Below, piece by piece: positions 1-42,921 of a stretch of DNA of 42,921 bases (position 1 is the first letter of the stretch; every line of letters starts with the position of its first letter). The notes under the pieces are model-generated. The model made no database searches and was not told the DNA's origin. It was given only the letters and a program-made list of their open reading frames with translations. The DNA is from Phycisphaerales bacterium (GTDB lineage: Bacteria; Planctomycetota; Phycisphaerae; Phycisphaerales; UBA1924), in assembly GCA_016764895.1 (NCBI GenBank), contig JAESRA010000052.1, positions 1 to 42,921 on the forward strand. Direction: 5' to 3'. A program made the position numbers and the translations under genes.

Positions 1-396
1 AAAGAACTGCGTCCGGGCAATACCTATATGGCGTGGGCCAAGCGGGTGCAGGGGATTGTTGAGGGGGAATATGGGTTCCATCTGATTCGCGGGCTCGGCG
101 GTCATGGGTGCGGGCGGAAGTTGCATTCGCCGCCTTGGATTTCCAATGTGGTGCCAAGCTATCCCGGCGAGTGGCCTGACGGGAATTTGCCTTGTGAAGC
201 AGGAACGATTGTTGCGGTGGAGCCGATGATCGGTGTGGGGACTGGACAGATCGAACAGGCAGACAAAGACTGGCCGATCTACACGGCTGACCACTCGATG
301 TCTGTTCACTATGAGCACGATGTTTTGATTACTGATGATGGCCCTGAGACTTTGACGGCCGGTCTTGAACAAGTGACGGATGTGATTACACGATGA
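1..396 (+). CDS. map: Methionine aminopeptidase, type I (3' part)
   Basis: Removes the initiator methionine from nascent proteins in the cytoplasm. The gene enters from outside the window in frame 1, so only about the last 131 residues are visible. Metal-ligand landmarks of the pita-bread fold are present: GGHGCGRKLHSPPWI carries the conserved His, VEPMIG the first conserved Glu, and SVHYEHDVLIT the last Glu. The C-terminal half is therefore intact. The stop codon overlaps the trpA start (ATGA at 393-396), which suggests translational coupling. The start codon and N-terminus cannot be judged here. Confidence 0.93.
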   Translation, partial: KELRPGNTYMAWAKRVQGIVEGEYGFHLIRGLGGHGCGRKLHSPPWISNVVPSYPGEWPDGNLPCEAGTIVAVEPMIGVGTGQIEQADKDWPIYTADHSMSVHYEHDVLITDDGPETLTAGLEQVTDVITR

Positions 397-1208
397 ACCG
401 GATTATTGACATTTTTAAGCGTGCCAAGGAATCGAATCTCCCTGTGTTGTTGCCGTTTGTGTGCGCGGGGTCCCCCACTGTTGATTCATTATTGACGATA
501 CTCCCTGCGCTTGAAGCGGGCGGAGCGTCGATTGTTGAGATCGGGTTCCCGTATTCCGATCCTGTCGCCGACGGCCCAACGATCGCGGCGGCGATGCACG
601 AAGCGATCGAGCAAGGCATGAACCCCGATTTGATATTTGAGCAGGTTGCTTCGGTGCGTGACCAGATTGATTTGGGACTGGTGGCGATGGTGTCATCGAG
701 TATTGTGATTGCTCTTGGAGGGCCTGATGAGTTCTGCAGGCGAGCGAGCGAGGCCGGGTTTGATGGGTGTATTTTCCCTGACTTAGTGTTTGAAGAGTCC
801 GGGCCTTTTCGTGATGCGTGCAAGAAGCACAGGCTGACCAACACCATGTTGATCTCGCCTTCAACACCTGCGGATCGCGCTGGAGAGATTTCCAAATCAT
901 CAACAGGATTTGTCTATCTACTGGCCCGCGCAGGAATCACAGGTGAGAGATCAGATATCCCGGACATCGGGGGCCGGGTAAGAACTCTTCGGCAGAAATC
1001 AACGACCCCGATCGCGTGCGGCTTTGGCATTTCGAGTCCGGAACAGGTCAAGGCTGTGATCCAATATGCGGACGGGGCAATCGTTGGGAGTGCTCTTGTT
1101 CGGAGATTAGTGGAAGCTCATGAACTGCAGAAAGACCCCGCTTTGGAGGCGGAGGTCTTTCTTACTGAACTCTCGGTTGGATCGCTTTCAATGGACGAGT
1201 TGCTCTAG
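393..1208 (+). CDS. trpA: Tryptophan synthase alpha chain
   Basis: Cleaves indole-3-glycerol phosphate to indole and glyceraldehyde 3-phosphate; indole passes to the beta subunit TrpB. The 271-residue length is normal for the family. The active-site block EIGFPYSDPVADGP places Glu49 and Asp60 at exactly the numbering of the Salmonella enzyme. The phosphate-loop region (GFGISSPEQV, then ADGAIVGSAL) is also present. The gene starts inside the map stop codon (ATGA), an unusual pairing, and no trpB lies within the window. It converges on the chemoreceptor gene with an 8-bp gap. Codons near the 3' end form a long hairpin (1129-1162). Confidence 0.96.
   Translation: MNRIIDIFKRAKESNLPVLLPFVCAGSPTVDSLLTILPALEAGGASIVEIGFPYSDPVADGPTIAAAMHEAIEQGMNPDLIFEQVASVRDQIDLGLVAMVSSSIVIALGGPDEFCRRASEAGFDGCIFPDLVFEESGPFRDACKKHRLTNTMLISPSTPADRAGEISKSSTGFVYLLARAGITGERSDIPDIGGRVRTLRQKSTTPIACGFGISSPEQVKAVIQYADGAIVGSALVRRLVEAHELQKDPALEAEVFLTELSVGSLSMDELL
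1129..1162 (+). other. Long hairpin inside the trpA 3' end
   Basis: The 9-bp arms AGAAAGACC (1129-1137) and GGTCTTTCT (1154-1162) pair perfectly. An inner CCGC/GCGG stem adds 4 bp with a single bulged A. It lies within the last 27 codons of trpA and is followed by only a short pyrimidine tract. It could act as an in-gene terminator in the short convergent junction with the chemoreceptor gene, or be chance. Confidence 0.4.
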
Positions 1209-1216
1209 ATACTGGC

Positions 1217-3193
1217 TTATTCAACCTTGAATCGTGCAACCATCGACTGCAATTCCTCGGCACTTGTCGAAAGCATCGAAGATGCGGTGGCTGCTTCACG
1301 GACGCCATCGGTAGAACGCTCTATGAGCCCGCTGATGGTTTCGATATTCTGACTGATTGAGGCGCATGCTGAGGATTGTTCCTCTGTGGCGGCCGCTATT
1401 CCAGAGACTTCGGTGCTGACTGAAGAGTTTGCTTTTACGATCAATTCGAGTGAGTCGCCCGCTTCTCTGGCAAACGCTACACCGGTGGCCATTTCTGTTT
1501 GGCATCCGTTGATGGATGTCACCGCGGCTTGGGCTTCGTGTTGGATGTCACTGATGGACTGAGTAATTTCTGCAGTTGCTTCTGTTGTGCGTTCGGCAAG
1601 TTTACGGACTTCATCGGCGACGACAGCGAATCCTCGGCCATGCTCTCCGGCACGCGCGGCTTCGATGGCTGCGTTGAGTGCGAGGAGATTGGTCTGGTCC
1701 GCAATATCATTGATGGTGTTAATAATTTGTCCAATCTCTTGGCTCTTGGAACCGAGTTTGCCCACGGTTCCAGCGGATTGATCCACGAGGGATTCAATGC
1801 CTTGGATTCCTGAGATTGTGTGACCTACAACTTCGCCGCCAGATTTGGCAAGGTTTCCCGATTCGCTCGCCAACGATTCGGCGTGCGAACTCTTACCAGC
1901 AACCTCATTGATCGAGGCGTTCATTTCTTCAATGGCGGCAGATACTTGGTTGAGATTTGAAGATTGTTCGTACATGCCGTTGGAGAGTTCTTCTGCGTTT
2001 GCAGAGACTTCTGTGGCGGCAGAGGCGACATCGTGAGACGCTGAAATGACATTTTTAATCACGCCGGATAGCGCCTTGGTCATTTTATTTGAGGCCTTTG
2101 CGATAGCACCAAGTTCATCATTGCGTCCGTCTTGGAGTTGTATGGTTAGATCGCCTTCTGCGATTTGATCCAATGCATTGATCGTTTCAAGTATGGGTTT
2201 GATGATCGAGCGGATTACAATGAACCCGCCGACACTCGTGAGAAGGAAGGCCACAAATCCGACAGATCCAATGAATATCATTGATGCGTTTGCTTGCGAC
2301 TTATTCTTTTGGGCGCGTGCCATGATGAGCATTGAAAGTGCATCCTCAACACCTTTGAGTTCGTTGATTCTGTCCGTGGAAACATTGAACCACTCTTCGG
2401 CTTTTATTCCGAAGGAACCGACTGTTGCTTTATCAAAGGCAGTTTGTCGATATCGTTCTACTTCGGCAAATGAAGATTTCTTGAGTGCCTGGTAGTATGG
2501 ATCCGCGGCTTGAATTGAGCTGCCCGCGAGGAATGAGTCCATATAGTTGCTTTGTGCTCCGACAAGCGTAATGAGTTTGGCGTGCATCCCCGGACCGAAC
2601 TGGTCTTGGGCGAATGTATTGGACAATACGGCTCTCTCGACACCTGCTCGTTCCTTGGATTTAAGGAAATTTGTATACGCCGCGAGTTCCCGAGCCAACA
2701 TATCGTCGGAACTCTCGTGCGATATTATTCCGATCGCATCGAGGAAGACTGCGTTCATCGATGTGTAGTACGCGATGGCATCCTTTGCTGGAATACTTTG
2801 AGCAGTGATGCTTTGACGAATACTTTCGATTTTTGAAACAATTTCAATCGCATCTGAGACGACCGATGACATGCTTTCGGGCTGAGTATCGAGCGGATTC
2901 AGTTCGAGAAACCCATTCAGCTTTGCGACCCGTTGATCTGTTTCAACTCGTTGCTGCTGGAGCTCCAAAGAGAACTTGGCACCCTTGGAACCAAGAAAGC
3001 CGGCAGTATATCCGCGTTCTTTTTGGCACTCATGAACAAGTTCGCTCATCGTGGTGGCCAATTCACTCAGCGTTGCAATCTTTGCGCTTTCTGATGCTTG
3101 ATTCTTTGAATCAATGAACGCAGTTGATGCAAAATATATAAAGGCAATCGATGGAAAGAGTAAAAGAATGATCAGTTTAATACGGATGGACAT
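1217..3193 (-). CDS. Methyl-accepting chemotaxis protein with NIT sensor
   Basis: A transmembrane chemoreceptor of 658 residues. TM1 spans about residues 6-24. The periplasmic region resembles the nitrate/nitrite-sensing NIT domain ([18 protein letters not shown] near residue 55). TM2 (about 303-325) leads into HAMP (about 327-380) and a long coiled-coil signalling domain. The conserved hairpin tip is clear: [21 protein letters not shown] and then [18 protein letters not shown]. No C-terminal CheR-binding pentapeptide is seen; the protein ends MVARFKVE. The start follows AGGAG at 8-bp spacing. No che genes lie nearby, so it is an orphan receptor. Nitrate as ligand is a family-level guess. Confidence 0.93.
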
Positions 3194-3378
3194 GCCGAAG
3201 GCTCCTGTTCAGTAGCAAAACAGGACGCGGGCCTCCTGAATATGCTAAGAACAATCTTCGGCTCAATGCCAACGAATCTTAAAGACGAAAGGGTTAGATT
3301 TGAAATACGGATTGCAAAACGGAGACAGAGACAACTCGTTATCGGGCGCGCGGTCTGGTTGTACAAAAATAGGAATGG

Positions 3379-4593
3379 TTAAGTAGTAGAGCCAAGACCA
3401 ACTGATTGGCAGGTTGAACTGCACGATTTGAGTGCAATAGCAATTGCTTGATCAAGATCTGCTATCAGATCCTCAGCGTCTTCGATCCCGACTGACAAAC
3501 GGATTAGATTGTCGTCGATGCCCAGTTTGGCTCGCTGATCCGCGGGTACCGATGCGTGGGTCATGATGGCGGGGTGTTCGATGAGTGATTCGACGCCGCC
3601 GAGGGATTCGGCGCAGGCGAAGAGTTTGGTGTTTTCGAGCATGGTGCGGGATTCTTCGATCCCGCCTTGGAGGTACATGGTGATCATGCCGCCGAAGCCG
3701 GGCATTTGTTTTTTGGCGAGTTCGTGCTGGGGATGGGATTCGAGCCCCGGGTAGATCACTTTCTCGACACCATCATGGCTGTCCAAGTACGCGGCGACTT
3801 TGGCGGCGTTCTCGCAGTGGCGTTGCATACGAACATGAAGTGTTTTGGTCGAGCGGAGCAGCAGGAAGCATTCCATGATTCCGGGGACCGCGCCTTCTGA
3901 GAGTTGGATGAATTTGAGCCGTTCATGAATCGCGTCATCGTTGGTCAGCAGTGCGCCGCCGATGGAATCGGAGTGCCCACCGATGTACTTCGTGGTCGAG
4001 TGGCAGACGATGTCGGCGCCGAGCGAGAGCGGTGTTTGGAGGTATGGGGTTGCGAAAGTATTATCGACCGCAAGGATGATATTGTTTGCTTTGGAGAGCT
4101 CCCCCACTGCTTTGATGTCGGTGATCTTGAGTGTCGGATTGGTCGGGGTTTCGAGCCAGATGAGTTTGACACGGTCATCGATCGCGTTTTTTACAGCGTC
4201 AAGATCGGTCATGTCAACCAGCACGGTTTCGATGCCGAGTTGGGCAAAGACACGGTGGAATAGGCGATTGGTTCCGCCGTAGACATCGTCGCCGAGCAGG
4301 ACTTTGTCGCCTGAACTCAAGAGGTGAAGAACCACACCAGTTGCGGCAACGCCTGAGGAGAAGCAGAGCCCGTGCTTGGCGCCTTCAAGATTGGCAAGAT
4401 TTGCTTCGAGTGCTGCCCTGGTCGGGTTGGCTGCTCTTGAGTAGTCGTATTCGCCGACGATCTTGCCGGGTGATTTTTGCACAAATGTGGAGGTCTGGTA
4501 GATCGGTGTCATGATCGCACCGGTGGAAGGGTCTGGAGTTTGGCCGGCATGGATGGCGCGAGTACCGAACTTATGGGAATCATTAACATTCAT
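3379..4593 (-). CDS. Cystathionine gamma-lyase / gamma-synthase (PLP)
   Basis: A 404-residue Cys/Met-metabolism PLP enzyme. The PLP lysine lies in STTKYIGGHSDSIGG. The cofactor-phosphate region (FSSGVAATGVVLHLL) and the YSRAANPTR motif of the family are present. It follows cystathionine beta-synthase on the same strand with a 54-bp gap, so the pair can convert homocysteine plus serine to cysteine by reverse transsulfuration. That makes gamma-lyase more likely than gamma-synthase, but the sequence alone does not decide. The start has a strong GGAGGAG Shine-Dalgarno 8 bp upstream. The C-terminus runs about 20 residues past the usual end and contains SCSSTCQS, a small cysteine-containing tail. 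Confidence 0.9.
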   Translation of the reverse strand: MNVNDSHKFGTRAIHAGQTPDPSTGAIMTPIYQTSTFVQKSPGKIVGEYDYSRAANPTRAALEANLANLEGAKHGLCFSSGVAATGVVLHLLSSGDKVLLGDDVYGGTNRLFHRVFAQLGIETVLVDMTDLDAVKNAIDDRVKLIWLETPTNPTLKITDIKAVGELSKANNIILAVDNTFATPYLQTPLSLGADIVCHSTTKYIGGHSDSIGGALLTNDDAIHERLKFIQLSEGAVPGIMECFLLLRSTKTLHVRMQRHCENAAKVAAYLDSHDGVEKVIYPGLESHPQHELAKKQMPGFGGMITMYLQGGIEESRTMLENTKLFACAESLGGVESLIEHPAIMTHASVPADQRAKLGIDDNLIRLSVGIEDAEDLIADLDQAIAIALKSCSSTCQSVGLGSTT

Positions 4594-4647
4594 ACGAAAG
4601 GCTCCTCCCGGCGATGCACCGGGTGTGTGAGAGGTGCTGGATTGGCT

Positions 4648-6057
4648 TTAGCTTGAGTGCTTGCCGAGGTGTTCGATGAGATCGATCTGCGAGATGACGC
4701 CAAGGATTTGGTTTGATTCGTACACCAATGCGACTTGGCCCGCGCCGAAGACGCCGTAGAGTTCTTCGATGCGTGCTTTGGGATGCAGCAGCCCGTCGAG
4801 CGGGTTTGCGATAACGCTGGCCGGGGTATCGACTGTCGCCGAACCGCTCTGGAGAGCGCGGAGGATGTCGACTTCGTGGATGATGCCGGTTGGTTTTCCA
4901 TTTGAGTCGGTAATCGGGACCTGGGATATTCCTTTTGTGCGGAGAGTCTCGATGACCTCCCCCACTGTCGAAGAATCAGCCATTGAAATGACCGGTTTGG
5001 AACGGTCGATCAGGTCTTCGATGAGCCCAAGGCCTTTGTCGGGTTCGAGGAAGCCGTGCATTTTCATCCATTCATCGGAGAGGTATTTGGTGACATACCG
5101 GGTTCCTGAGTCTGGGCAGATCGCAATGACTTTTTTGTCTGGCCCCATCGCTTTGGCGATTTGGCAGGCGATGTGAACCATCCCGCCTGATGAGCCGCCG
5201 CAGAATAAACCTTCTTCGCGGACAAGCCTGCGGGCCATGGTGAAGCATTCGTAGTCGTTGACCTGATACATGGAATCAATCACCGACGGGTCAAACGCTC
5301 GGCACACGATATCTTCGCCGAGCCCCTCAACTTTGTAGACATATGGCGTGCTGGGCTTGCCGGTATGGAAGATCGAGTAGTGAACTGAACCGAGCGGATC
5401 GACACCAATGATCTGGGTCTTGGCGCCCATTTTCTTGAAGTAGCGGCCGATCCCTGATGCGGTCCCGCCAGTTCCGGTTCCGATGACAATGGCATCGACT
5501 TGCCCGCCATCGGTTTGCTCGTAGAGCTCTTTGCCGGTTGATATTTCATGAGCCTCGATGTTCCACTGTGAATGGTACTGGTCCATATAGAACGAGTTTG
5601 GAGTTTCCTCGGCGACCCTCTTGGCAACATTGACATAGTGCTCTGGTGAGTCACCCGGAACATCCGTCGGCGTAATGATGACCTGAGCGCCATACGCACG
5701 GAGCCCGTCGATTTTCTCTTGGCTCATTTTGTCAGGCATCGTGAAGACGGACTTGTATCCTTTGGCAGCGGCGGTCATCGCGGCCCCCATGCCTGTATTG
5801 CCCGATGTGTTCTCTACGATTGTCCCGCCCGGTTTGAGCAGGCCATCTTTCTCAGCCATTTCGATGATGTGCAAGGCCATACGATCTTTGATGGATCCGG
5901 CGGGATTCATGAACTCGCACTTGGCGTAGACACTCGCACCGTTCTGGTCGGCAACTTTGTTGAGCCGCACAAGCGGGGTATTGCCGATCGCGTCAAGGAT
6001 CGAGTTGAAGGTTGGGGCGATTCGGGTCTGCGGAGTTTGCTCTTTGGTGGTGGTCAT
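4648..6057 (-). CDS. Cystathionine beta-synthase with CBS-domain pair
   Basis: A PLP enzyme condensing serine and homocysteine, the first step of reverse transsulfuration. From the chosen start it has 469 residues. The fold-type II core has the PLP lysine in NPAGSIKDRM and the substrate loop ENTSGNTGMG; PLP-phosphate glycines follow in GTGTGGTASG. Two C-terminal CBS repeats (about 340-465) probably bind an adenosyl ligand. I chose ATG 6057 rather than the longer frame to 6135: the extension would run to the edge of the tRNA, and TATAAT sits 6 bp before this ATG with no Shine-Dalgarno, the geometry of a leaderless mRNA. O-acetylserine-type activity is an alternative. Confidence 0.9.
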   Translation of the reverse strand: MTTTKEQTPQTRIAPTFNSILDAIGNTPLVRLNKVADQNGASVYAKCEFMNPAGSIKDRMALHIIEMAEKDGLLKPGGTIVENTSGNTGMGAAMTAAAKGYKSVFTMPDKMSQEKIDGLRAYGAQVIITPTDVPGDSPEHYVNVAKRVAEETPNSFYMDQYHSQWNIEAHEISTGKELYEQTDGGQVDAIVIGTGTGGTASGIGRYFKKMGAKTQIIGVDPLGSVHYSIFHTGKPSTPYVYKVEGLGEDIVCRAFDPSVIDSMYQVNDYECFTMARRLVREEGLFCGGSSGGMVHIACQIAKAMGPDKKVIAICPDSGTRYVTKYLSDEWMKMHGFLEPDKGLGLIEDLIDRSKPVISMADSSTVGEVIETLRTKGISQVPITDSNGKPTGIIHEVDILRALQSGSATVDTPASVIANPLDGLLHPKARIEELYGVFGAGQVALVYESNQILGVISQIDLIEHLGKHSS

Positions 6058-6063
6058 GCCAAG

Positions 6064-6069
6064 ATTATA
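6064..6069 (-). promoter_or_regulatory. -10 box of a probable leaderless promoter
   Basis: Read on the minus strand, TATAAT is followed by CTTGGC and then the ATG of the beta-synthase at 6057, which would place the transcription start on the A of the start codon. TGGCTC lies 17 bp upstream of the -10 box as a weak -35 candidate. No Shine-Dalgarno is present. Confidence 0.6.
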
Positions 6070-6138
6070 GATATGGGAGGCGTCCTGAGCCAGAAAAAGG
6101 AGGCACAGTTGTGTTGCCTGTGCTAAGATCGCCACAGT

Positions 6139-6211
6139 GGCCCCGTAGCTCAGCGGTTAGAGCTCGCGACTCATAATCGCTCGGTCCCCGGTTCGAATCC
6201 GGGCGGGGCTA
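6139..6211 (+). tRNA. tRNA-Ile2 (CAT anticodon, lysidine type)
   Basis: A 73-nt cloverleaf. The acceptor stem is GGCCCCG/CGGGGCT, with a G-T wobble at its first pair. The anticodon loop CTCATAA gives CAT. The T-arm CCCCGGTTCGAATCCGGG is canonical. CAT could mean Met or Ile2. The acceptor GGCCCC, the D-arm and the anticodon arm GCGACTCATAATCGC match the E. coli ileX type closely, which points to the AUA-reading isoacceptor whose C34 is changed to lysidine by TilS. CCA is not encoded. A -10-like TAAGAT lies at 6124-6129. Confidence 0.85.
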
Positions 6212-6222
6212 TTTGAGGACTT

Positions 6223-6242
6223 GCCAGCCGAGATCGGCTGGC
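6223..6242 (+). other. Hairpin between two tRNA genes
   Basis: A perfect 8-bp stem, GCCAGCCG (6223-6230) with CGGCTGGC (6235-6242), around an AGAT loop. It has no T-run, so it is more likely a processing or spacer structure in a tRNA-Ile2/tRNA-Gly transcript than an intrinsic terminator. Confidence 0.5.
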
Positions 6243-6259
6243 CAATAATCACTCTTGCT

Positions 6260-6331
<72 letters not shown>

Positions 6332-6406
6332 TTTTTCATAAATCTGGCTGAGCTCGCTACTTGCGAAAACCCGTCAGCCGACGGCGCAGCCCGAAACGCC
6401 CAATTT

Positions 6407-6427
6407 AGCGCGGTGCTACACCGCGCT
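6407..6427 (+). other. Perfect 9-bp hairpin before the integrase
   Basis: AGCGCGGTG (6407-6415) and CACCGCGCT (6419-6427) pair around a CTA loop, 20 bp before the integrase start. It may be a regulatory or recombination-site structure at the left end of the element. There is no T-run. Confidence 0.45.
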
Positions 6428-6447
6428 CCAGCGTTCGGAGCCGCCCA

Positions 6448-7815
6448 ATGAGCACAATATCGTCACGCACACCCTCGTACCGTAAGCGTTCTGGATACGA
6501 CCAGGCCATCGTCACACTTACAGATCGCGCCACCAAACGCCGACGCGACTACTGGCTCGGCGAGTACAACACGCCGGAGAGCCGAGAGCGATACCACCGG
6601 CTGGTTGCCGCGTGGGAAGCCAACGACCGCCGACACCCCGAACCCGAAGACGCGGGCATCGTTCCTGCACGCCGCGTTGATTCGGCACTAGACGACGACC
6701 GCCCCACCGTGGCGATGGTCATCGCCGAGTATTGGAAATGGGCGAGGCGGTACTACCAGCCCAACGAGTCCGGGACGCTGCGGGTGGTGCTCCGAATGCT
6801 TCGTTCAATACCACGGCAGTGAACCCGCCGAGGAGTTCGGGCCTCGGAAACTGCGTGCTTTGCGCGAGGCGATTCCGCTGCGGACCCGCCCCGGCCCGCG
6901 TGGTCACGCAAGTACATCAACCAGCATTCCCAGCGAATCAGGCGGATGTTCCGCTGGGCCGCGTCACAGGAGTTGATCCCGGCATCTGTACACCAGACTC
7001 TCGACACGGTCGAATCGCTCAAACGCGGGCGGACGAACGCACGCGAGGGCAAGAAGGTCATGCCGGTACCGATCGAGTGCATAGACGCAGTTCGGCCGTT
7101 CCTGAATCGTCAGGTCAAGGCCGTCGTGGATCTGCCACTATTGACCGGCGCTCGCTCGGGCGAACTACTCGGGATGCGATCGATCGATATTGACCGCCCC
7201 CCAACTGATGGTGATGGCCCGAGCGTGTGGGTCTATCGGCCGATCGAGCACAAGAACAAATACCGGGACATGGAACGCACGATCATGATCGGGCCATGCG
7301 CTCAAGAGATTCTCATCCCGCTCCTCAATAATCGTGATCCCGAGGCGTTTCTCTTCAGCCCCGTTGAAGCTGAAGCCGAACGAAGGGCGGCACTCAACGC
7401 TGCCCGCGTGACGCCGATATCGTGCGGGAACCGGGTCGGCACAAACCGCGAGATCACCCCGAAGCGATCAGCGGGCGAGCGATATACCACGCAGAGTTAC
7501 TATGTCGCTATCCGCCGAGCGTGCGACAAAGGGTTCCCTGCACCCCCACCGCTCGGACTCGAGGAAGGCGAAACGCTCGCCGCGTGGAAGAAACGGCTGA
7601 CGCCCAAGCAGAACGACGAGCTTGCCCAATGGCGTAAGGATCACCGCTGGCATCCACACCAGCTCCGCCACAACGCTGCGACCCGAATCCGCCGAGAGTT
7701 CGGGCTCGAAGCAGCCCAGCTAGTGCTCGGGCATTCATCTGCGGTCGTGACGGACGCTGTGTACGCCGAGCGGGACATGGCCAAAATTGAGGATGTAATC
7801 CGCCGGGTCGGGTGA
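6448..7815 (+). pseudogene. Tyrosine site-specific integrase, two frameshifts
   Basis: A planctomycete-type phage/ICE integrase of about 455 codons. The N-terminal arm and core-binding part read in frame 1 to about 6805 (RPTVAMVIAEYWKWARRYY). The homologous text then continues in frame 2 (EEFGPRKLRALREAI, about 6800-6890) and returns to frame 1 near 6895-6905 (SRKYINQHSQRIRRMFRWA). The catalytic domain (6946-7815) is intact: Arg in TGARSGEL, HQLRHNAATRI with His and Arg, LGHSS with the second His, and the nucleophile Tyr in VYAERD. CGGAG precedes the ATG. The paired indels either inactivate the gene or are sequence errors. It probably mobilised the 6.4-9.25 kb element. Confidence 0.85.
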
Positions 7816-7838
7816 AACCCCTTCACGATTTGATCAAT

Positions 7839-7868
7839 TTGAGACAGATTGTGAATATACTGTACGAT
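7839..7868 (+). promoter_or_regulatory. Promoter between integrase and winged-helix gene
   Basis: TTGAGA (7839-7844), an 18-bp spacer and TACGAT (7863-7868) form a plausible sigma-70-type promoter for the gene at 7927. The inverted pair TACTGT (7858-7863) and ACAGTA (7876-7881) flanks the expected start point and could be an operator. Confidence 0.4.
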
Positions 7869-7926
7869 ATTACTGACAGTAGGTCGGTCGCGGATCGTTA
7901 CCACGAATGAAAGGGGGCGACAAGAT

Positions 7927-8646
7927 TTGACAAAGCAGATCGACATCTTGGTTCAGCAGTGGACAAACGCTGGCGTTCTGTTCAACACGACGCCATCACA
8001 AGGCGCTATTGATCTTGAGCGATTGATTCTTGATACCGCTCGCCATGCACCCCGCATGGCGAGGCTGTTTGTCATGGCCACGACTTGGCTGCATACCTAT
8101 GGCGATCTGCTTGCCAAGCATCGGCTCAAACGGCTGATCCGCGATGAGCTCGAGCTTGAATACCAGCCGATACTCGGATTGTTGCTTGAGATCGCCCAAC
8201 AAGGGACGCATCCGCCCGAGTTTGAAACGGTCATCAAGATACTTAGACCTGCCCCACGGCCCCATCCGCTGTTTAAGAGTTCTTCGAAGAACCCGAAGCT
8301 CAGGGAACTGGCCAAGCATAAGGCATCGCCCATCTCACGCAGGTGGAATCTGTGGTGCCAGCCGATCGAGTTCAAGGATGACGCGATTCGCCCCGCCTCA
8401 TGGTTGATGCGTCGGCATCCTGAGTTTGTCACGCAGGCAGATTTCCGTGGCGATCTCCGCGCGTCGATTCTTGCATCGCTTCGGTTCGACAAGGATGCTG
8501 GCCATAGTGAGCTTCGGCTCGCCGATCGATCGGGCGGTTCGAGGGCTCAACTGAGAAATAGCCTACGCAATCTTGAGATATCTGGACGCGTGTCAACCCG
8601 TAAGGCTCAAGGCGCGAATCGGAGAGAAATCGCACTGATGATTTGA
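7927..8646 (+). CDS. Unknown protein with C-terminal winged-helix region
   Basis: A 239-residue protein I do not recognise as a named family. It starts at TTG, supported by AGGGGGC 8-9 bp upstream. The N-terminal half is a helical, charged region (LERLILDTARHAPRMARLFVM). Mid-protein ISRRWNLWCQPIEF precedes a C-terminal block (about 185-235) whose pattern SELRLADRSGGSRAQLRNSLR looks like a winged helix-turn-helix. It lies between the integrase and the DUF1580-like gene inside the element, which suggests control of the element or cargo function. A 7-codon frame (ATG 7907) overlaps its start, a possible leader peptide. Confidence 0.65.
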   Translation: MTKQIDILVQQWTNAGVLFNTTPSQGAIDLERLILDTARHAPRMARLFVMATTWLHTYGDLLAKHRLKRLIRDELELEYQPILGLLLEIAQQGTHPPEFETVIKILRPAPRPHPLFKSSSKNPKLRELAKHKASPISRRWNLWCQPIEFKDDAIRPASWLMRRHPEFVTQADFRGDLRASILASLRFDKDAGHSELRLADRSGGSRAQLRNSLRNLEISGRVSTRKAQGANRREIALMI

Positions 8647-8686
8647 CCATTATCTGCGATCGAACTTCACTAAAACGCCCGATTCT

Positions 8687-8798
8687 GTAACCAGTCATTC
8701 CAAACAGTAAAAAACTTGCACACTTTTTCCGGCCTTCCCTTTTCGGGAGGGCCATTTTCGTTGGTGGGCTCTCGGGTTACAAATGTAACCTTGTAACC
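8687..8798 (+). promoter_or_regulatory. TGTAACC operator cluster
   Basis: TGTAACC occurs at 8686-8692, 8784-8790 and 8792-8798. The second copy pairs with GGTTACA at 8775-8781 to make a 16-bp palindrome with 7-bp arms and a 2-bp centre. The cluster lies just upstream of the helix-turn-helix gene at 8872, so it may be that protein's own operator or an excisionase binding site. Confidence 0.5.
8731..8753 (+). terminator. Hairpin, probable terminator after the 8646 stop
   Basis: GGCCTTCCC (8731-8739) pairs with GGGAGGGCC (8745-8753) over 9 bp, including one G-T, around a TTTTC loop. ATTTTCG follows, a weak T-tract. It would end transcripts of the winged-helix gene. Confidence 0.5.
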
Positions 8799-8871
8799 AT
8801 GCAAAAAAGCAGTAGATCCTTCTCTCATCGCAAGCAGCCCAAAGACGGGCCAGACAGGCGAGGAGATCTAC

Positions 8872-9246
8872 ATGGACAAGCAAGAATCATCGAAATCAGC
8901 AAACCGAACGGGCACAGAAGGGCCTTCGCTTGATGAACATCTGACACTTGCACAAGCCGCCAAGATCGCACCGGGTCGGCCTTCGGCCAACTGCGTTTGG
9001 CGGTGGTGCCGCGAGGGGGTGAAGTCGGCTTCGGGCGATCGCATTCGGCTCAAGCATACGCGGTTCGGGAGTCGGATCTTCACGACCCGGCAGTGGCTCA
9101 ATGACTTTGGGCAGGCGCTGGCCGAGGCCGATGCGGCTCATTTCGACTTCGCCAAAGAACAAGCAGTTCAGCAGCAAGCGACACGGCTGGGATCAAAGCA
9201 GCGGGCACGCAAGGTGAAGAAAGAACTCAATCCATTCCATCCGTGA
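8872..9246 (+). CDS. DUF1580-like helix-turn-helix protein (excisionase-like)
   Basis: A 124-residue protein with GAGGAG just upstream of its ATG. LTLAQAAKIAPGRPSANCVWR followed by GVKSASGDRIRLKHTRFGSRIF resembles the winged helix of MerR/excisionase proteins and the DUF1580 family known from planctomycetes. These commonly accompany integrases, so directionality control of excision is a reasonable inference. The last 54 bp overlap, on the opposite strand, the end of the mprF-like gene. The basic C-terminus KQRARKVKKEL therefore marks the right end of the element. The TGTAACC palindrome upstream may bind this protein. Confidence 0.7.
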   Translation: MDKQESSKSANRTGTEGPSLDEHLTLAQAAKIAPGRPSANCVWRWCREGVKSASGDRIRLKHTRFGSRIFTTRQWLNDFGQALAEADAAHFDFAKEQAVQQQATRLGSKQRARKVKKELNPFHP

Positions 9247-10311
9247 TTGAATACCCGGTGTTGCACCAGAAAACAGCAGGATGACGCCGGCGATGAATGT
9301 GCTCATCGCCAAGGCGTTGGGGATGAGCCAAGAGGCGGTGCGTCTAAGTGTTCGGCTCGTTTGAACCCATGCGGTTTTTCGCTCAAGGAGTTCATAGCCC
9401 GCCAGCATACACGCCGCCAGCACGAGCGGACCAAGTGTGTACACCACGCGATAGACCAGCAGCGCGCCGAACACCGACGCATGCGAGAGCTCAGGCGTGA
9501 GCAGGGTGAGCATGACACCTTCGATCACGCCGATCCCGCCGGGCAATTGACTGGCCGACCCGGCGACGACTGCGATGAGATACACCGCAAGGAATGCCGG
9601 GAAGCTCACCGGGCTCCCGTCGGGAAGAAGCACATACAACACACAGCCGGCGATTGCCAGATCGATCGATGCCAGCAACACCTGAAGCAGCGATACACGA
9701 AAGCTCGGGACCCGAAACTCGATGGAACGAACCTGCAAAGGCCTCTTTCGTCGAAGCGATAAAGCCAGATAAGACCCAAGCAGGACCAGCATGGCGATAC
9801 CGATGCCGCGGGTGATATCCACGGGCAAATGCACAAATGGAGCGGCGTTCTGGGCCTCGACGGTAAGCAAGAATCCACCAAGGGCAATCAATCCTATATA
9901 CAAAGTCATCCATCCAAAGAGAAATATCCGTGAGATGTCACCCAGCGGAACACCCCAACTCGAATACAACCGGAGCCGAACAGAGCCGCCGCTCACGAGT
10001 GATTGCCCGAGCGACTGACTAAACGCGTACCCAATGAACCCTGCAAACGCAATCTTGCGCTTGAGCAGGTTGTACTGAACATATTTGAACCCCAGCCAGT
10101 CATACCCGATGAGCGTGACAAATCCAATCGCCGTCAGTCCAACCGCAGCACCAATCTTGGACCATGCTGTGTCATGAACAACAGCAACGATGTCGCTCCA
10201 CGGATGGAGTTTGAGTTCGTGATGGATCACAAGCATCGCGATGCCAAAGAGCCCGATGGTGACCATCGGCCCTGCACGGCGGGCAATCGCAATGATCTTG
10301 GTGCCTTTCAA
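9193..10311 (-). CDS. MprF-like flippase domain, truncated at its C-terminus
   Basis: An integral membrane protein of the LPG-synthase TM family (PF03706 type), 372 residues with about 8 or more hydrophobic segments. GYAFSQSLGQSLVSGGSVRLR and the SQLPGGIGVIEG loop are typical of the MprF/UPF0104 flippase. In full MprF proteins the block seen here as LLFSGATPG begins the link to the second half and the aminoacyl-phosphatidylglycerol synthase domain. Here the frame runs into the end of the mobile element and stops 24 residues later, so about half of a bifunctional protein is missing. The only suitable start is TTG, with AAGGA about 12 bp upstream. It may still act as a lipid flippase or be dead. 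Confidence 0.75.
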   Translation of the reverse strand: MKGTKIIAIARRAGPMVTIGLFGIAMLVIHHELKLHPWSDIVAVVHDTAWSKIGAAVGLTAIGFVTLIGYDWLGFKYVQYNLLKRKIAFAGFIGYAFSQSLGQSLVSGGSVRLRLYSSWGVPLGDISRIFLFGWMTLYIGLIALGGFLLTVEAQNAAPFVHLPVDITRGIGIAMLVLLGSYLALSLRRKRPLQVRSIEFRVPSFRVSLLQVLLASIDLAIAGCVLYVLLPDGSPVSFPAFLAVYLIAVVAGSASQLPGGIGVIEGVMLTLLTPELSHASVFGALLVYRVVYTLGPLVLAACMLAGYELLERKTAWVQTSRTLRRTASWLIPNALAMSTFIAGVILLFSGATPGIQSRMEWIEFFLHLACPLL

Positions 10312-10395
10312 ATCTGAAACAGTCCTTTCGTTCGACTCTGTGGCTGCATCTTGAGGTGTGGCACAAAGGTCGGTTGGACATAGACGCTGCGTATG

Positions 10396-11013
10396 CTATT
10401 TGTGTTTGCTATGCGTATGCCGTCTCATTTTTTCAAGCATCATCAAAAAGTTCATCGCCGGATCGGTGAACTGTGTTTCATGGAGGGTGTTCCAGTGGTC
10501 TCGGAGGTAGGCGGTGATGAACTTGCTGATATGATCGAGTGTGATGACCTGAACGCCAGGCCCTGGGCTATGCTCAACATAGGAGGCAAAGACGAGCATA
10601 CGGACATGGTGGTCGTTGGGTGTGATCGCATGCCCGGTGTCGAGGAGGTGTTCGACAACCTCTTGGGTGTGTTGGTGTGGACACGAGCCGAATCTCGCCA
10701 GTGCGGTGCGCATCACCGAAGGGTCGTGGGCACCGCGATTGAGCCGAGCAACGCCTTGTTTGACCTCGCCGATGATGAGATCAACATGGTCATCGCTGGC
10801 GCCGAGTTCAGGATCAACCTTGCCGATCATGGCGCCGCCTCGTCCTTGAGGAACAAGGCGTCCGGCTCCAGGAAATCGAACCGCCAGAATATCAATGTCT
10901 GTTATTGAACGCACCTGCCCGCGCCCAATGAGTTCGACGATCGGATAATCTGTGACGACAAAATAGCCATTGATTTTCAAGTAGCTCTCAACAAGGGCAA
11001 CAGCACTGTCCAT
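10396..11013 (-). CDS. PD-(D/E)XK nuclease-like conserved protein
   Basis: From the chosen ATG it has 205 residues, with GGAG 6 bp upstream. The start lies 14 bp after the MarC stop on the same strand, so the two form an operon. VESYLKINGYFVVTDYPI, DIDILAVRFPG and DLIIGEVKQG are conserved-looking blocks. The Asp...Glu-x-Lys spacing is that of the PD-(D/E)XK nuclease fold, though the partner protein or DNA target is unknown. The short basic, His-rich end MRRHTHSKHK is unusual. The function is not established; the nuclease fold is inferred only from the motif. Confidence 0.6.
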   Translation of the reverse strand: MDSAVALVESYLKINGYFVVTDYPIVELIGRGQVRSITDIDILAVRFPGAGRLVPQGRGGAMIGKVDPELGASDDHVDLIIGEVKQGVARLNRGAHDPSVMRTALARFGSCPHQHTQEVVEHLLDTGHAITPNDHHVRMLVFASYVEHSPGPGVQVITLDHISKFITAYLRDHWNTLHETQFTDPAMNFLMMLEKMRRHTHSKHK

Positions 11014-11027
11014 AGAAAACTCCGATG

Positions 11028-11684
11028 CTAATTCGATGGCGTAGTAAATGTGTTTGGACTGATGTGTATATTCGTTGAAGACATGAAACCACTGAACCCG
11101 GCCAAGAGAAACTGAGCACCCATCGCCACAAGAATCAGCCCCATGAACCGGGTAATTAGGCGGAGGGATCGACCGCCGAGCCGGTTGGTGATCTGGGATG
11201 CCAGCAAAAGACTGATACCCAGGACGACGACGGTGATCACTACTGCCCCCAATGCAATAACGATCCCATTCCACCCATGTGGGAGAGTTGAGAGCGTGAT
11301 CGCGGTGGCGATGGATCCCGGTCCGGCGACAAGGGGCATGGCAAAGGGCACCAGAATCTGGTCCTCTTGATCGGCTTCATGCTCTGATTCATCGTGGACC
11401 GTCGATATCTTGCCGCGCAGCATTTCTAATCCCATCAACACGATAACGAGCCCACCACCGAATCGGAAGGCGTCGAGCCCAATACCGAAGATTTGAAGAA
11501 TGAAGGTGCCCACCAGCACCGCCCCGCCCAAGATAACCAATACCGCCACACACGCGACCAGTACCGAGTGTCGGCGCTGTGACTTTGACATGCCCTCGGT
11601 GATCGCTGCAAACAGAGGCGTGGCCGCGATCGGATTGGCGATCGCCAGCATCGCGACAATGGCATGGATGAAGTGCTGAAACAA
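11028..11684 (-). CDS. MarC family integral membrane protein
   Basis: A 218-residue protein with six predicted membrane segments. Its N-terminus FIHAIVAMLAIANPIAATPLF and the VPFAMPLVAGPGSIATAI block are characteristic of MarC/UPF0056. Molecular function is unknown for the family; E. coli MarC is not required for multiple-antibiotic resistance. The start is TTG 11684, with GGAG 7 bp upstream, which matches where family members begin. An in-frame ATG at 11711 lacks such support. It is co-directional with the nuclease-like gene downstream and the P-type ATPase upstream (73 bp gap). Confidence 0.88.
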   Translation of the reverse strand: MFQHFIHAIVAMLAIANPIAATPLFAAITEGMSKSQRRHSVLVACVAVLVILGGAVLVGTFILQIFGIGLDAFRFGGGLVIVLMGLEMLRGKISTVHDESEHEADQEDQILVPFAMPLVAGPGSIATAITLSTLPHGWNGIVIALGAVVITVVVLGISLLLASQITNRLGGRSLRLITRFMGLILVAMGAQFLLAGFSGFMSSTNIHISPNTFTTPSN

Positions 11685-11757
11685 AGTAGTTCTCCGTTGG
11701 CCTACGATCATAGCGTCGATGCCGAAAGCTAAAGCTCTGAATGTTGATCCATTCGAA

Positions 11758-14202
11758 TTATCGAGATTCTGGGAGTATCTGGTCATCCGATGGAACCGGC
11801 AGCAATATCCGGTACGCCCAAACTTTGATATAGTCGTTGAAAATGAACCAGATCGCCGCATAGATCCAGATATAGATGGTCATCTTCCAGCCGATGGATT
11901 CCATAAAAATTCCGAAGCACGCAAAGACACTCCCAATGAGTTGGGTCCCGAACGCAGGTACAAAGAACTTGAGTGATGGTAGAGGCCGCTGCCAGAAATG
12001 TTTTTCCCGTGTCCGAGCGACATAAATCGTCGAATGCCCCGCAACGCTGAGCTTGAGGAAGATCATGGATTGGATCAATGCGTGCTCGAATCCCATCTTC
12101 TGGAGCACAAAGAAAAGGGTAAATGACGCGATGACTCCGGCGATGCCCAGTACGCCGCCGATGGTGAGAACTTCTCGCATATTCCATCGTACCGGTTGCG
12201 GCTCTATGCGGGCGTTGTCATACGCGATGGCCATGATCGGGATGTCGTTGAGCAACGCCAGAATGATAATCATGATCGCGGTGACCGGATAAAAGTTGAA
12301 TACCACGATCGCCAGGGTCATGAACAGGATCACCCGCGTCGTCTCAGCGAGCCGGAAGATGGCGTAGCTCATCATCCGTCCGAAGATCTGGCGGGCCTCG
12401 CGGATCGCCTCGGCGATGACACCCAGTCCCGGAGCCAGCAAGACCAGATCGGCCGCCGCCCGCGCCGCGTCGGTCGCCCCCGAAACCGCGATGCCCGCAT
12501 CGGCCTGACGCAGCGCCGGCGCGTCATTGACCCCGTCGCCGGTCATGCCCACGATGTGCCCGCTGTGCTGGAGCCGCTTGACGATATCAAACTTGTGCTC
12601 CGGGAAGACCTGGGCAAAGCCCGCGGATTTGACGAGAATCTCATCGTTGTTGTCGCTGCTCATCCCATCGGTGAACTCTTCGGCGCTGCGGATATCCTCG
12701 CGTAGACCGACCATTTTGGCGATCTGTTTGGCGATGGCGATGTTGTCGCCGGTAATCATTTTGAGATCAATTCCCAGATGCTGAAGATCTGCGATGGTGC
12801 TCGCCGAATCGTCCCGAGGCGGATCAAAGAGCGGGAGCAAGGCCACGAACCTGAACTTGCTTTCCCCCTCACGCTGAACCATGACACCAAGGGTTCGGTA
12901 GCCCGTTGACGCAAAACGCTGCACTTGATCCTGGATCATCTTTCGATCCGCGTCCGATTCGTCGCACATCGCCAGCAGGGCCTGGGGCGCCCCTTTGGAC
13001 ACCACCATCTGCCCACCACCTTGAAACTCAACCGTCGCCTCGGTTCGTTTGCCAATCGGATCAAACGGTGTGAACGAACGCACCGCGTATCGACCCAGTA
13101 ATTCACGAAGCCCGAGTTGATCGAGGGCCTCGAAGATTGGAAGTTCCAGCGGGTCTGAGTCCTCTTGCCGACTCGCAAGTGCGGCGTAGAGAACGGCGTC
13201 TTGTTCGGAAACCCCACCGAAGCACGCGACCGTTCCCAGTGTCATCTCGTTCTTGGTCAGTGTGCCCGTTTTGTCACAACAGAGCACATCGACCCCGGCG
13301 AGTTCCTCAATCGACACAAGCCGGCTGACAACCGCCTGATGCTTGGCCAAATGCAATGCACCAACCGCCATCGTCACCGACAACACCGCCGGAAGAGCCA
13401 CCGGAATCGACGCGATTGTCAGCACCAACGAGAACTGGAGGATCTCGAGCATCGGATCATGCCGGATCAACGACACGACCACGATCAGAAAGACCATCGT
13501 CCCCGCCAACACGATCAAAAAATTACCAATCCGAATCACGGCCTTCTGAAAATGGCTGCGTTCTTGGCGCCCGGCTTCGGCCACGAGTGATGCTGTTTTC
13601 CCAAAGTAAGTGCTCGACCCGATAGCGGTCACCAGTGCCTCGGCCTCTCCTTTTCGGACAATCGAGTTGCCATAGATGACATCCCCGGACGCTTTGTTGA
13701 CCGGCAGCGACTCGCCGGTCAAAGCCGACTGATCGATCTGAAGTGTCCCCCCGTCGATCAACTGGGCATCGGCGGGCACCATGTTTCCGAGCCGGAGCCT
13801 TATGAGATCGCCGGGGACCAGTTCGCGAGCGTCGATATCTTCCCATTGCCCGTCGCGGAGCACGAGTGCCTTTTTGGCGAGCTTGGCCTTGATCGCTTTG
13901 AGCGCGCTCAGTGCCTTGGATTCCTGATGAAAGTCGATGAACACATTAAAGCAGAGGAGCACGAGAATAATGCTCATGTCTTCCCACTTCTGCACCACCG
14001 CCGAGAGGATCGCAGCGATCTCGATCATCCACGGGATCGGTCCCCACAAGCGTCGGATTATCCGACGAAATAGCGACTCTTCTCGTTCTTGGATTTCGTT
14101 GTATCCGAACTGGGCACGGAGGGCCTCGACTTCTTGAGATTCCAGCCCGGGTGGGACAGGTGACTCTGTCGTTTGGTCGGTAGACGATTCTATGTTGCCC
14201 AT
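11758..14202 (-). CDS. P-type ATPase, proton-pump (PMA1) type
   Basis: An 814-residue type IIIA-like cation pump in the cytoplasmic membrane. The actuator motif SALTGESLPV, phosphorylation site CDKTGTLTKNE, and hinge MTGDGVNDAPALRQADAGIAV are all present, with about ten membrane segments. Lack of a CPx motif and of N-terminal metal-binding domains argues against heavy-metal transport. H+ export is therefore the best guess, generating proton motive force from ATP. I chose ATG 14202, 6 bp after GGGG, rather than upstream in-frame starts at 14214 or 14304. Its upstream gap contains an operator-like site (14349-14364) shared with the divergent sugar genes. Confidence 0.88.
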   Translation of the reverse strand: MGNIESSTDQTTESPVPPGLESQEVEALRAQFGYNEIQEREESLFRRIIRRLWGPIPWMIEIAAILSAVVQKWEDMSIILVLLCFNVFIDFHQESKALSALKAIKAKLAKKALVLRDGQWEDIDARELVPGDLIRLRLGNMVPADAQLIDGGTLQIDQSALTGESLPVNKASGDVIYGNSIVRKGEAEALVTAIGSSTYFGKTASLVAEAGRQERSHFQKAVIRIGNFLIVLAGTMVFLIVVVSLIRHDPMLEILQFSLVLTIASIPVALPAVLSVTMAVGALHLAKHQAVVSRLVSIEELAGVDVLCCDKTGTLTKNEMTLGTVACFGGVSEQDAVLYAALASRQEDSDPLELPIFEALDQLGLRELLGRYAVRSFTPFDPIGKRTEATVEFQGGGQMVVSKGAPQALLAMCDESDADRKMIQDQVQRFASTGYRTLGVMVQREGESKFRFVALLPLFDPPRDDSASTIADLQHLGIDLKMITGDNIAIAKQIAKMVGLREDIRSAEEFTDGMSSDNNDEILVKSAGFAQVFPEHKFDIVKRLQHSGHIVGMTGDGVNDAPALRQADAGIAVSGATDAARAAADLVLLAPGLGVIAEAIREARQIFGRMMSYAIFRLAETTRVILFMTLAIVVFNFYPVTAIMIIILALLNDIPIMAIAYDNARIEPQPVRWNMREVLTIGGVLGIAGVIASFTLFFVLQKMGFEHALIQSMIFLKLSVAGHSTIYVARTREKHFWQRPLPSLKFFVPAFGTQLIGSVFACFGIFMESIGWKMTIYIWIYAAIWFIFNDYIKVWAYRILLPVPSDDQILPESR

Positions 14203-14517
14203 ATGTAGCCCCATGATCTTTGAATCGCACGACTGCCAAGAACACGGCATTGAACAGCCGCACGATCTTACGACACGATCAGAGTCCGTATTGTATTGTG
14301 GCAAGGATTTGGTATCGCGAGGCGTGCTTTGTTCGTGGCTGCCAACAACAGGGCGGTTTCCCTGCTACCCATGCCGCCGCAACTTGTGATAATAAAGTCG
14401 GAAAAGGAATGCGTGTTCGATCGGGGCGTTGGATAAAGGTTCCGTAGATCGGGTCAGGTGTTTGTGCGTGACCATGCACCAACGAGCCCTGCGTGATTCT
14501 GCTTGAGGTCAATACCA
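14203..14517. promoter_or_regulatory. Divergent control region, ATPase / sugar genes
   Basis: This 315-bp gap has no convincing gene. It holds the CAGGG...CCCTG site at 14349-14364. On the plus strand GATAAT (14388-14393) sits 23 bp after the site. On the minus strand a GATACC hexamer lies 32 bp from it. Both could be -10 elements, so one site may serve both directions. Confidence 0.5.
14349..14364 (+). promoter_or_regulatory. Operator-like palindrome, copy 1
   Basis: CAGGGCGGTTTCCCTG, with perfect 5-bp inverted ends and a 6-bp centre. It is the reverse-complement form of the consensus CAGGGAAACMACCCTG. A -10-like GATAAT follows 23 bp downstream on the plus strand, so the site would be centred near -42 to -43. 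Confidence 0.7.
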
Positions 14518-15624
14518 ATGCAAAGCAATACAACAAAGAATAGCCCCATGGAGCATACAGACGCAACATTTCATGTAGCCCCATCACTTGGGCATCTCAA
14601 GCACATGACCGATCGGGTTGGTTTGGTGCAGCATGCGAGGCTTGGTGAGCCTTTTTATGACGAAGGGTATTCGATCGACGACAATGCGCGGGCATTGACT
14701 CTGATGTGCGATCTATCACAAGAAGAAAATGGAGACCATGCGGATTTAGCAGACTTGGCATCGCGGTACCTTGTTTATGTCACCGATGCTTGGAACCCCG
14801 CGTCCAAACGCTTCCGGAACTTTAAATCCGCCGAGCTCCAATGGCTCGAAGAACAAGGATCAGAAGATTGCCACGGGCGAGCACTCCATGCCCTCGGTCA
14901 CGCGGCCAACTGCACCGCTTGGAACGACATCGCCGCTGATGCTCGCAGCAGCTTTGAAGAAGCTCTGGCATCCACGGCGAGTTTCACCAGCCCGCGGGCG
15001 TGGGCTTTTACCCTGTTTGGGATCGATGAGTACTTGCAAAGCGGAGAAGATCAATGCTGCGCAGCACAGTATCGGAGTCTTCTGGCGCGACGGCTGCTCA
15101 ATCTCTATCAACTCATCGCAACGGATGATTGGCCTTGGCTTGAGGAGGTATTGACCTACTGCAACGCCAAACTCCCGCACGCTCTCTTGCGATCTGGGTA
15201 TGCGATGGGTCGAGACGACATGATCGAAACAGCACTCGGAATGATCACATGGCTCGCCGAGATTCATACGGGCGATACGAGAAACTTTGTGCCCATCGGG
15301 TCCAATGGGTTCTACCCAAAGAACGGCCACCGTGCGGTGTTCGATCAGCAGCCCATCGAAGCCCATGCGATTGTGGCCTCCTCGCTCGATGCGTATCGAC
15401 TGACATCAGATCGATTCTGGTTCGATGAAGCGATTCGGGCATTCCAATGGTTCCTCGGGCACAACCACCTCGGCATTCCCGTCGGGAACCCCGAAACCGG
15501 GGCGTGTTATGACGGGTTGCACCAAGATCGCCCGAACCTGAATCTGGGTGCCGAGTCCACATTGGCCTATCTGCTGAGCTGCGCGGAGATGCGCAATCAC
15601 GCCTCGGCGTGCCGAGCTCGGTGA
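14518..15624 (+). CDS. (Alpha/alpha)6 glycosidase-like protein
   Basis: A 368-residue protein without signal peptide, so probably cytoplasmic. GYSIDDNARAL, SEDCHGRALHALGHA and GFYPKNGHRAVFDQQP resemble the six-hairpin (alpha/alpha)6 domain that elsewhere is fused to GT4 glycosyltransferases or encoded beside GH130 enzymes. Asp and Glu residues in these blocks could be catalytic, but no characterised homologue comes to mind. Start ATG 14518 follows GAGG at 9-bp spacing; ATG 14548 is an alternative. It heads the sugar gene cluster, 54 bp before the first GH130 gene, behind operator copy 1. The substrate is unknown, possibly a mannose-containing glycan given its neighbours. Confidence 0.7.
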   Translation: MQSNTTKNSPMEHTDATFHVAPSLGHLKHMTDRVGLVQHARLGEPFYDEGYSIDDNARALTLMCDLSQEENGDHADLADLASRYLVYVTDAWNPASKRFRNFKSAELQWLEEQGSEDCHGRALHALGHAANCTAWNDIAADARSSFEEALASTASFTSPRAWAFTLFGIDEYLQSGEDQCCAAQYRSLLARRLLNLYQLIATDDWPWLEEVLTYCNAKLPHALLRSGYAMGRDDMIETALGMITWLAEIHTGDTRNFVPIGSNGFYPKNGHRAVFDQQPIEAHAIVASSLDAYRLTSDRFWFDEAIRAFQWFLGHNHLGIPVGNPETGACYDGLHQDRPNLNLGAESTLAYLLSCAEMRNHASACRAR

Positions 15625-15678
15625 CCAAGGATCGCACATAGACAAACTGGGCGATGTTTGCCCAATAGGAGATACATC

Positions 15679-16662
15679 ATGACAGCACGGAACAAGCACC
15701 ACGAGATTCTCTTTGAGCGCCACAGCAATAACCCAATCCTGACCGCCGCCCAATGGCCTTATGCGACCAATAGCGTCTTCAATCCAGCCGCTGTCCGGCT
15801 ACCAAACGGTGAGACTATCCTGCTCTGCCGCGTGGAAGATCGGCGTGGGCTCTCGCATCTGCATGTCGCCCGCTCAACCAACGGCGTCGACGGCTGGGAG
15901 ATCAGCGAGACACCGACATTCATGCCGGATCCGAAAAATCATCCCGATGAACTCTGGGGCGTTGAGGATCCACGAATCACATTCGTCGAGGAACTCGGAA
16001 AGTATGCGGTGGCCTACACCGCCTTCGGGTGGGGCGGGCCCGGTGTTTCCTTGGCATTGACCGAGGACTTTGTTCACTTCGAACGCCTAGGGCTGATCTT
16101 CCCGCCCGATGACAAAGACGCGGCCCTGTTCCCCAGACGGATCGACGGGCGATGGGCGATGATTCATCGCCCGGTCACCAATCAAGGCGCGCACATCTGG
16201 ATTTCATACTCACCCGACCTTCGACACTGGGGAGATCACCGCATCTTGATGGAAGCCCGCCGAGGCGGTTGGTGGGACGCCGGGAAGATTGGGCTCTCTC
16301 CGCCACTCATCGAAACCGAGCGCGGGTGGATCATGATCTACCACGGCGTGCGCACCACGGCCTCGGGAAGCATCTACCGGATTGGTATCGCGCTGTTCGA
16401 TCTTGAGAATCCCGAAAATTGCATACTTCGCGGCGACAAGTGGGTCTTTGGACCATTTGAAAAAGATGAGCGCGAGGGCGATGTGGACAATGTCGTGTTC
16501 CCATGTGGATACACCATCGGGGACGACGGCGACACGATCAATCTGTACTACGGGGCCGCCGATACTTCGATCTGCCTGGCGACCGGAAGCATCCAGCGGA
16601 CACTCGACTGGCTTGATCGTCACGGGCTCCCTGAAAGCCACGCACTCCATACCGGCGAATGA
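15679..16662 (+). CDS. GH130 family glycoside phosphorylase-like protein (1)
   Basis: A 327-residue five-bladed beta-propeller protein of the GH130/DUF377 type. GVEDPRITF carries the Asp expected to be the general acid. IHRPV, IYHGV and YYGAADTSICLA are the usual active-site and blade motifs of the family, which acts on beta-mannosides by phosphorolysis or hydrolysis. Retention of the phosphate-pocket-type His/Arg residues favours a phosphorylase, but the subfamily is undetermined. AGGAGA lies 7 bp before ATG 15679. There is no signal peptide. It shares overall architecture with the second GH130 gene at 18205 and lies between the (alpha/alpha)6 gene and the GT4 gene. Confidence 0.87.
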   Translation: MTARNKHHEILFERHSNNPILTAAQWPYATNSVFNPAAVRLPNGETILLCRVEDRRGLSHLHVARSTNGVDGWEISETPTFMPDPKNHPDELWGVEDPRITFVEELGKYAVAYTAFGWGGPGVSLALTEDFVHFERLGLIFPPDDKDAALFPRRIDGRWAMIHRPVTNQGAHIWISYSPDLRHWGDHRILMEARRGGWWDAGKIGLSPPLIETERGWIMIYHGVRTTASGSIYRIGIALFDLENPENCILRGDKWVFGPFEKDEREGDVDNVVFPCGYTIGDDGDTINLYYGAADTSICLATGSIQRTLDWLDRHGLPESHALHTGE

Positions 16663-16718
16663 ATCCCCTTTCCATCGCCATGCAGAGATGAACAAGGGCT
16701 TTCCCCCAACTCGCCGAA

Positions 16719-16734
16719 CAGGGTGGTTTCCCGA
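16719..16734 (+). promoter_or_regulatory. Operator-like palindrome, copy 2
   Basis: CAGGGTGGTTTCCCGA, one degenerate end compared with the other copies. AATACT (16758-16763) follows 23 bp downstream as a -10 candidate, inside the 12-mer GAATACTGTATT. It provides the GT4 gene with its own promoter within the sugar cluster. Confidence 0.65.
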
Positions 16735-16840
16735 TATACAGGTCTCGGCTGTGTGTGAATACTGTATTTGAAGGGTGCGATGCGAGTTGCATCCGAACGG
16801 ACGCCGGGTGGGCCGTCGCCGTTGGAGACATAGGAAACAA

Positions 16841-16879
16841 CCTGCCAAGTATCGGCATGCTCATGCGATACTTGGCAGG
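16841..16879 (+). promoter_or_regulatory. Strong leader hairpin before the GT4 gene
   Basis: Perfect 14-bp arms (16841-16854 and 16866-16879) surround an 11-nt loop. The 3' arm ends in CAGG and abuts GGAAGGA, the Shine-Dalgarno region of the gene at 16894. The hairpin would lie in the mRNA leader made from the copy-2 promoter and could influence ribosome access or RNA stability. No T-run follows, so it is not a standard terminator. Confidence 0.6.
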
Positions 16880-16893
16880 GGAAGGATGACAAC

Positions 16894-18171
16894 ATGATCG
16901 TGACTGACAAGCGTTTAGCTCGGAAAGAATCACAATGGTTTTTGTCCAACCCATTGCGACCCGCACTTCCGGTCCGGGTTGCTGTGGTGCCAGAGCGTGG
17001 ACTCAAACGGGTGGCCTTCATCGGCAACCACGGGCCCCGCCAGTGTGGGATCGCCACATTCACCTCGCACCTTGTCGATGCGGTTTCAAGCGTTGATCCC
17101 GATCTCAAGGTTTCTGTCACCAGCATGAACGACAGGCCAGAGGGCTATGTCTACCCCGATCGGGTGGATTTCCAGATTGATGACCAAGACCTCGCCTCGT
17201 ACAAATCCGCAGCGGCACACATCAACTGCTCAGGGGCCGATGCGGTGTCGTTGCAGCATGAGTTCGGGATTTTCGGTGGCCCAGCGGGAAGCCATCTCCT
17301 GACCCTGCTCAAACACTTGGACATACCCGTCGTTGCCACCCTGCACACCATCCTCCGCGATCCAAATCACGAACAACAGTATGTGATGGATCAACTGAAC
17401 CTCCTGTGTCAGCGTTTCGTGGTGATGAGCCAGCGGGCCGTCCAACTCCTGGTCGATGTCTACGGCTTTGATCGCAATCGAATCGACATGATCCACCACG
17501 GCATCCCCGACATCCCCTTTGATTCCAAGCAGGACTTCTTGAAATCAAAGGGCGTTGATGATGGCAAGATGCTGATGACCTTCGGATTGCTCGGCCCTGG
17601 AAAAGGAATCGAACACGCAATCAGAGCGATGCCAGAGATCGTCGCATCGCATCCAGATGCGAAGTACATGATCGTAGGAGCGACGCACCCCAATCTCGTA
17701 CAACATGAAGGCGAGCGGTATCGTGAACATTTGATACAGTTGGCCGATGATCTCAATGTCGGTTCAAACATTCTCTTTTACAACCGATTTGTCACGCAGA
17801 AAGAACTTGAAATGTTGCTCATGGCCGCCGATGTGTACATCACGCCATATCCACATATCGAACAGATCTGCTCGGGCACGCTGGCCTACGCCCTCGGATG
17901 TGGCAACGCCGTTGTTTCCACGCCCTATTGGCACGCCCAAGAACTCCTCGCCAGCGGACGCGGCGTGCTTGTCCCTGTCAATGATCCCGCAGGGATCGCA
18001 GGCGCAGTGACGCGCCTCTTAGATGATCCCCAAAGACGCCTGGCAATGCAACGACGCGCCCATGCCTATGGGCGAGAGATGATCTGGAGCGAGGTTGGTG
18101 CCCGGTATCTCGAATCGTTCCGTCGCGCCCGTTCAAGTAGAAGCAACCGGGCTGCTGTGCTGACCGCCTGA
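16894..18171 (+). CDS. GT4 family glycosyltransferase
   Basis: A 425-residue GT-B fold enzyme. The N-terminal domain has FIGNHGPRQCGIATFTSHLV, and SLQHEFGIFGG follows. The sugar-nucleotide-binding domain has FGLLGPGKGIEHAIRAMPEI and PYPHIEQICSGTLAYALGCG, where the E(x7)E-like region lies. Retaining transfer from a nucleotide sugar, possibly GDP-mannose, is expected; the acceptor is unknown. No membrane segment is present. It sits between two GH130 genes, so synthesis and phosphorolysis of one glycan may be encoded together. It has an operator-linked promoter (copy 2) and a leader hairpin. The C-terminus ends in a short basic stretch. Confidence 0.88.
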   Translation: MIVTDKRLARKESQWFLSNPLRPALPVRVAVVPERGLKRVAFIGNHGPRQCGIATFTSHLVDAVSSVDPDLKVSVTSMNDRPEGYVYPDRVDFQIDDQDLASYKSAAAHINCSGADAVSLQHEFGIFGGPAGSHLLTLLKHLDIPVVATLHTILRDPNHEQQYVMDQLNLLCQRFVVMSQRAVQLLVDVYGFDRNRIDMIHHGIPDIPFDSKQDFLKSKGVDDGKMLMTFGLLGPGKGIEHAIRAMPEIVASHPDAKYMIVGATHPNLVQHEGERYREHLIQLADDLNVGSNILFYNRFVTQKELEMLLMAADVYITPYPHIEQICSGTLAYALGCGNAVVSTPYWHAQELLASGRGVLVPVNDPAGIAGAVTRLLDDPQRRLAMQRRAHAYGREMIWSEVGARYLESFRRARSSRSNRAAVLTA

Positions 18172-18204
18172 ATCTGATCTGTCAACCCCAAAGGGCACCT
18201 ACCG

Positions 18205-19119
18205 ATGCGTGACATCTTCCATCGTTCGTCCATGAACCCAATCATCACCCACGACGATCTCCCACTCCACGCCGCGGCGGTCTACAACCCGGGCGCCACC
18301 ATGCAGAACGGAGAGACGGTTCTTCTGCTGCGTGTGGAGGACGATGCCGGTTTTTCGAGCATCCACGCCGCCCGAAGCACTGACGGCGTCACCGATTGGC
18401 GGACCGATCCTGCCCCCATTCTCAAGCATAATGAAGACTCTTGGCGGTATGAACAATGGGGGTGCGAAGATGCGCGGGTGATCTACGATCAGGGGGATAA
18501 ACGCTGGTACATTACCTACACCGCCTATTCACCCGCTGGGCCGGCCATCGGTCTGGCGTGGTCGGATGATCTGATCGCCGCCGAGCGCATCTGTCTCTTT
18601 CCATCACCATCTGATAAGGACGGCGCACTCTTTCCGACCAAGATCGGCGATCGCTGGGTACTCCTCCACCGCCCTGAGTCGGGCGGTCATCAGGATATCT
18701 GGTCGGCATCCTCGACCGATCTGGTTCACTGGGGAAAGCCGCACTGTGTGCTCACGCAGTCTTCTGGCCCTGCATGGGATGCCGTGAAAGTTGGTGTCGG
18801 TCCGCCCCCAATCCTCACTGAACGCGGATGGCTGATCATCTATCACGGCGTCAAACAATATGGGAGTGACTTGGTGTACCGCGCTGGCGTTGCGTTGCTT
18901 GATCTTGACACACCAAACAAGGTGATCGCACGATCAAAGCGATGGATTTTTCAGGCCGAGGCCCCGTATGAGGTCTCCGGGCTCATGCCCAATGTCGTGT
19001 TCCCCACCGGGGCGGTCTTGCGAGGTGACGAGTTGTGGATGTATTACGGCGCCGCCGACACCTGCGTGTGCCTGGCCATTGCTCGGATGGACGACATTCT
19101 GGCCGAACTCACCGACTGA
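18205..19119 (+). CDS. GH130 family glycoside phosphorylase-like protein (2)
   Basis: A 304-residue paralogue of the GH130 protein at 15679. WGCEDARVIYD carries the catalytic Asp region, and LLHRPES, IYHGVKQYG and YYGAADTCVCLAIAR match the family blades. It is shorter at both ends than copy 1, and divergent enough that the pair may act on different linkages or chain lengths. It starts 33 bp after the GT4 stop with a modest AAAGGG Shine-Dalgarno, so it is probably cotranscribed with it. No secretion signal is seen, pointing to an intracellular glycan. Confidence 0.86.
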   Translation: MRDIFHRSSMNPIITHDDLPLHAAAVYNPGATMQNGETVLLLRVEDDAGFSSIHAARSTDGVTDWRTDPAPILKHNEDSWRYEQWGCEDARVIYDQGDKRWYITYTAYSPAGPAIGLAWSDDLIAAERICLFPSPSDKDGALFPTKIGDRWVLLHRPESGGHQDIWSASSTDLVHWGKPHCVLTQSSGPAWDAVKVGVGPPPILTERGWLIIYHGVKQYGSDLVYRAGVALLDLDTPNKVIARSKRWIFQAEAPYEVSGLMPNVVFPTGAVLRGDELWMYYGAADTCVCLAIARMDDILAELTD

Positions 19120-19206
19120 ATCCCAGTCCGCCCAACCACTGCGCCTACAACACCTACAACCGGCACGCCGACAACAGAGCCACTCGGCACAACCTAGATC
19201 ACCGAC

Positions 19207-19650
19207 CTAAATAACCGACCGAGACAACAAGTGGACGATCGAGGCGTGGTGCTCAAGATCTCCCACGCTCAGCCCAGTCAACTCCCCATGAAAGTCGCTC
19301 ACCAAAATCGCAAACTTGGGTGACCACGAATCACGGAGCACCCCAAGAAACTTCGGCGGCGCAAAGACCGCCAAACGATCAATAGACAACTCGTCGGCGA
19401 GTTGTTCCACCCACACGCCGATCTCTTTGGCGAACCGTTTCCGCTGCATCTCGTCCTCATGCCCCCACGATGCGTTCGTGTGCCCGTCTTTCTCGCCCAG
19501 CGGTGACGGGCGAGTGTGCTGGCGTGGTTCCCAGGTGTTTGTAAGCCGGTCGCGCTCAGTCACATGGGGATGACCCGAAGCCGTGCGATCAATACAGACC
19601 AACCGTCCGCCTCTCTCGTCACATAAAAGTGCCCAATGTTGAGTTGTCAT
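19207..19650 (-). CDS. Host attachment family protein (PF10116-like)
   Basis: A 147-residue soluble protein. LLCDERGGRLVCID, DEMQRKRFAKEIGVWVEQL and LAVFAPPKFLGVLRD are the familiar blocks of the family named for Agrobacterium attachment proteins, which has a release-factor-like (baeRF) fold. The real cellular role is uncertain, and these genes often sit with stress functions. ATG 19650 follows GAGG at 6-bp spacing; the GTG at 19662 is a weaker alternative. Operator copy 3 lies 122 bp upstream, with GATACT on the minus strand at the 23-bp spacing, so this gene probably belongs to the same regulon. Confidence 0.85.
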   Translation of the reverse strand: MTTQHWALLCDERGGRLVCIDRTASGHPHVTERDRLTNTWEPRQHTRPSPLGEKDGHTNASWGHEDEMQRKRFAKEIGVWVEQLADELSIDRLAVFAPPKFLGVLRDSWSPKFAILVSDFHGELTGLSVGDLEHHASIVHLLSRSVI

Positions 19651-19771
19651 ATCGAACCTCACAGGCCTCGAAGAAACACAAAGCGACCCAATAGAACCGA
19701 CGAATCCCGCGGAGAGTCGCCAGAATCAGCGGAACCATGATTAGTATCGCCCTTTGGGGCCTCTATAGCAA

Positions 19772-19787
19772 CAGGGATACAACCCTG
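19772..19787 (-). promoter_or_regulatory. Operator-like palindrome, copy 3
   Basis: CAGGGATACAACCCTG on the plus strand. Read on the minus strand, GATACT (19748-19743) lies 23 bp further on, fitting a promoter for the attachment-family gene. On the plus strand it sits 104 bp before the kinase start and may give autoregulation; a further half site CAGGG lies at 19818-19822. Confidence 0.65.
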
Positions 19788-19856
19788 TTTGTGTGGATGG
19801 ATTGTGGATTGGTCAAACAGGGTAGAAGTTTGCGTATACAATTCGTCAAGAATACC

Positions 19857-19879
19857 CGGCGAGGAATGACAACTCGCCG
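19857..19879 (+). other. Leader hairpin with a six-codon open frame
   Basis: CGGCGAG (19857-19863) pairs with CTCGCCG (19873-19879). The loop holds ATG 19866, which opens a 6-residue frame (MTTRRD) ending 5 bp before the kinase GTG start. GGCGAGGA in front of this ATG is a good ribosome site, whereas the kinase start has a poor one, so coupled translation is possible. Confidence 0.4.
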
Positions 19880-19890
19880 AGATTGAGTAG

Positions 19891-21795
19891 GTGCATTTGC
19901 ATTTGGGTTCTTCTCAGCCTGACCGTTCGCCCAAGCCCGGCGGGCCAACCCGAGCGGGTTCTCCCGTTGAAGGTGTCGCTGCCGGCTCAGCACCTGAGGC
20001 ATCCGCCGACCAATACGCCACGCTCTTGCGACAAATGGTCGAGAACCTCTCATCCGGGGCGGTGTTCATCGAGGGCGATCAACTCTATATGAACGCGGCC
20101 GCCGAAGAGCTCACCGGATACCGAGGCGATGAGTTGTCGACCGTTGACGAGTGGTTTTCGGTGCTCTTTGGAAACCGGCGCGAGGAAGTCCGCAGGAAAT
20201 ATGAATCGCATCGCCAGCGTGGATTTGACACGCGATCAACAACGCTCATCGTGCGCAAAGATGGCCAAGAACGCCGGGTTGAGTTCACCGGCTCTCGCTG
20301 GAATACTCATGAAATCTGGCTCCTTCATGACGAAACCGAGTTGGCCCAAGCCGCTCGGGCACTCAAGGAGAGCGAACTTCGCCTTCAAGCCATCTTAGAT
20401 ACCGCCGTCGAAGGGATCATCACGGCCGACCACAGTGGTCTTGTGATCTCGTTTAATCGGGCCGCGGCCCATATCTTTGGGTACACGCCCGATGAAATCC
20501 TCGGCCAAAATATCAGCATGCTGATGCCACCCTCCTACCGTCAGAAGCACACCGATTATATTGAACAGTATCTCAAAGCACGCCAGTCCAAGATCATTGG
20601 CGTAGGGATGGAAATCGTTGCCCAACGAAAGGACGGCACAACCTTTCCAATCGAACTGGCCATCAGTGAGATCGACCACCTGCATATTTTCACCGGCGTC
20701 CTGCGCGACATCAGCGACCGCAAGGAAATCGAAGCGCGTCTAATGCAGGGCCATCGCCTCAGCGCCATCGGCACACTCGCCGCTGGGTTGGGGCACGACA
20801 TGAACAACATCCTGCTCCCTGTGCGGGCCAGGCTGGACCTGATCGATCACGCGGGGCTCCCTGATGCAGTCCAAGAACACTTCGTCGAGATCCGCAAGTC
20901 GACCAAGTATCTCCAGGATCTGGCCGACGGGCTTCATCTGCTGGTCATGGATTCGGGAGATTCGGGGGTATCAGAAGAGTTGACATCGCTCAATGACTGG
21001 TGGGAGCAGGTGCATTCACTCCTCGGGCGAGCACTCCCCAAAGAGGTGCTCTTCACGGCGTCAATCCCATCCGATCTCCCGGAGATCCGGGTCGCGCCCC
21101 ACCAACTGACCCAGGCGGTGCTCAACATGCTGGTGAACTCGGGCAAAGCGGTCGGCGCTGATGGTCGCGTTGAGCTCTGGGCCGATGTTGATGAGGACAA
21201 CCAGTGTGTTCGGCTCGGTGTCACCGACAATGGGAGCGGGATGAGCGATGAGGTCAGGCATCGGGCGATCGAGCCATTCTTTACAACCCAGTCTCGTGGG
21301 CTGGGCACCGGGCTGGGCTTGTCACTCGTCCATCGCGTAGTCCAAGCCAGCGGGGGGACGATTGAAATCCAGTCAGAAGTAGGAAAGGGGACAACCATTA
21401 TTCTCAAGTTCCCCGAAGCCCCCCAGCAATCCATCAACGAGTCATCCCAAGGCACCGGGCGCCCGCCGCTCGCGATCATCTCGGTACAAGACCCTCGCAC
21501 CGGCTCGATTGCTGAGAGTCTTCTCTCGATCATCGGGTTTGATGTAGAACCCGCCAACGCCGATGCCGACGCAACCGACCACGCTGCTCTCTGGATCATT
21601 GATGCCTCAGTTCAAGCCCAGCCCCAAAACCTAGATCGGGTTCGTCAGTGCCTTACCGAGGGGTGCCGGGTGATTGTGCTCGGAGCGCTGCCGCCTGAGT
21701 GGGAGTCACTGGATGTCCAGGTCGTCGAAAATCCCAATGACTTTTTCAAACTGCGAGCGGCCATCGAGTTGGCCGCTGATGAGGTATCCCAATGA
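19891..21795 (+). CDS. FixL-like PAS sensor histidine kinase, degenerate receiver tail
   Basis: A 634-residue protein with no membrane segment, so cytoplasmic. PAS-1 spans about 43-155 and PAS-2 about 165-285. HisKA follows with His302 in AAGLGHDMNNIL, then HATPase_c (about 400-515) with DNGSGMSDEV and GLGTGLGLSLV. The tail (about 525-634) resembles a degenerate receiver. PAS-2 closely follows FixL: MPPSYRQKHTDY has His220 where FixL has its haem-binding His200. Exactly 20 residues on, FixL Arg220 is replaced by Met240. Oxygen or redox sensing is therefore plausible but needs haem to be shown. Start GTG 19891 is the best available. It overlaps the response regulator (ATGA). Confidence 0.85.
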   Translation: MHLHLGSSQPDRSPKPGGPTRAGSPVEGVAAGSAPEASADQYATLLRQMVENLSSGAVFIEGDQLYMNAAAEELTGYRGDELSTVDEWFSVLFGNRREEVRRKYESHRQRGFDTRSTTLIVRKDGQERRVEFTGSRWNTHEIWLLHDETELAQAARALKESELRLQAILDTAVEGIITADHSGLVISFNRAAAHIFGYTPDEILGQNISMLMPPSYRQKHTDYIEQYLKARQSKIIGVGMEIVAQRKDGTTFPIELAISEIDHLHIFTGVLRDISDRKEIEARLMQGHRLSAIGTLAAGLGHDMNNILLPVRARLDLIDHAGLPDAVQEHFVEIRKSTKYLQDLADGLHLLVMDSGDSGVSEELTSLNDWWEQVHSLLGRALPKEVLFTASIPSDLPEIRVAPHQLTQAVLNMLVNSGKAVGADGRVELWADVDEDNQCVRLGVTDNGSGMSDEVRHRAIEPFFTTQSRGLGTGLGLSLVHRVVQASGGTIEIQSEVGKGTTIILKFPEAPQQSINESSQGTGRPPLAIISVQDPRTGSIAESLLSIIGFDVEPANADADATDHAALWIIDASVQAQPQNLDRVRQCLTEGCRVIVLGALPPEWESLDVQVVENPNDFFKLRAAIELAADEVSQ

Positions 21796-22457
21796 CCAAC
21801 CTTCCGATCCGTGTATTGTGCGTTGAAGACCATGCGTTTCTTGTCGATGGGCTCCGCGCCCGATTCGAGATCGAGACGGATATCAAATGCGTCGGACACC
21901 TCGAATCGGCGGATGGATTGATCGCAACAGCTGTGGAGCTCCGTCCCGACATTGTGCTGATGGATATCGAGATGCCCGGGCCCGATCCGTTCGAGGCCGT
22001 CGAGGATCTCATGCGGATGGTCCCCAGCAGCCGCGTCGTTTTTTTGAGTGCCTATATCCGTGACCATTACATCAGCGCCGCCGTCAACGCCGGGGCGTTC
22101 GGGTATTTCTCAAAGAGCGACGAGACCGATGAGATCATCGAGGGCATCCGCACGGTCGCCCGGCGCGGGGTATTCGTGCTGAGCCCAAAGGTCAAAGCCC
22201 GCTGCACACCAACCAAGGGCCTCAAGCGGGGACAGATCGAGCCGCTGACCACCAAGCTCGATTCACTGACTCCGCGCGAGCACGAGGTCCTCCGAATGAT
22301 CGGGCGGGGCATGACACGCACCGAGATCGCCAAGACCCTCTGCCGGAGTGTCAAGACCATCGACGGGCACCGCGAAAAAATCATGGACAAACTCGACATC
22401 CATGACCGGGGCGAACTCGTCCGCTTTACGATCCGCGAGGGTCTGGCCGAGGCGTAA
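21792..22457 (+). CDS. NarL/FixJ-type response regulator
   Basis: A 221-residue two-domain regulator. The receiver has acidic EDH near residue 12, phosphoacceptor Asp58 in VLMDIEMPG, and a conserved Ser/Thr and Lys (FLSAY, FSKSDE). The C-terminal LuxR-type helix-turn-helix (about 160-218) includes LTPREHEVLRMIGRGMTRTEI and VKTIDGHREKIMDKL. It overlaps the sensor kinase by ATGA, so they form a cognate pair. NarL-type dimers bind short inverted repeats near -42, which makes this the leading candidate for reading the CAGGGAAACMACCCTG sites found around it. That link is inference. Confidence 0.92.
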   Translation: MTNLPIRVLCVEDHAFLVDGLRARFEIETDIKCVGHLESADGLIATAVELRPDIVLMDIEMPGPDPFEAVEDLMRMVPSSRVVFLSAYIRDHYISAAVNAGAFGYFSKSDETDEIIEGIRTVARRGVFVLSPKVKARCTPTKGLKRGQIEPLTTKLDSLTPREHEVLRMIGRGMTRTEIAKTLCRSVKTIDGHREKIMDKLDIHDRGELVRFTIREGLAEA

Positions 22458-22499
22458 GCACCGCATCGGATTGGCTCTGGAACACAATGATCTAAGAAA

Positions 22500-22515
22500 C
22501 AGGGAAACAACCCTG
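22500..22515 (+). promoter_or_regulatory. Operator-like palindrome, copy 4
   Basis: CAGGGAAACAACCCTG, the best match to consensus. TACTCT (22539-22544) follows 23 bp downstream as a -10 candidate for PEP synthase; TACAAT at 22552-22557 is a second possibility. The site lies 43 bp after the response regulator stop. Confidence 0.7.
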
Positions 22516-22573
22516 TGTCGTACGAATCATCGTGCCGGTACTCTTAAGCAGTACAATACCGGAGGCCCAAGCC

Positions 22574-25021
22574 ATGACCATACAGACCAGCAGGTTCATC
22601 GTCCCCCTCGAACAACTCACCCTTCAAGACCTCCCACGCGTTGGTGGCAAGAACGCCTCGCTCGGAGAGATGATCCGGGGTCTTCATGCAAGCGGTGTCC
22701 AAGTGCCCGGCGGCTTTGCCATCACCACCGATGCCTACAGAAAACACCTGGCACAGAACAACCTCACCGACGAAATCCAAGCACACATCGACCGCTTGGA
22801 TGTCAACGATACCAAAGAACTCGCCCGTGTCGGGCGTGATATCCGGTACTGGATTCAAGATGCCCCGCTCCCAACTGATGTTCGCGATGAAGTCATGAAG
22901 GCCTACAAGGCAATGTCCCAGGCCGATGGCGAGTACGGAATTCATGTTGCCGTCCGTTCGAGCGCCACGGCCGAAGACCTCCCCAGCGCCTCGTTTGCCG
23001 GTCAACAGGACACCTATCTCTTCATCCAAGGCGAGGTGAATCTTGATGTCGCCGTCCGCGCCTGCATGGCCTCGCTCTACACCGATCGAGCGATCGTCTA
23101 CCGCCAACAACACGACATCCCCAATCAGGACGTCGCGCTCTCTGTGGGTGTCCAGCGAATGGTTCGAAGCGATCTCGCCTCGGCGGGTGTGATGTTCACG
23201 CTCGATACCGAGAGCGGGTTTCGGGATGTTGTGGAAATCTCCGGCTCATGGGGTCTGGGCGAGTTGCTCGTCCAGGGTCGCGTGAATCCCGATGAGTTCT
23301 GGGTCCACAAGCCAACAGCCAAGAACGGGCATCGCTCGGTGATCCGTAAAGAACTTGGAAATAAAAAGGTCAAACTCGTGCACGATGAGGGCGGAACAAA
23401 GCCAACGAGGCAACTCCATGTTTCCAAAGCTGACCAAAGACGATTCACCCTCACCGATGACGAAGCCCTCCAACTCGCCCAGTGGGCAATGGCCATCGAA
23501 GACCACTACTCAGCGGTCGCCAAGAAACCCACGCCGATGGACATCGAATGGGCCAAAGACGGCATCACTGGCGAGTTGTTCATCGTACAAGCCCGACCAG
23601 AAACGGTCCATTCACAAGAACGCGAGTTGATCGAGGTGTACCGCGTCAAGGAACACCGCCCCGCCATCCTGACGGGAAAGAGCGTCGGCAACAGCATCGC
23701 GTCCGGGCCTGTCCGTGTCATCCACAACAGCACCCACATGGACAAATTCCAAGATGGTGAAGTCCTTGTCGCTGCGATGACCGATCCGGATTGGAATCCG
23801 ATTCTCAAACGGGCCGTCGCCGTCGTCACCGATCGCGGCGGGCGGACATGCCACGCCGCCATCGTTGCCCGCGAACTCGGGATCCCGTGCGTCGTGGGCA
23901 CCAAAGACGCCACGGGCAAGCTCCATTCTGGGCAGGAAGTGACGGTTTCGTGCGCTGAAGGTGAGGTTGGCAAGGTCTACGATGGCACGATCGACTTTGA
24001 ACGAGAAGAAATTGATCCCACAACCCTGCCAGAATCTCCTGTGCCGTTGATGCTCAATATCGCCTCGCCGGACATGGCGTTTCATCACGCCCTGCTTCCC
24101 AGCGCCGGCGTGGGGCTCATGCGGATCGAGTTCCTGATCACCGATTCGGTCGGCATCCATCCGATGGCTCTGGTGCATCCTGAGCGCGTCGAGGATCGGC
24201 ATCAGCGCAAAGAAATCCGCGAACGGACGGCTGCGTATGAATCGCCTTCAGAGTTCTTTATTGATCGGCTTTCCTCTGGTGTGGCTCAGATCGCCGCCGC
24301 ATTCTACCCAAGGCCCGTGATTGTCCGTTTCTCCGACTTCAAGACCAACGAATACGCCGGGCTCCTCGGTGGCCAGGCCTTTGAACCCACCGAGGCCAAC
24401 CCGATGCTCGGTTTCCGCGGCGCATCACGGTACTACGACGACCGATACCGCGAAGGGTTCGCCCTCGAATGCGCCGCCATCTCTCGCGTGCGCAAGACGA
24501 TGGGGCTGACCAATGTGAAGGTGATGATTCCGTTCTGTCGAACAATTCAAGAGGGCAAAGATGTACTCGCCGAGATGGAACGCAACGGGCTTGAGCGTGG
24601 CAAAGATGGGCTGCAAGTCTATGTGATGTGTGAGATTCCCAACAATGTCATCCAGGCCGAGGAGTTCAGCGAACTCTTCGATGGGTTCTCGATCGGCTCC
24701 AACGACCTCACACAGCTGACCCTGGGCATTGATCGCGATTCGGCCATGCTCTCGCATCTGTTTGACGAGCGCGATCCGGGGGTCAAGCGGATGATCTCGA
24801 TGGTCGTCGAAACGGCACATCGCTGCGGGCGTCCCGTGGGCATCTGCGGCCAAGCCCCCAGCGACCACCCAGACTTTGCCGAGTTCCTCGTCGAGATCGG
24901 CATCGATTCGATCTCCCTGAATCCTGATTCATTGTTGGAGGTGACACGCCGGCTCGGAAAGAAATCAGCAGCGTATGAATCGAAGCCGTCGGTCTCCGAA
25001 GGTCATCTTCTGGGTGGTTGA
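22574..25021 (+). CDS. ppsA: Phosphoenolpyruvate synthase
   Basis: Converts pyruvate, ATP and water to PEP, AMP and phosphate; 815 residues, usual for PpsA. The N-terminal ATP-grasp domain opens with VGGKNASLGEMI and has AVRSSATAEDLPSASFAGQQDT. The swivelling domain carries the catalytic His427 in GGRTCHAAIVARELGIP. The C-terminal PEP/pyruvate barrel includes MCEIPNNVIQAEEF and SIGSNDLTQLTLGIDRD and ends near GICGQAPSDHP. ATG 22574 follows GGAGG at 8 bp. It is preceded by operator copy 4 and followed by a terminator. With the divergent lactate-type dehydrogenase nearby, it places the pyruvate node under this locus's control. Confidence 0.95.
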   Translation: MTIQTSRFIVPLEQLTLQDLPRVGGKNASLGEMIRGLHASGVQVPGGFAITTDAYRKHLAQNNLTDEIQAHIDRLDVNDTKELARVGRDIRYWIQDAPLPTDVRDEVMKAYKAMSQADGEYGIHVAVRSSATAEDLPSASFAGQQDTYLFIQGEVNLDVAVRACMASLYTDRAIVYRQQHDIPNQDVALSVGVQRMVRSDLASAGVMFTLDTESGFRDVVEISGSWGLGELLVQGRVNPDEFWVHKPTAKNGHRSVIRKELGNKKVKLVHDEGGTKPTRQLHVSKADQRRFTLTDDEALQLAQWAMAIEDHYSAVAKKPTPMDIEWAKDGITGELFIVQARPETVHSQERELIEVYRVKEHRPAILTGKSVGNSIASGPVRVIHNSTHMDKFQDGEVLVAAMTDPDWNPILKRAVAVVTDRGGRTCHAAIVARELGIPCVVGTKDATGKLHSGQEVTVSCAEGEVGKVYDGTIDFEREEIDPTTLPESPVPLMLNIASPDMAFHHALLPSAGVGLMRIEFLITDSVGIHPMALVHPERVEDRHQRKEIRERTAAYESPSEFFIDRLSSGVAQIAAAFYPRPVIVRFSDFKTNEYAGLLGGQAFEPTEANPMLGFRGASRYYDDRYREGFALECAAISRVRKTMGLTNVKVMIPFCRTIQEGKDVLAEMERNGLERGKDGLQVYVMCEIPNNVIQAEEFSELFDGFSIGSNDLTQLTLGIDRDSAMLSHLFDERDPGVKRMISMVVETAHRCGRPVGICGQAPSDHPDFAEFLVEIGIDSISLNPDSLLEVTRRLGKKSAAYESKPSVSEGHLLGG

Positions 25022-25064
25022 ATCCTCCCGATACTGAGTAAACCGACGCTGAGTAGATCGTGAG

Positions 25065-25088
25065 CACCCACACCACACGGGTGTTTTT
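25065..25088 (+). terminator. Intrinsic terminator after ppsA
   Basis: CACCC (25065-25069) pairs with GGGTG (25079-25083) around a 9-nt loop, followed by TTTTT (25084-25088). It ends ppsA transcription just before the convergent dehydrogenase gene. Confidence 0.75.
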
Positions 25089-26104
25089 CAGACCGCACCG
25101 GCAATCATCGCCGTAGTCACCAGATTCTCGGTTGGAACATTACCCGACGCGAAGCCGTCGATGTTTCGCATGGTTGTGGCCGCGATGCTTTGGATCGCTT
25201 CACGGGTGAGAAAGCCCTGGTGTGCGGTGATGAGCACATTGGGGAATGTCAGAAGACGAGCAAAAACATCGTCTTGGATCACCGTTTCTGAGAAGTCGCG
25301 AAAGAACAGGTCCGCCTCTTCTTCATAGACATCCAATCCGACCGACCCAATTTTGCCCGACTTGAGCCCGCCGATGAGTGCGTTGGTGTCCACCACTTTA
25401 CCACGGCTCGTATTAATCAGCATCACCCCAGCCTTCATGCGAGAGATTGCGCCATCATCAATAAAATGGTGTGTTGCGGGAGTCAGCGGGCAGTTGAGTG
25501 AAATAATATCCGAGTGTTCCAGCAGTTCATCCATCTCCACATACCGCGCGCCCAGACGCTCACACGCCGTATTGGGATAGGGATCTACCGCCAGCACCGA
25601 GCACCCCATCCCGATGAGAATCTCAATAAGTGCCCCGCCGATCCGTCCGGTCCCGACAACCCCAGCACACTTCCCGTTCATCGTAAAGCCCATGAGCCCG
25701 TCCAACGAAAAGTTCCCCTCACGCACCCGGATGTAGGCGCGATGGGTCTTCCGATTGAGCGTGAGCATCAAGGCCAACGCATGCTCGGCCACCGATTCAG
25801 GCGAGTACGCAGGCACACGGGCGACCACCAGACCGAGTTTTTGGGCGGCCACAAGATCAATTTGATTGAAACCCGCACAGCGCAGCGCGATGAACTTTGT
25901 GCCGTTGCTGGCGAGATGCCTGAGCACCGTTTCGTCGATCGTATCGTTGGCAAACGCGCACACCGCCTCATACCCGGCCGCCAGCGGCGCGGTGTGGACA
26001 CCGAGCGGCGTCTCCACAAAGACCAGTTCATGTCCAGACCCCTGACATGCCGTCTCAAAGAAAGGTCGCTCAAACTCTTTTGTATTCATAACGAGAACGC
26101 GCAT
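25088..26104 (-). CDS. D-lactate dehydrogenase-like 2-hydroxyacid dehydrogenase
   Basis: An NAD-dependent D-isomer-specific dehydrogenase of 338 residues, most like fermentative LdhA (pyruvate to D-lactate). The nucleotide-binding motif is GVVGTGRIGGAL. The catalytic triad is visible as Arg in INTSRGKVVDT, Glu in GLDVYEEEADLF and His in TAHQGFLTREA; the last motif is typical of D-LDH. ATG 26104 follows GAGG at 6-bp spacing; a GTG at 26116 is less likely. The gap of 224 bp to the divergent protease gene holds operator copy 5 and a GAATAC-A-GTATTC palindrome. A reductive, NADH-oxidising role under oxygen limitation would fit. Confidence 0.9.
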   Translation of the reverse strand: MRVLVMNTKEFERPFFETACQGSGHELVFVETPLGVHTAPLAAGYEAVCAFANDTIDETVLRHLASNGTKFIALRCAGFNQIDLVAAQKLGLVVARVPAYSPESVAEHALALMLTLNRKTHRAYIRVREGNFSLDGLMGFTMNGKCAGVVGTGRIGGALIEILIGMGCSVLAVDPYPNTACERLGARYVEMDELLEHSDIISLNCPLTPATHHFIDDGAISRMKAGVMLINTSRGKVVDTNALIGGLKSGKIGSVGLDVYEEEADLFFRDFSETVIQDDVFARLLTFPNVLITAHQGFLTREAIQSIAATTMRNIDGFASGNVPTENLVTTAMIAGAV

Positions 26105-26162
26105 TTCATGCCTCACCTACTCAGTGTGTCAACACCATCTGGATCGATCAATGGTCTGTACT

Positions 26163-26175
26163 GAATACAGTATTC
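26163..26175 (-). promoter_or_regulatory. GAATAC(N)GTATTC palindrome / -10 region
   Basis: A 13-bp palindrome between operator copy 5 and the D-LDH start. On the minus strand it reads GAATACTGTATTC, and its first 12 bases are identical to the plus-strand sequence at 16757-16768 behind operator copy 2. AATACT is the likely -10 element in both. Confidence 0.6.
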
Positions 26176-26200
26176 TGCACAACCACAACATCAGAAAGCA

Positions 26201-26216
26201 TAGGGAAACCACCCTG
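26201..26216. promoter_or_regulatory. Operator-like palindrome, copy 5
   Basis: TAGGGAAACCACCCTG, one changed end base. It lies between divergent genes. On the minus strand AATACT follows 26 bp away (towards D-LDH). On the plus strand TATCGC (26238-26243) follows 21 bp away (towards the protease), so it may regulate both. Confidence 0.65.
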
Positions 26217-26328
26217 TCTTGTGGTTTGATGGATCGGTATCGCATGACCCAGGAATCTTGCGTTTCCTAGACTCGCCGTGTCGGTGGTCGTGGAAATGTT
26301 CTTCGAACCGGCTCTTGGAGATCACAGC

Positions 26329-27468
26329 ATGTTCACAAATCGAGTTCCGCTCTTCAAACTCTTCGGCTTTCAGATCTGGATTGACTGGAGTTGGTTCATC
26401 CTCGCACTGCTCATCACCTGGTCGCTGGCAACGGGCTACTTCCCCTCGTACCATTCTGATGTCCAACTCAGCAAACCAACCCTCTGGACAATGGGGGCTA
26501 TTGGATCAATCGGACTCTTTGTCTCGATCGTTCTTCACGAACTGGGACACTCGTTGATCGCCCGCCGATTCGGGATGGAGATGAGAGGCATCACCCTGTT
26601 CATCTTCGGCGGCGTCGCCGAGATGACCGACCAGCCGCCCAACGCCAAGGCTGAGTTCTTCATGGCCATCGCCGGCCCGATCGTGAGTTTCATCATCGGG
26701 GTATTCATGCTGGGGTTGACGATGGTGGGCACCGCTCAGGAGTGGCCGATCCAGGTCTTGGCCGTCACCGGATGGCTTGGTTGGATCAATCTGATTCTCG
26801 TCGCCTTTAACATCATCCCCGCATTTCCGCTCGATGGCGGGCGCGTCCTCCGGGCCGCCCTGTGGAACTGGAAGAACGACCTCCGCTGGGCAACCCGCAT
26901 CGCCTCAGACATCGGCGGGCTGTTCGGATTCTTTCTCATCGTCATCGGCATCTTCAGTATCTTCATGGGCAACTTCATCGGTGGAATCTGGTGGGTAATC
27001 ATCGGGCTATTCCTCAGGGCCGCATCCACCTCGTCGTACCAGCAGGTGCTCATCAAACGGGCCTTAGAAGGCGAGCCCGTCGAACGGTTCATGACCCAAT
27101 CGCCTGTGGTCGTTTCGCCGGACATCACGATCCGAGAGTTGGTCGATGATTATTTTTACCATCACTACTTCAAAATGTATCCGGTGGTCGAGGATGGAAC
27201 CTTGCGTGGCTGCGTGACGATCGCCAGCATCAAGGCGATACCCAGAGACCAGTGGGCAACCAAAACCATCCGCGAGATTATCGACGAGTGCACCCCAATG
27301 AACTCGGTGCACCCCAACGATGATGCCATGAGGGCCCTGATCAAACTCAATCGCGCCGGTGCCTCACGGCTCATGGTCGTCGAGGATGGGCATTTGCTGG
27401 GCATCCTGAGTCTCAAGGACCTCATGAGATTCATGTCCGCCAAGACCGAACTTGAGGATACCGCATGA
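26329..27468 (+). CDS. Site-2 protease (M50) with CBS-domain pair
   Basis: An integral membrane metalloprotease of 379 residues. The zinc motif HELGH lies near residue 68 and the second ligand motif in AFPLDGGRVLRA; about six membrane segments are evident. The C-terminal part (about 250-375) is a pair of CBS domains (VERFMTQSPVVVSPDITI, then SRLMVVEDGHLLGILSLKDL), which usually bind adenine nucleotides. This layout equals SpoIVFB-like or Rip3-type proteases; mycobacterial Rip3 belongs to the DosR regulon. ATG 26329 follows GGAG at 8-bp spacing. Its substrate, perhaps a membrane-bound regulator, is unknown. It lies beside operator copy 5. Confidence 0.92.
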   Translation: MFTNRVPLFKLFGFQIWIDWSWFILALLITWSLATGYFPSYHSDVQLSKPTLWTMGAIGSIGLFVSIVLHELGHSLIARRFGMEMRGITLFIFGGVAEMTDQPPNAKAEFFMAIAGPIVSFIIGVFMLGLTMVGTAQEWPIQVLAVTGWLGWINLILVAFNIIPAFPLDGGRVLRAALWNWKNDLRWATRIASDIGGLFGFFLIVIGIFSIFMGNFIGGIWWVIIGLFLRAASTSSYQQVLIKRALEGEPVERFMTQSPVVVSPDITIRELVDDYFYHHYFKMYPVVEDGTLRGCVTIASIKAIPRDQWATKTIREIIDECTPMNSVHPNDDAMRALIKLNRAGASRLMVVEDGHLLGILSLKDLMRFMSAKTELEDTA

Positions 27469-27499
27469 TCTCAATGGCTGATGGACCGCAGTTTCGTCT

Positions 27500-27505
27500 A
27501 TAATA
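27500..27505 (+). promoter_or_regulatory. -10 box of a probable leaderless promoter (ABC)
   Basis: TATAAT is followed by AACGGTC and ATG 27512, so transcription would begin at or next to the start codon. TGGCTG lies 18 bp upstream of the box, resembling TGGCTC at the equivalent position of the beta-synthase promoter. No Shine-Dalgarno is present. Confidence 0.55.
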
Positions 27506-27511
27506 ACGGTC

Positions 27512-28252
27512 ATGGACACCAGCCCCGTCGAGAAGGTTGCCGATCGCACACAACCCGTTTTCTCAGCACGCGCCATCACCAAAACCTACCAAGTGGGCGA
27601 GTTGGAAATCCACGCGCTCCGAGGCGTCAACCTTGACCTCTTCAAAGGCGAGTTCATGGTACTCCTAGGACCATCGGGCAGCGGCAAATCAACACTCCTC
27701 AACATCCTCGGCGGGCTCGATGTTCCGACCGCCGGACAGGTCAACTACCTTGACCATAATCTCACCGCCTACAGCGATTCGGCGATGACCCTCTTTCGAC
27801 GCGAGCATGTCGGATTCGTCTTCCAGTTCTACAACCTGATTCCGAATCTGACGGCCCGAGAAAATGTCGCCCTCATCACCGACATCACCCAAGACCCCAT
27901 GAGCCCGGACGAAGCACTTGAGATCGTCGGGCTGCGCGATCGTATCAATCATTTCCCCGCCCAACTCTCAGGCGGCGAGCAGCAGCGCGTCGCCGTCGCC
28001 AGAGCCATCGCCAAACGCCCCGATGTCCTCCTCTGCGACGAGCCAACGGGCGCGTTGGACTCAACCACCGGCATCATCGTCCTCGAAGCGATCGAACGCG
28101 TCAACCGTCAACTTGGCACGACAACCGCCGTCATCACACACAACGCCGCCATCGCCAACATGGCCGACCGCGTTGTCTCAATGTCCGGCGGTGAGATCGC
28201 AGAAATACACATCAATCAAAACAAAAGGCCCGCCCACGAGATTACCTGGTGA
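27512..28252 (+). CDS. ABC transporter ATPase, MacB/LolD type
   Basis: A 246-residue ATPase. Walker A is GPSGSGKST, the signature [14 protein letters not shown], and Walker [12 protein letters not shown]; the Q-loop and H-loop (VITHN) are present. It belongs to the subfamily paired with FtsX-like mechanotransmission permeases rather than solute importers. The stop overlaps the permease start (GTGA), and an HlyD-type adaptor follows, making a three-gene export or lipid/peptide extraction cassette similar in composition to cyanobacterial DevBCA. It starts 43 bp after the protease gene, apparently from its own leaderless promoter. The substrate is unknown. Confidence 0.93.
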
Positions 28253-30612
28253 AAGCGATCCATATCAAACTGTTCCGCGACATCGCCTCTCTCAAGGGAC
28301 AGGCCGCCGCCATCGGGCTGGTCATGGCCTGCGGCGTCGCAACCTTCGTCATGTCGCTCAGTCTCCTCGACTCCCTCAACGGCACCCTCAACACCTACTA
28401 CGAGCAGAACCGCTTCGCCCAAGTCTTCGCCCATCTCAAACGCGCACCGCTGAACCTCAATGAACGAATCGCCCAAATCCCAGGCGTTGCCCATGTCCAG
28501 ACCCGGATCGTCGAACGCATCACCTTAGACATGCCGGACCTGCGCGAGCCCGCATCGGGACAGATCATTTCACTCCCACCCAACCCACGAGAAGGGCTCA
28601 ATCTGCTCTACCTCCGCGCCGGTCGGTTTCCAAGCGGGACACGCTCACGCGAGATAATGGTGAGCCAACGCTTCGCTCATTCACACCGCCTCGAACCCGG
28701 CGATTCGGTTCAGGCGATCATGAACGGCCGCCTCGAAACCCTCCGCGTCGTGGGCATCGCCCTCTCGCCCGAATACATCTACCTCATCAGCCCGGGAAGC
28801 ATCTTCCCAGACAACAAACGCTACGGCATCTTCTGGATGGCACGCCATGAGATGGAGGCCGCCTTTGACATGAAAGGCGCGTTCAACGATGTCACCTTGA
28901 GTCTCATGCCCGGCACCAACGAATCAGAGGTCATTACCCGACTCGATCAACTCACCGAACACTACGGCGGGCTCGGGGCATATCAACGCGACGACCAACT
29001 CTCCCACAAGTTCGTTGCCAACGAAATCCACGGACTCCGCGGCATGACCATCATCGTTCCCATCATCTTCCTCGGCGTCGCCGCCTTCTTGCTCAACATC
29101 GTCATCGCCCGCATCATCTCCACACAACGAGAACAAATCGCAGTCCTCAAAGCAATGGGCTACCGAAACATCGAGATCGGGCTTCATTTCTACAGCTTCG
29201 TCATGCTCATCACCATCCTGGCGGTCATTGCCGGATCACTCTTTGGCGCCTGGATGGGCCGCAGCATGACGGTACTCTACACCGAATACTTCGACTTCCC
29301 ATCACTCCAGTACACCCTCAAGCCTCATGTTCTGTTGCTCGGGTTCCTTGTCAGCACCGCCTCAGCATCACTCGGCGTCGCCCACGCGCTGCGCGTAGCG
29401 ATGCGCCTCCCCCCCGCCGAAGCGATGCGACCACAGCCACCCCTCTCGTTCCGACCAACGATTCTCGAACGCCTCGGTCTCCATCGCATCGTCCCCCCGC
29501 CCATCCGCATGATCCTGCGCCAACTCGAGCGCCAGCCCATCAAGACGGGGCTCTCCATCCTCGGGATCGCGCTGGCCACCGCCATCCTCGTCGTCGGCAG
29601 CTTCACCCAAGATGCGGTCGACTACTTCCTCGATCTCCAGTTCAATCGCATTCAGCAGTACGACATTGATGTCGTGCTGGCCGAGCAAACCAACGATACC
29701 GCCCTGTCAACGATCCGGCACATGCCGGGAGTCCTGGCAATCGAGCCGTACCGATCACTGGCTGTCCGCCTCCGAAGCGGGCACATCGACCGGCGGACCG
29801 GCGTCCTCGGGCTCACCCAAAGCGACGGGCTGTTCCAGTTGCTCAGCATGGACGGACGATCAATCACCCTCCCAGAGAATGGAATTATCCTCTCAACCAG
29901 ACTGGCCGAAGAACTCCATGTCCGAGCCGGCGATTCGGTGACCATTGATGTTCTGGAAGGACGCAGACCATCGTTGTCAGTCCAGGTATCGGGTCTCATC
30001 AACGATTTTTCCGGCTTGTCCGCGTACATGAACCTCAATCGCATAAACAAGCTGATGCGCCAGCAGCACACGATCGGCGGCGCGTTTCTCTTGGTCGATC
30101 CGGCGTATGTTGATGCGTTGTACGAGGAACTGCACAACACGCCGCGCGTCGCAGCCGTGAATGTCAAATCCGCCACGGAAGAGAACTTCCGCAAAACCAT
30201 TGCCCGCAATCTGGGGTTGGTGCGTCCGTTTCTGATCGGTTTTTCCGTCATCATCGCCTTTAGCGTCATCTACAACAGCGCGAGAATCTCGCTCTCAGAG
30301 CGCAGCCGCGATCTGGCAACACTGCGTGTCTTGGGATTCACCCGCCGCGAGGTTTCGATGATCCAGCTCGGCGAACTCGCGATCCTCACCACCATCGCCA
30401 TCCCGATCGGGCTGGCTCTCGGACACTACTTGTCATGGCTCACCTCAAAATCATCCGAGTCTGAACTCGTCCGAATCCCGTTTATCATCGAACCATCAAC
30501 ATTCGTCCAGGCGGCGGTCATCGTGGCCTTGGCCTCGGTGGTCTCAGGGCTTGTCGTCGGCCGTCACCTTGATAAACTCGATCTGATCTCCGTTCTCAAG
30601 TCGCGGGAGTAA
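28249..30612 (+). CDS. FtsX-like ABC transporter permease, two FtsX domains
   Basis: A 787-residue membrane protein starting at GTG inside the ATPase stop. An N-terminal TM (about 20-42) is followed by a periplasmic MacB_PCD-like region. The first FtsX domain (about 265-400) includes [22 protein letters not shown] second TM (near 450), a second periplasmic region and a second FtsX domain (about 665-785) follow, with [21 protein letters not shown]. The twin ERxxxxATLRxxG-type helices are where the ATPase couples. The size and duplicated architecture match large FtsX permeases that work with an HlyD partner. Confidence 0.9.
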
Positions 30613-30620
30613 GATACACC

Positions 30621-31829
30621 ATGCCCAAACTCCGGTCATCTCTGTTGATTCTCGTCGGGCTCGCCGTGGTTGTGGCCATTGTCTACGCACTTCGCCCCCA
30701 ACCCGTCGCTGTAGATGCCGCCATTGCGGTCATCGCCCCTATGCAAGTCACCGTCGACGAAGAGGGCAAGACGCGCATCCGAGAACGCTATGTCGTCTCA
30801 AGCCCGCTGACGGGTCGCCTCAGACGCATCACACTGGATCCGGGCGATCAAGTCAAAGCCCTCAAGACCGTCCTGGCGGTCATCGAGCCAACCGACCCTG
30901 AACTGCTCGATGCTCGCGCCCTGGCCGAGGCCGTTGGGCGAGTCCAGGCCGCCGAGGCCGCACTACGCCAAGCCGGCGCCTCATCAGAACGCGCCCGGAT
31001 GGCGTACGACTACGCCGAGAATGAACTGACGCGGATGACCGAGGCCTTCAATGCAAACGCCGCCAACATGCACGAACTCGATCAAGCACGAACCAACGAG
31101 CGAACATTGGCCGAGGGCTTCCGCGTCGCTCAGTACGGCCAAGAAATCGCCCGGTACGAACTCCAAGTCGCCCGCAGCGCACTCTTGTATGCACAAGGCC
31201 AAGGCGAGAGCGACGAACGAACAAGGATGCCCCTGCACTCACCGATCGACGGCGCAGTCCTCCGCGTCATGCAAAAAAGTGTCGCAGTCGTCACGCCAGG
31301 CACACCCCTGATCGAAGTCGGCGACCCTCGCGACTTGGAACTGGTCATTGATGTTCTGTCCACAGATGCCGTCAAAATCAAACCCGGCCAACCCGTCATC
31401 ATCGAACACTGGGGCGGAACAACACCACTCCAAGGCACCGTCCGTCTCGTCGAACCCTCCGCCTTCACCAAAGTCTCCGCCCTGGGAATCGAAGAGCAAC
31501 GCGTCAATGTCATCGCCGACTTCCTCACACCACCCCAAGACCGAGCATCGCTCGGCGACGGCTTCCGCATCGAGTCGAGCATCGTGATCTGGGAACACCC
31601 CCAAACCCTGCAAATCCCATCAAGTGCCGCATTCCGTAGAGGCGATCAGTGGGCGACCTTCGTGATCGAGCACGGCAGGGCCATGCTCCGAGATATCCAA
31701 CCCGGACGCCAGAACGGCCGAACAATCCAGATACTCAGCGGACTGACCGAAGGCGACCGCGTTGTACTCCATCCAAGCGATCGGTTGTCATCTGGATTAA
31801 GAGTCATCGAGCGACAGAATAGGCAATAA
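30621..31829 (+). CDS. HlyD/RND-type periplasmic adaptor
   Basis: A 402-residue membrane fusion protein anchored by one N-terminal TM (about 7-24). The lipoyl-like half domains flank a coiled-coil hairpin (about 95-195, LAEAVGRVQAAEAALRQAG and onward). The barrel domain follows (LHSPIDGAVLRVMQ, LIEVGDPRDLELVIDVLSTD), and the C-terminal part ends GLTEGDRVVLHPSD. It starts 8 bp after the permease stop with GGGAG overlapping that gene. It links the ABC pump to an outer-membrane partner not present in this window. There is no recognisable terminator directly behind it. Confidence 0.9.
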   Translation: MPKLRSSLLILVGLAVVVAIVYALRPQPVAVDAAIAVIAPMQVTVDEEGKTRIRERYVVSSPLTGRLRRITLDPGDQVKALKTVLAVIEPTDPELLDARALAEAVGRVQAAEAALRQAGASSERARMAYDYAENELTRMTEAFNANAANMHELDQARTNERTLAEGFRVAQYGQEIARYELQVARSALLYAQGQGESDERTRMPLHSPIDGAVLRVMQKSVAVVTPGTPLIEVGDPRDLELVIDVLSTDAVKIKPGQPVIIEHWGGTTPLQGTVRLVEPSAFTKVSALGIEEQRVNVIADFLTPPQDRASLGDGFRIESSIVIWEHPQTLQIPSSAAFRRGDQWATFVIEHGRAMLRDIQPGRQNGRTIQILSGLTEGDRVVLHPSDRLSSGLRVIERQNRQ

Positions 31830-32370
31830 CCGATTTGAACCCGAGTTTTCTGCTTACACCCAAAATTCTTCTTATGCGTGAGTTATCTCCGGTCAATAAA
31901 CCAGACCGGACAGGCGAAAAAAGTCTGTTGATATTGGGTGCTGTTCCCGCGGGCATCGACAAAAATGGATCGCCCGGGAGTACCTAATCGATTCCGACAT
32001 TTGACAGTGTCAGAGACGCTCCAACACTGTGACCAGAGGACATTCAGTGTCTACGCCGCTTCGGCCAGTTCGATCTGGCGAGTGTGCTGAACAAGCTCGC
32101 CTTCGGCTATCAGCGAATCAATCGCATCGTACACCGCTGGGCGAGTGGCCTTTGACAATCGGGCGATCTCGGAAATGGATAAGAAGAGCCATCAAGATCG
32201 AGTGTGGAATATGCAGGCGTACCGTTGAACAGGACGCCTCGGCGTGCTCATTGGGATTCAATGATGTCGGCAGAACTGTTCATGTTGGTCAGTAATGCTT
32301 TACAACACGCCAAATCCAGCAATATGGATGGCGCACTAAAGAACAAAGTTTTGCATTGGATAAAGACCGA
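31830..32370. other. Poorly coding gap with hairpins
   Basis: A 541-bp gap. It holds a hairpin with 7-bp arms TCCGGTC (31888-31894) and GACCGGA (31904-31910), followed by GCGAAAAAAG rather than T's. A second hairpin has ACAGTGT (32004-32010) and ACACTGT (32024-32030). A GGGCATC/GAT-c-GCCC stem lies near 31956-31977. Apart from the winged-helix remnant at 32051-32191 I see no convincing gene. A small RNA cannot be excluded. Confidence 0.4.
32051..32191 (-). pseudogene. Winged-helix regulator remnant
   Basis: On the minus strand a 46-codon stretch between two stops reads SISEIARLSKATRPAVYDAI and then DSLIAEGELVQHTR, which looks like the DNA-recognition helices and wing of a MarR/ArsR-like regulator. 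There is no start codon, and upstream frames are broken, so it is probably the decayed 3' end of a lost gene. Confidence 0.4.
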
Positions 32371-32595
32371 TTATCGGCGGTAGGTAATGCGACCTTTGGT
32401 GAGGTCGTATGGAGAGATTTCTACGGTGACGGTGTCGCCGGGGAGGATGCGGATGTAGTGCTTGCGCATTTTGCCGGAGATGTACCCGATGATCTCGGTT
32501 TGTTGCTCGTTGGGAAGGCGGATCCTGAACATGGCGTTTGGGAGCGCTTCGGTAACGATCGCGTCCATTGTAATTTTGTCGTCTTGCTTGGCCAT
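32371..32595 (-). CDS. infA: Translation initiation factor IF-1
   Basis: A 74-residue OB-fold protein that occupies the ribosomal A site during initiation. [27 protein letters not shown] and [14 protein letters not shown] are the family hallmarks. I chose ATG 32595 because it matches the usual MAK start; a GTG 32628 would add 11 residues. The nearest purine-rich site, CGGAG, is about 12 bp upstream. It is not next to the usual ribosomal protein genes. Confidence 0.95.
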
Positions 32596-32754
32596 ATTTC
32601 TTTCGGTCTCCGTTTTCTTTCGAGCCACTGGCGTGGGCTTCTGGGTTCAAAGGATACGCGCCTGGTCTGGCCGAGGTGGTGATTTAGGGGATCAACGCCA
32701 TGATTTGGGCTGGTTTCTGGTTGTATTGGCGGATCAGATTGAACCATTGCTTGT

Positions 32755-33927
32755 TCAGAGAGCGTCTGAGGGGCACACACAGCATAGGTCATTTAGATTT
32801 GTGCCTGTGGGGCCGGTGCCGATGGTTGCGTGAATCGAGTCGAGGAATGGGAGTGTGTTATGGCCTAGGAGTGCTTTGCGGGCTGCCAACTGACGCTCTG
32901 GGCAAGCGAGCATCTTGGCGGTGATGACGGCCCCGGCAGCATCAGTTGGCCCGTCAATCCCGTCAGTGGCCAGACCCAAAGCCACCCAGTCGGCACACCC
33001 TAATTCAGCAAGTTGGAGGGCACATGCAAGCACGAGTTCAAGGCAAGGCCCGCCTACCCCGGATGTGCTGCTCGCGTCAACGGTGGTTTCCCCAGCAATC
33101 AGACACGCGACTGGTCCAAATTTACGATACGCTCCAGCGAGTGTTCGCCCCTGGTCAGATGATTCGCCGCTGATTCCTGATCTAGATAACCCAATCTCAT
33201 CCCTGCCAACAAACTCAGCAGCAGCATCCAGAGCCGTTCGATGATTCCCAACAATCTCGTGCCCGACTACATACTCCGGATTCATCATCGGCCCAGAAGC
33301 AACTGTATCCAGATCATCATCAAGAACATCAGACAGCACAATGGCATGGCAATAGTGGACATGCCCAAGAACCTCAGCCAGCCCGCCGGCCTTGAGGGTT
33401 TCGAGCCCTCGTCGTAGCTCGTTGAGCTCATGGATAGACGCTCCGCGGGCGTTGAGGGCGCTGGCGGTTTCGGTTATTTGCTCAAGTGTAATGCCGGGCT
33501 TGGGACTGCAGAGGTGTGCAGAGCCGCCGCCTGAGATGCAGACTATGCAGTTGTGAGATACGGGGATCGAACGGGCGTATCGGACAAGTGCTTCGGTCGC
33601 GGCGACATTCCGGGATGTGGGCGACGGGTGATCGACTCCATGATATTGGAATCTCGAATCCGTGAGCGGATGCGGTATCTGGGAATCGGGAGCCAGGACA
33701 ACCCCGCCAGCAAAGTGTTGTCCAAGGCCTCGCTCGCACGCTTGAGCCATCTTTGCAGATGCTTTCCCGAAAGCGAGAACATGCGTTTGTTCTGTGAACT
33801 GAGTGAAGTCGGCCGACTCCGAAACAAGCATGCCCGGATCGCAGCGGGTGAGGATGTGAGAAACAAACTCGCGGGTAAATTTTTGAACCGCAATATCGAG
33901 TTTGGTTGAGAGTTCAATGGGAATCAT
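32755..33927 (-). CDS. Glycerate 2-kinase (MOFRL family)
   Basis: A 390-residue enzyme of the GckA/TtuD type that phosphorylates D-glycerate to 2-phosphoglycerate; older annotations call it hydroxypyruvate reductase. HVLAFGKASAKMAQA and CISGGGSAHLCSP mark the N-terminal DUF4147 domain, with LNELRRGLETLKAGGLA between. The C-terminal MOFRL region includes IAGETTV and LGLATDGIDGPTDAAGAVI. Its start overlaps the upstream aminotransferase stop (ATGA), giving a two-gene operon that could carry an amino-acid carbon skeleton into glycolysis. Confidence 0.9.
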   Translation of the reverse strand: MIPIELSTKLDIAVQKFTREFVSHILTRCDPGMLVSESADFTQFTEQTHVLAFGKASAKMAQACERGLGQHFAGGVVLAPDSQIPHPLTDSRFQYHGVDHPSPTSRNVAATEALVRYARSIPVSHNCIVCISGGGSAHLCSPKPGITLEQITETASALNARGASIHELNELRRGLETLKAGGLAEVLGHVHYCHAIVLSDVLDDDLDTVASGPMMNPEYVVGHEIVGNHRTALDAAAEFVGRDEIGLSRSGISGESSDQGRTLAGAYRKFGPVACLIAGETTVDASSTSGVGGPCLELVLACALQLAELGCADWVALGLATDGIDGPTDAAGAVITAKMLACPERQLAARKALLGHNTLPFLDSIHATIGTGPTGTNLNDLCCVCPSDAL

Positions 33928-35102
33928 GTTCGGAGGGCGAGCCGTAGCCGATCAATGGCTTGGTCGATGGTGTTCATTTTTTTGCAGAATGCGAATCGTA
34001 CAAATCCGGCTCCGTGAACCGGATTGTCATAAAACGCACTCGGTGGAATGGCGGCCACGCCCGCGTGCTCTGGGAGCCAAGTACAAAGATCAATGTCGGT
34101 CTTGAGCCCAAGCCTTTCGCTGACATGATGGTGCTCGGCCATGATAAAATACGCACCTTCCGGGGCATGCACTTTGAATCCCAGTTCACTCAATGCTTCA
34201 CAAAGAATCCTGCGGGTGCTGGTGTAGTGCTTTGAAACTCTGTCCACTTCATCGCGGGCATTGTCGAGCAAGGCCGCTGCTCCGATTTGCATCGGGCCTG
34301 GAACCGAGAAGGTTAGGAACTGATGCGCTGCCCGGATCCCAGCAGTGAGTTCGGGTGGAGCAATCGCCCAGCCAACCTTCCATCCGGTAAGCGAGAAAGT
34401 CTTGCCAAGCGACGACATGACCACTGTGCGATCCCGCATGCCTTCGATGGTTGCGATGGAGCGATGTGTATGGCCATCAAAGGTCAGCCGTTCATAGACC
34501 TCGTCTGAGAATGCGATCGTGTTGTGCTTCTTGCAGAGATCAGCGATGAGCGTGAGTTGCTCATCGGTCATCACCATCCCGGTCGGATTGTGAGGCGTGT
34601 TGACAAGGATTGCCCGGGTCTTCTCGCTAAAGGCAGCCTTGAGGTCCTCTGGATCAAATGTAAATCCATTGGACGAGGGTTTGATGGTGACAAACTTAGG
34701 AATCGCACCCGCCATCGCAACAGCCGCGCGATATGAGTCGTAGAAAGGCTCAAAGAGGATGACTTCTTCGCCTGGATTGACCAGTCCCAAGAATGCTGCT
34801 GCGATCGCTTCGGTGCAGCCGTTGGTGACGGTGATCTCGGTGGCGGGGTCACAGGGGAGGTTGTTGTAATCCGCCGACCATCGGGCGATGGCCTCTCTGA
34901 GCATCGGAAGGCCCGCAAGGGGAGCGTACTGGTTGACCCCATCGATGATGGCTTGTTGGGCGGCCTGTTTGCCAAGGTCGGGCCCGTCGAAATCAGGGAA
35001 TCCCTGCGCGAGATTGACGGCTTTATGCTTATTTGCAAGGGCGGTCATTGTGGCGAAGATAGTGGTACCAAAGGGCACAAATCGGGCGGCGGTCTGTGTC
35101 AT
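33924..35102 (-). CDS. Class I/II aminotransferase (YbdL/kynurenine type)
   Basis: A PLP aminotransferase of 392 residues. PFYDSYRAAV and NTPHNPTGMV are fold-type I landmarks; the PLP lysine lies in SSLGKTFSLTGWKVGW, and the substrate carboxylate Arg in the C-terminal FVRFAFCKK. The sequence style is that of methionine/glutamine or kynurenine aminotransferases, but the donor is not determined. ATG 35102 has no Shine-Dalgarno; TATCGT ends 6 bp before it, another leaderless candidate. It is coupled to glycerate kinase, and the divergent tRNA-Asn lies upstream. Confidence 0.9.
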   Translation of the reverse strand: MTQTAARFVPFGTTIFATMTALANKHKAVNLAQGFPDFDGPDLGKQAAQQAIIDGVNQYAPLAGLPMLREAIARWSADYNNLPCDPATEITVTNGCTEAIAAAFLGLVNPGEEVILFEPFYDSYRAAVAMAGAIPKFVTIKPSSNGFTFDPEDLKAAFSEKTRAILVNTPHNPTGMVMTDEQLTLIADLCKKHNTIAFSDEVYERLTFDGHTHRSIATIEGMRDRTVVMSSLGKTFSLTGWKVGWAIAPPELTAGIRAAHQFLTFSVPGPMQIGAAALLDNARDEVDRVSKHYTSTRRILCEALSELGFKVHAPEGAYFIMAEHHHVSERLGLKTDIDLCTWLPEHAGVAAIPPSAFYDNPVHGAGFVRFAFCKKMNTIDQAIDRLRLALRT

Positions 35103-35163
35103 GACCACACGATAGTCTCATAAGAACCCGCTTGGTGAATCTGACTGGTTTTCGGATTCTCAC

Positions 35164-35191
35164 TTGACACCAACGATGAGAGGCCTAGGAT
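35164..35191 (+). promoter_or_regulatory. Promoter of tRNA-Asn
   Basis: A perfect -35 TTGACA (35164-35169), a 16-bp spacer and TAGGAT (35186-35191). The expected start point is a few bases before the tRNA at 35203. This is the clearest housekeeping promoter in the window. Confidence 0.75.
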
Positions 35192-35202
35192 TTTTCACCT
35201 GA

Positions 35203-35275
35203 TCCTCCGTAGCTCAATTGGTAGAGCGAGCGGCTGTTAACCGCTAGGTCACTGGTTCGAGTCCAGTCGGAGGAG
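35203..35275 (+). tRNA. tRNA-Asn (GTT)
   Basis: A 73-nt cloverleaf: acceptor TCCTCCG/CGGAGGA, D-arm GTAGCTCAATTGGTAGAGC, anticodon arm AGCGGCTGTTAACCGCT giving GTT, and T-arm ACTGGTTCGAGTCCAGT. Discriminator G; CCA is not encoded. Confidence 0.96.
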
Positions 35276-35292
35276 TTTTTTAACGGTGTTTG

Positions 35293-35321
35293 AAAAAGGC
35301 TTGTTTTTACAAGTCTTTTTT
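35293..35321. terminator. Bidirectional intrinsic terminator
   Basis: AAAAAGGCTTGT and ACAAGTCTTTTTT pair around a TTTT loop. The stem ends in T6 in the plus direction and, by complementarity, in a T-run in the minus direction. It separates tRNA-Asn from the convergent gene ending at 35422. Confidence 0.75.
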
Positions 35322-35332
35322 GTGCGCCGCCG

Positions 35333-35368
35333 CCCTACTGCCTGCCCCACTGGCCGCCCCACTGCCTG
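35333..35368. repeat. Three 12-bp tandem repeats
   Basis: CCCTACTGCCTG, CCCCACTGGCCG and CCCCACTGCCTG lie head to tail in the non-coding gap between the terminator and the gene ending at 35422. They are imperfect; no function is evident. Confidence 0.6.
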
Positions 35369-35421
35369 ACCACCTATTGATCGCGCAGTGGATGGATTTA
35401 CTTGTGTAGGCATAGGGCTTA

Positions 35422-36900
35422 TCAGGGTTGAGTGCTGGCGCAGTTGCCGGATTTCTTCTTCACCACGATAGAGCCTTGAGGCATCAGGTAGTCGATGACA
35501 TCCAGAGCAGTATATGAAACCGAGCCCGGCTTCAGGAATCGAGCAGTATCAGCGACATCGTCGCCAGAAGTGATCAGAGGTTTTTCGACACTCCCATCCC
35601 GTTGAATCTGCCCGAGGCTTATGTTGGACAACAGGCCGTTGCAGACACACTTGCGTCCAACGGTGTCCTCAATTTTTCCACCCTTTTTGATGTAATCTTC
35701 AACAGGCTCTGACGGACATCTCCAGCCAACTTTGCCGTTGTCTTTTTTGTAGGCATGGCGGAGATAGCCAAGGTCGCAGATTCGAGTTCGGGCTTCATAC
35801 GAAGCCTGCTCCGAATGCGTGCCTTCCATCCGGAGCACTTTGAACGGGAACCCAGTGGGCGATGCGACCGGGTCTGTAAAGACCTTAGCGACTCCGTCGA
35901 TACTCATTTTAACGGAGTCATCCCGAAGCTCTGGATCCAGGCCTGATTCTTCACAGAACGCAAAGGCAGTCCCAATCTGCACACCTGCAGCACCTATTTC
36001 AAGTGCTTCGGCGATGCGTTCTGGTTCGGCGTATGAACCGGCGAGCCAGAAAGGGAGCCCAAGTTCTTTGACCGCTTTGAGATCACACGCATCACGATCC
36101 CCATAAACGGGTTCGCCTTCGATGCTCAGTTGCATCTTTCCGCGCGGAGGAGCGTTGTGCCCGCCTGCTGTTGGGCCTTCGATAATAAAGCCGTTCACTT
36201 TGCCGCTGGCTTTGCGGGTGAGCATGTTGGCGAGGGTTGCAGAAGACACAATCGCCAAGAAATCTGGGCGTTCGATATCAGGAACCTGGCCATCACAGAA
36301 TGTGTTTGGATCAAAGTATGTCGAGAAGGATTCTCCGGCATCGGCTCCTTGGACATCAACTTTGAGTTCAACGGGTTCTTTGTTCGCAAGACGATCGAGA
36401 ATGCCTGGGATCGCTTTGGGGATACCGGCGCCCATCAGCACATACGAAACTCCCGCGAGCATGGCTCCAAACATTGAAGGAAGGTTCGGGACCTGAATCT
36501 TCTCGAGGTAATTGATCCCGACAGGCCCGTCGTGCCCTTCTTTGGCGAGGTAGACCTCGACGAAGTTCGAAGCAACGAGCAACTCTTCGAGCATCTTGGA
36601 GGGCTTCATGCTGAGAACTGGCTTGGCCTTGAATGGTTTGTCAGCGTCTTTGCCGCCTTCAACAAAGTAGCGATCAATGATCCGCTGGGCAACCCCTGGG
36701 ATCGGGAAGTGGCTTAGGGCTCTTTGCATATGCCCGCCCGGATCGCCGACTTGGAGCCGGCGGGCAAGCAGTACATCAAGTGCAGTCCCGGAGACCACAC
36801 CGAGTTGCCCGGCTTTAGAGACTGCATTGGCCAAGGTCCAGCTGGAGACGCCTGCGCCCATGCCGCCTTGAATAATAATTGGGAGTGGAGCGGTTGTCAT
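35422..36900 (-). CDS. Nitronate monooxygenase-like flavoprotein
   Basis: A 492-residue FMN-dependent TIM-barrel protein of the 2-nitropropane dioxygenase family. IIIQGGMGAGVSSWTLA, GFIIEGPTAGGHNAPP (FMN/active-site His region) and GAAGVQIGTAFAFC (phosphate-binding) are present. It is about 130 residues longer than classical enzymes; the C-terminal part has a cysteine-containing segment (GRKCVCNGLLSN), as in the long class that includes PfaD-like and uncharacterised oxidoreductases. The natural substrate is therefore uncertain. TACGAT lies 8 bp before the ATG and no Shine-Dalgarno is present, so it may be leaderless. Confidence 0.85.
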   Translation of the reverse strand: MTTAPLPIIIQGGMGAGVSSWTLANAVSKAGQLGVVSGTALDVLLARRLQVGDPGGHMQRALSHFPIPGVAQRIIDRYFVEGGKDADKPFKAKPVLSMKPSKMLEELLVASNFVEVYLAKEGHDGPVGINYLEKIQVPNLPSMFGAMLAGVSYVLMGAGIPKAIPGILDRLANKEPVELKVDVQGADAGESFSTYFDPNTFCDGQVPDIERPDFLAIVSSATLANMLTRKASGKVNGFIIEGPTAGGHNAPPRGKMQLSIEGEPVYGDRDACDLKAVKELGLPFWLAGSYAEPERIAEALEIGAAGVQIGTAFAFCEESGLDPELRDDSVKMSIDGVAKVFTDPVASPTGFPFKVLRMEGTHSEQASYEARTRICDLGYLRHAYKKDNGKVGWRCPSEPVEDYIKKGGKIEDTVGRKCVCNGLLSNISLGQIQRDGSVEKPLITSGDDVADTARFLKPGSVSYTALDVIDYLMPQGSIVVKKKSGNCASTQP

Positions 36901-36931
36901 GTGTGGTTATCGTAGCCCAGTAATGAACAAA

Positions 36932-36947
36932 GGCCCCGTTTGGGGCT
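36932..36947 (-). terminator. Terminator after the DEAD-box helicase
   Basis: On the minus strand AGCCCC and GGGGCC pair around AAAC, followed by TTTGTT. It lies 40 bp beyond the helicase stop and in front of the nitronate-monooxygenase-like gene. Confidence 0.55.
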
Positions 36948-36986
36948 CAGTTGCTCACAAGTTGCTGTAGGGCGTTTTTTCGGTAT

Positions 36987-38522
36987 TTACCACTGGCCGC
37001 TCATGGACTTATTGCCGCGAGAGGAACCGGGGCGACCGCCACTGATTGCCGATTTTTTGACTCGTCCGGTGGGGGTGGAACTGGATTTATTGGACTTGCC
37101 TGGGAACGAACCGCTTGGTTTGCCACTGGCTTTGACGGTTGATTTGCCGCCTGGCTTTCCGTCGGGTTTTCCGCCTGATTTCTTGGCGTATTTCGGCTTC
37201 CCAGAGAATCCGCCAGAGTTGCTGCTGTTGGAGCCGCCTGAACGCTGCTTGCCAAACCGGCTGTTTGGCTTGTTTTTGCGGAACCCACCTTGATGGCTCT
37301 TAGATGGAGCCCGCCTGGCTGATGGCGGCGGAACATCAAATGTCAGATCCGTATTGCCACTGCCAATCTCAATCTTGATCTTGGTCCGGCGTTCAATCGC
37401 CCGGTAGATCCCGATCTCGCTGTGATCACAGAACGAGAGGGCGATCCCTGAAGCCCCCGCGCGTGCTGTCCGCCCAATCCGGTGAACATAGGTCTCCGGG
37501 TCAATCGGCATATCGAAGTTGACCACATGGGTGATATCGTCCACATCAATACCGCGCGAAGCGATGTCGGTCGCGACGAGGATTTGTGTCGCCCCAGTCT
37601 TGAATCGACGCATCGTGCGTGTCCGTGCATTCTGGCTCTTGTTGCCATGGATTGCTTCGGCGTTGATGTCGGAATGACGCAGGAACTTGACGAGTTTGTC
37701 GGCCCCGTGCTTGGTGCGGGTAAACACCAGCACACGCCCGACATCGTTGCCCAAAAGCAACCGCTCAAGCAATACCGGCTTGTTCTGACGCTCGACCATA
37801 TAGATCTTTTGTGCGATCAACTCGACGGTCGATGATTCGGGTGCGGTTTCGATTGTTGTTGGTTCAAAGAGGATCGAATCGGCGAGATGGCGGATTTCTC
37901 TCGAAACCGTCGCCGAGAAGAACAGCGTCTGGCGCTGGTCGGGCATCATGTCGATAACCTTGCGAATATCGTTGATAAAGCCCATATCGAGCATCCGGTC
38001 CGCTTCATCAAGCACGAGCGTTTCGACCTGACTCAGGTTTATATGACCCTGATTGATCAGGTCGAGCAAACGCCCCGGCGTCGCCACAAGGACATCTACA
38101 CCAGCACGGAGTTCGCGGACCTGCTTGCCTTGGCTCACACCACCAAAGACCACTGAGTGGCGAAGGTGAAGATTGCGGCCATACCCAATGAAACTCTCGT
38201 AAATCTGCATCGCAAGTTCGCGGGTTGGACACAAGATCAAAGCGCGAGGCGGACGACCATGCCCACCATTTCTGGTATGCTTGGATTTTTTGTTCCGGTG
38301 TTGCTGCGGCTGATCGACCGGTGTATTCTGCGACAGCCGATGCAGGATCGGGAGTGCAAACGCACAGGTCTTGCCTGTACCGGTCTGGGCACACCCGAGG
38401 ATGTCGCCGCCTTGAAGGGCGACAGGGATGGCTTGCGCCTGGATAGGGGTCGCAGTGGTATAGCCTTTATCGGCTACCGCGCGAACGATGGACTCTGCGA
38501 GTCCCAGTTCATTAAAATTCAT
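36987..38522 (-). CDS. DEAD-box RNA helicase, RhlE type
   Basis: An ATP-dependent RNA helicase of 511 residues. The Q motif lies in the first 25 residues (TPIQAQAIPVAL). Motif I is AQTGTGKT, Ia PTRELA, motif II LDEADRMLDMGF, motif III SAT, and motif VI HRIGRTARAG. After about residue 380 comes a long low-complexity basic tail rich in Lys, Ser, Gly and Asn, with runs such as KSGGKPDGKPGGKSTVKASG, probably for RNA binding. I start at ATG 38522, where homology begins; the frame is open further up but lacks family similarity. No good Shine-Dalgarno precedes it (A-rich leader). Confidence 0.93.
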   Translation of the reverse strand: MNFNELGLAESIVRAVADKGYTTATPIQAQAIPVALQGGDILGCAQTGTGKTCAFALPILHRLSQNTPVDQPQQHRNKKSKHTRNGGHGRPPRALILCPTRELAMQIYESFIGYGRNLHLRHSVVFGGVSQGKQVRELRAGVDVLVATPGRLLDLINQGHINLSQVETLVLDEADRMLDMGFINDIRKVIDMMPDQRQTLFFSATVSREIRHLADSILFEPTTIETAPESSTVELIAQKIYMVERQNKPVLLERLLLGNDVGRVLVFTRTKHGADKLVKFLRHSDINAEAIHGNKSQNARTRTMRRFKTGATQILVATDIASRGIDVDDITHVVNFDMPIDPETYVHRIGRTARAGASGIALSFCDHSEIGIYRAIERRTKIKIEIGSGNTDLTFDVPPPSARRAPSKSHQGGFRKNKPNSRFGKQRSGGSNSSNSGGFSGKPKYAKKSGGKPDGKPGGKSTVKASGKPSGSFPGKSNKSSSTPTGRVKKSAISGGRPGSSRGNKSMSGQW

Positions 38523-38842
38523 ATGTGTTGTTTTTTCTTTGTCCGGAGTGATCGGGCATCGGGTTCCCGTAAATACCGGAATGTCACTCGACGCCTGATG
38601 CGAAGAAAGCAATGCCACCGGCGTGAAAATGTGCTCTGCGATCCCGATAGGCCACAGAGTCGCAAAGAATAGCCCCCAAACATCGGGAAGTCCAGATTTA
38701 ACAATGAGATATGTCCACCACCACATCAAATCGACAAAAACAGAAATATGCAAAAATCCCGTTTGAAGGGGAAATCGAGGCGGTGATGAATGATTTCTGG
38801 TACACTCAAAGATTCCCCCTCAAGGGCCTTGGAAGGAAGAAT
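38523..38842. promoter_or_regulatory. Divergent gap, helicase / PreA-like gene
   Basis: A 320-bp gap. The plus frame is open from 38711 but lacks a ribosome site there, and the family begins at 38843. TACACT at 38800-38805 is a possible -10 for the dehydrogenase. I see no clear -35, hairpin or operator. Confidence 0.35.
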
Positions 38843-39991
38843 ATGGCAGATCTCAGCGTAGTTGTCGACGGACTCAAACTCCCAAACCCATTCGTCATCG
38901 GCTCAGGCCCCCCAGGCACCAACGCCAATGTTATCGGCAAAGCATTCGACGAAAACTGGGGAGCCGTCATCTGCAAAACCGTCAGCCTAGACGCCTCAAA
39001 GGTCGTCAATGTCGCCCCCCGCTACGCCCGCATGAGAGCCCAAGGCACCAAAGAAGTCATCGGCTGGCAAAACATCGAACTCATCTCCGACCGCTCCTTT
39101 GAAGTCTGGGAAGACGAATTCAAAAAAATCAAAGACAAATATCCCGACCGAATCCTCATCGCTTCCATCATGGAAGAATACAACAAAGACGCATGGATCG
39201 AAATCGTCGAACGCTGCCAAGCCTGCGGCGTAGACGCCTTCGAACTCAACTTCTCCTGCCCCCACGGCATGCCCGAACGCAAAATGGGAGCCGCAATGGG
39301 TCAAGACCCCGAACTCCTCGAAGAGGTCTGCGGCTGGGTCAACCAAGCAGCCACCATCCCCGTCTGGGCCAAGATGACCCCCAACATCACCCACATCGAA
39401 GACCCCGCAAGAGCATCGCTCAAAGCCGGCTGCCAAGGCATCGCCGCAATCAACACCATATTAAGCGTCATGGGTGTCAACCTCGAAACACTCCGCCCAG
39501 AACCCACCGTCGAAGGGTACTCCGTCCCAGGCGGATACTCATGCAAAGCCGTGCGCCCCATCGCCCTCCGAATGGTCATGGAACTGGCCACCATGATGTA
39601 CGGCAACGAAACTCATGAAGGCGAATACAAAGACCGATCACTCTCAGCCATCGGCGGTGTCGAAACCGGCGAAGACGCCGCCCAGTTTATTCTGCTCGGC
39701 GCATCGACCGTCCAGGTCTGCACCGGCGTGATGATCCATGGCTACAAAATGGCCGGCCGCATGTGCGAAGAACTCAGCGCGTTCATGGACAAACACAACT
39801 TCAAAACCATCGAAGATTTCCGTGGGCATTCACTCCAATACTTCACCACCCACGCCGACCTTGTCCAGCGTCAGAAGAATGCCAAAGCCGAGAAGAAGGC
39901 CGCCAAAGAAGGCATGGTCACCAAAGACACCGCATGGGAAGGCGACAAGTTCGTCGAGCAATCCAACAAACTGGTCTCCAACGATGATTGA
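38843..39991 (+). CDS. PreA-like dihydropyrimidine dehydrogenase, no ferredoxin tail
   Basis: An FMN TIM-barrel of 382 residues homologous to the pyrimidine-reducing domain of dihydropyrimidine dehydrogenase. GSGPPGTNANVIGKAFD, ELNFSCPHGMPERKMGAAMG, VWAKMTPNITHI and AIGGVETGEDAAQFILLGA align with PreA. The C-terminal 4Fe-4S ferredoxin domain of PreA is absent; the tail is instead charged (KNAKAEKKAAKEG). The residue matching the catalytic Cys of animal enzymes is Met here, as I recall it being non-Cys in some bacterial PreA proteins. GGAAGGA precedes ATG 38843. Neighbouring dihydropyrimidinase supports uracil/thymine catabolism. Confidence 0.85.
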   Translation: MADLSVVVDGLKLPNPFVIGSGPPGTNANVIGKAFDENWGAVICKTVSLDASKVVNVAPRYARMRAQGTKEVIGWQNIELISDRSFEVWEDEFKKIKDKYPDRILIASIMEEYNKDAWIEIVERCQACGVDAFELNFSCPHGMPERKMGAAMGQDPELLEEVCGWVNQAATIPVWAKMTPNITHIEDPARASLKAGCQGIAAINTILSVMGVNLETLRPEPTVEGYSVPGGYSCKAVRPIALRMVMELATMMYGNETHEGEYKDRSLSAIGGVETGEDAAQFILLGASTVQVCTGVMIHGYKMAGRMCEELSAFMDKHNFKTIEDFRGHSLQYFTTHADLVQRQKNAKAEKKAAKEGMVTKDTAWEGDKFVEQSNKLVSNDD

Positions 39992-39995
39992 TTCT

Positions 39996-40068
39996 GGTAG
40001 AACGGGCTTCCAGCCCGTTTCTTATTTACAAGTGCCAAGAAAGAAACGGGCTGGAAGCCCGTTCTACC
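39996..40068. repeat. Nested inverted repeat, REP-like, bidirectional terminator
   Basis: Two perfect 28-bp inverted arms (39996-40023 and 40041-40068) are separated by 17 bp. Each arm contains its own hairpin, ACGGGCT-TCC-AGCCCGT. It lies between the convergent dehydrogenase (stop 39991) and dihydropyrimidinase (stop 40079) genes. The nested form resembles REP/BIME mobile palindromes, and it may also end both transcripts. Confidence 0.85.
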
Positions 40069-40078
40069 AAGATGAGAA

Positions 40079-41473
40079 TCAAAAATGCGTTGGCTTGCGT
40101 TTGAGGAGTTGGCCTCTACCAACCGTTCCGACAAACTCGCCGTCGCGTGCTTGGACCTGGCCTCGAACGGTGACGACCGATGACCGCCCAGTCATCTCCC
40201 AACCCTCAAAGGCGTTGTAATCAACCTTCGACAAACTGGTATCAACGCTCAGCGTGTGCTTGGCATTGGGGTCATACACCACCATATCCGCATCGGCCCC
40301 AACACTGATCGAACCCTTCTTCGGATACAGCCCAAATATCTGCGCCGCCTGGGTCGAACACACACTGACAAAAGTGTTGAGGTCAATCTTCCCAGCAAGC
40401 ACACCAAAGGTATGAATCAAATCCACACGCTCTTGCACTGAAGGAATCCCATTGGGAATCTGAGTAAACGCATCCTTTCCCATACTCTTTTGATCACCAA
40501 AATTAAACGGTGCATGATCAGTGCCAATCGTGGAAACGATGCCCGATTTGAGCCCATTCCAAAGCGTCTCCTGATTCGATCTCTCACGCAACGGCGGCGA
40601 CATGACATACTTGGCACCCTCAAAATCAGGCTTGTGAGTATAAGTTTCATCCAAAGTCAAATGTGGAGCCACAGCCTCAATCCAAAGGTTCACACCTCGA
40701 AGTTGAGCACCAACAGCCGCCTCAACCGCCTGCGTGCAAGAAGTATGAACAACATAAATATGAGCCCCGGTAAGCTCGGCAAAGGTCGCCAAATGATGCA
40801 CCCCCTCGGCCTCAACACTGACAGGCCGCGACGGCTCATGCCACTCCGGCCCAGTCTTCCCCTCACCGATGAGCTTCCTCTGCATCGCATCAATCACATC
40901 AGCATTTTCACAATGCGCAGTGGTAATCACCCCAAGGCCCTTGGCCATCGTGAGCAAATCGAACAAATCCGAATCGTCAAGATTCAACGCACCCTTGTAC
41001 GCCAAAAAGATTTTGAACGACGCAATGCCATGATCGGCGACAATTGTTTTGAGTTGATCCTGAGCAAGTTCATCAAATCGAACCACCGCCATATGAAAAG
41101 TATAATCAACCGCCGACAATGGAGCCGCCAAACCATTCCATTCGTTAAACGCCGCCAGCGGCTCATCGTCAGGCCCCGGACAAATCATTTCAATCAGCGT
41201 GGTCGTCCCACCAACAAGAGCCGCTTTGGAAGCTGATTCATGGTCGTCGATCGCATTTGACCCCATAAATGGCAGGTGAATATGCACATGCGGATCAATG
41301 AATCCAGGAAAAACATACTTCCCCGAAGCGTCAATCACTTCTGTATCACTCGGAAGCGTCGAGGCATCAATCCCCGATTCAATCCGCGTGATGGTTTCGT
41401 CTTGACAATAAATATCCGCACAATAATCGTCAGTCGCGGTAATGATTCGGCCATTCTTGATGAGCAGTGGCAT
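40079..41473 (-). CDS. Dihydropyrimidinase (D-hydantoinase)
   Basis: Opens dihydrouracil/dihydrothymine to N-carbamoyl-beta-amino acids; 464 residues. The metal-binding HVHIH in GFIDPHVHIHLPF, the carboxylated Lys in SFKIFLAYKGAL, further His ligands in TTAHCENAD and YVVHTSCTQA, and the Asp in IGTDHAPFNFGDQ complete the binuclear amidohydrolase site. ATG 41473 follows GGAG at 6 bp. The gene starts 10 bp after the aminotransferase stop, so the two are cotranscribed, and it converges on the PreA-like gene across the large inverted repeat. Confidence 0.95.
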   Translation of the reverse strand: MPLLIKNGRIITATDDYCADIYCQDETITRIESGIDASTLPSDTEVIDASGKYVFPGFIDPHVHIHLPFMGSNAIDDHESASKAALVGGTTTLIEMICPGPDDEPLAAFNEWNGLAAPLSAVDYTFHMAVVRFDELAQDQLKTIVADHGIASFKIFLAYKGALNLDDSDLFDLLTMAKGLGVITTAHCENADVIDAMQRKLIGEGKTGPEWHEPSRPVSVEAEGVHHLATFAELTGAHIYVVHTSCTQAVEAAVGAQLRGVNLWIEAVAPHLTLDETYTHKPDFEGAKYVMSPPLRERSNQETLWNGLKSGIVSTIGTDHAPFNFGDQKSMGKDAFTQIPNGIPSVQERVDLIHTFGVLAGKIDLNTFVSVCSTQAAQIFGLYPKKGSISVGADADMVVYDPNAKHTLSVDTSLSKVDYNAFEGWEMTGRSSVVTVRGQVQARDGEFVGTVGRGQLLKRKPTHF

Positions 41474-41483
41474 TGATATCTCC

Positions 41484-42875
41484 TTACTTGGCAGCGTCGG
41501 TGAAAGCCATATCCAGTACACGAATCATGAAATCCACATCCTCGCGCGTAATACACATCGGCGGCTTGATCCGAAGCACATTGCCATACAACCCGCCCTT
41601 ACCAATAAGCAAACCAAGATTCTTGGCACGCTCAAACACATCAGCACACATCGCCGATGCAGGCGCTTTGGTTGTGCGATCTTCGACAAGTTCAACACCA
41701 ATCATGAGCCCTTTGCCACGCACATCGCCGATGCAATCATGACGAGATTGAAGATCACGAAGCCCTTCCATAAGGTAGCCACCAATTTCGTGTGCTCGTT
41801 TCTGGATGTTTTCGTTGAGGATGATGTCGAGCGTCGCGTCGCACTGGGCCATCGAAACCGGATTGCCGCCGAAGGTGTTGAAATGCAGCCGCTGGGCCAT
41901 CGTCTGAGCAATATCAGCCCGCGTCACCACCGCCCCGCACGGTGCGCCGTTGCCCATGCCTTTGGCCATCGTCACAATGTCGGGGGTGACGCCTTGATTC
42001 TCAAACCCCCAAAACTTCGTCCCGGTGCGACCGAATCCTGTTTGGACTTCATCGGAGATGCACAAGCCGCCCGCATCGCGTACAGACTTGTATACATGCT
42101 TCAAATAGTCATCGGGGAGTTCGACGGTGCCTCCGACGCCTTGGATGGGCTCAGCGATAAATGCGGCGACTTGTCCAGTGGTGCTGAAGCGGATGACTTC
42201 ATCAACATCGGCCGCGTACTTTGCCCCGGCATCAGGATCGTCATAGCCGAACGGCCCGCGGTACATGTCCGGGCACTTGGCATGATGAACCCCAAACCCC
42301 TGAGGCACCGGAGTCTTCCAAGTATTGAGCGCAGTCAATCCCATCGCCGTTGGGGACATGCCGTGGTAGGCGTTTCGGAGAGCGAGGATGTCGTAGTTGC
42401 CCGTAAATGCGCGGGCCATGAGCAACGCGAGGTCGTTTGATTCTGATCCTGAGTTGGTGAAATAACAGACACTGAGCCCGGAATCTTTGGGGAAGGTCCC
42501 CGCGAGTTTTTTTGCGTATTGAGCAATGTTGGGATGAAGATAGATCGTCGTCGTGTGCTGGAACCGTTCGTTCTGCTCGCGGATCGCCTCGATGACCTTT
42601 GGATGACAATGGCCAACCGAGACCGTCACAATTCCAGCGAAGCCATCAAGATACCGCCTCCCAGTTTCGTCGAATAAATACTGCATCGACCCCTCGACGA
42701 TCATCACCGGGTCTTTGTAATACATCAAAATCGCAGGCGAAAGAAACTCCTGTCGCAACGCGAGAACCTCGGCTTTGGTGGGGCCGGTATAGGGTATCGG
42801 CGTCACGCTGTAGGCAGGCAGTGCCGGGCTTGGCGGTGATGCATTGAGAGAAGGGTCAAGAGGGAGGTTAGACAT
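41484..42875 (-). CDS. Class III aminotransferase (beta-alanine / AGXT2 type)
   Basis: A 463-residue PLP enzyme. The core has YFTNSGSESNDLALLMAR, ISDEVQTGFGRTG and the PLP lysine in TMAKGMGNGAP; FNTFGGNPVSMAQ and the C-terminal LRIKPPMCITREDVDFM are typical of the AGXT2 branch. Given its neighbours, transamination of beta-alanine or 3-aminoisobutyrate to malonate semialdehydes is the likely job. It starts within the end of a beta-ureidopropionase-like gene (8-bp overlap) with GGAGAG upstream. The N-terminal 30 residues are Pro-rich and extra. Confidence 0.93.
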   Translation of the reverse strand: MSNLPLDPSLNASPPSPALPAYSVTPIPYTGPTKAEVLALRQEFLSPAILMYYKDPVMIVEGSMQYLFDETGRRYLDGFAGIVTVSVGHCHPKVIEAIREQNERFQHTTTIYLHPNIAQYAKKLAGTFPKDSGLSVCYFTNSGSESNDLALLMARAFTGNYDILALRNAYHGMSPTAMGLTALNTWKTPVPQGFGVHHAKCPDMYRGPFGYDDPDAGAKYAADVDEVIRFSTTGQVAAFIAEPIQGVGGTVELPDDYLKHVYKSVRDAGGLCISDEVQTGFGRTGTKFWGFENQGVTPDIVTMAKGMGNGAPCGAVVTRADIAQTMAQRLHFNTFGGNPVSMAQCDATLDIILNENIQKRAHEIGGYLMEGLRDLQSRHDCIGDVRGKGLMIGVELVEDRTTKAPASAMCADVFERAKNLGLLIGKGGLYGNVLRIKPPMCITREDVDFMIRVLDMAFTDAAK

Positions 42876-42921
42876 CGGTGATCTCTCCGTAAGTTTCAGG
42901 CCGGCGATCTCGGAAGAACTG
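42868..42921 (-). CDS. Beta-ureidopropionase-like nitrilase (last 17 codons)
   Basis: On the minus strand the edge of the window reads QFFRDRRPETYGEITDV and a stop (TAA 42870-42868). The RDRRPETYG ending is typical of N-carbamoyl-beta-alanine amidohydrolases of the nitrilase family. Its stop overlaps the aminotransferase start, and it would supply the missing third step between dihydropyrimidinase and the aminotransferase. Only the tail is visible, so the call rests on this short motif and context. Confidence 0.7.
   Translation of the reverse strand, partial: QFFRDRRPETYGEITDV

Follow-up and report, generated by a model that had tools for sequence, protein, structure and literature searches.

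A split GT4-AA6/GH130 gene module in a genomic island of a Phycisphaerales bacterium and its possible part in a cytoplasmic beta-1,2-mannose cycle

What might two GH130 enzymes, a GT4-like glycosyltransferase and an (alpha/alpha)6-barrel protein (here AA6) do together when their genes lie side by side and none of them appears to leave the cytoplasm? The question is raised by a cassette in contig JAESRA010000052.1 of a Phycisphaerales bacterium, of which we analysed a stretch of 42,921 nucleotides (the window). Four ORFs between 14548 and 19119, all on the (+) strand, follow each other in the order AA6, GHA, GT4-like and GHB, with intergenic gaps of 54, 231 and 33 nt (Table 1). A preliminary description had read them as (alpha/alpha)6, GH130, GT4 and GH130 genes lacking export signals, and on both points it holds: the ORFs, the PF04041 and GT4 domains and the AlphaFold2 fold agree with the gene assignments, and a crude hydropathy scan found no export signal or membrane segment in the four proteins. 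Their best 15-residue means within the first 65 residues were 0.26-0.87 and their best 19-residue means overall were 0.71-1.29, compared with 1.36 and 2.94 for the membrane-protein control MarC. A search for sigma-70-like promoters returned 0 in 14280-19950, which is uninformative.

Table 1 Features of the cassette and of the surrounding genomic island.
Feature	Coordinates	Strand	Remarks
tRNA-Gly	6260-6331		
Genomic island holding the cassette	6334..32374	.	about 26 kb, directly after tRNA-Gly
Integrase-like ORF	6946-7815		PF00589
Proton-efflux P-type ATPase, plasma-membrane type	11758..14304	-	TIGR01647 922.2 bits, cut-off 615.5; divergent neighbour
AA6	14548..15624	+	(alpha/alpha)6-barrel protein, 358 aa; homologue of the C-terminal half of a protein fused as GT4-AA6 elsewhere
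GHA	15679..16662	+	GH130; predicted beta-1,2-mannoside phosphorylase; PF04041 2.5e-53
GT4-like GT-B glycosyltransferase	16894..18171	+	425 aa; QX7Y (Q324, Y332) instead of EX7E
GHB	18205..19119	+	second GH130; predicted beta-1,2-mannoside phosphorylase; PF04041 1.7e-53
PAS sensor kinase and LuxR-type response regulator	19891..22457	+	downstream of the cassette
Phosphoenolpyruvate synthase	22574..25021	+	NF005057 and TIGR01418 above cut-off; island cargo

The same gene set recurs across many other genomes, so the cassette is not a chance assembly; it is a split version of a widespread GT4-AA6/GH130 module that occurs in many unrelated bacteria and also on plasmids. In all 88 related loci, which include 80 named loci taken as the best 80 of 555 found through GT4, AA6 directly follows GT4, and a GH130 gene lies at most 6 kb away in 83 of them. 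By our ORF filter GT4 and AA6 form a one-ORF fusion in 79/88 loci; in the remaining nine they are adjacent and collinear, and two of these (L018 and L021) are in fact single frames of 827 and 831 aa. The only gene families recurrent in many loci are GT4-AA6 (79/88) and GH130 (75/88), the next family being found in 10/88. A 265-aa neighbour family, transglutaminase-like by eye, was seen in 10/88 loci. In a drawn phylum sample of 294 genomes, many of them incomplete MAGs, GH130 was present in 24 of the 26 genomes with AA6 versus 49 of the 268 without it (Fisher p 2.5e-14, with no correction for kinship). Two findings go beyond the preliminary description: in most other carriers AA6 and GT4 are fused into a single protein, and the cassette sits inside a genomic island.

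The split is not unique to the window, since a stand-alone AA6 adjoins a 64% GHA homologue in locus L118; in genome G172, for which GH130 was not listed, neighbouring AA6 frames of 354-355 aa follow GT4. In trees with weak support the window GT4 falls near L138 and L015 and the window AA6 near L138. The order AA6-GHA-GT4-GHB would follow from a tandem GT4-AA6-GH130 duplication and complementary losses. Close relatives of GHA (56-71%) are found near GT4-AA6 in other genomes; the nearest relatives of GHB (61%, 56-57%) are not beside GT4-AA6, and for this reason GHB may instead be a separate recruit, against a simple tandem duplication.

Both GHA and GHB belong to GH130, with PF04041 scores of 181.6 and 182.1 bits at a curated cut-off of 26, and they share 41.8% identity. 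The residues that we compared are present in both (GHA: N35, E96, D97, K146, R164, K203, H222, Y233 and D295; GHB: N28, E88, D89, K138, R156, K195, H214, Y225 and D285). In a residue test of phosphorylase versus hydrolase that was judged without an aligned hydrolase sequence, the basic positions R164, K203, H222 and Y233 of GHA and R156, K195, H214 and Y225 of GHB, which we take to be the phosphate-contacting residues, are intact and carry no Glu replacement. The first phosphate-side Arg position is variable, being R153 in GHA and T145 in GHB. The catalytic Asp and the -1 subsite Asn/Asp, as given for GH130 in parts of PMC4599007 and PMC4264767, are likewise kept (N35, D97 and D295 in GHA; N28, D89 and D285 in GHB), and the phosphorolysis that had been proposed from the sequence alone thus finds support at the level of residues.

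As to the linkage, Lys199 of BT3780 is the lysine tied to beta-1,2-mannoside action in GH130 in the text available from PMC4599007. Its equivalents are K146 in GHA and K138 in GHB, an equivalence set by the N/D-K-D/G motif preceding LF.. in the Teth514 and Lin0857 structures and not by superposition. This Lys is kept in 14/14 GHA-type and 2/2 GHB-type relatives of at least 50% identity (16 of 30 and 8 of 10 relatives, respectively, fall below that limit and are excluded) and in 82/82 scorable long GH130s (84 proteins of at least 40% identity, 2 not scorable, with 1 of 85 excluded as below 40%). Arg, as in beta-1,4 enzymes, replaces it in 5 of the 16 more distant GHA-type proteins, one of which is the second GH130 adjoining the module in L103, and a short GH130 adjoining the module on an Ilyobacter plasmid also carries Arg at this position. 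The best NCBIfam matches of GHA and GHB are beta-1,2-mannobiose phosphorylase models, but unlike equivalog members the two proteins score well below the cut-offs (206 and 205 against 550 for NF050092; 189 and 206 against 450 for NF052550). The nearest solved relative of both is TM1225, a beta-1,4 enzyme, and the next-nearest solved relatives of GHA are likewise beta-1,4 enzymes. Because the catalytic Asp, the beta-1,2 Lys and the phosphate-side residues are all kept, we consider GHA and GHB likely to be beta-1,2-mannoside phosphorylases.

The plasmid copies of the module speak to the sugar from another side. We examined 13 plasmid regions, from 12 of the 28 records, chosen for variety, counting five near-identical Sphingobium/Sphingomonas plasmids once. 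Genes for mannose-6-phosphate isomerase, phosphomannomutase or mannose-1-phosphate guanylyltransferase adjoin the module in 5/13 regions, and an AGE-family epimerase lies beside it in 2 further regions; on pSAMIE_2 the row reads guanylyltransferase, isomerase, GT4-AA6, GH130, phosphomannomutase. Such adjoining mannose-supply genes were seen on alphaproteobacterial plasmids only, and tblastn with the plasmid proteins gave no match in the window or in the non-plasmid loci that it covered, many of them short. The host genome encodes guanylyltransferase-like, PMM/PGM-type and PMI-like proteins elsewhere. The presence of mannose-phosphate/GDP-mannose genes next to the module therefore gives independent support for a mannose-1-phosphate cycle, and together with the conserved beta-1,2 residues it upholds the original suggestion of mannose as the sugar.

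The reading that we favour, at a probability of roughly 0.45, is that the four proteins form a cytoplasmic module for the synthesis and recycling of a glycan containing beta-1,2-mannose, in which mannose-1-phosphate is the hub. General host enzymes would convert fructose-6-phosphate to mannose-6-phosphate, mannose-1-phosphate and GDP-mannose, and the GT4-like protein and AA6, one polypeptide in most other genomes and two here, would start or build the glycan. GHA and GHB would release mannose-1-phosphate from chain ends and, the reaction being reversible, may also extend chains; the two perhaps differ in chain-length preference. Storage or protection is a plausible but hypothetical use of such a glycan, and the ATP saving suggested in the preliminary description is no less hypothetical.

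One of the closest described arrangements is that of Thermoanaerobacter sp. X-514, where Teth514_1788 and Teth514_1789 are oligomannan and mannobiose phosphorylases clustered with a GT4 and a mannose-1-phosphate guanylyltransferase gene according to the portion of PMC4264767 consulted. It has in common with the window two GH130 genes and a GT4, the catalytic Asp and a mannose-1-phosphate product (predicted in our case), and the Teth514 pair and the window pair also share the beta-1,2 lysine (PMC4599007, in part). This cluster lends weight to an explanation by salvage only, in which the GH130 pair would phosphorolyse imported beta-1,2-mannosides and GT4 would use the resulting GDP-mannose. Unlike the window cassette, however, the Thermoanaerobacter cluster contains five ABC-transporter genes and GH5 genes, with a proposed import route, and its gene list, in the part of PMC4264767 covered, names no (alpha/alpha)6 protein. 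No transporter is among the four window genes, no gene annotated as sugar transporter was seen in the incomplete gene table of the 13 plasmid regions, and the most constant partner is GT4-AA6, a weak point as the loci were found through GT4. We regard salvage alone as rather unlikely.

Synthesis and recycling in the cytoplasm, as we prefer it, depends on what the GT4-like protein does. It matches Glycos_transf_1 and Glyco_transf_4 (7.2e-17 and 3.2e-09; PF00534/PF13439), and its model folds as GT-B with Z values of 36.2 to sucrose-phosphate synthase, 34.8 to MshA and 34.1 to PimA. Its nearest solved sequence relatives are PimB', PimA and MshA, which use lipid-linked or small acceptors, and some loci carry a second GT4-like gene; both facts would suit a glycolipid, glycoprotein or surface polysaccharide that is built and trimmed, the GH130 enzymes editing beta-mannosyl ends before export. 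Against this stand the absence of membrane segments from the four proteins in the crude scan and the lack of partners recurrent in many loci beyond GT4-AA6 and GH130 noted above, and we find such a product improbable.

For the cytoplasmic cycle itself, the chemistry of GT4 imposes a restriction. GT4 enzymes retain configuration, and their canonical chemistry leads to alpha-mannosides, so this protein would not simply form the beta bond that GH130 cleaves. The earlier view that one bond is both made and phosphorolysed is not sustained for this reason, nor does the altered donor signature favour it. In canonical NDP-sugar GT4 enzymes the donor site is marked by EX7E and by the Arg of GRxxxxKG; here EX7E has become QX7Y, and the GRxxxxKG loop holds Gly231-Leu232 and no Arg, and because of these departures we call the protein GT4-like. 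The pattern of Q324, Y332, G231 and L232 is found in the window protein and in 95/95 homologues, the plasmid homologues likewise, and with the donor site altered GDP-mannose is unsecured as the donor. A retaining phosphorylase or phosphate-dependent transferase that swaps alpha-mannose-1-phosphate with GH130, interconverting alpha- and beta-mannosides free of nucleotides, would fit this invariant pattern and the inclusion of trehalose phosphorylases in GT4 (PMC8950772, in part), but guanylyltransferase genes beside plasmid GT4-AA6 argue for GDP-mannose and the donor-site Lys and His are still present, and we take it to be an unlikely solution.

AA6, the other half of the putative building machinery, has no Pfam or NCBIfam match, with no Pfam family listed up to E 5, and its assignment to a known family was rejected on this account. 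The AlphaFold2 model is confident (pLDDT 93.1) and shows an (alpha/alpha)6 fold, for which Z is 39.4 with 7tem, about 32 with cellobiose 2-epimerases and 28.5 with a GH76. The likeness to AGE/cellobiose 2-epimerases and GH76 extends over the whole domain, at 7-15% identity to the 2-epimerase and GH76 structures among the matches listed. Among PDB entries, sequence comparison found 7tem only (E 3.5e-05 with AA6 by itself and 6.8e-14 with a profile) and, at 0.14, a GH76, and no relevant paper on 7tem/YPO2471 was among the matches listed from the open-licence PMC literature. In AGE/cellobiose 2-epimerases the catalytic His residues lie in the C-terminal half; in AA6 the invariant or near-invariant His are 16, 29 and 109 only, with none from 199 on, and by sequence position, not superposition, AA6 has neither the catalytic His pair nor a match to the AGE/cellobiose 2-epimerase profiles. 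GH76 is marked by an adjacent catalytic Asp pair, and AA6 has D44-D45 and E106-D107 as invariant or near-invariant acidic pairs, compared likewise without superposition. AA6 probably acts on the glycan of the proposed cycle, whether as hydrolase, transferase or epimerase. PADLOC gave no match for AA6 or the GT4-like protein, and a role in phage defence was set aside.

A GT-B mannosyltransferase (7qsg) and an (alpha/alpha)6 hydrolase, MmpH (7qsj), are also combined, as in the cassette, in the methylmannose polysaccharide pathway of mycobacteria. The GT4-like model reaches Z 32.1 to 7qsg and the AA6 model Z 25.1 to 7qsj, both below the best matches. The mycobacterial product is an alpha-linked methylated mannan, and its pathway is not known to include a GH130.

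The cassette lies within a larger unit. The blastn alignments to two same-genus genomes stop at 6333 and start again at 32375 and 32366, the island being absent at this site in both. Contamination of the MAG contig is unlikely because both flanks are collinear with the same-genus genome G005 (85.6% and 80.2%). Even with up to 3 mismatches allowed, the window holds a single copy of the 20-nt 3' end of tRNA-Gly, so that no att repeat marks the far end of the island, and none of ten direct-repeat families in the window joins the two ends. The PAS kinase has partial matches to AtoS (the better one) and FixL models, both below cut-off, and an ABC/FtsX/HlyD gene set lies about 8 kb beyond the cassette. 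Near the plasmid modules are genes for Hsp20, DnaK/GrpE, GroES/EL and cytochrome bd. Judged by the proximity of such neighbours, and of the phosphoenolpyruvate synthase and proton ATPase in the island, the module may have a role in stress and, as island cargo, may help cells to survive when oxygen or energy is short.

An intracellular beta-1,2-mannan reserve is described for Leishmania, where mannogen is turned over by GT108 transferase-phosphorylases that resemble GH130 in their five-bladed propeller fold and in their type of mechanism (PMC8950772, in part). The likeness lies in an intracellular beta-1,2-mannose polymer, proposed here from genes alone; the differences are the eukaryotic parasite as host and GT108, a family apart from GH130. 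That the module is a bacterial counterpart of mannogen, a horizontally moved stress module whose beta-1,2-mannose chains are stored and paid out as mannose-1-phosphate with the aid of a rebuilt GT-B donor site and an AA6 partner, is unlikely in this full form.

The roles given for GH130 in the parts consulted of PMC4599007, PMC4264767, PMC8950772, PMC11131427 and PMC10461819 are all catabolic or salvage, directed at plant mannan, N-glycans, yeast mannan and beta-1,2-oligomannan. Two concrete questions of enzymology come from the changed donor site of the GT4-like protein and from AA6, whose family has no name, and the idea is testable in carriers that have been cultured, namely Sphingobium amiense, Geothrix fermentans, Chthoniobacter flavus and Devosia neptuniae. 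If it is true, the linkage of GH130 to GT4-like/AA6 in a conserved module and, in cultured bacteria, to mannose-phosphate/GDP-mannose genes would imply that a mannose glycan so far unrecognised is made by many bacteria.

The cassette consists of four genes on one strand, as the preliminary description had it: two GH130 proteins (GHA and GHB), a GT4-type glycosyltransferase and an (alpha/alpha)6 protein (AA6). Its statement that these proteins have no signal peptides agrees with a hydropathy scan, in which no export signal was found in any of the four. GHA and GHB are 41.8% identical, and no further GH130 protein was found in the host genome (2.61 Mb, 84% complete).

Table. Location of the cassette, its neighbours and the surrounding island in the window.
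Feature	Position	Strand	Remarks
Genomic island (~26 kb)	6334-32374		Directly after tRNA-Gly; missing at the site in two same-genus genomes
AA6	14548-15624	Same for all four cassette genes	No family match
GHA (GH130)	15679-16662	Same	PF04041
Glycosyltransferase	16894-18171	Same	GT4-type
GHB (GH130)	18205-19119	Same	PF04041
Small baeRF family 12/Host_attach protein	19207-19662	Opposite	Between cassette and kinase
PAS-PAS sensor kinase and LuxR-type regulator	19891-22457		Just 3' of the cassette

Of 60 other genomes around the host, 20 of them from its own genus, eight have a close GT4 homologue (E < 1e-90), and none of the eight belongs to the genus. In all eight relatives the open frame spans 765-851 aa, and the added length is the AA6 domain. 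When these eight were combined with 80 named genome loci (the best 80 of 555, found via GT4), with titles that mention Verrucomicrobia, Acidobacteria, Deltaproteobacteria, Spirochaetes, Phycisphaerae and others, AA6 lay immediately 3' of GT4 in 88/88 loci, as a single ORF in 79 by the ORF filter used. A GH130 gene was present within 6 kb in 83 loci, on the opposite strand in L079, L088 and L091; the loci lacking one within this distance are L017, L018, L020, L046 (contig ends) and L099. The window cassette is a split version of this widespread module of fused GT4-AA6 and GH130. The best GH130 match is a longer form of approximately 487 aa in 82 of the 83 loci, truncated in some of them where the contig ends; the exception is L015, a locus from the family of the host, whose short form shares 69% identity with GHA. 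Further loci from the phylum of the host have the short GHA form (56-71%) adjoining GT4-AA6 or at most about 4 kb away (L103, L104, L135, L136, L137, L138 and L142), or next to an AA6 where the contig ends (L139 and L144); in L118 a stand-alone AA6 precedes a 64% GHA, which is also the arrangement of the window. In a sample of 294 genomes of the phylum, by its handles one and the same for both genes, GH130 occurs in 24 of the 26 with AA6 and in 49 of the 268 without it (Fisher p 2.5e-14, uncorrected for kinship).

The cassette is carried on an island. Compared with the same-genus genome G005, window positions 3427-6333 align at 85.6% and 32375-39992 at 80.2%, and the 26 kb between them do not align to G005, which has approximately 2.7 kb of other DNA at the site. 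The alignment to a second genome, G019, stops at 6333, directly after tRNA-Gly, and restarts at 32366. Since both genomes hold other DNA at the same place, the tRNA-Gly site may be an integration hot spot. The flanking cystathionine and aminotransferase genes are found in 21/21 and 18/21 genus genomes, respectively, and the PEP synthase of the island in 1/21. The island starts with an integrase-like ORF (PF00589) and carries, besides the cassette, MarC, a proton-efflux ATPase, the baeRF/Host_attach protein, the PAS kinase, the LuxR regulator, PEP synthase, a 2-hydroxyacid dehydrogenase, an M50-CBS protease and an ABC/FtsX/HlyD set. The best-matching model for the kinase is AtoS (197.3 bits against a cut-off of 646); FixL gives a partial match (165.5 against 850), and to read oxygen sensing from this is guesswork. 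Some other module or GH130 loci (L019, L081, L132, L135 and L146) likewise have regulator or kinase homologues nearby.

A GT4-AA6 gene or part of it is present in 28 of 72,556 plasmid records (E 1e-60); 12 of the records supplied the 13 regions, picked for variety, that were examined. GH130 adjoins GT4 in 12 of these regions: annotated in ten, in pieces in L178, and labelled hypothetical in L181 (Deinococcus sp. KNUC1210 plasmid), where the protein at 9325-10296, shortly 3' of GT4-AA6, is a GH130 with 64% identity to GHA. L183, in which a transposon comes after GT4, yielded neither AA6 nor GH130. Mannose-phosphate genes adjoin the module in 5 of the 13 regions, namely mannose-6-phosphate isomerase (L173, L174, L177, L178), guanylyltransferase (L173, L176) and phosphomannomutase (L173); counted apart are two further regions, L172 and L180, with an AGE-family epimerase 3' of GH130. 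Sphingobium amiense pSAMIE_2 carries, in this order, groES, groEL, guanylyltransferase, isomerase, GT4-AA6, GH130, phosphomannomutase. These neighbours are independent evidence for mannose, and the mannose reading of the preliminary description holds. A tblastn search with these plasmid mannose proteins gave no hit next to the module, either in the window or in the non-plasmid loci searched; away from the cassette, the host genome encodes PMM/PGM-type and PMI-like proteins and a guanylyltransferase-like protein (247.7 bits, below the cut-off of the two-domain model).

Ilyobacter polytropus pILYOP02 (L182, 2518-8244) has consecutive GT4, short GH130, long GH130 and GT4-AA6 genes, the nearest layout to the two-GH130 cassette among the cultured bacteria examined. 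On Sphingomonas sanxanigenens pNXO2, typed as conjugative, one module (L176, 1193-13127) lies amid Hsp20 genes, a tyrosine recombinase and GrpE/DnaK, and a second copy (L175) is found beside acetate kinase and pentose-phosphate genes.

Turning to the GH130 proteins, PMC4599007 describes a catalytic Asp and -1 subsite residues common to phosphorylases and hydrolases, hydrolases with Glu in place of the basic phosphate-binding residues, and Lys199 of BT3780 as a mark of beta-1,2 specificity. Both the Asp (GHA D97, GHB D89) and the Lys (GHA K146, GHB K138) are present. At the phosphate side both proteins have Arg, Lys, His and Tyr, although the first Arg position is occupied by R only in GHA and by T in GHB. 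The earlier phosphorylase assignment stands in so far as these sequence features predict it, and the predicted activity is that of beta-1,2-mannobiose phosphorylases. Models of that activity are the top curated matches, all far below their equivalog cut-offs, so that the activity is predicted and the proteins are not filed in those families. The beta-1,2 Lys is kept in 14/14 GHA-type and 2/2 GHB-type relatives (at least 50% identity) and in all 82 scorable of 84 long GH130 proteins (at least 40% identity). Evidence to the contrary comes from 16 more distant GHA-type proteins, which have Lys (11) or Arg (5), the latter including an additional GH130 adjoining the L103 module; the short Ilyobacter GH130 likewise has Arg. 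By sequence the nearest solved structure to both proteins is the beta-1,4-mannooligosaccharide phosphorylase TM1225, followed by beta-1,4 enzymes for GHA but by the Thermoanaerobacter beta-1,2-mannobiose phosphorylase for GHB.

The AA6 model is confident (pLDDT 93.1) and resembles 7tem best (Z 39.4), then cellobiose 2-epimerases (~32) and GH76 (~28). The acids and aromatics D44, D45, E106, D107, E199, D266, E271, E336, W195 and W197 are invariant or nearly so, and from this conservation it looks as if the active site is live. The catalytic His of epimerases lies in the C-terminal half; no near-invariant His was found in that half of AA6, which speaks against epimerase chemistry.

The GT4-like protein is modelled as a GT-B fold (pLDDT 84.7), with Z scores of 36.2 to sucrose-phosphate synthase, 34.8 to MshA and 34.1 to PimA with GDP-mannose; in sequence, PimB' and PimA, both GDP-mannose enzymes, are the closest proteins of solved structure, and MshA and sucrose-phosphate synthase come next. 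The donor site of such GT4 enzymes is marked by EX7E and GRxxxxKG, and both are absent from the window protein. The second Glu aligns to Y332 (PimA alignment), the first corresponds by spacing to Q324, where the PimA alignment has a one-residue gap and no conserved Glu is found nearby, and the Arg aligns to L232 (MshA) or G231 (PimA). Q324, Y332, G231 and L232 are identical in 95/95 homologues, His151 and Lys237 are kept in the homologue alignment, and the plasmid homologues agree at the five columns checked (12/12 intact, and the pieces of the thirteenth, L178). Second GT4-like genes near GH130 or module loci (L103 at 10597-11787, L104, L107, L112, L131, L136 and L137) also depart from EX7E, with E, Q or G in the first and R, H or D in the second place, and share an SG..A motif at this site, hinting at a wider group of donor-site-altered GT4-like enzymes.

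GT4 enzymes are retaining and form alpha bonds from alpha-linked donors, and GH130 enzymes are not known to cleave these. The proposal of a product both made and phosphorolysed therefore does not fit if a single bond is meant; it needs a two-bond product, for example an alpha core that GH130 acting in reverse would extend with beta-1,2 linkages, or an unusual GT4 reaction. The storage or protectant role and the ATP saving put forward in the preliminary description are hypothetical.

Among the open-licence literature matches listed, intracellular beta-1,2-mannan reserves are described in Leishmania, and none describes a GT4-AA6-GH130 module. The plasmid modules neighbour Hsp20, DnaK/GrpE, GroES/EL or cytochrome bd genes, and these together with the island cargo are compatible with, and do not prove, a role of the module in stress. 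Collectively, the cassette is a mannose-linked enzyme module that is real, conserved and mobile, and not a one-off.
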